This document shows, one piece after another, positions 1 to 64,000 of a DNA stretch of 64,000 bases. Source of the stretch: Gemmatimonadota bacterium (lineage in GTDB: Bacteria > Gemmatimonadota > Gemmatimonadetes > Longimicrobiales > Gaopeijiaceae); the NCBI GenBank assembly GCA_022822325.1, contig JAJEBW010000014.1, positions 1-64,000 on the forward strand. Reading direction: 5' to 3'. The notes beneath the pieces were generated by a model. It saw only the letters and a list, made by a program, of their open reading frames with translations. It made no database searches and had not been told where the DNA came from. Made by a program: the position numbers and the translations under genes. Position 1 is the first letter of the stretch. Every line of letters begins with the position of its first letter.

Positions 1-102
1 CAATAAACAACTCCTCCTGCCGTTCGCCGGGCATCCTGCCTATCGCCATCGCCGTCCTCTGCCGTTGGGGTCTCTGCCTGCTCCTAATCTAACCCGTTCA
101 CA

Positions 103-870
103 ATGGCCTCGCAGAACAGACTTTATCCACGGGCTGCTAGCGGTTCCGCGACGCGCGGTCATCAATCCCGGAGCGAGCCGCAAGGATACCTCGCCCGGAC
201 CGGGAACAAGGTGCAACCGGCGGGCTCACCGACCTCCAGGTGCAAGTCCGGTAAGTGGTTGCGATTGTCCGCGCTTCGTCCCGCCCTCCGCTCCCGGTTC
301 GGTTCGCCAGAGGCCGCGACCCCGGATCCGGACCGCGCGAATGCGGCCATCGCACTTGTGCTGCGTCCCCCGGCGGGTGTGGCCGACCCTGTCGTTGCGC
401 GTTGCAGGGTGCTCCTGATTCGGCGGGCCGAGTCCGAAGGGGATCCGTGGTCAGGACAGATGGCGCTCCCGGGGGGCCGCATGGATCCCGGGGATCCGGG
501 CCTCTCCGGTGCGGCAATTCGCGAGACCGGCGAGGAAACCGGCGTGACGTTGGGTCGTCCGCTGGGTTGTCTGGAACCGTTGCGCCCCTACACCGCCCAT
601 ATTCCCCCGATTGCCATTCACCCATTCGTCCATCGAATCGCGTCGTCAACCCTGGCTGTCGTGAACAGCGACGAGGTGGCGTCGATTCACTGGTTTTCGC
701 TGGCCGATCTCCTGGCGCCCGCCAACCGGGGAAGCCACCTGTGGAGCTACCGGGGCGTACGGAGCAGATTCCCCTGCATCCGGCTCGACGGACAGGTGGT
801 CTGGGGTCTGACCTATCGGGCGCTCACGCAGTTTCTGGAGGTCGCACACACTGGCGACGGAAATCCGTAA
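103..870 (+). CDS. Nudix hydrolase, CoA pyrophosphatase type (NudL-like)
   Basis: Predicted cytoplasmic Nudix hydrolase, probably cleaving the pyrophosphate of CoA or its thioesters. The Nudix helix reads GGRMDPGDPGLSGAAIRE followed by TGEETGV. The GGxxDxxD opening and the 18-residue spacing to RE match the NudL/NUDT7 CoA branch rather than the generic GX5E form. The first 50 or so residues from the ATG look non-coding (Arg/Ser/Pro-rich), so the true start is probably further in, for example a TTG at 259; the 3' end is secure. The gene converges with the saccharopine-dehydrogenase-like gene. Substrate is inferred from family only. Confidence 0.8.
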   Translation: MASQNRLYPRAASGSATRGHQSRSEPQGYLARTGNKVQPAGSPTSRCKSGKWLRLSALRPALRSRFGSPEAATPDPDRANAAIALVLRPPAGVADPVVARCRVLLIRRAESEGDPWSGQMALPGGRMDPGDPGLSGAAIRETGEETGVTLGRPLGCLEPLRPYTAHIPPIAIHPFVHRIASSTLAVVNSDEVASIHWFSLADLLAPANRGSHLWSYRGVRSRFPCIRLDGQVVWGLTYRALTQFLEVAHTGDGNP

Positions 871-954
871 ACGGTGTGCCGACTGTCAGTTGCGGTCCAC
901 TCACACGACGACGAATCCGGCGTTTACGGCCGAGATGTTCGCCGCGCGAGAAGA

Positions 955-2121
955 TCATGACCTGTCCCCAGGTCGGATTGCGGCTTCGGTGCACTCCACC
1001 TGGATGCCGCGCTCAGCGAGGGCGCGGATGAACGATCGGTGCGGAACGGCCTGGTCGGGTGTGCGCACCCCCGGCGGGAGTTCGCGACGCGCCTGCATGA
1101 GGGCGGTGATGGCGAGGGAAAACCCGGTGGTTCGCGCCATGGCGGTGATCCCGGTTGCCGGATCCTGCAGGTCGAGAAGCTCGAAGCGGATGCGGGTCGG
1201 CACACCGTCGCGCCGGCCGGTGGCATCGACCCTAAGGACGACCAGGTCGCCGCCGTTGCCGGTGAGCGATGGAGTCGCCTGCTGAATGAAGAACTCGCGG
1301 GGCCGAATTCGGCATCCGTCGTGTTGCACCTCGCGGTTGTCCAGAAGTCCCAGATCGCGAATGGCGCGCATGATCCGCGCGTGGCCCGGATAACGCAGCG
1401 TCTTGTATTCGAGGATGCCGATCCTTCCCTCATGCCGCGCGGGCATCCCCGAGGAACCACCCCCGGTAAAGAAGGCCTCCAGGCGCCCGACGGGAGAGGG
1501 AAAGTGCAGTTCTTCCAGTCCGGTCAGCGCCTCCACCTCCGCGAGCCTCCCGTTCCGCAGCACAGCCGCCGGCGTGACGTAGTAGTCCAGCATCCCCTCG
1601 AGCGAGTAGACGACCTGATAGTTGAGCGGTGGTCGCGGGTCCTGCGGCAGTCCCCCGACCCAGAGCCGCACGGCGTCCGCCTGGTCGAGCAAGTCAATCC
1701 CCGCCTGGGCAAAGATGTTCACCATTCCGGGCGCCAGACCGGTGTCGGGAACGACCGAAATCCCCCGGGCGACGGCTTCCCCGTCGAGTTCGCGCTGCCG
1801 CTCCACGAGCGCTGTGTTTCCGCCAAGGTCGGTGAAGTGGATTCCGGCGGCGACGGCCAGCCTCGTAACGGGGAGGTTGAGGTGATAGGGCAGCGCGCAG
1901 AGAACCCCGGAGACGCCATCCATCGCAGCGGTGACCTCGGTGGGTTTCGTCGCGTCCACCCGTTGCAGACTCAGCCGGTTGCCCAGATCCGGACGAAGAC
2001 AGGGGTGGACGATGTCGGTGTCGAGATCGCCGATGCGAACCCGGGTCACCTCCGGATCGCGCAGGAGGTCGTAGGCGGCGGCCGTACCCTGGGTCCCACC
2101 CCCAAGAACGAGGAACTTCAC
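955..2121 (-). CDS. Saccharopine dehydrogenase / lysine 6-dehydrogenase-like oxidoreductase
   Basis: NAD(P)-dependent oxidoreductase of the saccharopine dehydrogenase family, 388 residues. It opens with a Rossmann motif ([16 protein letters not shown] at about residues 5-20), followed by the family's [13 protein letters not shown] and [12 protein letters not shown] segments in the dinucleotide-binding half. The rest is the alpha/beta substrate domain ([19 protein letters not shown]). The GTG start at 2121 overlaps the stop of the topoisomerase gene by 4 bp (GTGA), so the two are probably translated together. The partnership with a topoisomerase is functionally unexplained. Members act on saccharopine, lysine or carboxynorspermidine; the substrate here cannot be read from sequence. 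Confidence 0.85.
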
Positions 2122-4613
2122 CCTTCGCTGCCTCCGATCAGAAGCTCCAGTTGTGCGGTGGAGCTGGGCGGGGCGTAGCTCCCATGAAGGCGCGTGACGG
2201 CCGCGATGCGATCGCCATCGCTCAGATGAACGAGAGGCTCGGATGGCCCGCGGGGGGAGCCGGGCCTGACACCTGCGACCGGCAGGTCGGTCATGGATCC
2301 ACCGACGGAGAGGAGCATGATCCTGTCGTCTTCGGCAGCATCGAGCGCGGCCACGACCGGAGCGTCGCCCCTGCCGCCACCGATCCATCGTCCCAACCCT
2401 CCGCGCTTCTGCAAAATAAGGTCGGACAATAATATACGCCTTCCTGAACCGCTCTCGTCCACGATCAACACGGAACGGTCTCGCTTCGCTGGCACCAGTG
2501 CCTTCACCCAGTCTCCTTCCCCAAGAGAAATCCCCCGCACGCCCTGCGCCAGCGGACCCACGACCGGCACGCCGTCTTCGCGGAACCGGATCGCGCGTCC
2601 GGCCCGCGTAACGAGCACGACCTCCGCGTCTCCCGATATGAGCGCCGCATCGAGCAACCCATCGCCGGGACGGAGCCGAATCCCGGTCACGCCACGGGCC
2701 CGGGGCACGGAAAACTGATCCAGCCGGGTGCGCTTGATCAACCCCAGGCGGGTGACGAAGAAAAGAAATCGGTCTTCGCGCAGATGATCCACGACGCGGA
2801 TGGCGACGATCGGATCGTTCGCCCTGCCATCCACCATCGTCCGGATGGAACGACCGCGCGCCGCCCGCGTACTCTCGGGGATGCTCTCGACCCTCGCGAA
2901 GTGCACCTGTCCCCCGCGGGTGAAGCAGAGCAGCCAGCCGCTGTTGCGGGCCACGATGACCCGTTCGAGGTAGTCGCCGGGGTAGCGCGTCATCTCGGCG
3001 GGATCGGAGCCGGAGGCCGAGCGGCGCCGGTGAAGGTGGATCGGCGTGCGTTTGGCGAACCCCTGGTGCGTGAGCGTCACCACGACGTCCTCGTCGGCGG
3101 CACCCGATTCGATGTAGGCGAAGTCGCCCCTGGAGCTGGAGGAGAGGATCTCGGTGCGGCGCTCGTCGCCGAACTCGTCGACCACCTCGCCGAGTTCGCG
3201 CATCATCGTGGCGAGCTGTCTCTCCTCGTCGCCGAGCAAATCCCGAAGGTCCGCGATCGTCTCGCGGAGCCCGGCGGCCTCCCTGCGCAACTCCTCGCCC
3301 TCCAGCGCCGTCAACCGCGCCAGCCGCATCGCGAGAATCGCGTCGGCCTGCAGTTCGCTCAGTCCGAAGCGGTCCTGGAGGCGGCGCCGGGCCTGGTCGC
3401 GGTCGGCGGAAGCCCGGATTTCGGCGATCACCGCATCGATCCGCGCCAGGGCGGCCAGGAGCCCGAGAACGATGTGCAACCTGTGCTCGGCGCGTTCGAG
3501 CTCGAAGCGGGAACGCCTGCGGATCACCTGGAGACGGTGGTCCCGGTAGCGGCAGAGGAGCTCCTTCAGGTTGAACTCGACCGGTTGGCGGCCACCATCC
3601 AACGCGAGGAGAATGGCGCCGAAGGTGGACTGGAGCGCGGTGCGGCGGAAGAGCAGCGCCATCGTCCGCTGGGCATCGGCCGCGCGCTTGAGCTCGAGCA
3701 CCAGTCGGATCCCGTCGCGGTCGGATTCGTCGCGCAGGTCGGCGATCTCGGGCAACGCGCCCCGCCGCGACAGCGCCGCGATCTGGTGAATGATCCGGGA
3801 CTTGGAGACGGTGTAGGGAAACTCGGTGACGACAAGCCGGGTCCGGCCCCCACGCAGCGATTCCGCCGCCACCCGCGCGCGCACCGTCATGCGGCCGCGC
3901 CCCTTCTCGTACATCTGGCGGATTCCGCTGCCGCCGACGATGAAGGCGCCAGTGGGGAAGTCGGGGCCGGGCAACGCCTCCATCAGATCGGCGACGGTGC
4001 ACTGCGGCTTTCGCACCAGAATGCGCAACGCGGCGGCCACCTCGCGGAGATTGTGGGGCGGCACATTGGTGCTCATCCCCACCGCGATCCCGGAGCTCCC
4101 ATTCACCAGCAGCCCGGGAAGGCGCGCCGGCATGACGGTTGGTTCCTCCAGGCGGTCGTCGAAGTTGCTCTCCCAGGCGACGGTCCTGCGTTCGATGTCG
4201 TCGAGGAGCTGCATGGCGATGGGCGCGAGCCGGGCCTCGGTGTACCGGTAGGCCGCCGCCGGATCGCCGTCGATGGAGCCGAAGTTCCCCTGTCCGTCGA
4301 CCAGCGGGTAGCGGAGCGAGAAGTCCTGCACCATCCGAACGAGCGCATCGTAGACGGCCGAATCGCCGTGGGGATGGTACTTGCCCAGAACCTCGCCCAC
4401 CACGGTGGCGCACTTCTTGTGGCTTCGCTCCGGACGCAGCGCGAGACCGTACATCGCGTAGAGGATGCGTCGGTGGACCGGCTTCAGTCCGTCGCGCACG
4501 TCGGGGAGCGCGCGCTGAACGATCACGCTCATCGAGTAGTCGAGGAAGGAGTCCCGCATCTCGTCGACGATCGCGTGCGCGACGACCCGGTCCCGCGTTG
4601 CGCTTACCGCCAC
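2118..4613 (-). CDS. Type IIA DNA topoisomerase subunit A (ParC/GyrA family)
   Basis: Breakage-reunion subunit of DNA gyrase or topoisomerase IV, 831 residues from a GTG at 4613. The upstream MOSC stop (4615-4617) lies one base away. The catalytic tyrosine is Tyr124 in [11 protein letters not shown], equivalent to E. coli GyrA Tyr122. The quinolone-determining region reads [15 protein letters not shown], with Ser and Asp at the usual sensitive positions. The C-terminus is a beta-pinwheel of short repeats. The first blade has no canonical GyrA box (QRRGGKG), which favours a ParC-like enzyme, yet QKRGGLG occurs late at about residues 733-739. No subunit B partner is nearby, so gyrA versus parC is left open. 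Confidence 0.93.
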
Positions 4614-4614
4614 C

Positions 4615-5466
4615 TCAGAGGGCTCCGCGCACGATTCCCCGGTCCAGAATTCGCACCGGGTCCCCCACCCGGATCCGCCCCGCGCCCTCATGCACGGCGT
4701 TCAACCCGAAGTACACAAGATTCTCGATCCGCCGGTAGCGCGACAGCGTCCGCAGGGGCTCGCCGTCGGGATCGCGGTCGCCGGTCTCCTGGTCCAGGGT
4801 GGTCACCTTGCAGCGCGCGCACAGCTTCACTCCGCTGAAACGCCGCTCGCCGATCGCAAAGCGCCTCCAGAAATCCTCCGCGTGGGGACGGGCTCCATCA
4901 ATGACGACATTGGGCCGGAATCGCTCCACCGGCAACGTGCGGCCCGCCCGTCTGGAGAGCTCGTCGACGGAGCCGCGCGTCACGACCAGCGCGGGGTAGC
5001 CATCGGCAAAGGAGACGCGGTGGCCCGGTGCGTACGCGGGATCGGTCGGCCGGAGGTCGCCGGGGCCCATGTGAACCAGATGGTGCGGGGTCCCCAGGAC
5101 CGATTCCAGCCAGCGGTCCGCCTCCGGGCCGACGCGGGCAACCTCCAGGGAGGAGCTCCAGACCCGCACTCGCATCCGCTGTCCGGAGGGCGCAACCGGC
5201 AGGGTGACGGCGGGCGCGTTCGGGGCCCGCAGCGTCAGGCTCGCAGCGTCCAGTTCGGCTCTGATCGTAGCCAGCGCGGGGGCGGCTCGTTGCGAAAGGA
5301 AGTCTCCGTCCGGCTGCACGATCATCCAGCGGCGATCGCCCCGCGGCCCGATCTCGTCGAAATCGAGAACCTCCACATCGCAGCCGCGCGCCCCCTTGAC
5401 CGGGTGAATCCGCAACCGCGAGACCCGGAGCCGCGAGGGACCGGAATCGCCTTCCGACCGCGTCAT
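4615..5466 (-). CDS. MOSC domain-containing protein
   Basis: 283-residue protein with the N-terminal MOSC beta-barrel domain ([20 protein letters not shown], residues about 17-36) followed by a MOSC domain. The conserved [16 protein letters not shown] segment carries the cysteine that in mARC/YcbX relatives binds the molybdenum cofactor. By family it is a molybdenum hydroxylamine or N-oxide reductase-type protein. Its ATG at 5466 overlaps the stop of the DUF6941 gene (ATGA). The family call is firm; substrate is unknown. Confidence 0.88.
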
Positions 5467-5867
5467 GACATCGGTCGCCTGCGGACGATGGTGAGGGGAA
5501 GGGTGGCGCGGTGGTGATCGTCGACCGTGACATCGAAGATGTGCATTCCCGTCTCCTTGAAGACGAGCCCGTCAAGATTGATGACGTGGGGCACCCGTAT
5601 GCCGGTCTGGATGTTCCCGCTGCCGCGCACGTCCATCTCTCCCGAGAGCGAGACAATTTCGTCGCCACCGGGGCTGGTCAGCTTGATTCCGACCCGGTGC
5701 GAGCCGATGTCTCCCGTGCCGCCCAGGAAGCGCAGAACGAGCGCGAGACGGCCATGGCGAGCGGGAAAGCGCTGTACGCTGATCTGATCGAAAATGCCGA
5801 GCAGGTTCAGCTTGCCGGAGCCGTCGATCGTGGCGGCGTCCGCGGTCAGGGCAAGATCAATGTCCAT
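5463..5867 (-). CDS. DUF6941 family protein
   Basis: 134-residue soluble protein resembling the DUF6941 family: a start like MDIDLALTADAATIDGSGKL, then predicted beta strands rich in short hydrophobic runs. No catalytic motif and no signal peptide are visible. A clear GGAGG lies 8 bases upstream of the ATG at 5867. The start lies inside the end of the CPBP protease gene (11-bp overlap), and the stop overlaps the MOSC start, so protease, DUF6941, MOSC and topoisomerase form one tightly packed minus-strand run. Function unknown. Confidence 0.8.
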   Translation of the reverse strand: MDIDLALTADAATIDGSGKLNLLGIFDQISVQRFPARHGRLALVLRFLGGTGDIGSHRVGIKLTSPGGDEIVSLSGEMDVRGSGNIQTGIRVPHVINLDGLVFKETGMHIFDVTVDDHHRATLPLTIVRRRPMS

Positions 5868-6618
5868 CGTGTCCTCCGAGCAGTGAGTCGCGCAGTGCGA
5901 AGGCGAAGAGGAGGTTGAGAATGATGTGCGCCAGGATTGCAGGCCAGAGGCTCCCGGTCCACAGGACGCCCCCGGCAAGGAGAAGCCCCAGGACCGCGGT
6001 GCGCACCATGCCGTGCCCGCCCTGGTACCTGTGAAGGATACCGAAAGCGACCGTTGCGGGAAGAGCCGCGGCCGCCGCCGAGCCGAGCCAGCGGGCCAGA
6101 AAAAGGGGAAGGAAGCCGCGAAAAACGATCTCCTCGGCCGTGCTCGCCACGATCGCCAGGAGAATGAAGAGATGGCGCTCGGATGGGGTGGTCGGCATGA
6201 TCGCGTGGACCGCCGCCGTCTCGCGCCAGCCGAACCGAGCCGAGAGCGCCCGGAAGAGAAAGGCGGTGGCGGTTCCCGCAGCGACGAGGAGGCCGGTGGC
6301 GACGAAGAGGGGGCCGGGAGGGGGAGGGTGGAGGAGGGCGGGGGAAGGGGAGGCCGTGTGTGCGGCAAGGGTGGCCGTGAGGAGGAGGGTGAAGCCGCCC
6401 CCCAGCCCCATGAGGGCAATCGTGCCGAGGTAGAGTGCCCGTCGCCCGTCGCGAATCCGTTCCGGCGGCGAGGGGTCCTCGAGCGCCGCCAGCCACGGAA
6501 GCAGAATCAGCCAGAGCGCCGCCACCGCCGAGGCGAGGAGTTCGGCGTCCCCGGCCACAAAGCCGGCAGTGGCCATTGCGGCGCCCCCCACCGCCAACCA
6601 CCACCTCCGCGCGGTCAT
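5857..6618 (-). CDS. CPBP family intramembrane glutamic endopeptidase
   Basis: 253-residue multi-pass membrane protein of the CAAX-processing/bacteriocin-processing (CPBP, Abi) family. The three catalytic motifs are present in order: AEEIVFRGFL (EExxxR, about residues 158-167), FGILHRYQGG (FxxxH) and HIILNLLF (HxxxN). At least six hydrophobic segments surround them. The ATG at 6618 was chosen because the first transmembrane helix follows directly and upstream residues are compositionally non-coding. Substrate is unknown. Confidence 0.87.
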   Translation of the reverse strand: MTARRWWLAVGGAAMATAGFVAGDAELLASAVAALWLILLPWLAALEDPSPPERIRDGRRALYLGTIALMGLGGGFTLLLTATLAAHTASPSPALLHPPPPGPLFVATGLLVAAGTATAFLFRALSARFGWRETAAVHAIMPTTPSERHLFILLAIVASTAEEIVFRGFLPLFLARWLGSAAAAALPATVAFGILHRYQGGHGMVRTAVLGLLLAGGVLWTGSLWPAILAHIILNLLFAFALRDSLLGGHDGH

Positions 6619-6677
6619 GGGAGGGTGGCCCGGAGGAACGCGGCTTTCCGTGCGGGTCGGCCCGCCTGCGAATTGAT

Positions 6678-8252
6678 TCACGCGCCCTCGAGCCGTCGCC
6701 CCGTCGCGACGATCCGCTCCAGGATTTCGACCACATCTTCCTCCGTGGTGCGGTAGTTGAGGATGCAGAAGCGTAGCGAAAAGCAGCCGCCGACGCGCGT
6801 CGAGGAGATCATCGCCCTGCCCGAAGACACGATTTCCTCCTGGATGCGGCGGTTGAGGTCGTCGAGATCGCGCCCTTCCCGGTCGCCTGCTGCCTGGTCG
6901 CGTCTCATCGGGTCGGGTCCGGCCGGATCGGGTCTTTCCCGGCCACGGCCCCGGTAGCGGAAACAGACGATCCCGAGGCTCTGCGGCGCGAGGATCTCCA
7001 GGTCGGTGCTGGAGCGAATCCACCCTTCGGCCCGGCGCGCCAGCGCAATCGTGCGGGCGATGGCGGACCGGTGCGCGGCGAGTCCGTACCGTTGCACCGA
7101 AAGCCAGATGTACAGCGCGCGAAAGGAACGGGTAAGCTGGAGGCCGCGGTCGCAGAAGTTGATCTCATCCGGGCCGCGATCGGCGTCCTGGAGGTAGTCC
7201 GGCAGGATTCGGAAGGTCTCGGAGAGGCGATTGGCGTCGCGGACCAACAGGCAGCCGGTCTCGTAGGGTTGGTAGAGCCACTTGTGCGGGTCCAGCGTCA
7301 CGCTGTCGGCAAGCTCGATGCCATCCAGCAGGGGACGGCTCGCCCGATCAAGCACCGCGAATCCTCCGTAGGCGCCGTCGATGTGGTGCCACATCCCCTC
7401 CGATTCGGCAATCCGGGCGCACTCCCGCAGAGGGTCGATCGCGCCGGTGTTGGTCGTGCCCGCATTCGCCACCAGGCAGAAGGGTTGGAAGCCCGCGTCG
7501 CGGTCGCGGCGGATGGCGCGGACCACTTCGGCGGTCGAGATGCTACCGTCCCCGCCGGTGGACAGCAACCGCACCCGGTCCGCTCCGATTCCCGCAATCC
7601 GGGCGCCCCGAACGACCGAGCTGTGCACCTGGTCGGAGGCGTAGATGGCGCCCCGCTCCGGATTCCCCGCAGCTTCGCGGGCGGCGACGATCGCCATGAG
7701 ATTCGCGGCCGATCCCCCGCTTGTGAGAAGGCCGCCGCCGCTCGCGGGAAATCCCAGCCATTGCCGGAACCAGTCGAGAACGACGAGTTCGATCCAGGAG
7801 GGTCCGGCCGCCTCCAGCCAGGTTCCCTGAAAGACGTTGTGCCCGCTGACCAGAAAGCTCCCGAGCACCGAAGCCCAGGTGGGACTGGAGGGGATGAAGG
7901 CGAGGAAGCGCGGGTGATCGACCCGGGCGGAGAGGGGCAGCACGCCGTCGGTCAGGATCCCGAGGAGTTCGTCGAGGTCGCGGCCGCATTCGGTGGGCGG
8001 ATCGTCCGGCAACGCCTGGACCACCTCGCGGCCCCCGCCCTGCCAGACGGGTTGTTCCCCCAGACTTGCCCACCGGTCCACGATTGCGTCCACCACAGCG
8101 TATCCCGACCGGCGCATCTCCGCCGCGTCCTCCGGAAATTCCCCCATGGCGGGCTCTCCCTGGACGGCGTCCGGACAGTCCACCGCCAACGAGTCGGGCG
8201 CCCCCGGCGACGCTGGCCTGGCCGCTCCCGGGTCACTCGAGGCTGCGCGCAT
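6678..8252 (-). CDS. Pyridoxal-dependent decarboxylase (aromatic-L-amino-acid decarboxylase family)
   Basis: Group II PLP-dependent decarboxylase, 524 residues from ATG 8252. The PLP lysine is in the diagnostic TLDPHKWLYQPYETGCLLV (about Lys324). The HIDGAYGGFAVLD segment supplies the cofactor-binding Asp, and SGGSAANLMAIVAAREAAG is the phosphate-binding region. Family members remove CO2 from Trp, Phe, Tyr, DOPA or Glu to give amines. An internal ATG at 8147 (MGEFPEDAAEMRRSG) also has a good Shine-Dalgarno and may be the true start, because the preceding 35 residues are Ala/Pro-rich. The window also encodes amine dehydrogenase genes about 27 kb away. Substrate specificity cannot be read reliably. 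Confidence 0.9.
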   Translation of the reverse strand: MRAASSDPGAARPASPGAPDSLAVDCPDAVQGEPAMGEFPEDAAEMRRSGYAVVDAIVDRWASLGEQPVWQGGGREVVQALPDDPPTECGRDLDELLGILTDGVLPLSARVDHPRFLAFIPSSPTWASVLGSFLVSGHNVFQGTWLEAAGPSWIELVVLDWFRQWLGFPASGGGLLTSGGSAANLMAIVAAREAAGNPERGAIYASDQVHSSVVRGARIAGIGADRVRLLSTGGDGSISTAEVVRAIRRDRDAGFQPFCLVANAGTTNTGAIDPLRECARIAESEGMWHHIDGAYGGFAVLDRASRPLLDGIELADSVTLDPHKWLYQPYETGCLLVRDANRLSETFRILPDYLQDADRGPDEINFCDRGLQLTRSFRALYIWLSVQRYGLAAHRSAIARTIALARRAEGWIRSSTDLEILAPQSLGIVCFRYRGRGRERPDPAGPDPMRRDQAAGDREGRDLDDLNRRIQEEIVSSGRAMISSTRVGGCFSLRFCILNYRTTEEDVVEILERIVATGRRLEGA

Positions 8253-8431
8253 CTTGTCTCTCCTGCCCTGCCGGTTGAAATTCGGTCGGGAATCGAACCC
8301 TCGGCCCAGTCGGGAACCGAAACCCCGGCCGCCCACCGGGATCCGCCACCGTACCCGCATCCCGCGCGGACGAGCCGCTTCCGCGCATCGGCCGCAACCC
8401 TCGTTCCGCACTGCCACGGAGCCCCATCCCG

Positions 8432-8743
8432 ATGACCGATCTCAGAGACATGAAGGCCACCTTCAGCGTCATTGACAGCCACGACCATCCGCACGGGGGT
8501 CGCATCCTGCGTCTTCGCCTCCGCCGCGGCGAAGCCCCCACCGTCCGGGAGTTGAAGAGTCGGCCCCTGGTGGCCACCGCCCGGGATGGCCGCGAAGCCC
8601 GCATCAGGGTGGATGGATTCGCGGCGTTCGGCGGCCGGGTCACCGACGACCGTCTGGCCAGCACGGGCCGCGTGGATGTCCATGTCCTGGACGAGGCTGC
8701 CGGGGAGGTCGACGAGAGCTGGCTCGTGGGAGGGCCCGCCTGA
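8432..8743 (+). CDS. Small hypothetical protein
   Basis: 103-residue ORF starting at ATG 8432, divergent from the decarboxylase. The sequence is Arg/Val-rich with alternating hydrophobic residues (RILRLRLRRGEAPTV, RIRVDGFAAFGGRVTDD), suggesting a small beta-rich fold. There is no signal peptide or known motif. Third-position GC looks like real coding sequence, and the opposite strand offers no better gene. Not recognised. Confidence 0.6.
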   Translation: MTDLRDMKATFSVIDSHDHPHGGRILRLRLRRGEAPTVRELKSRPLVATARDGREARIRVDGFAAFGGRVTDDRLASTGRVDVHVLDEAAGEVDESWLVGGPA

Positions 8744-8818
8744 CCCCGCCAGCGACCGCCGGGCAGGATTCCGACCGAAACGCTCCGGCCAGCCAGGCGC
8801 GTCCGGAAGCCGGTGCCC

Positions 8819-9577
8819 TCAGCGGTTCCCCGAGACGCGGCCGGGAGGGTCGCGCTCGAAGGTGCGGCGGAACCACTCCGCATAGTCGGTTCCCGCATCC
8901 GGATTCTCGGTCATCCAGGCGCGGCGGGCCTCCACGAAGGCGTTGGGCCGCGAGGTGAGAATGAAGGCGTCGAGGTAGCCGTTCTCGTGCGCGTAGGTGA
9001 TCTCGTCGAGAACGCCATAGGGCTGGGCATCGAAGATCGATCGTTGGTATAGCCATGCCTCCGCCACGCGCGCAAGGATCGCCCGTTCAAGTTGGAAGTC
9101 GTCCAGCCCTACCGCCTCAGGAAGCCAGCGATCCAGACGATCCTGCCCGGCCATGAGGTGCAGGTGCGCGTAGATGAGGTAGGCGCCGCGGCGCAGGTTG
9201 CCGCCCCCGATCGATCCCTGGTACGACACGATGGCGGTGTCGGCGCGCGCGTTCACGCGGAGATCTTCCCAGGGATAGACCGGCCCTTCCTGCGCTTCGG
9301 TGATGATCATGAAGGACGGGTCGAGCTGAATGCTGTCGTACTGTTCCCGCACCCAGCCGTCCACCTCCTCCATCTGTTCCTGGGTGGGCGCAAGGCGGGC
9401 GCCGGAATGGATGACCAGACGGCGGGGTTCGGGGAGCGACACCTCGGAGGAGATGCAGGCGAAGAGCGAAGAGACCGCCACGCTCGCGAGGAGTCCGGGC
9501 ACCAGATGGCGTGGGGGGCGGGAGCGGGACCGGAGAAGGGGACTTCGACCGAATGACTGGCCTTCAAGGGGGGTCAT
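8819..9577 (-). CDS. Hypothetical exported lipoprotein
   Basis: 252-residue protein with an Arg-rich start and a hydrophobic stretch ending in a lipobox-like SSLFAC at about residue 41, so probably a lipoprotein or otherwise exported. The body has no recognised catalytic motif; it contains GGGNLRRGAYLIYAHLHLM and an acidic, aromatic-rich C-terminal third. The first residues before the hydrophobic core may be over-extended; an internal GTG is possible. It lies downstream of the paa-like cluster on the same strand, separated by about 45 bp. Function unknown. Confidence 0.7.
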   Translation of the reverse strand: MTPLEGQSFGRSPLLRSRSRPPRHLVPGLLASVAVSSLFACISSEVSLPEPRRLVIHSGARLAPTQEQMEEVDGWVREQYDSIQLDPSFMIITEAQEGPVYPWEDLRVNARADTAIVSYQGSIGGGNLRRGAYLIYAHLHLMAGQDRLDRWLPEAVGLDDFQLERAILARVAEAWLYQRSIFDAQPYGVLDEITYAHENGYLDAFILTSRPNAFVEARRAWMTENPDAGTDYAEWFRRTFERDPPGRVSGNR

Positions 9578-9624
9578 CTTGCGGGACTCCTTATCTGCGG
9601 CGTCGCGGGCCGGGGCGGAAAATC

Positions 9625-9870
9625 TTACTCAACCGGGGCGGGCGGGTCCACCGCGGGCTTGTCCGCCGCCGGGGCTGGACGACTTGCGCCCCAGCGCACG
9701 AACTCGAAGGGACTCGAACAGTCGGAGCACCAGCAGGTGGCAAGGGAGGCGTGGCTTCCGAAGATCGAGATGATTCGGGTGCGCGTGCCGTCGCAGAAGG
9801 GACAGGGGGGCGGGGGATTGGGTGAAGGGTTGGCCGGCGATGAATCGCGTGACGAGGGATGGTCCGGCAC
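9625..9870 (-). CDS. paaD: Stand-alone C-terminal zinc-ribbon domain of PaaD/PaaJ
   Basis: 81-residue protein beginning at GTG 9870, four bases after the paaC stop, with GGAG about 9 bases upstream. The core is CPFCDGTRTRIISIFGSHAS followed by CWCSDCSSPFEFVRWG. This matches the C-terminal zinc ribbon of PaaD (CPxC...FGSTxCxxxxxCxxCxxPF), the iron-sulfur maturation subunit of phenylacetyl-CoA epoxidase. In ordinary PaaD this ribbon is fused to a DUF59 domain; here that domain is a separate gene at 11061-11477, with paaB and paaC in between. The N-terminal 30 residues are Pro/Ser-rich linker. Confident on fold, moderately on the split-gene reading. Confidence 0.75.
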   Translation of the reverse strand: MPDHPSSRDSSPANPSPNPPPPCPFCDGTRTRIISIFGSHASLATCWCSDCSSPFEFVRWGASRPAPAADKPAVDPPAPVE

Positions 9871-9874
9871 CGTT

Positions 9875-10633
9875 CTACTCCACGAACAGCGCCCGGTTCC
9901 GGTCCCCCCGCGCACGCACCACCGCCTCTTCGCCGGGAGCTCCCGGACCGCGTCTCCGGTGGGAATCCCAACCCGCGCGATCGGGCTCGATCTTGGCGAG
10001 TCGAAGACCGCAGGTTGCGATCGTCGCCTCCAGTCGCGTCCTCAGGGCCTCTGCGGTGCGCGCCGCCGGGCGGACGACGCCTTCCGCCTCCAGAGTGCGC
10101 TGCGGATCGTCATCCGGCAAGAGCCAGGCCAGGGTGGAGGGAAGGATGGCCAACGCGGCCGCGCGCACCCGCTCCCGCCCTTCCCCGCCGGAAGCGGCCA
10201 GGCGCGCGAACCAGGCTTCTCCGAACTGACGGTGGTAGTCCTCCTCCGCGAGCATCTTGGGCACCCGCGACCGGGCGAGCGCAAAGTTCCCCGCGGCGAA
10301 GCTCTCGAGCGCGACCGCGAGCGCCCCGTCCACCACCACCGTCGCGGCCACGAACTCGGCCCAGTCGGCAAAGGGATGGTCCAGGGCGGGAACGGAACAG
10401 TATTCGGCGGCGGCGCGCCGGTGCTCGGCCTCCCGGGGATCGGCTCCCAGCTTGCGCAGCATCGCGTAGAGGAGGCGGGCGTGGCCCCATTCATCCTGCG
10501 CCATCGACGAAGCGGCGATTCCGGTCTCGATCGAGGGGCTGCCCAGGATCCAGTCGCTGTAGCGAATCCCCAGGATGCGCTTGGTGTCGGCCAACGCCAG
10601 GATGTGGCGGACGATCGGTTGCGGCGCGCTCAC
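9875..10633 (-). CDS. paaC: Phenylacetyl-CoA epoxidase structural subunit PaaC
   Basis: 252-residue ferritin-like subunit that pairs with PaaA in phenylacetyl-CoA 1,2-epoxidase. Characteristic segments are LGIRYSDWILGSPSIETGIA and AQDEWGHARLLYAMLRKLG near the N-terminus, then ALESFAAGNFALARSRVPKM and EEDYHRQFGEAW. Length agrees with E. coli PaaC (about 248). The GTG start at 10633 overlaps the paaB stop as GTGA. The Arg-rich last 25 residues look less conserved. The assembly role follows from family knowledge. Confidence 0.9.
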   Translation of the reverse strand: MSAPQPIVRHILALADTKRILGIRYSDWILGSPSIETGIAASSMAQDEWGHARLLYAMLRKLGADPREAEHRRAAAEYCSVPALDHPFADWAEFVAATVVVDGALAVALESFAAGNFALARSRVPKMLAEEDYHRQFGEAWFARLAASGGEGRERVRAAALAILPSTLAWLLPDDDPQRTLEAEGVVRPAARTAEALRTRLEATIATCGLRLAKIEPDRAGWDSHRRRGPGAPGEEAVVRARGDRNRALFVE

Positions 10634-10923
10634 GGCCGGTCTCCCCCTCCGTCCCCACCCTTCCCCCAGATTCCATCGGCGCGGTTCACCGGAATGACCG
10701 CGGATCTTGGAACCACGCACATCTCGAACCAGTTCTCCTCGTCGTAGGTCTTCCAGGCGTAGACCCGCGCGAGTTCGTCGCCCGGCGCGTCGATGCAGCC
10801 GATATGGCGCAGCGGCTCCCCCCGTCTCTTGCGCGCGAAGACCTCGTAGATGCCCTCGGAAAGTGCGCTGCGGGCGCCTTCTCCCGCATGGGCTGACCGG
10901 GAATCCGCTCGAATGGCCCCCAT
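10630..10923 (-). CDS. paaB: Phenylacetyl-CoA epoxidase subunit PaaB
   Basis: 97-residue small subunit. The conserved body reads YEVFARKRRGEPLRHIGCID, then AYAWKTYDEENWFEMCVVPR-like residues, typical of PaaB, which bridges PaaAC heterodimers. The first 24 residues are less conserved. It is translationally coupled to paaC (GTGA). About 137 bp without a gene separate it from the upstream DUF59 gene, so the cluster is not as tight here as elsewhere. Confidence 0.9.
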   Translation of the reverse strand: MGAIRADSRSAHAGEGARSALSEGIYEVFARKRRGEPLRHIGCIDAPGDELARVYAWKTYDEENWFEMCVVPRSAVIPVNRADGIWGKGGDGGGDRP

Positions 10924-11060
10924 TTGTCAAGCCACCCGCCCGCGCAACCCGGCGGGGCCGCACTCTGCGGATTCAGCCTCGGCGACCCCCGAAAAAGGAG
11001 GGCTCGAACCCCTCGCGTGGAGCTCTCTCGCCGCCGGACCCGCCGCGCTTCCCCGCCCGC

Positions 11061-11477
11061 TCATGCCGTCGCCACTCCGAACCGCCGCAGCTTCCGCCGC
11101 CCTTCCGCGGTGATGCGAGCGGTGGTCCAGGGCGGATCCCAGACCTCGTTGATCTCGACTGCGCGCACCCACGGTTCCCGCTCCAGTCGGTCGCGCACGT
11201 CTTCCTTGATGAAATCCATGCAGGGACAGGCGGTGGCGGTGAAGGTGAGGTCGACGCGGGCCGTGCCGTCGACGAAGCCGAGGTCGTAGACGAGTCCCAG
11301 CTCGATCAGCGAGATGGGGAGCTCCGGATCGAGAACCTCGTTCAGGAGGGTGCGAAGGGTGGCCGCGCCATCGGGGGGGGTGGCGGGGAGGGGGGGCGAC
11401 CAGCGGTCGCGGCCGCCGGAGGCGTGGGGCATGATCAGGGGACGGTCGGCCAGGAGGGCGCTCAGGGACCGGCGCAT
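11061..11477 (-). CDS. paaD: PaaD N-terminal part: DUF59/MIP18 domain protein
   Basis: 138-residue DUF59 protein. The core NEVLDPELPISLIELGLVYD, TFTATACPCMDFI and VWDPPWTTARITAEGRRKL is what PaaD shows before its zinc ribbon; the end RRKLRRFGVATA is where a fused PaaD would continue into CPxC. The Cys of the CPCM-type motif is retained. Role by family: maturation of the metal or Fe-S centres of the epoxidase and its reductase. The ATG at 11477 has a G-rich upstream sequence; a start inside paaA is possible. The separate ribbon gene at 9625-9870 would complete it. Confidence 0.8.
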   Translation of the reverse strand: MRRSLSALLADRPLIMPHASGGRDRWSPPLPATPPDGAATLRTLLNEVLDPELPISLIELGLVYDLGFVDGTARVDLTFTATACPCMDFIKEDVRDRLEREPWVRAVEINEVWDPPWTTARITAEGRRKLRRFGVATA

Positions 11478-11539
11478 GGGGACGATTCCCCCGTCCGGGT
11501 CGGCGTCGGGGCGCAAACCGGATTCCGGGCCCAGGACGG

Positions 11540-12541
11540 TCAGCCCAGCCACGACGACACCGTTGCCCGCGACCGGCGGATCGATTCCACATAGATCTCG
11601 TTCATCGGCCCCCTGCCCTTCCAGCGCTCGAAGACGGCGCCCCAGCCGATCTCGCCATCCTCGAAGAGCCAGCGCTTGGCCTCGGGGTCGTACTCGCAGG
11701 GGAAGGGGTAGTCCAGCAGATATTCGTCGGAGTCGGCGTCGTAGTGGGCGGGCACCGAAAGTCCCAGACTCTCGCAGAGCGGCACCGTGGAGGACATCCA
11801 TACCTGGCGCAGCTCGTCGTTGGTGAGCCCCTTGAGGCGGTAGTCGAGCTGGCCGCTGTGACGCTTCAGATCGTCGGGAAGTCCGAACCACTCGATCGTC
11901 ATCGGGAACATCCAGTCCACGCAGCGCTGCAGAAGCTCGGTGGCCTCGCCGCCCGCCCTCGCCAGCCGCCGCATCCAGACCTCGCCGTGGCGGAGGTGAA
12001 AGGTCTCCTCCATGTCGATCTTGACGAGCGCGCGCTTGAGCGGTCCGTAGGAGGTGTTGCGGTGAACGTCGCCCAGAAGAGTGATTCCGGCGCGGTCGAA
12101 GAAACCGTTGGCGACAACCAGCTCGGCCCAGTTGTCGAGTGGCTGGTCGAAGCCGTAGGGGTGCTTGAACTCGTGCGGTTCCCGGCCGTAGACGAGCCGT
12201 TCCTTCGAAACCCCCATGTCCTCGAGAAGCCGGTAGGCGATGTTGGCGTGGGCCAGTTCGTCCTGGATGATGGCGTGGGCGCTGACCTGGGTGTTGGTCG
12301 AGGGAGCGTGGCGCGCGGCCATCCAGTAGGCGGGGGCGCTCATGAGCTCGGTATCGGCCTGCACCGTCAACTGAACGATGATCGCCTTGCGATAGCCGGG
12401 GGTCATTTCATCGGGGGATTCGAGGATGTGCCCCTTGCGAATCCGCTCCTTCAGCTCCTCTTCGGCGCGCTGAGAGATGGCCGGATCGCCCGGGCCGCCG
12501 GTGGGAACCCTCGCCGTCCTTCCACTGTCTCCGGTCGTCAT
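11540..12541 (-). CDS. paaA: Phenylacetyl-CoA epoxidase catalytic subunit PaaA
   Basis: 333-residue di-iron carboxylate oxygenase subunit. Iron-ligand helices are visible: QADTELMSAPAYWMAARHAP, IQDELAHANIAYRLLEDMG (ExxH type, about residues 90-108) and DMEETFHLRHGEVWMRRLA (about 174-192). By family it forms the 1,2-epoxide of phenylacetyl-CoA with PaaB, PaaC and the reductase PaaE. No paaE, paaG, paaZ or paaK is in the window, so electron donor and downstream ring-opening must be encoded elsewhere if the pathway is complete. Related di-iron subunits with other substrates exist, so the exact reaction is inference. Confidence 0.92.
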   Translation of the reverse strand: MTTGDSGRTARVPTGGPGDPAISQRAEEELKERIRKGHILESPDEMTPGYRKAIIVQLTVQADTELMSAPAYWMAARHAPSTNTQVSAHAIIQDELAHANIAYRLLEDMGVSKERLVYGREPHEFKHPYGFDQPLDNWAELVVANGFFDRAGITLLGDVHRNTSYGPLKRALVKIDMEETFHLRHGEVWMRRLARAGGEATELLQRCVDWMFPMTIEWFGLPDDLKRHSGQLDYRLKGLTNDELRQVWMSSTVPLCESLGLSVPAHYDADSDEYLLDYPFPCEYDPEAKRWLFEDGEIGWGAVFERWKGRGPMNEIYVESIRRSRATVSSWLG

Positions 12542-12618
12542 GGTTTCATCCCCGATCCTTTGCGTTCCCGTCCGCCTCCCGCTTCGTCAAATCTCCGGCT
12601 CCGCCGTCCTCGCCGACG

Positions 12619-12918
12619 TCAAATCCCCAGCGAAGACCGAATCAGCGGACTGATCCGCTCCGGCGTCCAGGGCGGGTCGAAGGTAAGCTCGACCGTCGCG
12701 TCCTCCACCCCCTCCACCCCCCGCACCGCCGCCTTCGCCTCGTCGAGGATCTGTCCGGCGGCCGGACACATGGGCGTGGTGAGCGAGATCGTCACCTGGA
12801 CGGCCGCATCCTCCACCTTCACGTCATATACCAGTCCCAGCACCACGAGGTCCAGATTCAGCTCCGGATCCTTCACGGTCCTGAGCGCCTTCCGCACGGC
12901 TTTCTCGGTCAGGGCCAC
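12619..12918 (-). CDS. MIP18/DUF59 family metal-sulfur cluster assembly protein
   Basis: 99-residue DUF59 protein. It shows VKDPELNLDLVVLGLVYDVK, TTPMCPAAGQILDEAK with the conserved Cys of the TxxxCP motif, and FDPPWTPERISPLIR at the end. Paralogues act in Fe-S cluster assembly (SufT, MIP18) or as PaaD. Located 77 bp upstream of paaA on the same strand, so this cluster holds two DUF59 proteins. It is divergent from pfkA across a 265-bp gap (12919-13183) with no gene and no clear promoter motif. Confidence 0.85.
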   Translation of the reverse strand: MALTEKAVRKALRTVKDPELNLDLVVLGLVYDVKVEDAAVQVTISLTTPMCPAAGQILDEAKAAVRGVEGVEDATVELTFDPPWTPERISPLIRSSLGI

Positions 12919-13183
12919 GATGCGAAACTCCTGTCGGCCAACGCTGCGGCGAGTCTTCGGTGCGCCCTCGGGGGTCGTTCACCAACCGCCGGGACGAAAA
13001 CGGACACGCAATCTAGCGAACTCGTCCCCGGTCGCGCCCGCCCGCCCCCGCCGACCGACCGGCGCACCTCTCCGCGTCGGCGTCCCACGCCTGCGCCGAA
13101 GCAGCGGCAAACCCTTCGCCCCCTTGCGCCCACCCCCATCCCCGGGAAGACTTGCCATATCCCCGAAACTACCTGGAACCACC

Positions 13184-14281
13184 ATGAAGATTGCCATCAA
13201 CACCGGCGGCGGCGACGCTCCGGGCCTCAATGCGGTGATCCGTTCGGCCGTGCTGGCGGCGCTCGAACGCGGCTGGGAGGTGATCGGCATCCGGCGCGGC
13301 TACGAAGGGCTCTTTCGGCCCGGCGGAATCGTATCGCTCGACGCCCGTTCGGTGCGGGGGATCACCCACATGGGCGGCACGATTCTGGGAACGACCAACC
13401 GGGGCAACCCCTTCCGTCATGCGGTGGAAGGGCCCGCCGGCGAAGTGCGGATGGTGGATCGCTCGGACCGGGTGATCGAGCGGATCCGGGAGCTGGGGAT
13501 CGACTGCCTGATCGCGGTTGGGGGCGATGGATCGTTGCGGATCGCGAGCGAGCTGGCCGAGAAGGGACTGCGGGTGATCGGCGTGCCCAAGACGATCGAC
13601 AACGACCTGGCGGCGACCGAGGTGACCTTCGGATTCCACACGGCCGTGCAGACGGCGACCGAGGCGATCGGGAAGCTGCACTCCACCGCCGAGGCCCACC
13701 AACGGATCATGGTGGTCGAGTTGATGGGACGCCACGCGGGCTGGATTGCGCTCTATGCGGGCTTCGCCTCCACCGCCGATGTGATTCTGATTCCGGAGGT
13801 GCCCTACGACCTGGCGCGGGTGGTTGAGAAAATCGAGGCGCGCTGGCGGCAGGGATTCGAGTTCGCGATCGTGGTCGTGGCGGAGGGCGCGGTGCCCAGC
13901 GGTGGCGAGGCGTCGTACCTGGATGGAGGGCCGGCCGGGAAGAAGCGGCGGCTTGGCGGCGTGGGGACGCGGATTGCGCGGCGGCTGGAGGAGCTGACCG
14001 GGCACGAAACGCGCAGTCTGGTGCTCGGACACCTCCAGCGGGGGGGCGCTCCGATCGCCTTCGACCGGATCCTGGCGCAACGGTTCGGGGTAGCCGCGGT
14101 GGAGATGGTCGCGCAGGGCAGCGGCGGCTGCATGGTTGCGCTCGAAGCGACGCGGGTGAGCGAGGTGCCGCTGGCCGATGCCGTCCGGCATACGAAGATG
14201 GTGCCGGTGGACCACGACCTGATCCGGCGGGCGCGCGCCATGGGGATTTCCTTTGGAGACCGGCGAGGAGGGGGACGATGA
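13184..14281 (+). CDS. 6-phosphofructokinase
   Basis: 365-residue PfkA-family enzyme phosphorylating fructose 6-phosphate. It begins MKIAINTGGGDAPGLNAVIR; the phosphoryl-donor loop is GGDGS (about residues 114-118), and the catalytic loop is PKTIDNDLAAT (about 134-144). MGRHAGWIALYAG and LVLGHLQRGG follow. Gly in GGDGS indicates ATP use, whereas Lys in PKTIDND is usual in PPi-dependent or mixed clades, so the donor is not settled. ATG 13184 is fixed by homology; the reading frame stays open upstream but that part is non-coding. Its stop overlaps the next gene (ATGA). Confidence 0.95.
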   Translation: MKIAINTGGGDAPGLNAVIRSAVLAALERGWEVIGIRRGYEGLFRPGGIVSLDARSVRGITHMGGTILGTTNRGNPFRHAVEGPAGEVRMVDRSDRVIERIRELGIDCLIAVGGDGSLRIASELAEKGLRVIGVPKTIDNDLAATEVTFGFHTAVQTATEAIGKLHSTAEAHQRIMVVELMGRHAGWIALYAGFASTADVILIPEVPYDLARVVEKIEARWRQGFEFAIVVVAEGAVPSGGEASYLDGGPAGKKRRLGGVGTRIARRLEELTGHETRSLVLGHLQRGGAPIAFDRILAQRFGVAAVEMVAQGSGGCMVALEATRVSEVPLADAVRHTKMVPVDHDLIRRARAMGISFGDRRGGGR

Positions 14282-15186
14282 GTGGAGGCACGGTGAGCGC
14301 GGCAGCGGCGAATGGTTTGGCGGGGGACGGTGGGGCGGTGGACGGGGAGGCAGTGGACGGGGTGGGGAGGACCCGCGCGGTGGCCCGGCGAGGAGCGATG
14401 CGTTCGGCCAGGGCGGCCGTATGGGGGTGGCTGTGGGGTGGGGGAGGGGTGCTGGTTGCGGCTCTGGGACTGGCGCTGGTTGCGGCTCTTCCGCTCGGCG
14501 CGCAGGAGAGCGACAGCACCGTGACGGTCGAGGGCGAGGTGCTCGATGGGACCAGCCGGATCCCGGTCGCGGTGGCGATCGTGGCGCTGCCGGCGCTCGG
14601 GCGCAGCGCGGTAACCGACGAGCTCGGCTACTTCCGCATGACCGAGGTTCCACCGGGCCTCTACGAGGTGCGCGTGATGCGCCCGGGCTACCAGGATCTG
14701 GGGGGCGTGGTCCCGCTCAATGGCCTGGAGGTGCTGGCCTTCCACCTGACTCCCGGGCCGATCGCGCTCGACGGAATCGAGGTGAGGGTGCTGGGCCGCG
14801 AAGACCTGGACCAGCGCGCGATGGGGATTTCGCAGCGCTCGATCATCGGGCCACTTGAGATGGAGGAGATGCGCAAGCGCTACTTCAGCCTGGACCAGGT
14901 TCTGTCAAGCCGCTATCTGCCGCGGGCGCGCTTTCGCATCGGGCGGGAGCCGGGCGATCCGGGGTGTCTCACCGTCAGCCACCTCTCGCTCCGGGGACGC
15001 TCCTGCGCGGCCGTGGTCGTGGACGGGATGCTGATGAACCCTGGCGCCTCGGACTGGGTTTACCGGATGAGCACCAACGACATCTTCTCGGTGCGCTTTC
15101 TGTATGGTGCGGGCGCTGCGCTCAGGTACGGCCACCGCGGTGGGGACGGGGTTTTGGTGATCGAGACGCGGGCGGGGCGGCGATGA
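14278..15186 (+). CDS. Carboxypeptidase-regulatory-like / TonB plug-domain protein without a barrel
   Basis: 302-residue exported protein. A Gly/Ala-rich lead and a hydrophobic segment end at LPLGAQES (about residue 78), then comes a carboxypeptidase-regulatory-like domain (VEGEVLDGTSRIPVAVAIVA, then GYFRMTEVPPGLYEVRVMRP). The C-terminal part resembles a TonB receptor plug (CAAVVVDGMLMNP, GAALRYGHRGGDGVLVIET). Normal SusC/TonB receptors continue with a large beta-barrel; this one stops. The real start may be an internal ATG at 14398. It overlaps pfk upstream and a lipoprotein gene downstream, both by ATGA. Confidence 0.8.
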   Translation: MSGGTVSAAAANGLAGDGGAVDGEAVDGVGRTRAVARRGAMRSARAAVWGWLWGGGGVLVAALGLALVAALPLGAQESDSTVTVEGEVLDGTSRIPVAVAIVALPALGRSAVTDELGYFRMTEVPPGLYEVRVMRPGYQDLGGVVPLNGLEVLAFHLTPGPIALDGIEVRVLGREDLDQRAMGISQRSIIGPLEMEEMRKRYFSLDQVLSSRYLPRARFRIGREPGDPGCLTVSHLSLRGRSCAAVVVDGMLMNPGASDWVYRMSTNDIFSVRFLYGAGAALRYGHRGGDGVLVIETRAGRR

Positions 15187-15782
15187 GGGGGGAGTCCCGT
15201 CGGCACTCCGTTCGATGCACCCTTGCCCTGGCCTGCGTCCTTGCGGTCGCGTGTGCCGACGGAGGAACCTCTCCTCGCGAATTGCGGACGGGCGACATGG
15301 ACCCGAGAGCTCCAGAGGGTTGGCCGCTCGCCATTGGCGAACCCGACTTCACAGCGGGCCTTCTGCCACCGGGACACCGCACGAGCGCTGCGTTCGGTTG
15401 GGAAGTTTGGGAGGGGAACTGCTGCATCAACTGGATTGACGGTGTTCCGTACACCGCGAAATGGCGGAAAGGAGAGAAGGACGGACGACCGTGGTACTTC
15501 TACGAAGGCCACGTTCCGGCGAAACCGTTCGAAAACCCTGACCTGGAACCAGTATCGGATGTGGATGTCTGGTCGTCCCACAGCGACGAAGAGCTGTCTG
15601 TCGACCTCCGCGACCTCATCCGACGGAACTGCGAGAAGCAGTGGCCGCCGAATGCGAATGGGCAGCCGAATGCTCGCTGCCGTCCGGTAGAAGGACTCGG
15701 AGAAATAGCCGAGGCGTTGGCCGGGCCCGCCCGATTTTCCCCTACCAAACCGCCCGCGACCGGCGCCAGTCGTCGGCGTTGA
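15183..15782 (+). CDS. Hypothetical lipoprotein
   Basis: 199-residue protein with a type II signal peptide (CTLALACVLAVACADGG; lipobox LAVAC). The body is rich in Trp, Pro and charged residues (GWEVWEGNCCINWIDG) and has paired cysteines, consistent with a folded periplasmic or surface domain. The start ATG overlaps the stop of the plug-domain gene. The last 41 bp overlap the 3' end of the convergent PIG-L gene. No family recognised. Confidence 0.7.
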   Translation: MRGESRRHSVRCTLALACVLAVACADGGTSPRELRTGDMDPRAPEGWPLAIGEPDFTAGLLPPGHRTSAAFGWEVWEGNCCINWIDGVPYTAKWRKGEKDGRPWYFYEGHVPAKPFENPDLEPVSDVDVWSSHSDEELSVDLRDLIRRNCEKQWPPNANGQPNARCRPVEGLGEIAEALAGPARFSPTKPPATGASRRR

Positions 15783-18507
15783 GCGACACGAGATTGGCGA
15801 AGAGACGATAGGCGCCCGGCACCAGCGCGGGAAGCTGCCGGAAGAACGCCAAGCCGGTGTAGATGTAGAGGCCGTCGCCCACCTCGGCAACCAGGAGCGC
15901 GCCCTCCTTCGGGTCCTCGCCCGGGTCGGCCATGGCGATGAGCGGAGTGTAGCGCTCGTCCCAGTCGCCCAGGAAGTAGAGACCGCGTTCCTGCACCCAG
16001 CCATCGAAGTCGGCCGGCACCAGCGCATTCGGGGTCGTGAAGATCGGTGCGCGGGGCGCCAGGAGCGCAACGTCGGCGTTCTCGTCGGTGACGCGGTCGT
16101 GGGGGCGGTTCATCGAGACGGGATAGGGGGCGAAGCCGCCGACCGGGAATTCATACTTGTTGTATTGCACGATGACGGTGCCGCCGCTTCGCGCGAAGTC
16201 GAGGATGGCGGCGTTGGCCAGGGCGAGATCGGGGCGCGTCTCGTAGGCGCGGATCCCGAGGACGACGACATCGAGGCCGGAGAAGTCGCCGCTGCGGACC
16301 CGTTCCTCGTCCAGATCCTCGACCGCGATTCCCAGTTGGCGGAGCGCGGTGGCGCCATCGTCGCCGGAGCCCATGAGGTAGCCGACGCGCAGATCGGGAT
16401 TGGCCGCGACGGGGAACACGGCCGTCTGGACGGCGGCGTCCCGCGCCATGAGCGTGCGGGGGATGTGCGGGTGATCGACGATGTCCCAGGTGGTGCGGTG
16501 CTCGTCCGAACCGGACCGGGCGACCGCGCGGATGCGGTGGCTGCCGTCCGCAACCGTTTCGCCTGCCTGCACCGCGAAGTTGATCGCAGCGCTGGCCTGG
16601 CCCGCCGCCAACTCGAAAGCCGCACTGTCGGGCGCGACCCGCCAGCCTGCCGGAGCCTCCAGCCGCACCCACCCGCTCCGCTCGCTCGCTGATGCGTTGG
16701 TCAGCGTGACGGCGACGGTGCGCGCGCCGCCCTGCCGCACGGGCCACGCCATCCAGGGCGGATCGACCTCCACATTGAGCGCGGGAACGACCAGCACCGA
16801 GCTGCGAAACTCGCCGGCGGCCTTCTCCACCCCGACGAAGCTGCCCTCGCGCTCGACCGCGAGCCGGGTGCCCCGTCCCTCCCCCGGCCCCCCCAGCGCG
16901 AGCTCGATCCGGGCCCGAATCGGCGAAGGCGTTGCCGGGAGCCCCCAGAGCGATTCGTCGTCCGGCCAGCGATGCAGCGCGCCGTCGCGCCCCTCGCGCA
17001 GATACCAGGCGGCGGAGGATTCGGCACTGTCCGGCGCCGCGACCCGCCAGCTCCACCGCCCCACCCGTCCCGCTCCCACCCTCCCGTCCGCGGCGATGGC
17101 GATCGCGGGTTCGCGAAAGAAGGGCGACCGGCCCGGCGGCGCGGTCGATTCCTCGGTGGGGGTCGCGGCCCAGCCGGGCGGCAGGAGCAGCTCGGGGCGG
17201 ACCGCGCTCACCGCGAAGCCGCCGCCATTCCACAGGGTGAGATCCACCACCGCCGACTCGCCCGGGACGATCAGATTGCGACCGACCCGCAGATCGGCGA
17301 CGACCGCGCCCGCCGCAAGAACCGCCTCCGAGAGGGTGGCCAGACGGCCCTCCAGGAGCTCCCGCGCGGGACCGGGCGGGGCCGCGTCCACGAGGTCGCC
17401 GAGGATGGACGCCGCCCGCAGAAGGGGGCCGACCGCGCCCTCCGGTTCCAGCGCCGAGAGACCGGCCCGCGCCTCGGCCACCGCGCTCCGGTAACTCTCC
17501 ACCCGGCGATCCAGGTTGCCCGGCCATCCCGCAGGCGCAAGTCCGTGAAGAGCTCCCGCCAGGGTGGTGTCCACGGCCGCGAAGAGGCCGTCGTCCTCCA
17601 TCCCCTCCCACCCCTCCACCGCCGCAAGATCCAGCCTCAGGCGGCTTGACCGCGGTCCGGGCGGCTGCCCCGCGCCCATGTCCTGGGAACGGTGGCGGCT
17701 GCGGCTCTCCATCGCCAGTTGAAAGTGCGACCGACCGATGAGAGGATCGAAGGCGCCGGTCTGGATGACGAGGCTGGCGTCGTTGGGACCGAAGCGGCTG
17801 AGACGGTACAGCTTGGTCGGCTGCCAGGGCTCGATTCCGCGGTCGGCGAGTTCGGGGAAGCGCGCCGGATCGCCCGCAGCGGCAAAGGCGTCGCCCGCCA
17901 TGACGCCCGCGAACTGGTGTTGCCCGTGCCCGTCGCGCGGGGCGCCGGAGAAGACCGAAACGATGACCTGCGGCCGGAAAGTGCGCACCACATGGACGAC
18001 ATCGCGGAGGATCTCGTCGCGCGGCCACATCGCGAACGCCTCGTCGAGCGTCTTGGAGTAGCCGTAGTCGAAGGCGCGGGTGAAGTACTGCCCGGCTCCG
18101 TCCACCGAGCGCGCCGAAAGGAGTTCACCGGTGCGGACCAGGCCCAGGCCCTCGTGCAGGCGGGGACCGATGAGATTCTGTCCGCCCTCGCCGCGGGTGA
18201 GCGACAGGTAGGCGACCTCGGCGCCCATTCCCCGGGCCAGGGTTGCAAGGAGCGCGGTGTCTTCGTCGTCGGGGTGGGCGGCGATCATGAGGACCCGCTT
18301 GACGCCGTCGAGTTGGCGGAGGCGCAGACCGGCGCCGGTGACGCCGCGGTCGTAGCGAGCGTCGTATTGCGGGGATTGACCGGGTTGCGCGCCAGCCGGG
18401 GTCGCCGCCGACAGAGCTGCCAGCGCGACCGCCCCGATCGCCGCCGCGGGGAAACGCCTTCCCATGACCGGCTTGACGACCGGCGCATTCACGATCGGCT
18501 TCTTCAT
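15742..18507 (-). CDS. PIG-L family deacetylase, large multidomain secreted form
   Basis: 921-residue exported protein. Signal peptide near the N-terminus (AAAIGAVALAALSAATPAGA). Then a PIG-L/LmbE zinc deacetylase domain with MIAAHPDDEDTALLATLARG (about residues 73-92) and a second His motif RDGHGQHQFAG (about 189-199). The middle contains NEW3-type beta-sandwich sequence (SGWVRLEAPAGWRVAPDS). The C-terminal 220 residues resemble a glutamine-amidotransferase-like fold (VVLGIRAYETRPDL, GGTVIVQYNKYEF). Known PIG-L enzymes remove N-acetyl groups from GlcNAc-type substrates. ATG 18507 has GGAG 8 bases upstream. Convergent overlap with the lipoprotein gene. Confidence 0.88.
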   Translation of the reverse strand: MKKPIVNAPVVKPVMGRRFPAAAIGAVALAALSAATPAGAQPGQSPQYDARYDRGVTGAGLRLRQLDGVKRVLMIAAHPDDEDTALLATLARGMGAEVAYLSLTRGEGGQNLIGPRLHEGLGLVRTGELLSARSVDGAGQYFTRAFDYGYSKTLDEAFAMWPRDEILRDVVHVVRTFRPQVIVSVFSGAPRDGHGQHQFAGVMAGDAFAAAGDPARFPELADRGIEPWQPTKLYRLSRFGPNDASLVIQTGAFDPLIGRSHFQLAMESRSRHRSQDMGAGQPPGPRSSRLRLDLAAVEGWEGMEDDGLFAAVDTTLAGALHGLAPAGWPGNLDRRVESYRSAVAEARAGLSALEPEGAVGPLLRAASILGDLVDAAPPGPARELLEGRLATLSEAVLAAGAVVADLRVGRNLIVPGESAVVDLTLWNGGGFAVSAVRPELLLPPGWAATPTEESTAPPGRSPFFREPAIAIAADGRVGAGRVGRWSWRVAAPDSAESSAAWYLREGRDGALHRWPDDESLWGLPATPSPIRARIELALGGPGEGRGTRLAVEREGSFVGVEKAAGEFRSSVLVVPALNVEVDPPWMAWPVRQGGARTVAVTLTNASASERSGWVRLEAPAGWRVAPDSAAFELAAGQASAAINFAVQAGETVADGSHRIRAVARSGSDEHRTTWDIVDHPHIPRTLMARDAAVQTAVFPVAANPDLRVGYLMGSGDDGATALRQLGIAVEDLDEERVRSGDFSGLDVVVLGIRAYETRPDLALANAAILDFARSGGTVIVQYNKYEFPVGGFAPYPVSMNRPHDRVTDENADVALLAPRAPIFTTPNALVPADFDGWVQERGLYFLGDWDERYTPLIAMADPGEDPKEGALLVAEVGDGLYIYTGLAFFRQLPALVPGAYRLFANLVSLNADDWRRSRAVW

Positions 18508-18666
18508 GACCGGCTCCAAATGACCAGCTTCATTGACCGGCTTCCTCCTCCCGGCGCGGACCGACCGCCACGGGACAGGCGTCCGACAGGGCGACGGCTG
18601 CAGTGGCCGCAATCTTGCCGCGGTTCGCTCCGGAAGGTAACCGTTACGGAAAGGAAGGTATCGCGC

Positions 18667-19332
18667 ATGGAGATCGCCGCCACGCTGCGAAGCTACGACG
18701 GGAAACGGGTCGCCCCCTTCCGGGCGGTGGCGGAAGCCGTGCGGGAGGGGCCCGTTGCCGCGATGCCGGAGCTGCTGAAGCTGGCGGAGAGCGACGAGGC
18801 CGCGCTGCAGGTGGGTGCCACCTGGGTGATCAAGCATCTTGCGGAGCGCGGGGATCCCCCGAGCGGGCGATGGGCCGGCCGCACGATCGAGCTGATTGAG
18901 CGCGTCGATGCGCCGGACGCCACCCTGCACCTCCTGCAGACGCTTCCGTACATCGAGATTCCCGCCGATCGGGAGAAGCCGCTGCGGCACACCCTGGAGG
19001 CGCTGACCCGCTCGCGCCGCGCCTTCGTCAGGGCGTGGGCCTACAACGGGCTTGGATTGCTCGCCGGATGCAACGCCGCCATCCGGCCCGAGATCGAGGC
19101 GTTGTTCGATGTTGCCGAGAGGACCGAAACGGCGGCGGTCAGGGCCCGGATTCGGCATGCGCGGGTGGGGTGGGGTAGACAGCGGGGACCGGCGGGAGGA
19201 CAGCCTGACACGGAAGAGGCAATCTCATTCCACCCCGCAGGGTCTTCCGGCTTCCCGGACCGCGTCGGTGGCACCCTCCAGGGAATAGGTGAACCGTACG
19301 GCCCCCAGTCCTTCCCAGTCCAGCACCAATGA
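18667..19332 (+). CDS. HEAT-repeat-like hypothetical protein
   Basis: 221-residue soluble protein of alternating helices (MPELLKLAESDEAALQVGAT, WVIKHLAERGDPPSGRW, LHLLQTLPYIEIP), resembling HEAT/armadillo repeats. GGAAGG lies about 9 bases before ATG 18667. After about residue 160 the sequence becomes Gly/Arg-rich and overlaps the 3' end of the convergent lipoprotein gene by 108 bp. The last 55 or so residues are therefore doubtful and a frameshift near 19170 is possible. Function unknown. Confidence 0.65.
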   Translation: MEIAATLRSYDGKRVAPFRAVAEAVREGPVAAMPELLKLAESDEAALQVGATWVIKHLAERGDPPSGRWAGRTIELIERVDAPDATLHLLQTLPYIEIPADREKPLRHTLEALTRSRRAFVRAWAYNGLGLLAGCNAAIRPEIEALFDVAERTETAAVRARIRHARVGWGRQRGPAGGQPDTEEAISFHPAGSSGFPDRVGGTLQGIGEPYGPQSFPVQHQ

Positions 19333-19971
19333 CACCTCATCCGGTCCGTGCTCTCCGCTCCGCAGAAGGCGGCGCAGGAACTCCTCGTGCGACCCGTCGC
19401 CCATTTCGGTAAGCTGCGGGGCATCAATCCCCGCCTCCCGAAAAAGCCTCAGAAACTCCGCATTCCTGCCTGACTCTCTCATGGCCGCGTAATCCTGTTC
19501 CAGGTAGATCAGGGAACGACGCGGCACCAAATGGCCCCGCAGCACCACTTCCTCGATGCCCCATGTGCTTTGTATGTCGATTGCGAATCCCCCGTTCGCC
19601 CTAACTTCTTCCGGGGCCACCAGGCGCGGCGGCCGCCAGAACACGATAGTGATGGGTCTCACATTGCCGATCTGTCGATCGTAGGCTTCCGGGCAGGTAT
19701 ACACGAGCTTGTTGCGGAAACCGTAGCCCGCATCGGCAAGCGACTCGGGCACTGCGGCGAAGGGAGACAGGGCCCAGGTGATGGTGTCGGCGGGATCGCC
19801 CTCGTCAAGGATCAGCTCGACGGTCCATGCCGTGGCAGGTGCATCGGTCTCGTCGGAAGTCGCCACATCCTCCGATGGACTGGCCCCGCCAGGTTGTCCG
19901 TCAGGGCCGTCCTCGCCTGTGCAACCCATCAGCATTGCCAAAACCGGAACCAACCGTGCCACTCTCAACAC
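19225..19971 (-). CDS. Hypothetical lipoprotein
   Basis: 248-residue protein with a type II signal peptide (VARLVPVLAMLMGCTGEDG; lipobox LMGC) followed by an acidic Ser/Thr/Pro linker. Segments such as WTVELILDEGDPADTI and VSLVLDWEGLGAVRFTYSLE suggest beta-rich regions; GRNAEFLRLFREAGIDAP is helical. The start is GTG 19971; a GTG at 19962 is also possible. The start codon shares a base with the stop of the upstream frame (TAGTG), indicating translational coupling with the damaged gene upstream. No family recognised. Confidence 0.7.
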   Translation of the reverse strand: MLRVARLVPVLAMLMGCTGEDGPDGQPGGASPSEDVATSDETDAPATAWTVELILDEGDPADTITWALSPFAAVPESLADAGYGFRNKLVYTCPEAYDRQIGNVRPITIVFWRPPRLVAPEEVRANGGFAIDIQSTWGIEEVVLRGHLVPRRSLIYLEQDYAAMRESGRNAEFLRLFREAGIDAPQLTEMGDGSHEEFLRRLLRSGEHGPDEVSLVLDWEGLGAVRFTYSLEGATDAVREAGRPCGVE

Positions 19972-20383
19972 TACCCCTCTGCCTCGCGCAATTCCATGCG
20001 TTTGATATTGATCAAGGGTGCGCCCGCAGAAGTGTATTCTCCGTCTGAAATCAGTCCGCCGGTCACGAATCCCAGGAAGGTTTCGTCTCGCCACTGCGAC
20101 GCCAGCACCGAGCAACGCCGGGGGTCGATCACGTCGATTCGGCTGTGACGCCAGTTCAGGAAGTTCATGTCCGCAGGCATGAGCGACACTTCGCCCGTCG
20201 GATCGGTCCATCGACGGTTCCCAGCCTCGCCTCGTGGACGAAACCGATGCAGTCGTCGCACACTGCGGCGGCCAGATCCACCCTGCACTCCTGCTGGAGG
20301 CCCTGCTCCTGGATGCCCCGCCCCTCTCTGGTAGAATCCGTTTGGCCGCAAGCCGCCGCAAGCAACACGGACACCGTGGCCAT
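19971..20383 (-). pseudogene. Frameshifted small lipoprotein gene
   Basis: Two overlapping frames read as one interrupted protein. The first starts with a lipoprotein signal (MATVSVLLAAACGQTDS) and continues to VHEARLGTVDG near 20205. A -1 shift there continues as TDPTGEVSLMPADMNFLNW and runs through SRIDVIDPRRCSVLASQWRD to a TAG at 19971. The second part has normal composition, and the product would be about 135 residues with several cysteines. It could be a genuine frameshift mutation or an assembly error of one base. The following lipoprotein gene starts on its stop codon. Confidence 0.5.
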
Positions 20384-20862
20384 CCCGTCGTGACACCCTG
20401 TGGAGCTGCCGTCCGGCATCGCCTGATAGCGGCGTTCTCAGAAGATGGCCCTGTCATCATGAGGTTTCGATCTCTACAGCCTGCACGAGGAAGTCTTCTG
20501 CAGGGACGGCACGTCCACCACCGACAGCTCATGTCCCAGTAGCCAGAGTCCTTGTCTGCACCGATGCCTTGGCAACCGCGGCCAGGGTGATGAAATGGAA
20601 CCGAGTGCTCTTCATCGGAACCTCTGTATTGGAAATCGAGTGGCGGATATTCTATTCGTGTCAGGTAGCCGAACTGAGGCTCGGTTACCGGTGCGGTCTC
20701 AATAGCGTCGTCTTCACCTGTGGAACCTGCGGACAGTGTCGATAACCTGGTCAAGCGCGATCCCCCCGGGCGCGTTGCACCAAGGCAGATCTCCGATTCC
20801 GTGGACACCCCCTTCCGAGTCGGCTGAATCTCCAGCGCAAAATCCACCGCACAGAGCTCCCA
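20384..20862. other. Non-coding stretch without a supported gene
   Basis: About 480 bp between the damaged lipoprotein gene and the BMP transporter operon. Base composition is less GC-rich than elsewhere, notably 20630-20680. A minus-strand frame with PVTEPQFGYLTRIEYPPLDF around 20640-20700 looks partly protein-like but is not part of a complete gene. It may be the remains of a decayed gene. No RNA gene or clear terminator was seen. Confidence 0.4.
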
Positions 20863-21783
20863 TCACCCCCCGCTCGCCCCGCCCAGCGCAGCCGGCGCCC
20901 GCGACCTTCCGAACCATCCCGCCAGCGCGGCCAGGCTGAGAACATAAGGCAGCGCCAGAAAGAGCGGATAGGGCAGATCCGCGTCGACCGCCTGCAGGGC
21001 GAACTGGAGCGCCTCGGCGCACCCGAAGAAGAGCGCGGCCGCGAGCACGCCCCAGGGTCGCCACCGCCCCAGCACCACCACCGCGATCGCGATGAACCCC
21101 TTCCCGGCCGACATTCCCTCGGCGAAGGTGCCGGTGTGGACCAGGCTCAGATGCGCTCCTGCCAGCCCGGCCAGGCAGCCGCCGAAGACCGCCGCCAGGA
21201 TCCGGATTCGGACCACCCTTTCCCCGGCCGCGCGCGCCGCCACCGTCGATTCGCCCGCCGCCCGCAGCGCCAGCCCCCAGCGCGTGCGAAAGAGGAACCA
21301 GCCCAGCGCCGGAGCCAGGAGCAGCGCCACCCATGCCGTCGCCGCCTGTTCGAAGAGCGCCGGACCCAGGACCGGAAGTCCCGCCAGCAACGGAATCTCC
21401 CAGACCGGAACCGTCGGCAGCTCGAGCGCCAGCCCCGTCGCCCCGAATCGTCCCTGAAAGACCACGCCGGTAAAGCCCAGGCTCCCCAGGGTGATCGCCG
21501 TTCCCGTGATGATCTGGTCGGTGTCCAGCCGCACCGCGAAGAGGGCGAAAAGAAGCGCCGTCGCGCCCCCGCAGAGCGCTCCCGTCCCGAGTCCCGCCCA
21601 CGGTCCCGCGGCCAGCGCGCCCAGTGCGCCGCCGAGCGCACCCCAGATCACCGAGCCCTCCAGCCCGATATTGATGACGCCCGCCCGCTCGGAGACCATC
21701 TCGCCAAGCGCGGCCAGCGCGATCGGAACGGCCAGTCCAACGGCGGAAAGGAGGAAGGAGGAGAGGGCGGCGATCTCAATCAC
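20863..21783 (-). CDS. BMP-type nucleoside ABC transporter permease 2
   Basis: 306-residue inner-membrane permease of the branched-chain/BMP family. The signature MVSERAGVINIGLEGSVIWG (about residues 28-47) is diagnostic of the second permease of purine-nucleoside (BmpDEFG, YufNOPQ-like) importers. About eight to nine hydrophobic helices follow. Overlaps the first permease by 8 bp. It is the last gene of a four-gene minus-strand operon with the binding protein first. Substrate by family: nucleosides. Confidence 0.92.
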   Translation of the reverse strand: MIEIAALSSFLLSAVGLAVPIALAALGEMVSERAGVINIGLEGSVIWGALGGALGALAAGPWAGLGTGALCGGATALLFALFAVRLDTDQIITGTAITLGSLGFTGVVFQGRFGATGLALELPTVPVWEIPLLAGLPVLGPALFEQAATAWVALLLAPALGWFLFRTRWGLALRAAGESTVAARAAGERVVRIRILAAVFGGCLAGLAGAHLSLVHTGTFAEGMSAGKGFIAIAVVVLGRWRPWGVLAAALFFGCAEALQFALQAVDADLPYPLFLALPYVLSLAALAGWFGRSRAPAALGGASGG

Positions 21784-22837
21784 GGCCGCCTCCGTCCGCG
21801 CGCGCCCGGGCGGTTTGGTCCACGGCGAGCACGGCGAGGATCACGAGGGCCTCGATCCCGCGCACCCAGACTTCGGGCACCCCGGCTTCGCGCTGCATGG
21901 CCCCGCCTCCCGCGCTCAGCGCCCCGAAGAGAATCGCCGCCGGGATCACCCAGAGCGGGTGCAGCCGGGCGAGGAGCGCAACCGCGATCGCCGTGTAGCC
22001 CCAGCCGGGCGAGAGTCCCTCGTACATGCGGCGCGTGACCCCGGCCACCTGAATCCATCCCGCCAGCCCCGCGACGATCCCGGAGGCCAGAAAGGTCATC
22101 CAGATGACGGGGAGCGCGCGGAAACGGCCGCTGACTTCGGCGGCGCGTACCGACGCCCCGACCGCGCGCATGCGGAAGCCGCCCGGCGTGCGCGTCAGGT
22201 AGAGCCAGAGCGCGAAGGCCAGCCCGAGGCCGATGAGGAAGCCGAGGTGCAGCCGCGTCCCCGGAAAGAGAGGGGGAAGGTGCGCCGCCGCGGGGATCTC
22301 GTCGGTCTGGTTGAAGACGCCGCGCGCCTCCTGGAGGGGGCCCTGCACGAGGAACTGCGCCAGGTAGAGGGCGACGAAGTTCATCAGCAGGGTGGTGATG
22401 ACCTCGCCGACCCCCATGGCGGTCTTCATCGCGGCGGGGACGGCGGCCCAGAGCGCGCCCGCGAGCGCGGCGGCAAGGAGGGTGGCCGGAAGAAGAACGA
22501 GGCCGGTGGCGCCGGGAAGGAGGACCGCGACCGCCACCCCCGCCAGCGCGCCCGCATGGAGCTGTCCCTCGGCGCCGATGTTGAGGACGCGCGCGCGGAA
22601 GGCGACCGCGACGGCCAGGCCGGTCAGGAGCAGGGGGGTGGCGCGCAGCAGGGTGCCGGAGAGGAAGCGGTCCCAGGTGCCGAAGGCGCCCCGGATCAGG
22701 GTGGCGAAGACCGCGCCGGGATGGTGGCCGCCGAGCGCGAGGAGGGCGGCCGTGACGGCGGCGGTGGCGAGGAGGGCGGTGGCGGGGCGCAGGAGGGGCC
22801 ACCGGCGCAGCGCCGCGGAGAGGGAGGGGGGGGTCAC
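21776..22837 (-). CDS. BMP-type nucleoside ABC transporter permease 1
   Basis: 353-residue membrane permease. Family motifs FRARVLNIGAEGQLHAGALA (about residues 80-100) and GVGEVITTLLMNFVALYLAQ are clear, with about ten hydrophobic segments. ATG 22837 overlaps the ATPase stop by 4 bp (ATGA), so it is co-translated. Forms the membrane channel with the second permease. Confidence 0.92.
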   Translation of the reverse strand: MTPPSLSAALRRWPLLRPATALLATAAVTAALLALGGHHPGAVFATLIRGAFGTWDRFLSGTLLRATPLLLTGLAVAVAFRARVLNIGAEGQLHAGALAGVAVAVLLPGATGLVLLPATLLAAALAGALWAAVPAAMKTAMGVGEVITTLLMNFVALYLAQFLVQGPLQEARGVFNQTDEIPAAAHLPPLFPGTRLHLGFLIGLGLAFALWLYLTRTPGGFRMRAVGASVRAAEVSGRFRALPVIWMTFLASGIVAGLAGWIQVAGVTRRMYEGLSPGWGYTAIAVALLARLHPLWVIPAAILFGALSAGGGAMQREAGVPEVWVRGIEALVILAVLAVDQTARARADGGGRD

Positions 22838-24501
22838 GGGGTGGGGGTGGGGGGTGGAGTGGGGGATGAGGTGGTGGCCGCCAGCATGAGATGGCCGATG
22901 GCGTCGGGGTGGCGGCCGTGGGGGGGGAGGGGGAGGAGGCGGCCGCGCACCATGACCAGGATGCGGTCGGCGAGCTCCAGGATCTCGTCGAGGTCGGTGG
23001 AGACGAGGACGATTCCGGGCGGCCCCGGGCCATCCCGGGCGAGCCTGGCGATGCGGCCGCGGAGCTGCGCCGTGGCGCGCACATCGAGCCCGCGGGCAGG
23101 GGATTCGGCGACCAGGAGGATGCGGCTGCGCAGGAGCTCGCGCCCAGCCACGACCTTCTGCTGGTTTCCGCCCGAGAGCCGGCCCGCCCGGTCCCCCGCC
23201 CCCCCGCCCCGCACCTCCATTCCGGCCACCATTTCGGCGGCGGTTCGCCCCACTCGCTTCCAGTCCAGCCAGGGCCCGTTGCGGAAATCGGCCGATCCAT
23301 GCAGCGCGAAGGCCACATTTTCGGCCACGGTAAAGTCCCCCACCAGCCCCTCTTCGACCCTGTCCTGCGGAATCCAGCCCACCTCGCGCGGGATGCGCAC
23401 CTCACCCCGGACCGGTTTTCGCACACCCGCCAGGACCGCTGCCAGGGTGCGCTGGCCATTCCCCCCGACCCCGGCAATCCCGACGATCTCGCCGCGGCGC
23501 ACCTCCAGCGACAGATCCACGATGCGCTCGCCCTCCGGATCCCCCGCCGTCACTCTGCGCAGCTCGGCCACCGGCGGATTGGCCTGGTCACCGCCGCCGC
23601 CGTCCGCCACCGCGTCTCCCGCCTCCGCGCGGTCCGCAGGCGCGCCGTCCGGTCTCTTCCGCGTCACCCTTCCCCCGTCCCCCACCCCGCCCCGCCCGAC
23701 CATCGCCGCCACCAGCCCGGCCTCCGTCGCATCGCCCCTCGGCCGCGTCAGCACCCGCGCCCCGCCCCGCAAAACCGTCATCCGGTCGGCGGCGGCCAGC
23801 ACCTCGTCCAGCTTGTGCGCGACCAGCACGACTCCCGTCCCCGCCCGCGCCACCCTGGCCAGCACGGCGAAGAGTCCCGACACCTCCTGCGGGGCCAGCA
23901 CGGTGGTGGGTTCGTCGAGGATCAAGACCCGGGTCGGACCGGCCAGCGCCTTCAGGATCTCGACCCGCTGCCGCTCGACCATTCCCAGCTCTTCGACCGG
24001 CAGATCGAGCTCGACCGCCAGCCCCAGCTCGGCCGCGCGCGCCTCGACCCGCTCCCGGAAGCCGCGCCGCAGCCTGCCGCGCCGCGTCCAGCCGCCGCCA
24101 TTGAAGAGCAGCACATTCTCGAAGCCGGTAAAGCGCGGAACCAGCGAAAAGTGCTGATGCACCATCGCCACTCCCAGCTCGCGGGCCGTGCGCGCCCCGC
24201 CCCCTTCCAGCGCTCGCCCGCCGATCTCCACCCGGCCGCGATCCGGCGCAAGCAGCCCCGCCATCACCCGGGCCAGCGTCGTCTTCCCGGCCCCGTTTTC
24301 GCCAAGGAGGCCGTGGATTTCGCCGGGTCGCAGCTCGAAATCGACGTCGTTCAGCGCGACCACCCGGCCGAAGCTGCGGCTGACTCCATGGAGCCGGGCG
24401 GCAAGGGGCGCATTGCGCGAATCGCGCGGCTGGCCGGTCGGCGCGGTTCCCCCGGGCCGGTCGCCGGAGTCGCGAGGATGACCGTCGTTGGCGCCCGGCA
24501 T
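22834..24501 (-). CDS. BMP-type nucleoside ABC transporter ATP-binding protein (duplicated NBD)
   Basis: 555-residue ATPase with two nucleotide-binding domains. The first has Walker A GENGAGKTTLARV, an ABC segment ELGMVERQRVEILKAL and Walker B RVLILDEPT. The second has the degenerate Walker A typical of this family (GVGGNGQRTLAAVLAG), a signature RLSGGNQQKVVAGRE and Walker B RILLVAESPARGLDVRA. Architecture matches YufO/RbsA-type proteins. Between the domains is an unusual 40-residue Gly/Arg/Asp-rich insertion. Six bases separate it from the binding-protein gene upstream. Confidence 0.93.
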   Translation of the reverse strand: MPGANDGHPRDSGDRPGGTAPTGQPRDSRNAPLAARLHGVSRSFGRVVALNDVDFELRPGEIHGLLGENGAGKTTLARVMAGLLAPDRGRVEIGGRALEGGGARTARELGVAMVHQHFSLVPRFTGFENVLLFNGGGWTRRGRLRRGFRERVEARAAELGLAVELDLPVEELGMVERQRVEILKALAGPTRVLILDEPTTVLAPQEVSGLFAVLARVARAGTGVVLVAHKLDEVLAAADRMTVLRGGARVLTRPRGDATEAGLVAAMVGRGGVGDGGRVTRKRPDGAPADRAEAGDAVADGGGGDQANPPVAELRRVTAGDPEGERIVDLSLEVRRGEIVGIAGVGGNGQRTLAAVLAGVRKPVRGEVRIPREVGWIPQDRVEEGLVGDFTVAENVAFALHGSADFRNGPWLDWKRVGRTAAEMVAGMEVRGGGAGDRAGRLSGGNQQKVVAGRELLRSRILLVAESPARGLDVRATAQLRGRIARLARDGPGPPGIVLVSTDLDEILELADRILVMVRGRLLPLPPHGRHPDAIGHLMLAATTSSPTPPPTPTP

Positions 24502-24507
24502 GGTCCG

Positions 24508-25554
24508 TCAGGACGAGGGCGGATCCCCCGCCGCGGGCTCGAGAAAGTCGATGCGCGGAACCTCCAGACGGCCCTCCACGATTGCCGCGCGGGCCTCGTC
24601 GATGCGCACGAGCGACGCCGCCGGAATGACGCCGCTTCGAGCCGGGTTGGGAACGAAATCCACCGAGCCGCCCGCCAGGCCCGTCAGCATGGGTCCGCCG
24701 AGCGTTCCCGCCCGCCAGTCGCGCGCGGTTTCCAGAAAAATGCCGGGAATGTTGATCACGGCGCTGCCCACGATCACATCGGGCGCCACATCGTTCTGGT
24801 CGCGATTCATCCCGAAGGCCCAGGCCTCGCCGCCCCGTGCCCGGGCCTCGCGCACCGCCTGGAAGAAGCCGAAGCTGGCCGCATCCACATTGTGAATGAG
24901 CGCGTCCGCCCCCTGGCGAAGCTGCGCCGCCGCCGCCTCCTTGGCCGCCGAGACGTCGTCCCAGCTTCCGATGAAGGTCTCCAGCACGGCCGCGTCGGGT
25001 CTCGTCGCCCGCACCCCGGCCGCAAAGGCGATGAAGGTGCCCCTGGCGCTGGGAATCTCGACGCCGCCGACCATCCCCACCGTGCCGGACCGGGTGATCG
25101 CCCCGGCGGCCATCCCCGCCAGATAGGAAGCCTCGTGCAGGCCGAAGACGATCGGGACAAGGTTGGGGCCGGAGCGCGATCCGGACGAGACGACGAAGGT
25201 GACCTCCGGGTGAAGCTCGGCCGCGCGGCTGGCCGCGTCCTGGTACTCGAAGCCGTGGCCGAAGATCAGACCGTACCCCGACTGCGCGTAGGCGAGGAAG
25301 GCCTCGTCGAACTCTGCGGGGGTGCGCGTCTGCTGGTGCGAGGTGCGGAAGCCGAGCGAATCGCCGATGAGCTGGAGTCCCTCGTAGGCGCCCGCATGCC
25401 AGCCGGCGTCGCTGACCGGACCGGATGTGAGGAGCGCGACGGCGGGCGCGGCGGAATCGGCTGCGGAATCGGAATCGGCGTCGCAACCGAGAGCGGCCAG
25501 GAAAAGGCACATCGCGGAAATACGGAGCCGACTCCATGGACGGGGTTGTCGCAT
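24508..25554 (-). CDS. BMP family substrate-binding lipoprotein
   Basis: 348-residue basic membrane protein (BMP/PnrA) homologue, the extracytoplasmic nucleoside-binding component. Lipobox ALGC in LRISAMCLFLAALGCDADS. Ligand-domain landmarks are SDAGWHAGAYEGLQ, IFGHGFEYQDAASRAA, GTVGMVGGVEIP and FGMNRDQNDVAPDVIVGSAV. ATG 25554 was chosen because AGGAAG precedes it and the signal peptide follows directly. The gene is divergent from the NSS symporter with about 160 bp between starts. Confidence 0.92.
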   Translation of the reverse strand: MRQPRPWSRLRISAMCLFLAALGCDADSDSAADSAAPAVALLTSGPVSDAGWHAGAYEGLQLIGDSLGFRTSHQQTRTPAEFDEAFLAYAQSGYGLIFGHGFEYQDAASRAAELHPEVTFVVSSGSRSGPNLVPIVFGLHEASYLAGMAAGAITRSGTVGMVGGVEIPSARGTFIAFAAGVRATRPDAAVLETFIGSWDDVSAAKEAAAAQLRQGADALIHNVDAASFGFFQAVREARARGGEAWAFGMNRDQNDVAPDVIVGSAVINIPGIFLETARDWRAGTLGGPMLTGLAGGSVDFVPNPARSGVIPAASLVRIDEARAAIVEGRLEVPRIDFLEPAAGDPPSS

Positions 25555-25717
25555 TCTTGCTGTCTTCCTGGTCCCGGGGGGGCGGTGACAGGGCGCATAT
25601 CGCGGCGCGGAGGCGAAAAGTGCATACAACTCTACACACGAGCTTGGAGGATGGCGCGAAACGGCCTACTATGTCAGGGCGTCGCACCCACACTCCCGCC
25701 GCGAAAGGAATCTCGCC

Positions 25718-27109
25718 ATGAATCAGTCCCGCGACCACTGGAGCTCGAACGCCGGCCTCGTCCTCGCCGCCACCGGGAGCGCGATCGGCCTGGGCAACCT
25801 GTGGAAGTTCCCCTTCATCACCTGGGAAAACCAGGGCGGCGCCTTCGTCCTGGTCTACCTGATCTGCATCGCCGCGGTCGGTCTGCCGATCATGCTGGCC
25901 GAGCTGCTGATCGGGCGAAGGAGCCAGAAGAGCGCGGTGGGGGCGCTCACGGAGGCCATGAGGGGGACCAGATTCGGCGGGCTGGTCGGGGGCTGGGGCG
26001 TCGTCGCGGGCTTCATCCTGCTCAGCTACTACACCGTCATCGCGGGGTGGTCGCTCTACTACTTCTGGCAAACGATCGGGTGGGCCTTCACCGGATTCCC
26101 GCCCGGTCTGTCGGCGGGGGATCTCTTCAACGAGCAGGTGGGCAACGCCGGACTCCAGCTCATGCTCTCGCTCGGCTTCAGCCTGGGCACGATCGCGGTC
26201 GTCTACTTCGGGGTCAGCAGGGGGATTGAACGGATTGCGCGGATCTTCCTGCCGATCCTCTTCGGAATCCTGGTTCTCATGCTCATCAGCGCGCTGGGAA
26301 TGAGCGGCTCGGGCGAGGCGCTGGGCTTCATCTTCCGGCCGAACTTCGGCGAACTCCCGAGAGAGGGGATCCTGGAAGCGCTCGGGCACTCCTTCTTCAC
26401 CCTCTCGCTCGGGATGGGCGCGATGGTCACCTACGGGTCGTACATCTCGCGCAAGCAGTCGATCGTGAAGGCCGGGGGGGCGATCGTGGCGCTGGACACG
26501 ATCATCGCGCTGCTCGCCACGGTGATCATGTTCTCGGTGATCTTCTCGGTGGCGGGAATGCGCGAGGAGGTCGGCGGCTCCACGGTGGGGATGCTCTTCA
26601 TCTCGCTGCCGGAGCTCTTCTTCACCGAGGTTCCCTTCGGCAACATTCTGGGGCCGCTCTTCTACGTGCTGGTGGCGCTCGCCGCGCTGACCTCGACGAT
26701 CTCGCTCCTGGAGGTCGTGTCGGCCTATGTGATCGACGAGCATGGGATCAGCCGCCAGAAGGCGACGGTCGGGGCCGGGGCGGCGATCTTCGTCTTCACC
26801 ATCTTCGCCGCGCTCTCCTTTACCGGGACGCCCTTCCTCTCGACCATGGAAATCTTCGCGGACAAGGCGGGCTGGTTCTCTACGGCCGACCACTTCGTCT
26901 CGAACTGGATGCTCCCGACGGGCGGGTTCGCGATCACGATTGCGGCCGGCTGGATGATGACCCGCCGCGCGACCCGCGAGGAGCTGCTGGACGGCAACGA
27001 ACCGCGCTGGTTCAACTACGGGGTCTGGCGATTCTTCATCCGCTGGCTGGCGCCGGTGGCCGTCGCCTCGATCATCATTGCGGTGATCCTGGGAACGGAC
27101 TTCAGTTGA
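25718..27109 (+). CDS. Sodium-dependent symporter, NSS (SNF) family
   Basis: 463-residue inner-membrane Na+:solute symporter of the LeuT/MhsT type. TM1 carries the conserved ATGSAIGLGNLWKFPFITWE with the unwound NLWKFP; the family's SFFTLSLGMGAMVTYGSYIS and ALTSTISLLEVVSAY in TM6 and TM8 supply sodium and substrate ligands. About 11-12 helices, as in short bacterial members. AAAGGAATCTCGCC precedes ATG 25718. Substrates of relatives are amino acids; none can be assigned here. Confidence 0.94.
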   Translation: MNQSRDHWSSNAGLVLAATGSAIGLGNLWKFPFITWENQGGAFVLVYLICIAAVGLPIMLAELLIGRRSQKSAVGALTEAMRGTRFGGLVGGWGVVAGFILLSYYTVIAGWSLYYFWQTIGWAFTGFPPGLSAGDLFNEQVGNAGLQLMLSLGFSLGTIAVVYFGVSRGIERIARIFLPILFGILVLMLISALGMSGSGEALGFIFRPNFGELPREGILEALGHSFFTLSLGMGAMVTYGSYISRKQSIVKAGGAIVALDTIIALLATVIMFSVIFSVAGMREEVGGSTVGMLFISLPELFFTEVPFGNILGPLFYVLVALAALTSTISLLEVVSAYVIDEHGISRQKATVGAGAAIFVFTIFAALSFTGTPFLSTMEIFADKAGWFSTADHFVSNWMLPTGGFAITIAAGWMMTRRATREELLDGNEPRWFNYGVWRFFIRWLAPVAVASIIIAVILGTDFS

Positions 27110-27140
27110 AGGGGTTGGGAGACTGGCAGGGTGCCGATGA

Positions 27141-29339
27141 ATGGCGGGCCACACCGATGACGGGCGGGTGCCGATGAATGCGGATCCCGATGAATCGATG
27201 GCGCGGGCGAGCGGAGGCCAAACCGTGGAACCCATTGGGAAGCGGCCGCCGGAGATCTCCTTCGGTGGCCGCGTCCTCTTCCTTGTGGACGACGCCGAGC
27301 TCATGCGGCGGCAGTTGCACGAGGGCCTGGAGCTGGAGCCGACCGCCGAGCTGAAGGCCCGGCTCCGCGACCAGATCAGCACCGACGAGATCACCCCGGC
27401 CTACATCTGTTTCTTCTACGACGAGACGCTGGGCGAATTTCCCTATCTGGGGCTGCGGACGGCGGATGGCGAGGGCGGCGACGAGGCACCGGTCGGGCGC
27501 GGCAGCGTGAAGGCGGGCGGCTTCGTCTGTTCGGTGGCCGGCAAGCGGCGCGGCAAGGGATCGAGCCGCGAGCAGAGCCCCTACGCCGAGCTGATGGCCG
27601 GCATCCGGGTCGTCGTGAGCGAGAGCATCGAGCGGATCTACAACGAGAACTGCCAGAATCTGGGGATTCTCACCACAACCGACTTCGGGCTGATCGAGCG
27701 GATCCGGTCGGGCGAACCGATTGCGCTGAGCGAATTCACCGCCGGAAGCGACGAGATCGCGCGGCAGATCATCGAATACGGCGGCCTCTTCGAATTCAAC
27801 CAGGCGCGGTTGCAGGGCGAGGTCGCCTTGCCGCCGCCCAGGGCGCTGGCCGCAGCGAATGCCGCAGGCGAGGCAGCGGCGCCGCCTTCCGACGGGGCGA
27901 GGGGGAAGCCGGAAGGGGATGGTCGCGCTTCCTCCTCCAAACCAATGACCCTCGGCGAAAAGATCTTCGCGCGGAAGTGGGTCGTGGACGCGGCCGAAGA
28001 ACGGGTGGGAGTGGACTGGACCGAACCCGGCGAGGCGGGATTTTTCCGCGCCGACATTCGCTTTTCGCACGAATACGTGACGCCGATGGCGGCGATCTTC
28101 TTCGAGCGGAAGCTGGGGTCGGAAGCGCGGGTGCTCGATGCGGATTCGATCCTGTTTTTTCGCGACCACCTGACCTTTCTGCACAAGGTCATGAGCCAGG
28201 AGCGGATCGAGCAGGGGTTGCTGGAGGTCGCGAACCAGCTCGAGGTCAAGCAGCGGGAGTTTTCGGAGCGGCAGGGGATCCGGCTCTACGGCGAGCAGAA
28301 GGGCCATGTGATGGGTTCGGAGGCGATCTGCCACTCCAAGATCCTGGAGGACTACGCCGAACCGGGAATGCTGATCATCGGGACCGATTCGCACACGCCG
28401 CACGCGGGCGCGGTCGGGGCGCTGGCCTTCGGGGTGGGCACGACGGCGATCTTCAACTCGTGGATCACGAAGGATGTGCGCGCGCGGATTCCGCCCTCCT
28501 TCAGGGTGCATGTGACCGGCGAGCTGCCCGCGAATGTGACCGCCAAGGATCTGATGCTGGAGATTCTGCGCCATCCCTATGTGCGCGACGGGCACGCGAT
28601 CGGACAGATTGTGGAATATGCGGGGCCGGTTGTGGAGGGGCTGTCGGTGGACGAGAGGGCGACGATGACCAACATGGCGGCCGAGGTGGGCGCCTTCACC
28701 GGTCTGGTCGCGGCCGACGAGAAGACCGTGGAGTTCCTGGTCTCGGAGCGCGGGATGGAGGAGGCGCGGGCGCGGGCGCTTGTTCGAGGCGTGCAGAGCG
28801 ACCCCGGCGCGGAGTATCTGACGGTGATCGAGATCGACGCCTCTCGGCTGCGGCCGATGGTGGCGCTGCCGGGCGATCCGGGGAATGGACTCCATATCGA
28901 CGAGCTGGCCGGGCCGGTGCCGATCGAGATCGCCTACGCGGGATCGTGCACGGCGGGCAAGAAGGAAGACATGGACATGTACGCCCGGGTCTTTCGCGAG
29001 GCGCGGGACCGCTGGGGGCGCGGGGTTCATCCCGGCGTGAAGTGCTATATCCAGTGCGGCTCGACCGAGGTGAGGGAATACGCGCGCGAGCGGGGCTACC
29101 TGGATCTCTTCGCCGAGATCGGGGCCGAGTTCATCGAGCCGGGATGCGGGGCGTGCATCGCCGCCGGGCCGGGGATCACGCGGTCGCCGGATGAGGTCTC
29201 GGTGTCGTCGCAGAACCGCAACTTTCCGGGGCGGTCGGGGCCGGGACAGCTCTACCTGGTGTCGCCCTACTCGGTGGCCGCGTCGGCGGTGGCGGGAAGG
29301 GTGGCGGGGTGGGGGGCGGGGGACTGGCTGGGGAGGTAG
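27141..29339 (+). CDS. Aconitase/isopropylmalate-isomerase family protein with N-terminal swivel domain
   Basis: 732-residue hydro-lyase with an inverted domain order. Residues about 40-215 are a swivel (LeuD-like) domain: DQISTDEITPAYI (about 77-89) and GKGSSREQSPYAEL (about 137-150). A low-complexity Ala/Gly linker (about 230-270) leads to a LeuC-like catalytic half: GTDSHTPHAGAVGAL (about 413), AGSCTAGKKEDMDMYARV (first cluster Cys about 602) and EPGCGACIAAGPGI (Cys about 667 and 670). All three 4Fe-4S cysteines are present. In bacterial aconitase the swivel is C-terminal, and in LeuCD it is a separate protein. Substrate is not assignable; no leuA or leuB is nearby. ATG 27174 is an alternative start. 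Confidence 0.88.
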   Translation: MAGHTDDGRVPMNADPDESMARASGGQTVEPIGKRPPEISFGGRVLFLVDDAELMRRQLHEGLELEPTAELKARLRDQISTDEITPAYICFFYDETLGEFPYLGLRTADGEGGDEAPVGRGSVKAGGFVCSVAGKRRGKGSSREQSPYAELMAGIRVVVSESIERIYNENCQNLGILTTTDFGLIERIRSGEPIALSEFTAGSDEIARQIIEYGGLFEFNQARLQGEVALPPPRALAAANAAGEAAAPPSDGARGKPEGDGRASSSKPMTLGEKIFARKWVVDAAEERVGVDWTEPGEAGFFRADIRFSHEYVTPMAAIFFERKLGSEARVLDADSILFFRDHLTFLHKVMSQERIEQGLLEVANQLEVKQREFSERQGIRLYGEQKGHVMGSEAICHSKILEDYAEPGMLIIGTDSHTPHAGAVGALAFGVGTTAIFNSWITKDVRARIPPSFRVHVTGELPANVTAKDLMLEILRHPYVRDGHAIGQIVEYAGPVVEGLSVDERATMTNMAAEVGAFTGLVAADEKTVEFLVSERGMEEARARALVRGVQSDPGAEYLTVIEIDASRLRPMVALPGDPGNGLHIDELAGPVPIEIAYAGSCTAGKKEDMDMYARVFREARDRWGRGVHPGVKCYIQCGSTEVREYARERGYLDLFAEIGAEFIEPGCGACIAAGPGITRSPDEVSVSSQNRNFPGRSGPGQLYLVSPYSVAASAVAGRVAGWGAGDWLGR

Positions 29340-29630
29340 GGGGTGGCGGGTGGGACGTCGGCGTCGGCCAGAAAACAGGTCACGCCAGCCGCGTAGACCC
29401 TGACTTCGGCGAGGTCAGATGTCAGGTGACTACCGTACTACAACAGCTTCCGGCCTGCCCCGCCTGGGTCACCCCATTTTCGTTGGATCGCCTGCCGAAT
29501 GACAACCCGGATTCCCTTGAGGCAACTCGCGGGCTCGCTCCCTCTGGCGCTCATGCTGGGCCACAGGGGTAGCACAGCACCCATCTCCGGCCCCTGCCGG
29601 GGATGTTCTAACACGTTGGTCCGTTAGACG
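29340..29630. other. Intergenic region between convergent genes
   Basis: About 290 bp with no convincing gene. A small hairpin (TCTAAC at 29607-29612 pairing with GTTAGA at 29623-29628) lies just past the 3' end of the PIN gene and could be a weak terminator; there is no T-run. Another G/C palindrome (CCGGCCCCTGCCGGGG) sits at 29588-29602. Composition is normal for the window. Confidence 0.3.
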
Positions 29631-30170
29631 TCACGACGCGTCTCCCGGTCGATGATCGCCGGTCGACTGTCCAGCCAGAGACTGGATCCGTTTGGAGATT
29701 TCGCGCCGAGGGAGGAAGACCGTGCCGTCGTCCCGCCAAGCCCGAAGGGCCTTGGTCAGCAGGGATGTGGGGCAGGCTCCGGCGGCAGCCAACTCGTCGA
29801 TGACCCAAAGGACACCGTGTACCCGGACCCTGTTCTCGGTGGCGACTCTTCGGAGCAGGGCGTCGCCCGTCAGCAGGATCCCATGAAGGGCACGTGCGGC
29901 AACCAGACAGAGGCAGTCATTCGCGGACAGTGCGCGGTGACGCTCCCTGAGTGCCATGGCTTGCGCGACTTCGTCCGGCGTCAGGTCATGGGTGATCAAG
30001 CCATGATCGTCGAGGTGCCGCCATTCCTGGTCGGTAAAGTCGCGGACTTCCAACACACGCACGGGAAGTGGGATCAGCAGTCGGTACGGCAGGCTGCAAA
30101 CGGCTTCCAGTAACCCTCCCTTGCGGAGGTCGATCAGGCAGGAAGCGTCGTTGACGACGACACGTCTCAC
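29631..30170 (-). CDS. PIN-domain-like protein, putative toxin of an Xre/ImmA-linked pair
   Basis: 179-residue PIN-like nuclease candidate. It starts VVVNDASCLIDLRKGGLLEA, with the first acidic residue in NDASCLIDL. A second acidic cluster is in ALSANDCLCLVAARALHGIL, and a third in LLTGDALLRRVATENRVRVHG; these positions match PIN active-site acids. GTG 30170 overlaps the stop of the upstream Xre-ImmA gene (GTGA). Such coupled pairs are usually toxin-antitoxin modules in which the PIN protein cleaves RNA. Activity is inferred from domain and context. Confidence 0.75.
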   Translation of the reverse strand: MRRVVVNDASCLIDLRKGGLLEAVCSLPYRLLIPLPVRVLEVRDFTDQEWRHLDDHGLITHDLTPDEVAQAMALRERHRALSANDCLCLVAARALHGILLTGDALLRRVATENRVRVHGVLWVIDELAAAGACPTSLLTKALRAWRDDGTVFLPRREISKRIQSLAGQSTGDHRPGDAS

Positions 30171-31246
30171 TGGAAGGCCGGACCGGTGATCTGCCGCTCG
30201 ACCTCGTCGAGAGTCTTGTGGAGAAGCGCGGCCGCCCGGACCGGCGAGATCAGCTCTTCGCCGATCGCATGCCAGACGAGGCGCTCGAAACGCTGGGGCT
30301 TCTCGAACGCCGCGAATCCCTGGGTGCCGCTGATGGGTTCTGGTTCCGCCTTGCGCCACGACCGGGCGTAGGTTCTCCACGCACGTTGAACCGCAGCGGA
30401 AGACAGAACGCCGACCTGGCCGAGGCGATACAGCATGGCCGCCGCCGATACGCCGTACATGTGCTTGAGCCGAATGAACTCGTAGTAGGTGATGCGGCGT
30501 CGTCCTGACCCGGTTTCCTCCAGGAGGTGCCGACGCGGCACCAGGAAAGCGCCTGCGAAACGGTTCATGGCCGCTTCCAGCTTGATGGCCGGGTTGCCCG
30601 TGGAGCGGATGATCCTGTGCGCGAGTTCGTGGGCCAGGGTGAAGCGTTTTCGTTCGACGGTCGCCCGACGCGATATGAGGATGGCTTCGGCCACCGGCTT
30701 GCCGTCCCGCAGGACGCGGCAGGCCAACCCGCTAATCCGCTCGGGGAGATCGTCTTCGATCACCTTGATGCCCTTTTCTTCGAGGAGGGCGCACAGACTG
30801 GGCACTGGATCCAAGCCGAGGTGCCACGCATTGCGGAGCTCGTCGGCCCGGGTGTCGATCTCTTCCACCGTTGCGACACTGTCGTACCGAAGGCTCTCGA
30901 ACCGGTCGCCCGCAGGCGGAATGCCGATGATCTCCTCGATGGCGAGATATCGCTCGAGATTATCGATCAGCGAGGCTTCAGCGGTCGCCCGGTCCCGCGC
31001 GCGGGTTCTGGAATGCTTCCGGAATTCGAGTCCGTCGATGGCGTCGACCTGCGCGCTCATGAGGAAGTCGAGCGAAACGTCGAGCGCCTGGGCGAGCCCG
31101 ACCAGGACCGCCGAAGAGGGCATCATCTTGCCCGCCTCGTACTTGCTGATGGCCTGCGCGGTGATCTTCGGATCCATCCGTTCGGCCAACAGCCGCATGG
31201 AAAGGCCAGCTCGCTTGCGGGCGAGCCGAAGTCGTCTTCCGAACAT
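30167..31246 (-). CDS. Xre-family HTH / ImmA-IrrE metallopeptidase fusion
   Basis: 359-residue protein. Residues 3-62 are a Cro/C1 helix-turn-helix (RLRLARKRAGLSMRLLAERM, ITAQAISKYEAGKMMPSS). Residues about 150-260 are an ImmA/IrrE (COG2856) domain with the zinc motif FTLAHELAHRIIRS and a downstream Glu in EAAMNRFAGAFLVPRR. The C-terminal 100 residues are helical. This architecture is commonly the antitoxin/regulator partner of short toxins. GAGGA precedes ATG 31246. Probable autorepressor acting on the AT-rich region 31276-31325. Confidence 0.9.
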   Translation of the reverse strand: MFGRRLRLARKRAGLSMRLLAERMDPKITAQAISKYEAGKMMPSSAVLVGLAQALDVSLDFLMSAQVDAIDGLEFRKHSRTRARDRATAEASLIDNLERYLAIEEIIGIPPAGDRFESLRYDSVATVEEIDTRADELRNAWHLGLDPVPSLCALLEEKGIKVIEDDLPERISGLACRVLRDGKPVAEAILISRRATVERKRFTLAHELAHRIIRSTGNPAIKLEAAMNRFAGAFLVPRRHLLEETGSGRRRITYYEFIRLKHMYGVSAAAMLYRLGQVGVLSSAAVQRAWRTYARSWRKAEPEPISGTQGFAAFEKPQRFERLVWHAIGEELISPVRAAALLHKTLDEVERQITGPAFQ

Positions 31247-31275
31247 GCCGTCCTCACAGTGCGTTCAGGGGGAGG

Positions 31276-31325
31276 TTGACAGAGTAACGCAATATCGCGA
31301 GAATATCAACTTGGGGTTGCGATAT
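31276..31325. promoter_or_regulatory. Divergent promoter/operator candidate between the Xre gene and a membrane-protein gene
   Basis: Local AT-rich patch with TTGACA at 31276-31281 and GAGAAT near 31299-31304 (17-base spacing), reading toward the plus-strand membrane protein. An inverted repeat ATATCGC (31292-31298) and GCGATAT (31319-31325) overlaps the -10 position. A repressor site for the adjacent Xre protein is a reasonable guess; there is no experimental basis. Confidence 0.4.
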
Positions 31326-31382
31326 GCCCGGTCCAGTACCGCCCGGTCAAGATGGCCGCGAATCGAAGGAAGGAGGCTTGAC

Positions 31383-32189
31383 GTGAACGGCGAAACGAAA
31401 CTCATGCTCATCCTGATCACGGTGTTCTTGATCGGAGGCGTGGCATCGCTCTGGCTGGGCCAGCCGCCCATCATAACCGCTCTCAGCGGCGGTGTGGTGA
31501 TCACGGCCATTCTCTACCGGTTTCTCGGAGGCGTCGAGGGCAGCACCTTTACGGTGGCGACGTTCAAGACGACCGGGAGCGCCGCGGTGCTCTGTGTTGC
31601 GGTGTGGTTCATGAACGAGCAACTCGTGGCGTTCAATTCCAGGATCCAACCCGAGCCAGCCAACTGGGTGGCTGTAGACAGAACCGGCGCTCCGGTCGAT
31701 ATCCGAATCGGCCAGGATTCGCTCGTTTCCGACCCGTCCGTGCTCGCAGATGCAGTTTGGAGTGTGACAAGCGAGACGGGAACGCTCCGCGTTGCAGCGG
31801 GAGACAAGACGCTCGCGAGGATTGATCCAGCTTCGCTCGATTCGGTCGGCTTGTTCAACCAAGTGGGGATGCCGAGCAATCGGGCCATCCAGTTCACCGA
31901 GGAGCTCGTTGTGGGAATGGAGGACGATCTGTTTCCACCGTACCCATTCCGAATCCGCGCCACCGGCTTTCGGGACGAATACAATGGCTATTCGATCCTG
32001 AGCCGGGATGGTGGTTCGGTCGTCGACGAAGATGCCCTCGTCACGAGGAACTTCAAAGTCTTCGCGTACGACGGCGATTTCTTTGCTGTCTTCGTGGCCA
32101 GGGCCGTCCATAACGATCCCGGGGAGGAACCTTGGGCGGTCTTCGGGTTCGCGCAGCTCGAGCTCAGCGTGGGCGGCCCACTGGAATGA
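31383..32189 (+). CDS. Hypothetical membrane-anchored protein
   Basis: 268-residue protein from GTG 31383, preceded by GGAGG at 7 bases. Two or three hydrophobic segments lie at the N-terminus (LMLILITVFLIGGVASLWLG, ITALSGGVVITAILYRFLGG, SAAVLCVAVWFMNE), followed by a soluble 170-residue domain with beta-like segments (FPPYPFRIRATGFRDEYNGY, FKVFAYDGDFFAVFVARAV). Not recognised. It is transcribed divergently from the Xre-ImmA gene and could belong to the same defence or TA locus, but nothing in the sequence proves this. Confidence 0.7.
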   Translation: MNGETKLMLILITVFLIGGVASLWLGQPPIITALSGGVVITAILYRFLGGVEGSTFTVATFKTTGSAAVLCVAVWFMNEQLVAFNSRIQPEPANWVAVDRTGAPVDIRIGQDSLVSDPSVLADAVWSVTSETGTLRVAAGDKTLARIDPASLDSVGLFNQVGMPSNRAIQFTEELVVGMEDDLFPPYPFRIRATGFRDEYNGYSILSRDGGSVVDEDALVTRNFKVFAYDGDFFAVFVARAVHNDPGEEPWAVFGFAQLELSVGGPLE

Positions 32190-32580
32190 CTCGGGCTACT
32201 GGCATGGGATCCGAAGCTGGCAACGCCCGGAACTCCTGAGCTGACGTGAACCGGTGAATCGGATGTCGACGGTCAGGACGTGGAGGATGCCGGCGAGCAC
32301 TACGGAGGGGAGGTGCACGCGGTTGCCATCGACCAGAGATCCTTGACCGGCTTCAGCGACCGGCAGCTTGACGACGGTTTCGAGCATGTCGCGGACGGTC
32401 TGCGGCACATCGCGGAAGGGCTGCCTTCCGAACAAGCCGCGTGGTTTCTGCGGTTCTTCGGTACACCGAGATACTTCAAGGGCGGCATGTACAACCTGCA
32501 TGTTGGCATGTACGATCTGCATGCAGAGTTCTGTTGCAGTCTGGTCGGCACGACGCTCGAAAGGGGAGAAGACGGCTGGT
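32190..32580. other. Unassigned stretch, possibly decayed coding sequence
   Basis: Roughly 390 bp between the membrane-protein gene and transposase debris. Open frames exist on both strands but none has a ribosome-binding site or a recognisable domain. A short imperfect tandem occurs at about 32486-32525 (GGCATGTACAACCTGCATGT versus GGCATGTACGATCTGCATGC). Interpreted as decayed sequence continuous with the mobile-element remnants to the right. Confidence 0.35.
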
Positions 32581-32790
32581 GGATTGTACAGGCCTCCGAT
32601 GCTTCGCACGCCTTCGCCGCCGCTCCCACAGGCCGTCCTCCTGCATCCAGCCCCGTAGCGTCTCCGCGCTCACACGCACGCCGAAGGTCCGCTCAGGTGC
32701 TCATCAAGCAGCGCAGGTCCGAAGTCCCGGGACAGCGGATTCGTCGCCACCGCCATCACCCGCTCCCAAACCTCGGCGGGCAGCGCCTGA
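32581..32790 (-). pseudogene. Fragment of an ISNCY (IS1202-like) family transposase
   Basis: Minus-strand frame from about 32790 reads AEVWERVMAVATNPLSRDFG and ALLDEHLSG, then shifts frame near 32675 to FGVRVSAETLRGWMQEDGLW followed by ERRRRRAKHRRPVQ. This order (FGPTLAxEKL, then RVSxETLRRWM...GLW, then an Arg-rich run) is typical of the N-terminal part of ISNCY transposases. The DDE catalytic region is missing, so it is a non-functional remnant. No terminal inverted repeats were recognised. Confidence 0.6.
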
Positions 32791-33048
32791 CCGGACTATC
32801 CCTCTTCCTGGGCGTGCCCGAATCTGGACTGGATCCCGGACAGCGCATCCGTCTCCGCAAACGGATCAAGGAGGATTCGCCACCGAACCACGATCCTGGT
32901 CGCCAGCCACGACCTCGGCGAGCTGCCCGTGATGAGCGACCGCGTTTCCCTGATCGACCGGGGGCACGGCCGCGTCGTGCAGCAACTGGACGACGGGTTC
33001 ACACGCAAGCGCCTGGAGAGGGCCCCCGGCAAACGCCGATTGGCATGA
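32772..33048 (+). pseudogene. Fragment of an ABC transporter ATPase
   Basis: Plus-strand remains of an ABC ATPase from the signature motif to the C-terminus. LGGQRLTGLSLFLGVPESGL followed by DPGQRIRLRKRIKE corresponds to signature, decayed Walker B and D-loop. After a frameshift near 32885 it continues TILVASHDLGELPVMSDRVS with an H-loop His, ending at a TGA (33046-33048). Walker A is absent. The end lies 3 bp from the tRNA-Val gene. Clearly inactive; the parental family is not identifiable. Confidence 0.55.
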
Positions 33049-33050
33049 AA

Positions 33051-33123
33051 TGGTCGCTGCTGGACTCGAACCAGCGACCCCTACGATGTGAGCGTAGTGC
33101 TCTACCGACTGAGCTAAGCGACC
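33051..33123 (-). tRNA. tRNA-Val (anticodon CAC)
   Basis: Cloverleaf read on the minus strand. The acceptor GGTCGCT pairs with AGCGACC, the D-arm is GCTCAGTCGGTAGAGC, and the anticodon stem-loop is CTACG CTCACAT CGTAG with anticodon CAC. The T-arm CTGG TTCGAGT CCAG is perfect. The discriminator is A, and CCA is not encoded. 73 nt. Confidence 0.95.
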
Positions 33124-33173
33124 TTTTCGGGCAGCGCCGCGCGGCCGGTGCGAGGGCCGGTCAGGCTGCCCAG

Positions 33174-33246
33174 TACCCCCACGGGGAATCGAACCCCGGT
33201 CTCCTGGCTGAGAACCAGGTATCCTAGTCCACTAGACGATGGGGGC
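33174..33246 (-). tRNA. tRNA-Glu (anticodon CTC)
   Basis: Minus-strand cloverleaf: acceptor GCCCCCA opposite TGGGGGT (G-U at the first pair), anticodon stem-loop CCTGG TTCTCAG CCAGG with anticodon CTC, T-arm CGGGG TTCGATT CCCCG. Discriminator A, no encoded CCA. Located 50 bp upstream (in its own orientation) of tRNA-Val, so the two are probably co-transcribed. Confidence 0.95.
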
Positions 33247-33315
33247 GTCCGTGCCCGCTTCCGGCTATGGTCATGCAGGACCGAAAACGAGGGACCGTGA
33301 AGCTACACCGATTTC

Positions 33316-34995
33316 GTGGACGATTCAAGTGGGGGAGCGAACCGTGAATGGAAGCCGGTCGTGACCGGGGGGCGGACCGTGAGCGCGAATCCCGAGGTTC
33401 TGATCCTGGGGGGTGGACCGGCGGGCGCCGCTGCGGCAAGGCTGCTGGCCAAGTGGGGCCACGAGGTGGTGGTCGTGGAGCGGGCGGCCGGGGGAGGCGG
33501 GAGGCAGTCCGCAGGGGGTGGCCGCAACGCCGAAGGGAAGCCGGGTTCGCCGGGGGAGCTGCGCGAAGGGGCGGCGGCCGGACAGTCGCTGGCGGAATCG
33601 TTGCCTCCGAGTACGCGCAAGGTGCTGGCCGCGACGGGATTGCTGGGGGTGGTGGAGGCGGGGGACTTCCTGCCGAACCGGGGGAACACCGCGCTCTGGG
33701 ATGGGGAGGGTCGCCGCGACGACTTCGCGCGGGGTGCAACCGGATTTCATGTGGAACGCTCCCGTTTCGATGCGCTGCTGCGGGGGGCGGCTGTGGGGGC
33801 GGGGGCGGGGGTGGTGCGGGGGATTGCCCGGTTGCCGCAACGGCCCCTGGACGACGACGGATGGCGCGTGGAGGTGGTGCGGGGGGAGGGGGATGTGCGG
33901 ACGATGAGGGCGCGCTGGGTGCTGGACTGCACCGGGAGGACGGGGGTGATCGCGCGTCGTTGCCGTCTGCTCGAGTCCGCCGCGCCGACGCTGGCGCTGG
34001 TGCGCCGCTACCGGTCCGAATCGGGCTGGGACAACGTCGAGTCCGCCCACGCCCTGGTGGAGAGCTTTTCCGGTGGATGGGCCTGGTCGGTTCCCACCTC
34101 GGAGCGCAAACGACACATCGCGCTCATGCTGGATCCATCGTTGACGACCCTCGGAGGCGACGGATCCGGTTCGGCCACGGACCTTGCGCGCGCCTTCGCC
34201 GCCGGGATCGCCGAGACCTCCCTCATGCGGTCGGTCGCCGAGGCGGCCGGTCCCCTCTCCGATCCCTGGGCCCTGACCGCTTCGATGTACAGCTCGTCGC
34301 GCTACGCGCTGGATGGCGCCCTCCTGGTCGGCGACGCGGCCTCCTTCATCGACCCGATGTCGTCCTTTGGGGTGAAGAAGGCGCTGGCTTCCGCCTGGCT
34401 GGCCGCCATCACCGTGCACACCGCGCTTCGCGACCCGGAGCGGATCACGCTCGCCACCGACTTCTACAATGAGCGCGAGGACCGGATCTACCGTTCGCTC
34501 AGGGGCGAGCTGGCGACTCAGGTCGAGGACAGCGCACACGCCACCGCCGACTTCTGGGAACGCCGCCGCCGCTGGCTCGCCGACGCCCCCGACACGGCAT
34601 CCGAGGCCAACGCGCCCGAAGGCCCCGACGCGGCCGCCCTGCGCGACGACCCCGAGGTGCGGTCCGCCTTCCACGCGCTGCGCCTCGGTTCGGGACGGTT
34701 GCGCCCGGCCACGCGCCGCACGGTGGAGATCCCCGCCGTGATCGGCAACCGCATCCGTCCGGTTCCGGCGCTGGCCACGCCCCGCTTCCCGCGCGGAGTG
34801 CGCTTCTTCCGCGACGTCGATCTCCTGCGCGTCGTGCATCTGGCCGCCGGAGCCCCCAATCCGGGCGCCCTCTACGAGAGCTACTCCGAGTGGGCGGCGC
34901 GCGAGGACCTGCCGCCGGTCGATCTCGCGAACTTCATCGGCGTGGCGGCGCTCCTGATCGCCGACGGGGTGCTGAAGCCGGGGGCAGACGGATGA
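33316..34995 (+). CDS. qhpG: FAD-dependent monooxygenase QhpG (CTQ biogenesis), halogenase-fold
   Basis: 559-residue flavoprotein. Dinucleotide motif VLILGGGPAGAAAARLLAKW (about residues 28-47), a LAESLPPSTRKVLAATGLLG segment, DCTGRTG, and the second FAD motif LLVGDAASFIDPMSSFGVKK (about 335-354). These place it with group-B monooxygenases and tryptophan-halogenase relatives such as LodB and QhpG. WAWSVP (about 255-260) resembles the halogenase WxWxIP signature. In Paracoccus, QhpG hydroxylates the gamma-subunit tryptophan that becomes CTQ. Assignment as QhpG rests mainly on its place next to the other qhp genes. The GTG start is uncertain; a GTG at 33379 is also plausible. Confidence 0.78.
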   Translation: MDDSSGGANREWKPVVTGGRTVSANPEVLILGGGPAGAAAARLLAKWGHEVVVVERAAGGGGRQSAGGGRNAEGKPGSPGELREGAAAGQSLAESLPPSTRKVLAATGLLGVVEAGDFLPNRGNTALWDGEGRRDDFARGATGFHVERSRFDALLRGAAVGAGAGVVRGIARLPQRPLDDDGWRVEVVRGEGDVRTMRARWVLDCTGRTGVIARRCRLLESAAPTLALVRRYRSESGWDNVESAHALVESFSGGWAWSVPTSERKRHIALMLDPSLTTLGGDGSGSATDLARAFAAGIAETSLMRSVAEAAGPLSDPWALTASMYSSSRYALDGALLVGDAASFIDPMSSFGVKKALASAWLAAITVHTALRDPERITLATDFYNEREDRIYRSLRGELATQVEDSAHATADFWERRRRWLADAPDTASEANAPEGPDAAALRDDPEVRSAFHALRLGSGRLRPATRRTVEIPAVIGNRIRPVPALATPRFPRGVRFFRDVDLLRVVHLAAGAPNPGALYESYSEWAAREDLPPVDLANFIGVAALLIADGVLKPGADG

Positions 34996-35062
34996 CTGGC
35001 TTCTCGTCTCGGTTTGCGGCGCTCGTCTCGGTTTGGAACTCACCGAAGAGGAGGAACGGTCC

Positions 35063-35617
35063 ATGAAGCGGTTCGCTCTTGTGATCCTGTCGGGGACTGC
35101 GCTGATCGGTTGCAATGATCGCGGCACCGTCGGGTCAATCGCGGAAGTAGAGGATGCCGACGTACGTGTCGTCCGGGAGATCATGAATCTGGCGACGACG
35201 GCGTACGCTGGCGACGGATTGATTCGCCCTGCGAGAGTGGTGCTCGGATCGTGGGAAACGCTTGCCGCCGGAGGGAGTGAGGAATGGAGACAGCGGCTTG
35301 TGGGGGCCATTCGGGAGATCGCTGAGGCAGAAGCGAAGTCTCCATCAGAGGCTCCCTGGCTCCTGGCTTTCGAGAAGTCGGAGCGCCCCGATTTCCTGGG
35401 TTGGCTACCGGGGTCATGGGACGGCAGTGTCGATCTCTGGTTGTATGACAAGGAAGATATGAGTGACTGCGGAAGAGGGTTTTCGATACTCATTGCGGTA
35501 CACGGCCGCGACTGGGAGACCGAGTTGAATGGCGAGGCAATGATGAACTGTCTTGACCCGGCCCGCGCGATCGAGGATGTCGAGGCCGGCGAGGCGCCAT
35601 TTCGCAGGATTCAGTGA
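35063..35617 (+). CDS. Hypothetical lipoprotein between qhpG and qhpA
   Basis: 184-residue protein with a type II signal peptide (MKRFALVILSGTALIGCNDRG; lipobox LIGC, Cys17). GAGGAGGA directly precedes ATG 35063. The mature domain is acidic with scattered aromatic residues (EAPWLLAFEKSERPDFLGWL) and two further cysteines. No family recognised. It lies 67 bp after qhpG and 254 bp before qhpA on the same strand, so it may belong to the amine dehydrogenase unit, but no qhp counterpart is known to me. Confidence 0.7.
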   Translation: MKRFALVILSGTALIGCNDRGTVGSIAEVEDADVRVVREIMNLATTAYAGDGLIRPARVVLGSWETLAAGGSEEWRQRLVGAIREIAEAEAKSPSEAPWLLAFEKSERPDFLGWLPGSWDGSVDLWLYDKEDMSDCGRGFSILIAVHGRDWETELNGEAMMNCLDPARAIEDVEAGEAPFRRIQ

Positions 35618-35871
35618 GTGGCCGCTGTCAGGTCGTGGCCCACCGGAATCCGTCCGCGGTCCCGCGCCACACCCTCTTCCTCCACGGCACCCTCTGTTTG
35701 ACCTGCGGCCGTCCACGCACTATATCGGAGCGTTGGCTGAACGCACGTCAATCCCCGTCCCGGGTTCCTGCCCTAATCTCACCGATCCCACCCTCGGCCG
35801 TCATCCAGTCCTCCGCTTCCCATTCACCCATTCCCGTCCCCCAATCCCCCAACCACAGGATCCACACCCGC

Positions 35872-37578
35872 ATGAACCGTCCGATCCCCCGTCTCGCCGG
35901 AGCCCTTCTGCCCCTCCTTGCGGCCGTCACCGCGGCAGGCGCCCAGGAAGCCGAAGACTCCGCAGGGATCCCGGTTGCCAACGAGCTGGTCGTCGAGAGT
36001 TGCAATCGCTGCCACACCGTGGACGACGACGGGATGATGACGCGGGTCTCCTACATGCGGAAGACGCCCGAGGGATGGCAACAGTCGATTCGGCGGATGG
36101 TGACGCTGAACGAGGTTGAGCTGGATCCCGCCGCCGCCCGCGAGATCGTCCGCTACCTGTCGGACAACCATGGAATCGCGCCGGAAGAGCTTCGGCCCGC
36201 CCGCTTCGAGGTCGAGCGCCGGCTGGTGGAGTGGTCGTACGAAAGCGACGAGGAGGTGGAACGGACCTGCAGCAGTTGTCACTCGATGGGAAGGGTCGTC
36301 ACGCAGCGGCGCACGCGCGAGGAGTGGGATCTGCTGATGGCGATGCACCGGGGCTACTACCCGCTCTCAGATACGCAGGGATTTCGCCGGCTCGGCCCGC
36401 CGCCGCCCGACGCGACCGACGCCCGTCATCCGATGGACAAGGCCGTGGCGCACCTTTCGGGGGAATTTCCCCTTGAGACCGCCGAATGGTCCTCCTGGTC
36501 GGCCACGATGCGTTCTCCGCGGCTGGCCGGAAGCTGGGCGCTGAGGGGTCACGAACCGGGAATGGGCCCGATCTACGGCACCGTCGAGATCGAGGCGGGA
36601 GAAGACGAGGCGAGCTTCACGACGTTGGCCCGTTACCGCTACGCCCGCACCGGACGCGAGGTGGAGCGCCAGGGCCGCGCGATCGTCTACACCGGGTACC
36701 AGTGGCGGGGCCGTTCTTCCGAGCGGGACGCCGAAGAGAGCGAGCTGCGCGAGGTGATGATGGTCGAGCGCGGCTGGAACGAGATCAATGGCCGCTGGTT
36801 TGCGGGCGCCTACGACGAGTTCGGCCCCGATGTGACGCTGGAACGCGCCGACGGTCCGGTCTTCCTGGGACTGCATCCGGGGGCGGTCCGCGCGGGCGAT
36901 GCGGCGACGGTCACCCTGCATGGCGTCAACCTTCCCACGGGACTCGCGGCGGACGATCTGGATTTCGGCCCCGGCGTGGAGGTCGTGCAGGTGACGGGCA
37001 GCGACCCGGATGCGGTAACGGTCGAGCTTCGCACCGACGAGGATGCGGCCCCGGGAGCGCGCGATGTTTTCGCGGCGGGTCGGCAGCTTCCCGGTTCTCT
37101 GACCCTCTACGAGAGCGTGGACCGGATCGCGGTCACTCCGCGCGCGGGGATGGCGCGGCTGGGCGGCGGAAACTTCCCCAAGGGCCATGCGCAGTTCGAG
37201 GCGACGGCCTTCTCCAACGGCCCCGACGGCAAGCCCGAGACCGACGACGATCTCGATCTGGGGCTGGTCGAAGTGGAGTGGTCGATGGAGGAATACGCGG
37301 CGGTCTTCGACGACGACGACATCCTTTTCGTGGGGAACCTGGACCCGAACGGCCGCTTCGAGCCTGCGCTGGACGGACCCAATCCGGACCGGACCGGAAT
37401 GCGCAACAATGTCGGCGATGTGTGGGTGGTGGCGACCTGGCGCGGCGACGATGGTGCCGAGGTCCGGGGGCGCGCGCAGTTGATCGTGACGGTCCCGCTC
37501 TACATGAGGTGGGAACCGTGGAGGGTGCAGATCGCGCCGCCGACGAGGAGCACCTCGGGGATGGGGAACGGACGGTGA
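35872..37578 (+). CDS. qhpA: Quinohemoprotein amine dehydrogenase alpha subunit (diheme cytochrome c)
   Basis: 568-residue periplasmic subunit. Signal peptide LAGALLPLLAAVTAAGAQ. Two c-type heme motifs: CNRCH (Cys44, Cys47, His48) and CSSCH (Cys133, Cys136, His137). Three beta-rich domains follow, including an IPT-like sandwich (VTLHGVNLPTGLAADDLDF), ending near GDVWVVATWRGDDGAEVRGR. Two hemes followed by beta domains is the known architecture of the QHNDH alpha subunit, which receives electrons from CTQ and passes them to a soluble acceptor. ATG 35872 was chosen for the signal peptide; upstream frame is Pro/Ser-rich non-coding. It converges with the ankyrin gene. Confidence 0.9.
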   Translation: MNRPIPRLAGALLPLLAAVTAAGAQEAEDSAGIPVANELVVESCNRCHTVDDDGMMTRVSYMRKTPEGWQQSIRRMVTLNEVELDPAAAREIVRYLSDNHGIAPEELRPARFEVERRLVEWSYESDEEVERTCSSCHSMGRVVTQRRTREEWDLLMAMHRGYYPLSDTQGFRRLGPPPPDATDARHPMDKAVAHLSGEFPLETAEWSSWSATMRSPRLAGSWALRGHEPGMGPIYGTVEIEAGEDEASFTTLARYRYARTGREVERQGRAIVYTGYQWRGRSSERDAEESELREVMMVERGWNEINGRWFAGAYDEFGPDVTLERADGPVFLGLHPGAVRAGDAATVTLHGVNLPTGLAADDLDFGPGVEVVQVTGSDPDAVTVELRTDEDAAPGARDVFAAGRQLPGSLTLYESVDRIAVTPRAGMARLGGGNFPKGHAQFEATAFSNGPDGKPETDDDLDLGLVEVEWSMEEYAAVFDDDDILFVGNLDPNGRFEPALDGPNPDRTGMRNNVGDVWVVATWRGDDGAEVRGRAQLIVTVPLYMRWEPWRVQIAPPTRSTSGMGNGR

Positions 37579-37677
37579 ACGAGTCCCGTTGACGCTGGGG
37601 CGGGAGGTCGCGTAGAGGCCGAGTGTGCGTCGGCCATGGATGAAGCCTTGCCGCGGAGGACTTCGCCGCGGAGAACT

Positions 37678-40600
37678 TCATCGGCGAGGGCGCATGGCCT
37701 CCCGCAGTTGCCGGATCTCGGGCAGTCCCTCCAGCTCCCGCTTCTCCAGCGCGATGTCGAAGGGTGTGTCGCCATTCGCATCGCGGACGTTGGGGTTGGC
37801 GCCCAGTCGCAGGAGCAGGGGGAAGGCGGCGGGATTCCACAGGGCTGCCAGGTGCAAGGCCGTCTGGCCGGAAGCATCGATCCGTTCCATCTCCGCTCCG
37901 GCGCGCACCAGCGCCTCCACAACCGGGAGATTGATCCTGGTGGGCGTCGGCATGCCGCCAATGCGTGTGCCGCCGCGATAGAGAGCCATCTGCAAAGGCG
38001 TACGGTGATTCGCGTTGCGTCCGGCGGGCAGGTATCCGTCGGGATCCCGCTGGTTGACATCGGCGCCGACGGCGATCAGGGCGGCCGCGACCTCGGGATG
38101 GGGATTGTAGAAGGCGGCGCTGTGCAGAGGGGCGTAGCCGCGCGCGTCGAGCGCATTCACATCCGCTCCGGCGGCGACCAACAGCTCGATTACGGTTGCG
38201 TTGGAAGCGTTGGCAGCGGCCTCGTGCAGCGGCGTGCGGCCCAACTGCGAACGTGCGCCGACATCGGCTCCGGCTTCCAGCAGGACCGCGGCGACGGCGG
38301 CGCTTGCATTCGATCCCGCGTAGTGCAACGGGGTATTGCCGTGGTGGTAGCTTTCCGATCCACGCGCGTCGATGTCGGCCCCCGCCTCCAGCAGGACCCG
38401 CGCGACCTCGGGGTCGGGGTTCGATCGGGCGGCAAGGTGCAACGGGGTCCATCCCCAACCCCAGTCGACGGAAAAACCGGTGACCCACGCGTTCGGATCC
38501 GCGCCGGCTTCCAGAAGCGCCCGTGCCGCCCTTGCAGTTCCGCTCTCCGCGGCATGGTGCAGCGCGGTGTAGGAGAGCCGTCGAGAGCGCGCCTGCATGT
38601 CGGCGCCGGCCTGGAGCAGAATGTGGATGACTGCGGGATCGGGGGCGTGGGCGGCAGCCTGAAGGAGTGGCTGGGGACGAGAAAAGCGGTCGTCGGCCCC
38701 CTGGACATTCGCGCCGGCCGCAATGCAGTCCGTGACGAGTTCGGCGCTCGCGAACGCGAAGAAGCTCGCGCTGCCCCAACGCTCGCACGAAGCAGGATCC
38801 GCGGTGTTGCCCTCGTCGTCCCGGATCGCCGGATCGGCCCCGAGCCGCAACAGCGCCTGCACGACCTGGGGAATGTCGGAGCGCAGCGCGAGGTGAAGCG
38901 GAGTCTGACCCGCGTTGTTGCGCGCATCGAGGTCGGCGCCCGCCTCGGCCAGAAGGGACACGGCGGCTGCCGTGCGCTGGCCGGCAACATGCAATGGCGT
39001 CGCGCCCAGGGAATCGCGCGCGTTGGGATCGGCGCCCGCGTCCAGAAGTGCGCGGGTTACGGCCAACTGGACAAAGGCGGGGATCTGGCCGCCGGACATG
39101 CGCAGATTCCGGTGCAGGGGAGTTCCGCCCTCGTCGTCGCGTGCATTCACATCCGCGCCCGCAGCCACGAACTCGCGAATGACGGCGGCGGGATCCGCAC
39201 AGCAGCCAAGCGCCGAAACCATCCCGGCCAGCGGCGTCGCGCCTTCCTCATGACGTCTGTCCACCCGGACGCCGTTCTCGAGACAGCCTCGAACGCTTTC
39301 GACGGGCGACAGCGCGAGAAAGCTCCATCCTCGGAGCCGATCGCCGCCGCCGTCCCAGTAGCATGGCGGATCGGCGATTCTCCCGGAGTTGTCGCGCGCA
39401 TCCGGATCGGCCCCGCGTTCGAGAAGCGCGCGCACGGCGGGAAGGCTGTTCCGGGCCCGGGCAATGTGCAGAGGCGTCTCGCCGTTGTTGTTCCGGGCGG
39501 CCAGGTCGGCTCCGGCCCGCACCAGCTCCGCCACCAGCGTCGAATCGGGTAACCAAACCGCGAGGTGCAGCGGCGTATCGCCATCCGCGGTTCGCACGTT
39601 GGGGTCGGCTCCCGCTTCAAGCAACAGGAGGGCGCGCAGGGCCATGGGCGAAGGGGCGCCGGGGGCCGCATCGAGGAATGCCCACCGATTGCTTCGCGAC
39701 TCCATGACGGCCAGGTGGAGCGGCGTCGGCGCCGGTGCGTTGGGGACATCCGGGTCCACCCCGGCGTCCAACAGGAGCCGAACGACTTCGGGATGTCCGG
39801 ACGCGGCCGCGGCATGCAGCGCGGAGGCGTCGCCGCTGACCGATCCGGGCAAGGCGGGATCCCCGCTCGAATCGCGCACCCCCTGTGGATCGGCCCCGGC
39901 ATTCAGCAACGCCTCAATCACCTCCGGTCCCTCGACCGACGCCGCCAGAAGCAACGGAGTTCGCCCCTGGCCGTCGGGCCGGTTGGGGTCCGCGCCCAGC
40001 GCCAGCAGTCGAATGGGCAGATCGGCGAGGGCCTCCCGACGGCGTTGGGGGTCCAGGCTGGCCAGCAATGGAGTCGCGCCGGTGGAATCCGCGGCGTTGA
40101 TGTCGGCGCCGGCCTCCAGGAGGGCAGTGATCGGAGGCTCGCTCATTCCAAAGCGCAAACGGCGGCGTCCGGCGATGGTGTAGCTTCGGTTCCCGATGGC
40201 GTGCAGGAGGGGAGTGCCGATCGTCCCGGCTCCGGCGTTCAAGTCGGCCCCGGAAGCCAGCAACGCGGTCACGATTGCCGTCCACTTGGAGTTGGCGGTC
40301 AGGTGAAGGGGCGTGTTTCCGTCGCGGTTGCGAGCGGAGGGATCGGCTCCCGCCTCCAGCAGGAAGGTCACCGCCGCCAGGCTGTCGGCGCGAACGGCCA
40401 GGTGAAGCGGCGTGTTGCCTTCGTCGTCGCGGGCATGCAGATCCTCGCCCAGGGCCAGGCAGCGCTCGAAGTCGGCGGGCAGCGCCAGCCGCGAGAATCC
40501 CCATGTGTTCCAATTCGCGCAACTGAGCGGATCGGCGACCTTTCCCTCCCGGTCCCGAGCCAGAGGGTCGGCGCCGAAGAGCAACAGCTCCTCGACGATC

Positions 40601-41115
40601 GCGCGATCATTCGCCCAGGCCAGGTGAAGCGGCGTCAGCTCATCCTCGTCGCGCGCGTTCACCTCGGCTCCCGCAGCCACCAGCGCTTCGACGATTCCAG
40701 GAGTCGGATTGGATTCGGCGGCTGCGTGCAGCGGGGTGTAGCCGGGTCGGCCGTCGCGTCGCAGCCTTTCGCGCAGACGGGTGTTCGGATCCGCCCCGGC
40801 GTCCGCAAGCAGGACGATGACCTCCGGATCGGTCGTCGTGCGCGCCGCCGGGTAGAGGGCCGGGGCATGGCCGACCGGCGCCCGCGGATCGACGCCCCCC
40901 TCGAGACATTCCTCCACGAGCGCCGCCGACGCCAGGGCGAAGAAGTTCCAACTGCCCCAATCGTCGCATGAAGGCTCGGCCGGCGTGGAAGAATCGCTCG
41001 CTGCCGGGATCGGACCAACATCGGAAATCCCCTCCGCGGTCTTTCCCGGATCCCTGGCGCAGGCCGCCGCCAGAAGGAACGCGAGGAGAACGCGCGCCTT
41101 GCCGAAAGATCTCAT
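37678..41115 (-). CDS. Giant exported ankyrin-repeat lipoprotein with cysteine-paired cap modules
   Basis: 1145-residue protein with a lipoprotein signal (MRSFGKARVLLAFLLAAACA; Cys19) and GGAGGAAG before ATG 41115. Most of it is about 25 ankyrin repeats (GADPNARDxxGxTPLHLA type). Four non-ankyrin cap segments of form CxxW...FFAxAxxxxVxxCLxxG begin at Cys50, Cys199, Cys585 and Cys777, each with a second Cys at 70, 219, 611 and 797. Spacing is exactly 20 in three of four. Apart from the lipid Cys and a CC at 638-639, these are all the cysteines seen, suggesting disulfides outside the cytoplasm. It lies between qhpA (convergent) and qhpD (divergent). Likely a binding scaffold; partner unknown. 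Confidence 0.9.
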   Translation of the reverse strand: MRSFGKARVLLAFLLAAACARDPGKTAEGISDVGPIPAASDSSTPAEPSCDDWGSWNFFALASAALVEECLEGGVDPRAPVGHAPALYPAARTTTDPEVIVLLADAGADPNTRLRERLRRDGRPGYTPLHAAAESNPTPGIVEALVAAGAEVNARDEDELTPLHLAWANDRAIVEELLLFGADPLARDREGKVADPLSCANWNTWGFSRLALPADFERCLALGEDLHARDDEGNTPLHLAVRADSLAAVTFLLEAGADPSARNRDGNTPLHLTANSKWTAIVTALLASGADLNAGAGTIGTPLLHAIGNRSYTIAGRRRLRFGMSEPPITALLEAGADINAADSTGATPLLASLDPQRRREALADLPIRLLALGADPNRPDGQGRTPLLLAASVEGPEVIEALLNAGADPQGVRDSSGDPALPGSVSGDASALHAAAASGHPEVVRLLLDAGVDPDVPNAPAPTPLHLAVMESRSNRWAFLDAAPGAPSPMALRALLLLEAGADPNVRTADGDTPLHLAVWLPDSTLVAELVRAGADLAARNNNGETPLHIARARNSLPAVRALLERGADPDARDNSGRIADPPCYWDGGGDRLRGWSFLALSPVESVRGCLENGVRVDRRHEEGATPLAGMVSALGCCADPAAVIREFVAAGADVNARDDEGGTPLHRNLRMSGGQIPAFVQLAVTRALLDAGADPNARDSLGATPLHVAGQRTAAAVSLLAEAGADLDARNNAGQTPLHLALRSDIPQVVQALLRLGADPAIRDDEGNTADPASCERWGSASFFAFASAELVTDCIAAGANVQGADDRFSRPQPLLQAAAHAPDPAVIHILLQAGADMQARSRRLSYTALHHAAESGTARAARALLEAGADPNAWVTGFSVDWGWGWTPLHLAARSNPDPEVARVLLEAGADIDARGSESYHHGNTPLHYAGSNASAAVAAVLLEAGADVGARSQLGRTPLHEAAANASNATVIELLVAAGADVNALDARGYAPLHSAAFYNPHPEVAAALIAVGADVNQRDPDGYLPAGRNANHRTPLQMALYRGGTRIGGMPTPTRINLPVVEALVRAGAEMERIDASGQTALHLAALWNPAAFPLLLRLGANPNVRDANGDTPFDIALEKRELEGLPEIRQLREAMRPRR

Positions 41116-41381
41116 TTGCGTCTTCCTCCGTACGCCCAACCGTCTCCAACGGACGCCAGATCGATGGACGGGCCGCGCTCGCAGCCGCGGACTTGTATCT
41201 GCGAAGCTGCAAAGTGCCCGCAAATGCCCGTGAACCGGCAAAGTGCCCGTGAAACAGCCTTCCGCGCACCCGTCGCATACCCGCGCAGCGCCTCCAGGGT
41301 CCGCCGCAACCGCCGTGCGCGAAATCGTCGGACGGGGCGCTCGCACTGGCCCGCATCCCTTCCTCCACCTACTGTAAGGGG
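41116..41381. promoter_or_regulatory. Divergent intergenic region upstream of qhpD and the ankyrin gene
   Basis: 266 bp containing the start regions of both the minus-strand ankyrin gene and the plus-strand qhpD operon. It must hold the qhpD promoter if the operon begins there. A short imperfect repeat AAAGTGCCCGCAAATGCCCG and AAAGTGCCCGTGAAACAGCC occurs at 41210-41260. No sigma-70-like boxes are convincing. Possible target of the AraC-type regulator at 51.7-52.6 kb; speculative. Confidence 0.35.
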
Positions 41382-42881
41382 ATGAACACTTCGAATATGA
41401 CCACGAACATGACCACGGACGCCGCCCTCGGTCCAACGGCGGATGCCCCTCGCGAGCCCGCCTTCCTCGCCCAGCGCGAGTTCCATCCCTTCGAGGCCGG
41501 CGGCGAGACCTTCCTCTACCTGGTGCCCTCGGCGGCGGTCTTCCACCTCGACGAGGCCTCGCTGGCGGTGCTGAAGGCTCTCGACAACGGAGCCGCGAGC
41601 GACGAGGAGCTGATCGCCTCGCTGTCCCCGCGCTTTGGCGAATCCACCGTTCGCCGCAGCCTGTCCGAGCTGATGCAGGTCCAGGCGATCGGGCTGACCA
41701 CCGCGCCGGAACCGAGCTTCCCGCGGGTGCTGCCCCAGGCCGATTTCCCGCTCACCACGATGGTCCTGAATGTCACCAACAAGTGCAACTTGGCCTGCAC
41801 CTACTGCTACGAGTACGGCGAGGACAAGATCGTCGACACGACCTGCGATCCCGCGCCCAACTACATGAGCGAGGAGACCGCGCGCAAGAGCGTCGATTTC
41901 ATGTTCGAGCAATCGGGCGATCTGCCGGTGGCGCACCTCACCTTCTTCGGCGGCGAAACGCTGCTCAACTTCAAGGTGCTGAAGAAGACGGCGGCCTATG
42001 CGCGCGAACGGGCGAAGGAGCTGGGGAAGGATGTCGATTTCTCGCTGACGACCAACGGCACCCTGTTGCGCGACGAGGTGATCGACTGGCTGGCCGAAAA
42101 CCGCGTCGGGGTGACGATCAGCATCGACGGGCCGAAGGAGATGCAGGACAGGTTCCGCGTCTTCAAGAATGGAATGGGCAGCTACGACTACGCGATGCCG
42201 AAGATCAGGCGGCTGCTGAAGCGACACCGCACCCGTCCGATCGGCGCCCGCGTGACGCTCACCCGCCAGACGCTGAACGTGAAGCGGATCTTCCACCACC
42301 TGCGCAACGAGATCGGCTTCTGGGAGGTCGGCTTCGCGCCGGTCACCACCGCCAACGGACGCGGCTACGCGATCCAGGACACCGGTTACGACCGCATGCT
42401 GGACCAGTTCGGGGAGTTGGCGCAGGAGTTCCTTGAGTTCGCGGTCGAGGATCGCCACCACGGCTTCTCGAATGTGAAGGACACGATCGAGGAGATCCAC
42501 AAGGGGGTGTCGAAGGCCTTTCCGTGCGGGGCGGGGCTGGGGCTGATGGGGGTGGCCACCGACGGCGAGGTCGCGCTCTGCCATCGCTTTGCGGGTTCGG
42601 ACGACCACAGCGTCGGATCGGTGCACACCGGGCTGGACCGCAAGCGCCAGTTCGAGTTCCTGGGCCACCATCACATCGCGAACAAGACCGATTGCTCGAC
42701 CTGTTGGGCGCGGCCGCTCTGCGCGGGGGGTTGCTATCACGAGGCGCATGTGCGGTACGGGGACACGGGCGTGGCCAACCTGCACTACTGCGACTGGATT
42801 CGGAGCTGGACGAATACCTGCCTGGAGGTGTACGGCGAGATCGCGGTGAAGAATCCGGGGTATCTGGAGCAGTTTGGGTGA
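41382..42881 (+). CDS. qhpD: Radical SAM/SPASM peptide maturase QhpD
   Basis: 499-residue radical SAM enzyme. The SAM cluster motif is CNLACTYC (Cys135, Cys139, Cys142), preceded by a winged-helix, PqqD-like domain (about residues 30-110). The C-terminal SPASM-type region is Cys-rich: FPCGAGLGLMGVATDGEVAL, TDCSTCWARPLCAGGCYHEA, NLHYCDWIRSWTNTC. In Paracoccus, QhpD forms the three Cys-to-Asp/Glu thioether cross-links in the gamma subunit before export. The first 25 residues are variable, and ATG 41382 has weak upstream signals. It heads an operon with an ankyrin gene 14 bp downstream, then qhpC, qhpB, qhpF and qhpE. Confidence 0.92.
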   Translation: MNTSNMTTNMTTDAALGPTADAPREPAFLAQREFHPFEAGGETFLYLVPSAAVFHLDEASLAVLKALDNGAASDEELIASLSPRFGESTVRRSLSELMQVQAIGLTTAPEPSFPRVLPQADFPLTTMVLNVTNKCNLACTYCYEYGEDKIVDTTCDPAPNYMSEETARKSVDFMFEQSGDLPVAHLTFFGGETLLNFKVLKKTAAYARERAKELGKDVDFSLTTNGTLLRDEVIDWLAENRVGVTISIDGPKEMQDRFRVFKNGMGSYDYAMPKIRRLLKRHRTRPIGARVTLTRQTLNVKRIFHHLRNEIGFWEVGFAPVTTANGRGYAIQDTGYDRMLDQFGELAQEFLEFAVEDRHHGFSNVKDTIEEIHKGVSKAFPCGAGLGLMGVATDGEVALCHRFAGSDDHSVGSVHTGLDRKRQFEFLGHHHIANKTDCSTCWARPLCAGGCYHEAHVRYGDTGVANLHYCDWIRSWTNTCLEVYGEIAVKNPGYLEQFG

Positions 42882-42895
42882 GGGGGGGATGGGGA

Positions 42896-43840
42896 ATGGC
42901 GCGTGCTCCGAGGAGATGGGTGCGGTGGGCGAGGTGGGGTTGGGGAATCGGTGTGGTGGCGATGCTGGTGTGGCCGGGGGTGGGGCAGGATTGGGATTGT
43001 GGAGATTGGAGAATATGGGGCGGAAGGGTGCCGGAGAGAGTGCGCGCGTGCCTGGAGGCGGGAGCCGATGTGATGACGCGCGATCACCTGGGCGACACGC
43101 CGTTGCACACTGCAATCAAATGGAGCCCCAATGACGCGGTCGTGAAGATGTTGCTGGAAGCGGGTGCCGACGCGAATGCTACGGGTGCGTTTGGAAAGAC
43201 ACCGCTCCACTGGGCATCATCACATCCATCGGAAAGGGACTATCCAAGCATTGTTGCGGCGTTGCTGGAAGCCGGAGCCAATATCATGGCGCGGGATCAG
43301 GATGGGGACACGCCACTCCACGTTGCGGCGAGCGCGCGCAATCTGGCGTCAATGCGGGTATTGCTGGCGTTTGGCGCAGATGTGATGGCACGGAACCTGG
43401 AAGGTCTCACGCCGCTCCACGACGCGACGTATTTCTTTGAAGTGGTTCATGTGCGTTGGTATATGGAATCCATCAACGAGTTGCTGAATGCCGGAGCCGA
43501 TGTCATGGCCCGGGATGAAAATGGCAACACGCCACTCCATTATGCGGTGAGTACGAGCTTCGAAAACGGAGCAGACGTGAGAATGTTGCTCAGGGCTGGC
43601 GGAGACGTGGATTTACGGGGGCACCGGGGAGATACGCCACTGCACATAGCGGCCCAAATGGGTCAATCAACCGCCATCATGATCCTCCTCGACCACGGTG
43701 CCGACCCCACCGCCCGCAACCACGCCGGCCAAACCCCATGGGACCTCGCTCGCGAACGCGGCGAATCCTATCCCGACTTCAAGACTTCCAATGCCTACTG
43801 GCGACTCTACGAACTGAACTTTCCCGGGCAGGCAAACTGA
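42896..43840 (+). CDS. Exported ankyrin-repeat protein inside the qhp operon
   Basis: 314-residue protein with an Arg-rich start and a hydrophobic segment (WGIGVVAMLVWPGVGQ), probably a signal peptide. The mature part begins with the same cap seen in the giant ankyrin protein (WDCGDWRIWGGRVPERVRAC; Cys35 and Cys52). About seven ankyrin repeats follow (GADVMARDENGNTPLHYAV), and it ends with a helical tail. It starts 14 bp after the qhpD stop and ends 36 bp before qhpC, so it is almost certainly co-transcribed with them. A chaperone or assembly role for the amine dehydrogenase subunits is possible but unsupported beyond position. Confidence 0.88.
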   Translation: MARAPRRWVRWARWGWGIGVVAMLVWPGVGQDWDCGDWRIWGGRVPERVRACLEAGADVMTRDHLGDTPLHTAIKWSPNDAVVKMLLEAGADANATGAFGKTPLHWASSHPSERDYPSIVAALLEAGANIMARDQDGDTPLHVAASARNLASMRVLLAFGADVMARNLEGLTPLHDATYFFEVVHVRWYMESINELLNAGADVMARDENGNTPLHYAVSTSFENGADVRMLLRAGGDVDLRGHRGDTPLHIAAQMGQSTAIMILLDHGADPTARNHAGQTPWDLARERGESYPDFKTSNAYWRLYELNFPGQAN

Positions 43841-43876
43841 TCGACGGCCTGAAAACGGCCAAACAGGAGCCCCTCC

Positions 43877-44287
43877 ATGAACCACCTGAAAGCAATCAAC
43901 CGCAAGGCCCACCGGATCCGGGCCCAAAACGGGGGACTGAATGGTGCCGCGGCCACCGGCGCGTCCCCCACCGCCATCGAGGCCGCCGCCGCTTCCCCCG
44001 CCCCCGACCCCCCACCCGACGATCTCGACGTCGTTGCGCTCGACAGCCGCTCCGGGCCCCACATCCCCCTGGGGTGCTCGCTGATCTTCGCGCCCGGCTG
44101 GGAGGTGGATTCGACCGGGGGCACCGCGGGGCTCTGCCAGCCGGTGGAGCGCGACCTCTTCGACTGCCACCTGGCCTGCTTCTGGCCCGCGCATGTCCCC
44201 GATCAGCTCAACCACGCGCCCGACTGGACCGGGAAGTGCGCTTCGGCCCAGAAGGACTGGCGCAAGATCGACCTGATTTTCCCCTGA
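43877..44287 (+). CDS. qhpC: Quinohemoprotein amine dehydrogenase gamma subunit (CTQ precursor)
   Basis: 136-residue precursor of the CTQ-bearing subunit. Counting the mature chain from residue 61, every modified residue of the Paracoccus subunit is present at the same number: Cys7-Glu16, Cys27-Asp33 and Cys41-Asp49 (thioethers), and Cys37-Trp43 (CTQ). In the precursor these are Cys67/Glu76, Cys87/Asp93, Cys101/Asp109 and Cys97/Trp103. Key text: GCSLIFAPGWEVD, LCQPVERDLFDCHLACFWPA. An extra Cys121 is present. The leader (about 60 residues) starts MNHLKAINRKAHRIRAQNGG and then has an Ala/Pro-rich insert, making it about twice the 28 residues I recall for Paracoccus. AGGAG precedes ATG 43877. 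Confidence 0.96.
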   Translation: MNHLKAINRKAHRIRAQNGGLNGAAATGASPTAIEAAAASPAPDPPPDDLDVVALDSRSGPHIPLGCSLIFAPGWEVDSTGGTAGLCQPVERDLFDCHLACFWPAHVPDQLNHAPDWTGKCASAQKDWRKIDLIFP

Positions 44288-44367
44288 GGCGCGAGCCCGT
44301 CCCCCGAGCCAGCCGACCAGTCCCCCGAACAGAGTGCCGGCTTCCCCCTGATCCAGCCGTCCCGGGG

Positions 44368-44450
44368 CTGATTCACCCATCTCCAACGAACCGGTTTCGG
44401 GCCGCAGCCAGCGTCCCGCCGCGACTGATTCACCGTCCCCAACGAACCGG
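44368..44450 (+). repeat. Imperfect 26-27 bp direct repeat between qhpC and qhpB
   Basis: Two copies, 44368-44394 and 44425-44450, share CTGATTCACC, then CCAACGAACCGG with one gap and one or two substitutions. They lie in the 186-bp gap between the gamma and beta subunit genes, the longest gap inside the operon. Could be regulatory, an RNA-processing or stoichiometry element, or a chance duplication. Confidence 0.45.
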
Positions 44451-44473
44451 CCGTCCCCCGCAGGCGGCGTTCC

Positions 44474-45697
44474 GTGAGCGAACCGAACGTGACCAAACCG
44501 ACCCCGACCGCCAGCGCCGCCGACCCTTGCCGCACCGGCAATGCCGCCTACACCGCCAAGCCTTCCCCCAACCCGTCCCCCCGCCCCCCCTTCGCCCGCA
44601 TCCCGGCAACGATCGCCGCCGCAACGATCCTCCTCGCATTCTTTCCCCAGCCCGGAACCGCCCAGCCCCGGAGCGGCGGCAACGGCCTCATCTACATGGC
44701 GGCCTACGATCAGTCGATCAAGGTGATTGACGAGAGCACCCTGGAGATCGTGGACGAGATTCCGACCTCCATCGGGATCCCAATCGGCCTGACGCTCTCC
44801 GACAATCACGAACGCATCTATGTGCGCGACGCCGAGTTCGAGGAGATCGAGATCATCGATGTCGCGACCCGCCGGCCGATCGACAGCTTCACCCTCAGTC
44901 GGGGCCGCTCGCGGGTGCGGATCTGGGGGATGGAGATCGACCCGGACGAGGACTTCATCATCCTCAACACCATGCGCTACACGAAGCGAATGGATCGCTG
45001 GGAGATCGACGAGGCGGTCCTGCTCCGCTACGACCTGGGCGCGAACGAAGTCACCGACACGATCCCCTGGCCCGATGGGGAAGGCGGACGCCGCGCGCGC
45101 ATGATGTTTTCGCCCGATGGGGAGCTGCTCTACTTCTTCGGCCGCGACATCCTGATCCTTGAGACCGAGGACTTCACCGTCGCCGACCGCTGGGAGCTCT
45201 CGCGCCCCCTGGAGGAGGGACTGGGTCGCTTCAGCTTCGGCTTTCCCACCAGTCCGCACGACGAACGCGGCTATCACACCGGCCTCTTCAACACCACCGA
45301 TCCCCTGCAAAACCGCCGCATGATGGGGATTGCGCGGGTGAATCTGGCCGAGAAATCCTTTGACTTCTTCACCCTGGGACCGAGCGAGCCGGTCAGCTTC
45401 CGCCTCGCGCCCGGCGGCACGAAGGCGTACGGACTGGTTCAGCGGATCGGCAACTACGAGTTCTGGACCTTCGATGTGGAGGGCAGGCGGGTGCTCAGCC
45501 GCGAGCGCTTCGCCGGTCGGCCCCGCATGGGTCTGGAGGTGAGTTCGAATGGCGAGCTGCTCTACATCTACAACGCCGGCTCGACGATCGACGTCTACGA
45601 CGCCGAGAGCTACGAGTACCTGCGGACGGTCACATTCGACGCCGACATGACCAGCTTCGTGATGATTCCGGAGGGAACCGGCCCCCGGAGAAACTGA
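44474..45697 (+). CDS. qhpB: Quinohemoprotein amine dehydrogenase beta subunit (beta-propeller)
   Basis: 407-residue seven-bladed propeller subunit that packs against the gamma subunit. A long Pro/Ala-rich N-terminus leads into a signal-like hydrophobic segment (IPATIAAATILLAFFPQPGT, about residues 43-62). The mature part has YVTN-type blades: YMAAYDQSIKVIDESTLEIV, IYVRDAEFEEIEIIDVATRR, MFSPDGELLYFFGRDILILE and SSNGELLYIYNAGSTIDVYD. The GTG at 44474 may not be the true start; an ATG at 44696 would remove the signal and is rejected. It is 19 bp from qhpF. Confidence 0.9.
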   Translation: MSEPNVTKPTPTASAADPCRTGNAAYTAKPSPNPSPRPPFARIPATIAAATILLAFFPQPGTAQPRSGGNGLIYMAAYDQSIKVIDESTLEIVDEIPTSIGIPIGLTLSDNHERIYVRDAEFEEIEIIDVATRRPIDSFTLSRGRSRVRIWGMEIDPDEDFIILNTMRYTKRMDRWEIDEAVLLRYDLGANEVTDTIPWPDGEGGRRARMMFSPDGELLYFFGRDILILETEDFTVADRWELSRPLEEGLGRFSFGFPTSPHDERGYHTGLFNTTDPLQNRRMMGIARVNLAEKSFDFFTLGPSEPVSFRLAPGGTKAYGLVQRIGNYEFWTFDVEGRRVLSRERFAGRPRMGLEVSSNGELLYIYNAGSTIDVYDAESYEYLRTVTFDADMTSFVMIPEGTGPRRN

Positions 45698-45715
45698 CGC
45701 GCCGCACCCCTTCCG

Positions 45716-47383
45716 ATGGCCATCCTGGATGCGGAAATTCGGCGCGGGTTCGGCTACGTCCGGCCCTTTCGCGGCCGCCTCGCCGTCATTCTGGCGCTCA
45801 ACCTGGCGGGGACCGCACTCGCGCTCTATGTCCCCTTCCTCACCCGCGGCCTCGTCGACGACGCCCTTCTGGGACAGGACCGGGCGGCGCTGACGCGGAT
45901 CGTGGCGCTCTTCACGGGCGTCACCGTGGCCAGCTTCGTCCTCAACTTCGTGAGTGGGATCCGCTACACCGAGCTCTCCGCCGAGATCCTCTTCCAGATG
46001 CGGCTCGCCCTCTACAGCCACCTGCAACGGCTTTCGCCCCGCTTCCACGCCCGCACCCCGCTCGGCGAGATCATGTCGCGGCTCAACAACGACGTGAGCG
46101 AGATTCAGCGCGTCCTGGCCGACGTGGCGCTGGCCTGGATCGGGAACGCCGCCTTTCTGGTCGGCGCGGTGGCGATGCTCCTCTGGCTCGACTGGCGTCT
46201 CTTCCTGGCCGCCGCCGCCCTTCTTCCCCCCGCGATCTGGGCGCTGGTTCGCTATCGCCGCCGTCTGGAGGGAGAGGTGCGCGTCATGCGGGAACGGAGC
46301 GCGGGGATCGGCGCATTCCTGATCGAGACGCTGCGCGGCGTCAGGCTGGTCGTCGCGTCGAACGCCGCACAGCGCGAGGCGGGGCGCTTTCGGGTTCGCA
46401 ACGACGCCTTCGTGCGATCGCTCATGCGGATGCAGCGGCTGCGCTATCTCTCGGGGGGCATTCCCGGGCTGCTCCTCTCGGCGAGCACGGCGGTGATCTT
46501 CCTCTACGGCGGCGCCCGCGTGATCGACGGTGCCCTCACCCTCGGCGCCTTCACCGCCTTCATGGCCTACCAGATGCGGCTGATCGGTCCGGTCCAGGGG
46601 CTGATGGGACTCTACACCGGCCTGGGGGTGGCGCGCGTCTCGCTGCGACGGTTTCACGAATTCCTGGACGAGCCGGTCGAGGTGGTCGAAACGGCGAATC
46701 CGGCGCGGCTGCTCCCGGCGCGGGGCGAGATCGTCTTTGAGGATGTGTGGTGCGGGCACGGGCGCGGCGGTGAGGTCCTCCGGGGACTTCGGCTCGCGGT
46801 GGCCCCCGGCGAGGTGGTGGCGCTGACCGGGCCCTCGGGAAGCGGAAAATCGACGGTCGCCGATCTCCTGGTGCGGCACCTGGATCCCGATCGGGGACGG
46901 ATTCTCCTCGACGGAATCGATCTTCGCGCGATGGCGCTGGCCGATTTGCGCGCGCGCGTGGCCGTGGTCGATCAGTCGGCCTTCCTCTTCAACGCCTCGA
47001 TCGCCGAAAATGTGCGTTACGCTCGTCCCGGCGCGGACCCGGCCAGGGTAATGCGGGCGCTGACACGGGCGGGGCTCGAAGAGTTCGTGGCGGCGCTGCC
47101 GGAGGGAATCGACACGGTGGTGGGCGAGGATGGCCGGGCGCTTTCGGCGGGCGAGCGGCAGCGGCTGGCGATTGCGCGCGCGCTCCTGGCCGACCCGGCG
47201 GTGCTGGTGCTCGACGAGGCGACCAGTGCGCTCGATGCCGACCGGGAGGCCGAGGTGGTGCGGGCCTACAGCGAGGCGATGGCCGGGCGGACGACGGTTT
47301 TGATCACGCACCGGGAGGAGCTGCTGCGCTCGGCGGACCGGGTCGTGCGGGTGGATGCGGGATGGGCGTCGGCGGGACGATGA
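45716..47383 (+). CDS. qhpF: ABC transporter QhpF (fused permease-ATPase)
   Basis: 555-residue half-transporter of the MsbA/exporter type. Six hydrophobic helices lie within residues about 20-300. The NBD has Walker A GPSGSGKST (372-380), signature LSAGERQ (476-482), Walker B VLVLDEA (about 496-502) and H-loop ITHREE. The first position of the usual SGGQ is altered to SAGE. In Paracoccus, QhpF is needed to move the processed gamma subunit to the periplasm. Its stop overlaps a short ATG frame that is not the protease frame. Confidence 0.88.
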   Translation: MAILDAEIRRGFGYVRPFRGRLAVILALNLAGTALALYVPFLTRGLVDDALLGQDRAALTRIVALFTGVTVASFVLNFVSGIRYTELSAEILFQMRLALYSHLQRLSPRFHARTPLGEIMSRLNNDVSEIQRVLADVALAWIGNAAFLVGAVAMLLWLDWRLFLAAAALLPPAIWALVRYRRRLEGEVRVMRERSAGIGAFLIETLRGVRLVVASNAAQREAGRFRVRNDAFVRSLMRMQRLRYLSGGIPGLLLSASTAVIFLYGGARVIDGALTLGAFTAFMAYQMRLIGPVQGLMGLYTGLGVARVSLRRFHEFLDEPVEVVETANPARLLPARGEIVFEDVWCGHGRGGEVLRGLRLAVAPGEVVALTGPSGSGKSTVADLLVRHLDPDRGRILLDGIDLRAMALADLRARVAVVDQSAFLFNASIAENVRYARPGADPARVMRALTRAGLEEFVAALPEGIDTVVGEDGRALSAGERQRLAIARALLADPAVLVLDEATSALDADREAEVVRAYSEAMAGRTTVLITHREELLRSADRVVRVDAGWASAGR

Positions 47384-47416
47384 GCGGCGAAGGGGGCGTA
47401 GGGTGGACGGCGCCTG

Positions 47417-48262
47417 GTGGGACGACGCCGTCGGCGGTTCCGGACGACGGTTCGCGCGGTCTTTGGGCCCGGGAAGACCGGGCCGGAGGGCACGGTGGCG
47501 GGTAGCGCTCGCCGGGGAAGGCTCTGCGTGGATGCGGCCGGGATGCGGGACCGGACCGGGCGGGGCGTTTCGGTGGCGGTGATCGACAGCGGGGTGAATC
47601 CGGCGCATCCGCATGTGGAGGGGGTGGTGGGCGGGGTGCGAATGACGCTGGCCGGGGATCCGGCCGATGACCATGTGGACCGGCTGGGGCATGGGACCGC
47701 CGTCTTCGCGGCCATTCAGGAGAAGGCGCCCGGGGCGCGGATTCATGCCGTGCGGGTCTTCGACGACCGGTTACGGACGACGGTGCGTGCGCTGGTCGCC
47801 GCGATCGATTGGGCGGCGGAGCGACGGATACGGATTGTGAACCTGAGTCTGGGGACGATGCGCGAGGAGCACGCCGGGGAGTTGGCCGAGGCGGTGGCCC
47901 GGTTGGCGGCGGCGGGGGGGGTGGTGGTGGCCGCGGCCGAAGACGACGGGCGCAGATGGTGGCCGGGATCGCTGGAGGCCGCCGTGGGGGTCGTGGCCGA
48001 CGGGAGCTGTCCACGGGGCTGCGCCGAGGTGCGGGCGGGGCGGCGGGGCGGGTGGGTCGTGGCCGCGGCGCCCTGGCCCAGACCGATTCCGGGCGTTCCC
48101 GTGGAGCGGAATCTGAATGGAATCAGCTTTGCGGTGGCGAATGCGAGCGGGATTCTGGCCCGGGCGCTGGAGGGGTGCGGGGGGGTGGGGGTGGAGGATT
48201 GCAGGGAGGCGTTGCAAGCCTTTTCGACATGCCGGAAGCCGTTGCCCCGCAGAGGCTCGTAG
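47417..48262 (+). CDS. qhpE: Subtilisin-like serine protease QhpE
   Basis: 281-residue S8-type protease. Catalytic triad Asp57 in VAVIDSGVNPAHPHV, His92 in LGHGTAVFAAI and Ser237 in NGISFAVANASG. The oxyanion-region Asn may be in VAAAEDDGRRWW or VNLSLGT. In Paracoccus, QhpE removes the gamma-subunit leader in the cytoplasm; no signal peptide is visible here, in agreement. The start is uncertain: the first 40 residues from GTG 47417 are Arg/Gly-rich and a GTG near 47495 would fit better. Last gene of the qhp operon; it faces the SARP-type regulator with 82 bp between 3' ends. Confidence 0.86.
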   Translation: MGRRRRRFRTTVRAVFGPGKTGPEGTVAGSARRGRLCVDAAGMRDRTGRGVSVAVIDSGVNPAHPHVEGVVGGVRMTLAGDPADDHVDRLGHGTAVFAAIQEKAPGARIHAVRVFDDRLRTTVRALVAAIDWAAERRIRIVNLSLGTMREEHAGELAEAVARLAAAGGVVVAAAEDDGRRWWPGSLEAAVGVVADGSCPRGCAEVRAGRRGGWVVAAAPWPRPIPGVPVERNLNGISFAVANASGILARALEGCGGVGVEDCREALQAFSTCRKPLPRRGS

Positions 48263-48344
48263 AGGGCATGGGTCGCCGCCTCGGCCGCCCGGTCCGGTTC
48301 CCGTCCGCATCGCGTGACGGCCTGGGCAGGGGCCGCTCTCCATG

Positions 48345-51300
48345 TCACCCCTGTCGGCGGCCGTCGCCGGGGCGGCAGAAGGCTCGCAGTTCGCCGGCGA
48401 GACCGGCGAGGCCGAGTTCGCGTGCACGGTCGTGGGCCTCGCGGGCCAACTCCGGCTGCGGCACCCGCATGCGTCTTGCCAGCCGCACTGTTTCGAGGGC
48501 GAGCTTCAACCAGACCAGCGGTCGTTGGCTTTCGTTCGCCTCCAGGGCGGGAACCAGGATTTCGATTGCCGCATCGGGGTCGCCGGTGCGGGCCCGGAAA
48601 CGGACATGCAACAGGATGGAGGGCAGCGACGCCGCGGCAATGGGCGAGGCCAGCGGGTGCTCCTCGACAATGGGGGCGACCCCGTGAAGCTTCCCGAGCT
48701 CCAAAAGCAGCAATCCCTTGAGCGCCGCCAGAGCGGTGGCGTGTCCGGGTGGCGCAGGCGGAAGCTGTGGAGCGTCTTCCTGCTTCGTGTCATTGCGCGA
48801 GATTGCCCCGAGGACGGAACGGGCCTCCTCCAGGTCGCCGCGCGCGACGGCGAGACCGCCCCGCACCAGGATTTCGCGGGCGCGGATCTCCGCACAGTCC
48901 ATCTCGCGGGTGATCTCGGCGATCTCGGCGAGCGTGCGCCCCGCAACGTCGAAGTCGCCCGTGACCAGGTACCACTCGGCCAGGTCAAGCAGCACGAGCG
49001 CGAGGAGCCCGAGCCGTCCCGCCTCCTCGATGGCCGTGCGGTTGTCGCAGAACTGTTCCCAGCCGGAAGCCGTGCCGAGGAGTCCCGCGGTCATCAGCGC
49101 CGCGCAGTGCCGTTGCCGCGCGACATCGGCGACCCGGCGCAGCTTCAGCGAATCGGCCAGCTTCACCGCTCGCCGGCCGCACTCGATTCGGTCCTCCAGG
49201 CCCCGATGGGCGGCTTCAAGGGCGAGGGCGGCAAGAATTCGGCACCGGACTTCCGGCGCGGATTGCGGCTCCTGCTCTCGCAACCGGTCCAGCTCGGCCG
49301 AAAGGTCGTCGCGCAATCCCGCGCGGTTCAGAAGTTGCGCCCTGGCGTCGCGGAGATTGATCCGCAACGCGTCCGCCTCCAGCGCGGTCGCCGTTTCCTG
49401 CAGGCGGTCGAACTCGGCCAGGGTCTCTTCCGCCCCGGCGAGCCCCAGCCGGTGCCGCGAGTCGGCAACCAGGCAGCGCACCCGAAACCCCTCCGCCGCG
49501 GACAGCCCCGCCCCCTCCCTCAGGGCCGCCTCTCCGCAGCGCACAACCGCGTCGAACCGGCGCATGTCATAGTGCGAACGGGCCAGCGCCGCCAGAATGA
49601 CCCGCCTGCGCGCCCCGGTGGCCACATCGCAGGCCGGCTCCAGGATCGCAATGCGTTGCGGAATGGCCTCCGACCCGGCCTCCTTGACCGCTTCCATCAG
49701 GCATTCGTCGGCGTGCCTGCGCTTCCCCGCGAGGTGATAGTGCCGCGCCACGGCGAGCGCCGGAACAACCCGCGAGGTCGCTTGCAGGATCCGGGCGGTG
49801 CGGGCATGCAGAACCGCGCGCCGCGACGGATGAATCTCGCGGTAGGTGGCCGCACCGAAGACCGGCCGGCGAAACTCCGCTCCCTGCTGCGTCCACACTG
49901 CGAGCCGAAGACGGTGCAGCGCATCGAGCGCGTCCAGGCAGGTCTCGCGGCCGACCTCGGCGACGCGGTGCAGGAGCTGCAAGGAGGCGCCGTCCCCAAT
50001 CACCGCGAGGGCGAAGAGCACCTTCCGCGGCGAGCGATCCAGACTCTCGAGCCGCCGGATCACCAGCCGCCGCACCGAACCCGGAACCGGGAGGGCTCCC
50101 GGCGATTGCCCCGGGCGGCGCCCGCTCCACTCCCGCGCCAGATCGACGGCGAACTGCGGATTTCCCCCGGCCATCCGCACGATCCGGTCCACGCGGCCAT
50201 CGGCGAGGCCGGGGCTGACGGAGCGGACCAGGGTCGCCGCATCCTTCCGGTTCAGCTCCCGCACCCGAACGACCACGGAGTCGGCGCTGTATTCCTCGTC
50301 CTGCACGAAGTGGGTTGCCGTGCACTCGGGGCGAAGTTCCTCAGGACGATGCGTCATGAGGAGAGTGAAGGATCCGCTGCTCCATCGTCTGCGCAGAAAC
50401 TGCAAGACCCCGATCGAGGCGCTGTCGAACCACTGGATCGCGTCGACCACGAGAATGGTGGGTTGCCGCTGCGCGATGGCGGCAAAGAGGTGCAGCAGAC
50501 TCTCGCAGATGGGGCGGGAAGGCCCCCCAACGCCTCTGGTGCCGGGATCGAACCAGGCGGAGGGAGAAGCGCGCGCCCCGGCGTCAGGGTCGTGAAGGCC
50601 CGGAACCAGCGCTCGCGCGGTCGTGCGCCAGGGCTCGGCGAGCGATCGCACCACGGACGGGATCCACGGCCTGGTGAGCGGTTCCAGAATCGAACCCAGG
50701 GCGATTTCGCGTTCCAGCGGCGTGGCGCTCGTCTGCAGCACGCGGTGTCCGCGAAAGCGCGCCCCCCGAAGGGCCTCGCGCAGAAGCCGGGTCTTGCCGA
50801 TCCCCGCCTCGCCGGAGACGGACACCGTTTGCCATCCCGCCTCGCGTTCCCTGAAGAGCATGTTGTTCAGCAACCTCAGTTCCGGCGACCGACCGACGAA
50901 CTCCGGTTCCCCGGCTTCCTCCCGGTTGCCGCCGACCCTGCCGGATTGCCGCAGCTCCTCCCGGGCGAGCGTGTGAACGTTCTCGAGAAGCGTCGTCGTC
51001 GCGGGTTCCGGAATCCACTGCCCGCTGGGAGCCGCCCGCCGCGCAAAGCGCCGGTACTCGACCTCGGCCTCCCGTACCTGGCCGCACATCGCCCGGGCCC
51101 AAATGACTCGCCGCAGGATTTCCTCGGCGGTGGGCTCGAGACGCAACAGCGCCTGCGCCGCCTGCCGCGCCCGAACCCAGTCGTTTTCGGCTTCGGCTCT
51201 CTCCCACGCCTCCAGGGCGGCGCGCCGGAGTTGCAGACGCTTCTGCAGACGCTGCTCCTCGATCCAGTCTGCGAAGGCGTCGGTCTTGCGGTATCCGCAG

Positions 51301-51737
51301 GCCGCCAGAAAGCCGCGGTCGGCCAGGGCGCAGGCCCGCGCGAAGTGCCCCGCGTCGAGAAGCGTCCGGAATTCGTCCAGGTCGCAGCGGACCCGCGCGC
51401 GACGGATCCGGATCTGCTCGCCGCGAGGCTCGAAGACGCGCTCGTCGAGCGTCTGGTTCGTCTGGTAGATGAGCTGGCTGAGCCGGTGCCGCACGACCTT
51501 CCGATCGCGCGACTTCCAGAGGAGGTGCTGAATCAGGTTGCGCGGCAACCGCTTTGAGGGAGCGCTGAAGGCGAGGGCGAGAAGTCCAGCCTGAAGGGGC
51601 GAGAGCCGAACCGCCTCGTCGTTTCGCCACAGGGCCGGTCCGCCGAAGAGTTCAAGTCGGAGAACGGCGGCAGGGTCCGCATTCCCGGTTGCTACGGACC
51701 CGCCGGCGTTCTCAACCGGAGCTGGCAACTCGCTCAT
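48345..51737 (-). CDS. SARP/BTAD-type transcriptional regulator with AAA ATPase and TPR-like region
   Basis: 1130-residue regulator. N-terminal winged-helix DNA-binding domain (LELFGGPALWRNDEAVRLSP, about residues 28-47, then an OmpR-like HTH), a bacterial transcriptional activation domain (residues about 120-250), and an AAA_16 ATPase with Walker A SGEAGIGKTRLLREAL (about 304-319) and Walker B TILVVDAIQW. The last 500 residues are helical repeats (TPR-like). Architecture is that of AfsR/MalT-like signal integrators. Its start overlaps the end of the AraC-type gene by 26 bp, so both are one unit. Control of the neighbouring qhp operon is inferred only from position. Confidence 0.85.
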   Translation of the reverse strand: MSELPAPVENAGGSVATGNADPAAVLRLELFGGPALWRNDEAVRLSPLQAGLLALAFSAPSKRLPRNLIQHLLWKSRDRKVVRHRLSQLIYQTNQTLDERVFEPRGEQIRIRRARVRCDLDEFRTLLDAGHFARACALADRGFLAACGYRKTDAFADWIEEQRLQKRLQLRRAALEAWERAEAENDWVRARQAAQALLRLEPTAEEILRRVIWARAMCGQVREAEVEYRRFARRAAPSGQWIPEPATTTLLENVHTLAREELRQSGRVGGNREEAGEPEFVGRSPELRLLNNMLFREREAGWQTVSVSGEAGIGKTRLLREALRGARFRGHRVLQTSATPLEREIALGSILEPLTRPWIPSVVRSLAEPWRTTARALVPGLHDPDAGARASPSAWFDPGTRGVGGPSRPICESLLHLFAAIAQRQPTILVVDAIQWFDSASIGVLQFLRRRWSSGSFTLLMTHRPEELRPECTATHFVQDEEYSADSVVVRVRELNRKDAATLVRSVSPGLADGRVDRIVRMAGGNPQFAVDLAREWSGRRPGQSPGALPVPGSVRRLVIRRLESLDRSPRKVLFALAVIGDGASLQLLHRVAEVGRETCLDALDALHRLRLAVWTQQGAEFRRPVFGAATYREIHPSRRAVLHARTARILQATSRVVPALAVARHYHLAGKRRHADECLMEAVKEAGSEAIPQRIAILEPACDVATGARRRVILAALARSHYDMRRFDAVVRCGEAALREGAGLSAAEGFRVRCLVADSRHRLGLAGAEETLAEFDRLQETATALEADALRINLRDARAQLLNRAGLRDDLSAELDRLREQEPQSAPEVRCRILAALALEAAHRGLEDRIECGRRAVKLADSLKLRRVADVARQRHCAALMTAGLLGTASGWEQFCDNRTAIEEAGRLGLLALVLLDLAEWYLVTGDFDVAGRTLAEIAEITREMDCAEIRAREILVRGGLAVARGDLEEARSVLGAISRNDTKQEDAPQLPPAPPGHATALAALKGLLLLELGKLHGVAPIVEEHPLASPIAAASLPSILLHVRFRARTGDPDAAIEILVPALEANESQRPLVWLKLALETVRLARRMRVPQPELAREAHDRARELGLAGLAGELRAFCRPGDGRRQG

Positions 51738-52557
51738 CGCGGGTGTTCAGGAGACCGCTGGAAGCGGTGGACGGGCGATCGGTCATGATCCTCGAGGTGA
51801 TGTTGCCGGCCGCCGCCTCGCGAACGAGCCAGCTCTCGAAGACCCATTCCCATCCGAGCTTCTCGCGCACCTCGCTGGGCCGGATCCCGCAGAGCCGTTT
51901 CATCTGGTTGCTGAGCGAAAACCCGTCGGCGTAGCCGAGGGAGATGGCCACGCTGAAGAGGCTGGCTCCGGAGTTCTGCAGCCGGATCGTGGCCCGCAGG
52001 ATTCGCGCGATATTCAGCCACCTCGATGGCACCGGCAGGTCGTTGCCCACGAATTTGCGCCCCAGGCCCCGCCGCGAGATGTAGAGGTTGCGCGAGAGCG
52101 CGGCGATCGTCCGTACCTGGGTGCTCAACTGGACCGTGCGGCGGAGGAGGGAGCGCGTGATTCCGTCCAGTGGAAATCCTCGCCATTCCAGATAGTCCAC
52201 CACCCCGCTGGCCAGGCAGGAGGGCTCGCGTCGCACGACGCTGGTGATCTCGCGCGCCGTGGGGAATTCGTGGAAGGGAAGCACCGACTGGGGCCGGCAG
52301 GTCTCGATCGCCTGCAACACTCGCAGAACCGAGAGACGGTCGTCGCGGTCGGGCAGAACCATCGCGAGCGCCATTCCGCCGGGCCGCCGGGCGACCATCG
52401 ATTCCGCCTCCTCCCAATCGGGCGCGTCCAGGTGCCAGACGAGGATCGATCCCCCGTTGGTCTCGGCCGGAAGCGGGTCGCCGATTGCGAGGGCGTCCAG
52501 CTTGCGGTATGGCGGGATGGCGAGCAGGACTGCGGACTGGTTCGGGGTGCGGTGCAT
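51712..52557 (-). CDS. AraC-family transcriptional regulator
   Basis: 281-residue protein with a C-terminal AraC HTH: LYISRRGLGRKFVGNDLP, ARILRATIRLQNSGASLFSV and AISLGYADGFSLSNQMKRLC, ending in GIRPSEVREKLGWEW. The N-terminal half is not a typical cupin; it resembles a receiver-like alpha/beta fold (SILVWHLDAPDWEEA, ALAMVLPDRDDRLSVLRVLQ). In Paracoccus the qhp operon is controlled by an AraC-type regulator, QhpR, so this is a candidate, though orthology is unproven. Confidence 0.8.
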   Translation of the reverse strand: MHRTPNQSAVLLAIPPYRKLDALAIGDPLPAETNGGSILVWHLDAPDWEEAESMVARRPGGMALAMVLPDRDDRLSVLRVLQAIETCRPQSVLPFHEFPTAREITSVVRREPSCLASGVVDYLEWRGFPLDGITRSLLRRTVQLSTQVRTIAALSRNLYISRRGLGRKFVGNDLPVPSRWLNIARILRATIRLQNSGASLFSVAISLGYADGFSLSNQMKRLCGIRPSEVREKLGWEWVFESWLVREAAAGNITSRIMTDRPSTASSGLLNTRDERVASSG

Positions 52558-52782
52558 GGTGAATTCTCCCTGAGGGTGGATGGGTGGAACTGCCGGGCGA
52601 CGAAGCTGCGCGACGACCGCGCGAGCCCTGGCAGGCTATGAATCCGCCATCATGAACTCATCAGCGAAACGGAGCGCCGATCCCTTCCCCACACGCCTCT
52701 CCCCCATGGCACGAGCAAGGCCGAAGGCGCTATCGTTCCCATCCTGCTACACCGCTGAAACCGGAAAGAGCCAGGTGCCGCC

Positions 52783-54402
52783 GTGCCCGATATTTCTCCC
52801 GTCTCCACGCCCGCCGAATCCCACGCCACCGTTGTCTCCGCCCTGCGCAAGCTCCGCGGCCACGCCACCCTGGGCGATGTGATCGCCGCCACCGGACTTC
52901 CCGACCAGGAGGCCGAACAGTCGCTGAAGGGTCTCCTCGAGCGCTACCGCGGCCATCTGGACGTGTCCGATTCGGGCGACCTTCTCTACCGCTTTGACCC
53001 GCGCCTGATCGAGCGCGACCGCGAGCCCTTCGGCGTGCGTTTCCGGCGCGTTGCGTGGGCCGCCTTCAAGACCGGGTTCAAGATCTGCACCGCGGCGATG
53101 CTGGTCGTCTATTTCGTGGTCTTCGTGGCGATCGTGATCGCGCTCGCCTTCGCCAATCGCGACGACGAGGGGTTCGGAGGAGGGGGACTGGGACTGGGGG
53201 ATCTCTTCCTCATCCACTGGCTCCTGGGAGGACGGGGCTGGGACCGCCGGAGCCTCTACTACGGCGACGCCCACGCCCGCCGGCTGCCGAAGAACGCGCG
53301 GCCGCCCTTCTACAAGAAGGTCTTCGCCTTCATCTTCGGCCCGGAGGAACCGCAGCCCAGCCAGCTTCAGAAGGACCGCAGCGTTCTGCAACTGATCCGC
53401 GCGCGCCGGGGTGTCCTGGCCGCACCCGAACTCATTGAACACGCTGGACTTGCGATTGATCAGGCCAGCCAGGAGATGGGACGGCTGACCGGCGCCTACG
53501 GAGGCGATCCTAAGGTGTCCGAAGGCGGCGAGGTCGTCTATGCCTTCCCCGGTCTCATGAAGAGCGCCCACGGCAGGGTGCGCGCCCGCGAACCGAAGCC
53601 CGCCTGGATGCGGCTGGAATACCGCAAGAAGCTGACCGGAAATTCGACCGGATCCAATGTGGGGATCGGCGCCATGAACGGCTTCAATCTCGTGGCCGCC
53701 AGCGCGCTGGGGATCATGCCGACGATCAATGCGGCGAGCCTGGGCGTGGCCCTCGATCCGTTGATCGTGTGGGGACTCGGCGTGGTGCCCGCGACCTTCA
53801 GCGGCCTCTTCTTCCTGGTTCCCGCACTGCGGGCGGTCGCTCTGCGGGGCGAGAACCGGCGTCGGCTGCGGCGCAATGTCCGGCGGCTTCTCCTGGGACT
53901 GGTCTATGCGCGCAGCGTGGGAACCGTGCGGTGGGTCGCCGTTTCCGACGCAGTGCGGCACGTGACGCGCGCGCTGAAGGGATGGCGGGTCGATCCGGCG
54001 ACGATTTCGGCCGAGCTGGAGCGGCTGGCGGCCGAGTTCGACGCCGATGTCGAGAAGGGGGACGACGGCTACCGGTATCGCTTCGGGCGCATTCGCGAAG
54101 CCTTTGTCGAGGCCGAGCTGGTGCGGCGGCAGCTTCGCCTGGAGGACCAGAGGCTGGGACCCGTCGTCTATGCCACCTCCGACACGGCGGCCGAGGCCTC
54201 GCAGCGCGACATCGACGCCTTCGACCGGGAACTCGCCCGCGCCGAGGTCGATGTGGCGGGTTACGTTCCGTCGCCGACCCGGGTGGGCTACGAGGAGGAC
54301 TTCGAGGTGATCATGGACGCGGCTCCGGCGGCTCGTTCCGGCCCGCGCCGTCCGCAGCCTCGGCGGCCTCGATCCTTGCGATCTCCGCCTCGATGGAGGT
54401 GA
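52783..54402 (+). CDS. Hypothetical membrane protein with winged-helix-like repeats
   Basis: 539-residue protein from GTG 52783. Three similar regions begin with helix-rich text resembling winged-helix domains: VVSALRKLRGHATLGDVIAA, VLQLIRARRGVLAAPELIEH, and RSVGTVRWVAVSDAVRHVTR. Each is followed by a segment containing DLLYRFDP, EVVYAFPG or DGYRYRFG. Two membrane regions (AMLVVYFVVFVAIVIALAFA; DPLIVWGLGVVPATFSGLFF) separate them. The protein looks like a membrane-tethered scaffold with three wHTH-like domains. Its 3' end overlaps the convergent DsbA-like gene by 92 bp. Function unknown. Confidence 0.78.
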   Translation: MPDISPVSTPAESHATVVSALRKLRGHATLGDVIAATGLPDQEAEQSLKGLLERYRGHLDVSDSGDLLYRFDPRLIERDREPFGVRFRRVAWAAFKTGFKICTAAMLVVYFVVFVAIVIALAFANRDDEGFGGGGLGLGDLFLIHWLLGGRGWDRRSLYYGDAHARRLPKNARPPFYKKVFAFIFGPEEPQPSQLQKDRSVLQLIRARRGVLAAPELIEHAGLAIDQASQEMGRLTGAYGGDPKVSEGGEVVYAFPGLMKSAHGRVRAREPKPAWMRLEYRKKLTGNSTGSNVGIGAMNGFNLVAASALGIMPTINAASLGVALDPLIVWGLGVVPATFSGLFFLVPALRAVALRGENRRRLRRNVRRLLLGLVYARSVGTVRWVAVSDAVRHVTRALKGWRVDPATISAELERLAAEFDADVEKGDDGYRYRFGRIREAFVEAELVRRQLRLEDQRLGPVVYATSDTAAEASQRDIDAFDRELARAEVDVAGYVPSPTRVGYEEDFEVIMDAAPAARSGPRRPQPRRPRSLRSPPRWR

Positions 54403-55090
54403 ATACCGTGTCCCAGTATTCGCGCGGCTGAGCTCCCATCACCGGCAGCACCCCATTGATGAGGAAGGAAGGCGTGCCGCGAATCCCCAGCCGCCGGCCG
54501 GTGACGACCCCGCTCCGCACCCGGTCCTCGGGCCGCGCTTCGGCCATGCACGATGTGAACCGGCCGGGGTCCGCTCCGGCTTCCTCCGCCAACTCCCGGA
54601 AGAAGTCAAGCGGATCGCCGAGGCTCTTCCACTCCGACTGGCGTTCGTAGAGGGCACGGCTGACCGGGGCGAAGAGATCCTGCTCGCCGGCGCACTCGGC
54701 GGCGAAGGCGGCCGGGAGACCATTGGCGAACATCCCGCTCACATAGGTGATGTACTTCCATCGCACGCGCCCCGCGTCGATATAGTCGCGCTGCAACCCG
54801 GGGAAGGTCTCGGTGTGGAAGCGGCGGCAGAACCCGCAGCCGTAGTCGCTGAACTCGATGACGCCGATGGGAGCGGCCTCCGTGCCGAGGTCGAATCCCA
54901 GATCGGCGAGCGCGACCTCCTGGGCCGGCGGCAACTGCGTCGTTCCTCCTTCGGCCAGCATGGAGTTCAGGATGGCTCCGGAGGGATTGGACCCCGTCCC
55001 CCCCTCTCCCCCTTCCCCCCCGCACCCCGCCGTCGCCCAGATCGCGGCCGCCATCCAGCCCCCGCTTCGCGCCTTCGCCCAATGCTTCAT
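54311..55090 (-). CDS. DsbA/Gram-positive BdbD-like thioredoxin-fold lipoprotein
   Basis: 259-residue exported oxidoreductase. Signal with lipobox-like ATAGC, a Gly/Ser linker, then the thioredoxin fold with the active site SDYGCGFCRRFHTETFP (CGFC, about residues 84-87) and the cis-Pro loop RGTPSFLINGVLP. Related DSBA-type proteins introduce or isomerise disulfides in secreted proteins. It could act on the cysteine-paired ankyrin proteins, but there is no direct evidence. Three bases separate it from the RDD gene upstream. Confidence 0.87.
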   Translation of the reverse strand: MKHWAKARSGGWMAAAIWATAGCGGEGGEGGTGSNPSGAILNSMLAEGGTTQLPPAQEVALADLGFDLGTEAAPIGVIEFSDYGCGFCRRFHTETFPGLQRDYIDAGRVRWKYITYVSGMFANGLPAAFAAECAGEQDLFAPVSRALYERQSEWKSLGDPLDFFRELAEEAGADPGRFTSCMAEARPEDRVRSGVVTGRRLGIRGTPSFLINGVLPVMGAQPREYWDTVFTSIEAEIARIEAAEAADGAGRNEPPEPRP

Positions 55091-55093
55091 CCC

Positions 55094-56113
55094 TCAGCTC
55101 TCCTTGTCGTCGCGGCCTCCATTCGCGGGACCCCGGCCCCCCGAATCAGCCAGTCCCCTCTCGTAGGCCGCCCGCTCGTAGACCACGCGCGGCAACCCTT
55201 CGCGAACCACGACCGTTTCGGCAATCTTGTCATGAATGGCCTGCCGGTTCGGATCCCACCACACCTGCGCAAAGCCGAGCAGCCCGGTCGCCAGCCCCGC
55301 GGCATAGCCGCCCGCGCGTTCCAGCGACATGAAGAGCCCCAGCGGCTGTCCATTCAGCCGAACCACGCGCAATCCCAGCAGCTTCTTGCCCGGTGTCCGT
55401 CCGCCCCAGAGCGCCAGGAAGAGGGTGAGGTAGATCGTTCCCCAGCCCATGACCAGACCGGCTTCGTCCGCGGCGTTGCGAATCCAGGAAAAGAGCGTCG
55501 ATGGTTGCGCTTCGTCCAGTTGCTGCCGCGTCTCCTCCAGCTCCGCCGTGACCGCCTCGATGCGGCTGTCGAGGATCGTGTTTTCGAGCCGGGCCGCCGC
55601 CAGCTCCCCATTCAGCCGCGCGATCGAATCTTCCCCGGCCGCCGCCGAATCGGCCGGGTTCGCGTTGGCCAGCGCCGCCGCGACGAGATCGCCGAGATCG
55701 CCGAGATCAGCTTCCGAAGTGTCTTCCGGGCCGGAATCCGCGACGGTCGCCTCCTCCTCGCCGAGCTGGATATTGAAGGGCGAGTCGGGATCGTTGGCCA
55801 TGCGGATCAGCGAGGGAAGAAAGGTGGCGCCCACCGCGACGAACAGAATCGCCGTGCCCGCGCAGCCGAGCGCGATCTTGCGGGCCGGACCGGAGCGGGC
55901 GCCCTCGGGCCGCCGGGTGGCGAGCCGAAAGAGGGTGAGCGCGACCAGTCCGCCGAGCACTCGCCAGCCGAGCAGTTGGAGGAATCCCACCAGAACGAGA
56001 TCGACCATCAGCGCCGTGAAGCGACGCCAGGGTTGCGCGAGCGGGGTGCCGAGGAGTTCGGGCGACACCGAGAAGGCGTCGGGGGTGACGATGGAACGGG
56101 GATCGCCGGGCAC
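55094..56113 (-). CDS. RDD family membrane protein
   Basis: 339-residue membrane protein. The RDD domain is split by a long insertion: the first part has LAQPWRRFTALMVDLVLVGF (R...D motif), the second ALWGGRTPGKKLLGLRVVRL and AIHDKIAETVVV. Between them is an acidic region and a predicted coiled coil (RLNGELAAARLENTILDSRI, about residues 165-200). Function of RDD proteins is poorly defined; some affect ion homeostasis. Co-directional with the DsbA-like gene and the small HTH protein. Confidence 0.83.
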   Translation of the reverse strand: MPGDPRSIVTPDAFSVSPELLGTPLAQPWRRFTALMVDLVLVGFLQLLGWRVLGGLVALTLFRLATRRPEGARSGPARKIALGCAGTAILFVAVGATFLPSLIRMANDPDSPFNIQLGEEEATVADSGPEDTSEADLGDLGDLVAAALANANPADSAAAGEDSIARLNGELAAARLENTILDSRIEAVTAELEETRQQLDEAQPSTLFSWIRNAADEAGLVMGWGTIYLTLFLALWGGRTPGKKLLGLRVVRLNGQPLGLFMSLERAGGYAAGLATGLLGFAQVWWDPNRQAIHDKIAETVVVREGLPRVVYERAAYERGLADSGGRGPANGGRDDKES

Positions 56114-56119
56114 GGTGCG

Positions 56120-56611
56120 TCAGCGGCGGCGGAAAAACCCGCCGAGAACGAGGCCGGCGGCCAGTCCGGTCAGCGCGGCAATGCCCAGGAGCGTCTCAAG
56201 GCGCAGCGAGGGCGGGTCGAGCACGATGGCCCGCGGTTCCCGGCCTTCACGAGGTTCCCGTCCCTCCGGCGGCGGTTCGGCGCCCAGCTCGGTTCCCTCC
56301 AGATCCTCGCGCAGATCGAGCAGCGTCCGCACCTGGTCTTCCTCGTCCTCGAAGTCGCAGTCGGTGCAGCAGACGAAGTTGCGGTCCCGCGCCGTCCGGT
56401 TCGACCAGACCAGCTCGCCGCAGCGGTGGGGACAGGAAATCCCGGCCGGAAGCGGCGTCACAATCTCGTAGAGCATCCCCTTGGACAGATCGAGAGACCG
56501 GGCGATCTGGTTGACACTCTCGTCCGAATGCCAATACAGTTCGTTCGCCCTGGCGGCGACCTCGGCGGCCGGCCGACTTCGAGCTCCGTCCGACCCGATC
56601 GAATCCGTCAT
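56120..56611 (-). CDS. Small HTH / zinc-ribbon protein with C-terminal membrane anchor
   Basis: 163-residue protein. N-terminal helix-turn-helix (ELYWHSDESVNQIARSLDLS), then a four-cysteine ribbon (SCPHRCGELVW, VCCTDCDFED), an acidic/Arg-rich linker with a repeated EPREGREPR, and one C-terminal hydrophobic helix (TLLGIAALTGLAAGLVLGGF). This suggests a membrane-tethered DNA-binding or RNA-polymerase-interacting protein. ATG 56611 was chosen because AGGGA precedes it; an upstream GTG at 56653 adds 14 residues. Not recognised. Confidence 0.7.
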   Translation of the reverse strand: MTDSIGSDGARSRPAAEVAARANELYWHSDESVNQIARSLDLSKGMLYEIVTPLPAGISCPHRCGELVWSNRTARDRNFVCCTDCDFEDEEDQVRTLLDLREDLEGTELGAEPPPEGREPREGREPRAIVLDPPSLRLETLLGIAALTGLAAGLVLGGFFRRR

Positions 56612-56672
56612 CGTTCCCTGATGTCCCGGAGTTCCTGATGCGCGAACCTTCAAGATACCATCGGCGGGGCTG

Positions 56673-56936
56673 ATGCGGCCAAGGGCAAAGATCGTCCGAA
56701 CGCTGGAAACCGTCTACCGCGAGGCCTACCAGCGGGCGGACCGGGCGAGCGACGAGGCGCGCAAGGAGGCGTTGGACTTCGGGTTTCAGCGCGACCAGGT
56801 CATGCTTGAGGCGATTCTCGATCTGCGCGATGCGCTGATGGCGGCGACCCCGGCGGAGGAGGAAGCGAAGCCCGAATCGAGTCTGATCGACAAGGCGATG
56901 GCGATTCGCAACTTCACCCGGTTGCGCCCCCGCTGA
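56673..56936 (+). CDS. Small hypothetical protein
   Basis: 87-residue, strongly helical, charged protein (RTLETVYREAYQRADRASDE, FQRDQVMLEAILDLRDALMA). No cysteines or signal. It ends 2 bp before the cobalamin adenosyltransferase gene and is probably co-transcribed with it. Not recognised. Confidence 0.65.
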   Translation: MRPRAKIVRTLETVYREAYQRADRASDEARKEALDFGFQRDQVMLEAILDLRDALMAATPAEEEAKPESSLIDKAMAIRNFTRLRPR

Positions 56937-56938
56937 CC

Positions 56939-57496
56939 ATGAAACTCTATACGCGGCGCGGCGATGGCGGCGAAACCGGACTCTTCGGCGGGGGCCGAGT
57001 GCCGAAGGACGACCGGCGGGTGGAGGCCTACGGGACCGTGGATGAACTCGGCGCTGTGCTGGGCGTGGCCGAAGCGCAACTGGCGGACGCGCGAATCCAG
57101 GGGACGCTGACGACGATCCAGGGCGACCTCTTTGCGATCGGGGCCCATCTGGCCACACCGCCCCCCCGTGCGGGACGACCCCCTCCCCGGCTCCCCCCCC
57201 TTCCCCTGGCGCGAATCGCGGAGATGGAGCGTTGGATCGACGCCGCCGAGAGCGAAACCCCTCCGCTGCGACGCTTCGTTCTGCCGGCGGGAACGGTCGG
57301 CGCGAGCCACCTGCACCATGCCCGCGCGGTTTGCAGGCGAGCCGAACGGCGGTGCGTCGCGCTTGCAGCCCACGCCGAGCTCGACCCCGGAATCGTGCGC
57401 TACCTGAACCGTCTCTCGGACTACCTTTTTGCGGCGGCCCGGCTCGCCAACCACCGCGACGGACGCGCCGACACCGAATGGCGGGGAGAGCGCTGA
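56939..57496 (+). CDS. Cob(I)alamin adenosyltransferase, PduO type
   Basis: 185-residue PduO-family ATP:cob(I)alamin adenosyltransferase making adenosylcobalamin. N-terminal ATP-binding motif YTRRGDGGETGLFGGGRVPK, then VEAYGTVDELGAVLGVA. The C-terminal part has HHARAVCRRAERRCVAL with the conserved Arg for ATP, and YLNRLSDYLFAAARLAN for the corrin site. A short Pro/Arg-rich insert follows HLATPPPRAG. The stop overlaps the hydrolase start by one base (TGATG). Confidence 0.93.
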   Translation: MKLYTRRGDGGETGLFGGGRVPKDDRRVEAYGTVDELGAVLGVAEAQLADARIQGTLTTIQGDLFAIGAHLATPPPRAGRPPPRLPPLPLARIAEMERWIDAAESETPPLRRFVLPAGTVGASHLHHARAVCRRAERRCVALAAHAELDPGIVRYLNRLSDYLFAAARLANHRDGRADTEWRGER

Positions 57497-58347
57497 TGTC
57501 CGGCCGAATCGTTCATCTGCGCGGCGAAGTCACCCCGTCGCATGGCGAAGTCATCCGCTTCGACGCCCGTCGTCCGGATGGCCCGGTTCCCCGCACGGCG
57601 GTGCTGGTCGCGCACGGCTTCAAGGGCTTCAAGGACTGGGGATTCTTCCCCCACCTCTGCGAACGCCTCGCGCGCGCCGGCCACCTCGTCGTCTCCTTCA
57701 ACGGTTCGCGCAACGGAATCGGACCGGGACTCCTCGACTTCACCGATCTCGAGGCCTTCGGGCGCAACACGATCAGCCGCGAGGTCGGCGATCTGCACTG
57801 GATGCTGGACCGGTTGAAGGAGGGAGAGTGGAGCGAAGGGCCGCCCCGCGCGATCGCTCTGCTGGGACACAGCCGGGGCGGGGGATGCGCGGCTGTCGCG
57901 GCCGGGGAGCGTGGCGATCTTTCCGCGCTGGCGACCTGGGCCGCGATCTCGACCTTTGATCGGTGGACGGCGGAACAGAGGGAGGAGTGGCGGCGCGACG
58001 GGGTGATGTGGATCGCGAATGCGCGCACCGGCCAGCGGATGCCGCTCTACCGCGAAGTGCGCGAGGACTTTGCCGCGAATCGGGAACGCTTCGATCCAGC
58101 GGCGGCGGCGGCCCGGGTGAGCGCGCCTTGGCTGGTGGTGCACGGAACCGACGACGCGACCGTTCCCCTGCGCGAAGCCGAACGGTTGGCGCGGGCCGGA
58201 CCCACGGCGACGCTGAAGCGGATCGAGAGGTCGGGTCACACCTTCGAGGCGACGCACCCTCTGGAGACGGTGACGGCGGGCCTGGATGCGGCCATCCGCG
58301 CCACAATCGGGCACTTCCGCGAATTCCTGCTCCCGAGAGGCGGCTGA
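57496..58347 (+). CDS. Alpha/beta hydrolase (dienelactone hydrolase-like)
   Basis: 283-residue serine hydrolase. Nucleophile Ser in ALLGHSRGGGCAAVA, acid in VVHGTDDATVPLREAE, His in ERSGHTFEATHPLE. The oxyanion region is VLVAHGFKGFKDWGFFPHLC. No signal peptide, so cytoplasmic. ATG 57496 is fixed by the one-base overlap with the adenosyltransferase. Substrate is unknown. Confidence 0.87.
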   Translation: MSGRIVHLRGEVTPSHGEVIRFDARRPDGPVPRTAVLVAHGFKGFKDWGFFPHLCERLARAGHLVVSFNGSRNGIGPGLLDFTDLEAFGRNTISREVGDLHWMLDRLKEGEWSEGPPRAIALLGHSRGGGCAAVAAGERGDLSALATWAAISTFDRWTAEQREEWRRDGVMWIANARTGQRMPLYREVREDFAANRERFDPAAAAARVSAPWLVVHGTDDATVPLREAERLARAGPTATLKRIERSGHTFEATHPLETVTAGLDAAIRATIGHFREFLLPRGG

Positions 58348-58609
58348 CGGTCAGCAGTCCGTGGATCATGCCGACAGGTCTGACGTCGTGACCGGCGGCG
58401 GTGCGGTCGGCGTTTCCCACCGCTGCGGCGCCGGTCCCCCCGTCCTCCGGCCGGTGCCGAGCTCGCTTCCCATCCCGCAAGGCCCGGTCGCGCGCGGGCG
58501 TGGCGCGCCCGGAACCTGCGCTTGGCGGTGGACGAGTACATCCACGGCGCCACGGAACCGGGCAATTGGGACGCCAACGACTTTCGCTCCACACGGATGC
58601 TCATATAAA

Positions 58610-59209
58610 ATGAGACCGATGAAGACCACCGTCGCGCTCGCCATCGTGGCGATCCTCGCCACCGGCTGCTTCAATCCGTTCGCCGCCGATCCGGACCCGA
58701 CGCTGGAGATTTTCGTGTCGTCGCGCAACCACCTGACGAGGTACCGGCCTAACGACACCACAAGGGTTCTCGCCAGGCAGGCGTTTGACGACCCGAGAGG
58801 GTTCGCCGGCCTCGAGATCGTCATCGGCGGCGAAGACATGCCCACGCGCAGGTACACCGCTTCGCATTTCGCCAGCGTCGGCGAAACGAAGTTCAGAGTG
58901 CCGGACAAGGGCTTTGCAACCGTGAGCGCACGCGTCGTCCAGGACGGCCGCATCGTTGCCGAGGTATCGGAACGCTGGGGGCTCGGATCCAAGATCCAGT
59001 GGAGCCTCGACGTGGCGCGCGCACCGTGGCCCCCAGGCCAGGCCTTCCCGGGTTCTTCCTTTGACCCGGCCAACCCCGAATGTGAGTGGTTCTGGTGCTT
59101 TGCGGTGTGGCGGTCCCTCGTCGCCGAGGATGTCGCCAACTACGAGGGCGAGGCGCTTTGGGTGACGCTGTATCGCCATCACCCCGACGAGTGCGTGGAT
59201 CTCTGCTGA
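58610..59209 (+). CDS. Hypothetical lipoprotein
   Basis: 199-residue lipoprotein: MKTTVALAIVAILATGC with lipobox ATGC, then an Ig-like or beta-rich domain (GFAGLEIVIGGEDMPTRRYT, VSARVVQDGRIVAEVSERWG). A Trp/Cys-rich tail (CEWFWCFAVW, HPDECVDLC) has four cysteines. TATAAA lies directly before ATG 58610 (58604-58609); if it is a -10 box the true start may be ATG 58619 with almost no leader. The 262 bp upstream hold no gene. Confidence 0.7.
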   Translation: MRPMKTTVALAIVAILATGCFNPFAADPDPTLEIFVSSRNHLTRYRPNDTTRVLARQAFDDPRGFAGLEIVIGGEDMPTRRYTASHFASVGETKFRVPDKGFATVSARVVQDGRIVAEVSERWGLGSKIQWSLDVARAPWPPGQAFPGSSFDPANPECEWFWCFAVWRSLVAEDVANYEGEALWVTLYRHHPDECVDLC

Positions 59210-59248
59210 GGAGCAGCCAGGAAGTTGCGCCGCAGAAAGCCGCAGCCG

Positions 59249-59398
59249 TTATGGTCCGGCCTCGTCCAGCTCCGCCCGCTTGACCCAGTTCCGGATCGTC
59301 TGTTCAGACGGCTCGAACTCGCGTGCGAGGGACCCCGGACTACGCCCGACCCTCACGAATTCGACGATCCGATCCTTGTACTCGGGCGGAGGTGGCGA
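59249..59398 (-). pseudogene. Remnant of an IS3-family transposase OrfA
   Basis: Minus-strand frame reads SPPPEYKDRIVEFVRVGRSP, then GSLAREFEPSEQTIRNWVKR and AELDEAGP before a TAA at 59249. This is the N-terminal helix-turn-helix of IS3-type OrfA. No start codon, OrfB or inverted repeats are present, so it is a degraded fragment. Confidence 0.6.
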
Positions 59399-59590
59399 GC
59401 TGCGAGGGGCGCAACTGTTCGCTGTTCCTGTCGCTGTGCCGGTTCGCGGGCTCGGGCGGACACTTCTGCCTCATGGCTTCCAAGCCGATCCGGGTTGCCG
59501 CGAGGTTGCCGTCCGTGACCTTCTGGTAGTGATTGGCCAGCGACAGAATGCGCTTCGAGGGCGCTGTACCTGCTCTCCCTGTCGGGGTCG

Positions 59591-60023
59591 ATGGGCGTCC
59601 TTTACAGGTCCGCTTCGGGACTGGTGCTCGGCGGCAGCGTGGTCCGTGCGTTTCGCGCGCCCGACATCACCGAACTCTATTCGGAAGGGCCCCATCTGGC
59701 GGCCTACGTCTTCGAGGTCGGAAACCCGTCTTTGGAGGCCGAGAAGGGACATGTGGCGCTGAAGTACGAGAGGCCGTCGTGGTATCTGCGGGCGGAGACC
59801 GAGATGGCGAACCGGCAAGACCGGGTTGGCGAATTCGAGACGCCGACGAGCGGGTACGCCGTCTTCAACGCCTCGGCCGGGGTGCGGCTTACCTTCGCCG
59901 GGCGTCTGAACATCCTGACTGTGAGCCTCGTCAATGCCGCGAATGCCCCACCTCTCCCGGGTGAAGGAGATCATGCCGGAGGCCGCGCGGGGCCTGAACG
60001 CCACCTATCGCGTGGTGTTCTGA
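59591..60023 (+). pseudogene. Truncated TonB-dependent receptor, C-terminal fragment
   Basis: The remaining sequence is outer-membrane barrel: GLVLGGSVVRAFRAPDITEL, NPSLEAEKGHVALKYERPSW, TSGYAVFNASAGVRLTF. A frameshift near 59945 is needed to reach the expected terminal beta strand (HLSRVKEIMPEAARGLNATY, ending RVVF and TGA at 60021-60023). The plug and most of the barrel are missing, and the ribosome-binding site is poor. Probably a decayed receptor beside the IS3 remnant. Confidence 0.65.
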
Positions 60024-60096
60024 CGCGCGTACGCCAGGCCGTGGGGCGCCCGCCGTCTCCCCGCGCCAATCCGGTGTCACCCCGGGCGCGACGGAG

Positions 60097-61209
60097 TCAG
60101 CGTGCCAGCCAGTTGCTGAAGCGCTCGTTCAGTTCGTCCTGGTTGTCGACCCAGAAGGCCCAGTCGTAGCGAAGCGCGCGATCGGCGTTGCCCGCGCCGG
60201 GCGGCATGTGGGGCGCCATGTCGATGCCCGCGACTACGTGGGTCGTCACCAGCGGCATGCCCGATCGGCGCGCCGGGGAATAGGAGATGCGGCGGGCGAT
60301 CCGCGCCAGAGACTCTGCGCTGGTGCTGAAGGCCACGTATCTCAGCGCCTCTTCCAGCCTGGGCGTCCCCGCGACGATCCCGAGTTGGCCCACGTCCAGC
60401 AACTGCCCGTCCCACACGATCGCGAACGGTTGGTTCTCCAGGATCTGGGCATTGAAGATGCGGCCGTTGTAGGCCGTGCTCATGACCACTTCCCTGTCGG
60501 CCAACATCTGCGGCGGCTGGGCGCCCGCCTCCCACCAGACCACCTCGTCCTTGATCGTTTCGAGCCTGGCGAAGGCCCGGTCCAGGCCGGTCGGCGTCCT
60601 CAATGTCGCGTACACCTCGTCCAGCGGCACGCCATCGGCGATCAGGGCGAACTCCAGATTCGCCTGCGGCACCCGCCGCATCCCCCGGCGGCCCGGGAAC
60701 CTCTCCAGGTCGAAGAAGTCGGCCATGGTGACGGGCTTCTCGCCCGGGAAGTTCTCCTCGTTGTACGCGTACACGGTCGACCAGTACAGATTGCTCACCC
60801 CGCACTCGGTCCGGCCCTCGGCCACGAAGTCGTCGGCCGCGGGGGTGCCGTCGGGTCCGGGAGGCAGATCGTCGATGTCAATCGGCTCGAGCAGCCCCTC
60901 GTCGCATCCGCGCACGGCGTCCGCGATCTCCAGGTCGACCACATCCCAATGGATGTTGCCGATCTCCACCTGGGCCCGTATCTGGGCCAGGCCGCCGTTG
61001 TAGGCCTCCATGCCGATGCGAATGCCGGTCGCCTCGGTGAAGGGAATGTTGGCGCCCTCGTTGACGGCGCGGGCGTAGGACCCGCCCCAGGACACGACGG
61101 TGATCGACTGCCCGGCGACAGGGAGGAGCGGAGCGCCGGCGAGGAGCGCAACGACGCCCAGCAGTCCGTGGGCAACAGCCGAAAAAGGTCTCGCGACTCC
61201 TTCTCTCAT
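60097..61209 (-). CDS. Extracellular solute-binding protein, polyamine (PotD/PotF) type
   Basis: 370-residue periplasmic binding protein. Signal peptide around LLGVVALLAGAPLLPVAG, mature start SITVVSWGGSYARAVNEG. Family segments are HWDVVDLEIADAVRGCDEGL, YWSTVYAYNEENFPGEKPVT, FFDLERFPGRRGMRRVP and MSTAYNGRIFNAQILENQPF. These match spermidine/putrescine-type binding proteins of ABC importers. No permease or ATPase partner is in the window, so it may be an orphan. Ligand is inferred by family. The 315 bp upstream (61210-61524) contain no gene. Confidence 0.85.
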   Translation of the reverse strand: MREGVARPFSAVAHGLLGVVALLAGAPLLPVAGQSITVVSWGGSYARAVNEGANIPFTEATGIRIGMEAYNGGLAQIRAQVEIGNIHWDVVDLEIADAVRGCDEGLLEPIDIDDLPPGPDGTPAADDFVAEGRTECGVSNLYWSTVYAYNEENFPGEKPVTMADFFDLERFPGRRGMRRVPQANLEFALIADGVPLDEVYATLRTPTGLDRAFARLETIKDEVVWWEAGAQPPQMLADREVVMSTAYNGRIFNAQILENQPFAIVWDGQLLDVGQLGIVAGTPRLEEALRYVAFSTSAESLARIARRISYSPARRSGMPLVTTHVVAGIDMAPHMPPGAGNADRALRYDWAFWVDNQDELNERFSNWLAR

Positions 61210-61494
61210 TCCTTCGCTCCTTGCTCTCGTTCCGCTTCTCCGGTCCGGCGATCGTGACTTGTCACGGCGAGGGAGATGCCTTCGCCCTCGGGGCCTCCAT
61301 CCGCCGACCTGACGAAGATATCGCGTCGCGCAGCTTTGCGGCGACAGGATTCCCCGAATGGACTTGTCCCGCCGCGGCGGACGCCATTCGCTTTTGGCCG
61401 CTGGTTCAAGGAAGTGAGTCAGGAATGCGAGTTCAAGAATGCCAGCGATGGCGGGGCGAAGAGCGGGGAGAGAGTGGATGACGCGCGAGCGGTC

Positions 61495-61524
61495 GTCAGG
61501 CGACTGTCAGTGGTCAGGCGGTTG

Positions 61525-61530
<6 letters not shown>
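61495..61530. repeat. Tandem 18-bp repeat at the 3' end of dnaE2
   Basis: GTCAGGCGACTGTCAGTG (61495-61512) is followed directly by GTCAGGCGGTTGTCAGTG (61513-61530), differing at two positions. The second copy overlaps the dnaE2 stop (61525-61527). Likely a simple local duplication. Confidence 0.5.

Positions 61531-64000
<2,470 letters not shown>

What the first reader, a model, noticed from the sequence alone, without database searches (positions are those of the whole stretch)
33316..48262. Complete quinohemoprotein amine dehydrogenase (QHNDH/CTQ) cluster with inserted ankyrin genes
Sequence shows qhpG, qhpA, qhpD, qhpC, qhpB, qhpF and qhpE homologues. The order A-D-C-B-F-E is what I recall for Paracoccus, but it is split by a 3.4-kb opposite-strand ankyrin gene, carries an ankyrin gene inside the operon and has qhpG at the front. 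Every known structural and maturation step is covered, so a CTQ enzyme is probably made by this organism. The novelty lies in the rearrangement and the added proteins.
Basis: partly seen in the sequence, partly recalled or inferred. Interest (0 to 1): 0.8.

Follow-up and report, generated by a model that had tools for sequence, protein, structure and literature searches.

The report
Amine-oxidising operon interrupted by ankyrin genes
This bacterium carries a complete, ordinary set of genes for a quinone-containing amine-oxidising enzyme, and in its genus an exported ankyrin-repeat gene sits inside the operon, has multiplied in some relatives, and has outlived the operon in others.

Summary
All seven qhp genes (G, A, D, C, B, F, E) are present and open, with a 3.4-kb opposite-strand ankyrin gene between A and D and a small same-strand one between D and C. 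The gamma subunit keeps every CTQ and thioether residue. The very divergent beta subunit is confirmed by predicted fold: the top two PDB hits are QHNDH beta chains. qhpG in front is no rearrangement: 46 of 63 loci outside the genus have G before A-D. The ankyrin insertion is real and was seen only in this genus. Ten of 23 genomes (one only a remnant) carry it at the A|D junction, with 1 to at least 7 genes of one locus-specific subfamily; ten have qhp without it, two kept the array but lost qhp, one has neither. It replaces an ancestral 4-bp A-D overlap, and qhpD gains a promoter-like element. Best reading: a working QHNDH operon cut by independently selected, exported ankyrin genes of a probably sponge-associated Gemmatimonadota lineage, not part of CTQ biogenesis. 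The divergent region shared by ankyrin and qhpD leaves co-regulation open.

The parts
33316..34995 (+). qhpG, flavin monooxygenase (peptidyl-Trp dihydroxylase); start 33316 or, better by relatives, GTG 33361
   Evidence: NF049967 QhpG 212.9 bits, best model, cutoff 240; PDB hits include 7ctq peptidyl tryptophan dihydroxylase, rank 3 behind 8zop and 3i3l, both halogenase-type
35066..35617 (+). lipoprotein-like ORF between qhpG and qhpA, no Pfam or NCBIfam family; no relative of it was labelled in the qhp loci of relatives
35872..37578 (+). qhpA, alpha subunit, signal peptide, two CxxCH haem sites, domains I-IV
   Evidence: TIGR03908 478 bits; PF09098/14930/09099/09100; 1jmx_A E 4e-76
37678..41115 (-). 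AnkL, exported (lipoprotein-like N-terminus) ankyrin protein, 1145 aa, inserted between qhpA and qhpD
   Evidence: Pfam PF00023/PF12796; locus-specific subfamily; AF2 model of residues 1-438 is an ankyrin solenoid
41116..41381 (.). divergent control region between AnkL and qhpD (266 bp)
41346..41375 (+). promoter-like element CTGGC-N17-CCTACTGT, 6 bp before the qhpD ATG
   Evidence: only match in the window; 11 hits in 1.9 Mb of loci, all upstream of qhpD in Ank+ genomes
41382..42881 (+). qhpD, radical SAM/SPASM thioether-forming maturase
   Evidence: TIGR03906 560 bits, cutoff 453
42896..43840 (+). AnkS, probably exported ankyrin protein, 314 aa from this ATG, 14 bp after qhpD, 36 bp before qhpC
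   Evidence: sequence; PF00023 4e-45; not of the AnkL subfamily
43877..44287 (+). qhpC, gamma subunit with an N-terminal extension of about 64 aa; CTQ pair C97/W103 and crosslink residues C67-E76, C87-D93, C101-D109 present
   Evidence: PF08992 1e-32, NF037958; ungapped alignment to 1jju_C; pairings recalled
44474..45697 (+). qhpB, beta subunit, beta-propeller, divergent
   Evidence: TIGR03907 44 bits, cutoff 223; Foldseek rank 1-2 are 1jju_B, 1jmx_B
45716..47383 (+). qhpF, ABC exporter
   Evidence: PF00664, PF00005; no QhpF-specific model matched; conserved position between B and E
47417..48262 (+). qhpE, subtilisin-like leader protease (start may be 47543)
   Evidence: NF049966 162.9 bits, cutoff 165; PF00082

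Best explanation
A complete and probably functional QHNDH (CTQ amine dehydrogenase) operon, in the order common in Gemmatimonadota, into which an exported ankyrin-repeat gene was inserted on the opposite strand between qhpA and qhpD within the history of this genus. The insertion removed the ancestral 4-bp stop/start overlap that couples qhpD to qhpA. The downstream half D-C-B-F-E is now probably transcribed from its own promoter in the Ank-qhpD divergent region. The ankyrin gene duplicated in tandem in some lineages (up to at least 7 called copies), was carried along or exchanged with the locus, and is kept by selection of its own, most likely for contact with a sponge or coral host. It is not needed for CTQ biogenesis. 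Shown: gene content, junctions, one Ank subfamily, dissociation of Ank and qhp in both directions, purifying selection on Ank. Inferred: enzyme activity, promoter function, host-contact role, sponge host.
For: Qhp families and residues. Genus survey of 23 genomes: qhp+Ank 10 (G012 only a 181-aa remnant), qhp only 10, Ank only 2 (G003, G014: VapBC-like pair - Ank array - downstream flank genes), neither 1. 31 of 32 A|D Ank proteins have their best other-genome hit inside the same set, the 32nd in G003's orphan array. 4-bp A-D overlap in 29 of 35 Ank-free loci, outgroups included. CTGGC-N17-CCTAC[TC]GT upstream of qhpD in 8 of 9 Ank+ genomes tested and nowhere else in the 1.9 Mb scanned. dN/dS of Ank 0.24-0.41 over 7 pairs, qhp genes 0 to 0.26 over 10 pairs. 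Between G020 and G011, qhpB, D and F are nearly identical at silent sites (dS 0.004, 0.09, 0.09) while A, G and Ank are not (0.32, 0.20, 0.19-0.27), which fits exchange of parts of the locus. Ankyrin proteins are more frequent in sponge-associated than in seawater Gemmatimonadota, 0.25% vs 0.09% of genes (PMC8163846, passages).
Against: On neither tree do the Ank+ genomes form one clade, so a single insertion needs exchange of the locus or losses, and precise loss restoring a 4-bp overlap is awkward. The promoter element was defined after seeing the sequences. Ank and qhpD share a divergent intergenic region in the seven Ank+ genomes measured, which is compatible with co-regulation. Several genomes are fragmented drafts. 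No expression data; the sponge host is inferred from record titles.
Confidence: 0.7

Rival explanations
1. The ankyrin proteins are accessory to QHNDH: expressed from the divergent region with qhpD under amine control, exported, and acting as scaffold, assembly factor or host-surface display linked to amine use.
For: Divergent Ank/qhpD gap of 41-342 bp (called starts) in the 7 Ank+ genomes measured; AnkS sits 14 bp after qhpD on the same strand; signal-like N-termini.
Against: 10 of 23 genus genomes have qhp without Ank, and 2 keep Ank without qhp; 0 of 63 loci outside the genus have Ank between A and D; AnkS is not of the AnkL subfamily.
Confidence: 0.12
2. The A|D junction is an insertion hot spot and ankyrin genes entered independently in three lineages.
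For: The flank-gene tree puts Ank+ genomes in three places; other junctions (VapBC-like pair at G|A, propellers at B|F, other genes at F|E) also collect cargo.
Against: The A|D ankyrins are one subfamily and all three lineages share the same element just before qhpD.
Confidence: 0.15
3. The insertion has broken the operon and the enzyme is no longer made in this organism.
For: A-D coupling is lost and the operon is split by an opposite-strand gene.
Against: All Qhp ORFs are open, cofactor residues conserved, dN/dS of qhp genes low also between Ank+ genomes, own promoter-like element before qhpD.
Confidence: 0.08

Closest known systems
Quinohemoprotein amine dehydrogenase operon qhpABCDEFGR of Paracoccus denitrificans / Pseudomonas putida
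   Same: Same seven gene products, same CTQ and thioether residues, beta-propeller beta subunit, dihaem alpha subunit
   Different: qhpG first, N-terminal extension of QhpC about 64 aa against a 28-residue leader (PMC7876137, passages), very divergent beta subunit, no qhp-specific regulator recognised nearby, ankyrin genes inside
qhp operons of other Gemmatimonadota and Acidobacteriota (loci L079-L108, L128-L188)
   Same: Order G-A-D-C-B-F-E; A-D overlap of 4 bp in most of those measured
   Different: No ankyrin gene between A and D
Ankyrin-repeat proteins of sponge symbionts (eukaryote-like repeat proteins)
   Same: Long ankyrin proteins, signal-like N-termini, tandem arrays; the class is enriched in sponge-associated Gemmatimonadota (PMC8163846, passages)
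   Different: This subfamily has its home inside the qhp operon

Membership tests
QHNDH (CTQ amine dehydrogenase) | Gamma subunit with CTQ Cys/Trp and three Cys-Asp/Glu crosslink pairs | tested here: met
   PF08992, NF037958 over cutoff; all eight residues aligned with 1jju_C (pairings recalled)
QHNDH (CTQ amine dehydrogenase) | Dihaem alpha subunit, domains I-IV | tested here: met
   TIGR03908 over cutoff, four Pfam domains; two CxxCH read in the sequence
QHNDH (CTQ amine dehydrogenase) | Propeller-type beta subunit of the QHNDH kind | tested here: met
   Sequence evidence weak (44 bits, cutoff 223; profile search prefers 1l0q over 1jju_B) but the predicted fold ranks 1jju_B and 1jmx_B first of 1956
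QHNDH maturation | QhpD radical SAM maturase | tested here: met
   TIGR03906 560 bits, cutoff 453
QHNDH maturation | QhpG monooxygenase and QhpE protease | tested here: inconclusive
   Best models are QhpG and QhpE, both just under the curated cutoff (212.9/240; 162.9/165); in the genus QhpE passes the cutoff in 4 of 20 genomes matched; position conserved
QHNDH maturation | QhpF exporter | tested here: inconclusive
   Generic ABC exporter; no specific model matched; conserved position between B and E
QHNDH operon | Dedicated regulator qhpR | tested here: inconclusive
   The nearest candidate (AraC-type, 51712-52557) looks unrelated to qhp: found in 70 of 148 relatives, many without qhp, and far from qhp in G047. 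No regulator elsewhere was sought.
QHNDH (CTQ amine dehydrogenase) | Amine-dependent activity, CTQ formed | not testable with these tools
   Needs protein
Ankyrin-repeat protein | Ankyrin repeats forming a solenoid | tested here: met
   Pfam for AnkL and AnkS; AF2 model of AnkL 1-438 and Foldseek hits to ankyrins and DARPins

The most novel reading that the evidence does not exclude
Ank array and qhpD-C-B-F-E form one divergently controlled, amine-responsive symbiosis module: host-derived amines would switch on both the periplasmic CTQ dehydrogenase and a set of exported ankyrin proteins that act on the host.
Probability: 0.1. Interest if true: 0.65.

Novelty: new variant of a known kind. Interest (0 to 1): 0.38.

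Why it matters
It places CTQ enzymes in a probably host-associated Gemmatimonadota genus in which 20 of 23 genomes carry qhp, and it is a clear case of a conserved, overlapping gene pair cut by a gene family with its own selection. The shared divergent region makes a simple test possible: do amines control the ankyrin genes? It also warns that gene neighbourhood alone is poor evidence for a functional link in these genomes, and that the current QhpB model scores this beta subunit far below its cutoff.

Tried and rejected
Rejected: 'qhpG at the front' as novelty (46 of 63 loci outside the genus). Rejected: the AraC-type gene 51712-52557 and the AAA-domain gene 48345-51737 as qhp regulators. They flank qhp in the genus and in G044, but the AraC type occurs in 70 of 148 relatives and the AAA type in 49 of 148, many without qhp, and the pair lies about 270 kb from qhp in G047. 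Rejected: a general Ank-qhp association. 4 of 63 outside loci (L150, L158, L173, L184; two of one genus) have an Ank ORF elsewhere in the locus, close to chance for an assumed rate of 0.034 per locus and 60 loci (P for 3 or more 0.33, for 4 or more 0.15; the rate is my estimate from 5 Ank sites in the 3.48-Mb own genome). Weak: TANNNT at spacer 6 before ATG in 3% of 341 promoter-proximal and 1% of 92 coupled genes, suggestive of some leaderless starts only. Papers: the held open-licence library has no paper with quinohemoprotein and ankyrin or with amine dehydrogenase, ankyrin and operon; PMC10469786 and PMC10581226 (passages) do not mention ankyrin. The NCBIfam Dot/Icm Ank effector models hit AnkL and AnkS far below cutoff, as ankyrin repeats generally would.
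Full report
WHAT IS THERE. Alpha, gamma and QhpD pass their NCBIfam cutoffs; QhpG and QhpE have their own family as best model but fall just short; beta has its own family as best model but at 44 bits against 223. A profile of 25 beta sequences hits 1jju_B and 1jmx_B in the PDB but ranks an archaeal surface-layer propeller higher. The predicted structure (pLDDT 82) resolves this: the two QHNDH beta chains are rank 1 and 2 of 1956 Foldseek hits. The gamma subunit aligns without gaps to 1jju_C over 72 residues, with all Cys, Glu, Asp and Trp of the crosslinks and of CTQ in place (the pairings are from memory).

THE INSERTS. AnkL (37678-41115, minus strand, 1145 aa) lies tail to tail with qhpA and head to head with qhpD. 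AnkS (42896-43840, plus, 314 aa) lies between qhpD and qhpC with gaps of 14 and 36 bp. Both start with signal-like N-termini by eye, that of AnkL lipoprotein-like; no signal predictor was run. AnkL carries the cap motif CxxWxxxxFFxxA..V..CLxxG; C50, W53, F58, F59, V67 and C70 are invariant in the 17 aligned N-terminal halves. A model of residues 1-438 (pLDDT 84) is an ankyrin solenoid.

IS THE ORDER UNUSUAL? No. In the 80 loci of named genomes that were returned (best 80 of 328 relatives) plus the relatives' loci, G-A-D-C-B-F-E is the common order. Counting only the 63 of those 80 that lie outside the genus: 46 have G before A before D, 61 have A-D-C/B contiguous, none has Ank between A and D. 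The published operon is already described as variable in arrangement, order and strand (PMC7876137, passages). More distant phyla, such as the Proteobacteria of the type operon, were not surveyed.

THE GENUS. QhpC is found in 49 of 148 relatives and in 19 of 23 genomes of the genus; QhpD in 20 of 23, one of them a fragment in G003; QhpA in 20 of 23, split in G005; QhpE in 20 of 23, 4 of them over the model's cutoff, while 3 of 14 control genomes also match below cutoff. I classed all 23 by gene maps. Ten have qhp with Ank at the A|D junction: the window with 1; G005 at least 1; G022 2; G007 and G021 3; G018 4; G008 at least 4 over two contigs; G020 5; G011 at least 7 called genes over two contigs, some of them short; G012 a 181-aa remnant. 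Ten have qhp without Ank (G001, G002, G004, G006, G009, G013, G015, G016, G017, G019). Two have Ank without qhp: in G003 and G014 the array lies between a VapBC-like pair and the usual downstream flank genes, with the qhp genes gone (G003 keeps a 135-aa qhpD piece on another contig). G010 has neither at this place, though Ank genes near this subfamily lie elsewhere in it (C53). Several of these genomes are fragmented drafts, so copy numbers are lower bounds and the joins in G005, G008 and G011 are inferred from contig ends.

ONE SUBFAMILY. Of 32 Ank proteins (fragments included) at the A|D junction, 31 have their best match in another genome within the same set and one in G003's orphan array; all four G003 proteins match the set. 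Of 36 proteins of other long Ank arrays, 32 match each other, 3 match the A|D set and 1 G003's array (bit scores). The other arrays are a chosen part of what one search listed, not all. The window's AnkL aligns with G018's over 1116 codons at 61% identity. In the window's genome the Ank genes found elsewhere (5 proteins on C45, C25, C47, C4) are of another type, each behind a pair of conserved genes. AnkS has only weak relatives in this set (164 bits).

INSERTED, AND WHEN. In 29 of 35 Ank-free loci, outgroups included, the stop of qhpA and the start of qhpD overlap by 4 bases; in the genus 7 of 10, the other three having a start 10 bases after the stop (my count from its table). So the uninterrupted state looks ancestral. 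In the seven Ank+ genomes measured, a divergent gap of 41 to 342 bp (by called starts) separates the first Ank from qhpD. Eight of nine Ank+ genomes tested carry CTGGC-N17-CCTAC[TC]GT there; the ninth, G008, has a called qhpD start too far inside the gene. Over 1.9 Mb of loci (L061-L108, L189-L260 and the window, partly overlapping), both strands, the element occurs 11 times, always there; in the window it is the only match even with one mismatch (expected 0.15). I read it as the promoter of qhpD and as a mark of common origin; the pattern was made after seeing these sequences. The qhp gene tree (FastTree) joins the nine other Ank+ genomes (support 0.82) and puts the window beside the Ank-free ones (0.89). 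A tree of four flank genes, without G007 and G012, puts Ank+ genomes in three places. A single insertion therefore needs exchange of the locus between lineages or some losses. Exchange has some support: between G020 and G011 silent divergence is 0.004-0.09 in qhpB, D and F but 0.19-0.32 in qhpA, qhpG and two Ank genes. Repeated insertion is the rival.

SELECTION AND ROLE. Ank dN/dS is 0.24-0.41 in seven pairs, qhp genes 0 to 0.26 in ten pairs: Ank proteins are kept, with looser constraint. The order Longimicrobiales holds host-associated genomes from sponges and coral (PMC10581226, passages). Sponge-associated Gemmatimonadota are enriched in ankyrin proteins, and eukaryote-like repeat proteins of sponge symbionts confer evasion of phagocytosis when expressed in E. 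coli (PMC8163846, passages). I therefore think that the Ank genes serve host contact and sit in qhp by history. Because operon and array occur without each other in 12 of 23 genomes, a role in CTQ biogenesis is unlikely, but shared regulation through the divergent region is untested.

Noticed in passing
L068:4750-8685 (minus), also G018, G007, G020, G012 regions: The B|F junction of several relatives carries arrays of about 430-aa lipoprotein-like proteins; two of three tested in G011 match DUF5128 6-bladed beta-propeller. In G001, G006, G009 and G016 qhpE lies about 9-26 kb from qhpF, with other genes between.
   Followed up: partly
G018, G007, G012 between qhpG and qhpA; G003 and G014 beside the Ank array: A VapBC-like pair (named by appearance, VapC alone called in G012) occupies the G|A junction and stays at the locus where qhp is lost.
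   Followed up: partly
48345-51737 and 51712-52557: A 1130-aa AAA-domain protein and an AraC-type protein form a conserved pair in the family (49 and 70 of 148 relatives); they lie next to or near qhp in this genus and in G044.
   Followed up: yes
L188: An Acidobacteria qhp locus with two consecutive qhpC-qhpB pairs.
   Followed up: no
L134 and L176 (one contig): Two qhpD-containing loci about 15 kb apart on one Acidobacteria contig.
   Followed up: no
L064:717-1973 (minus): In G005 a second ORF begins with the QhpC leader sequence (VDHLKAINQ..) directly before the true qhpC, as if the leader had been duplicated.
   Followed up: no
33051-33246: Two tRNA genes (Val, Glu) end just before qhpG on the opposite strand; whether relatives keep them there was not checked.
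   Followed up: no
41209-41249: Two copies of GCAAAGTGCCCG 17 bp apart in the divergent AnkL-qhpD region, a possible regulator site.
   Followed up: no
G018, G007, G012 upstream of qhpD: A possible leader ORF of about 8-9 codons whose stop overlaps or abuts the qhpD start, as if translational coupling had been re-made (read).
   Followed up: no
own genome C45, C25, C47, C4 (L209-L212): A second kind of Ank protein (about 600-700 aa) lies behind a conserved pair of about 820-870 and 460 aa; similar cassettes in G001, G009, G020, G021.
   Followed up: partly
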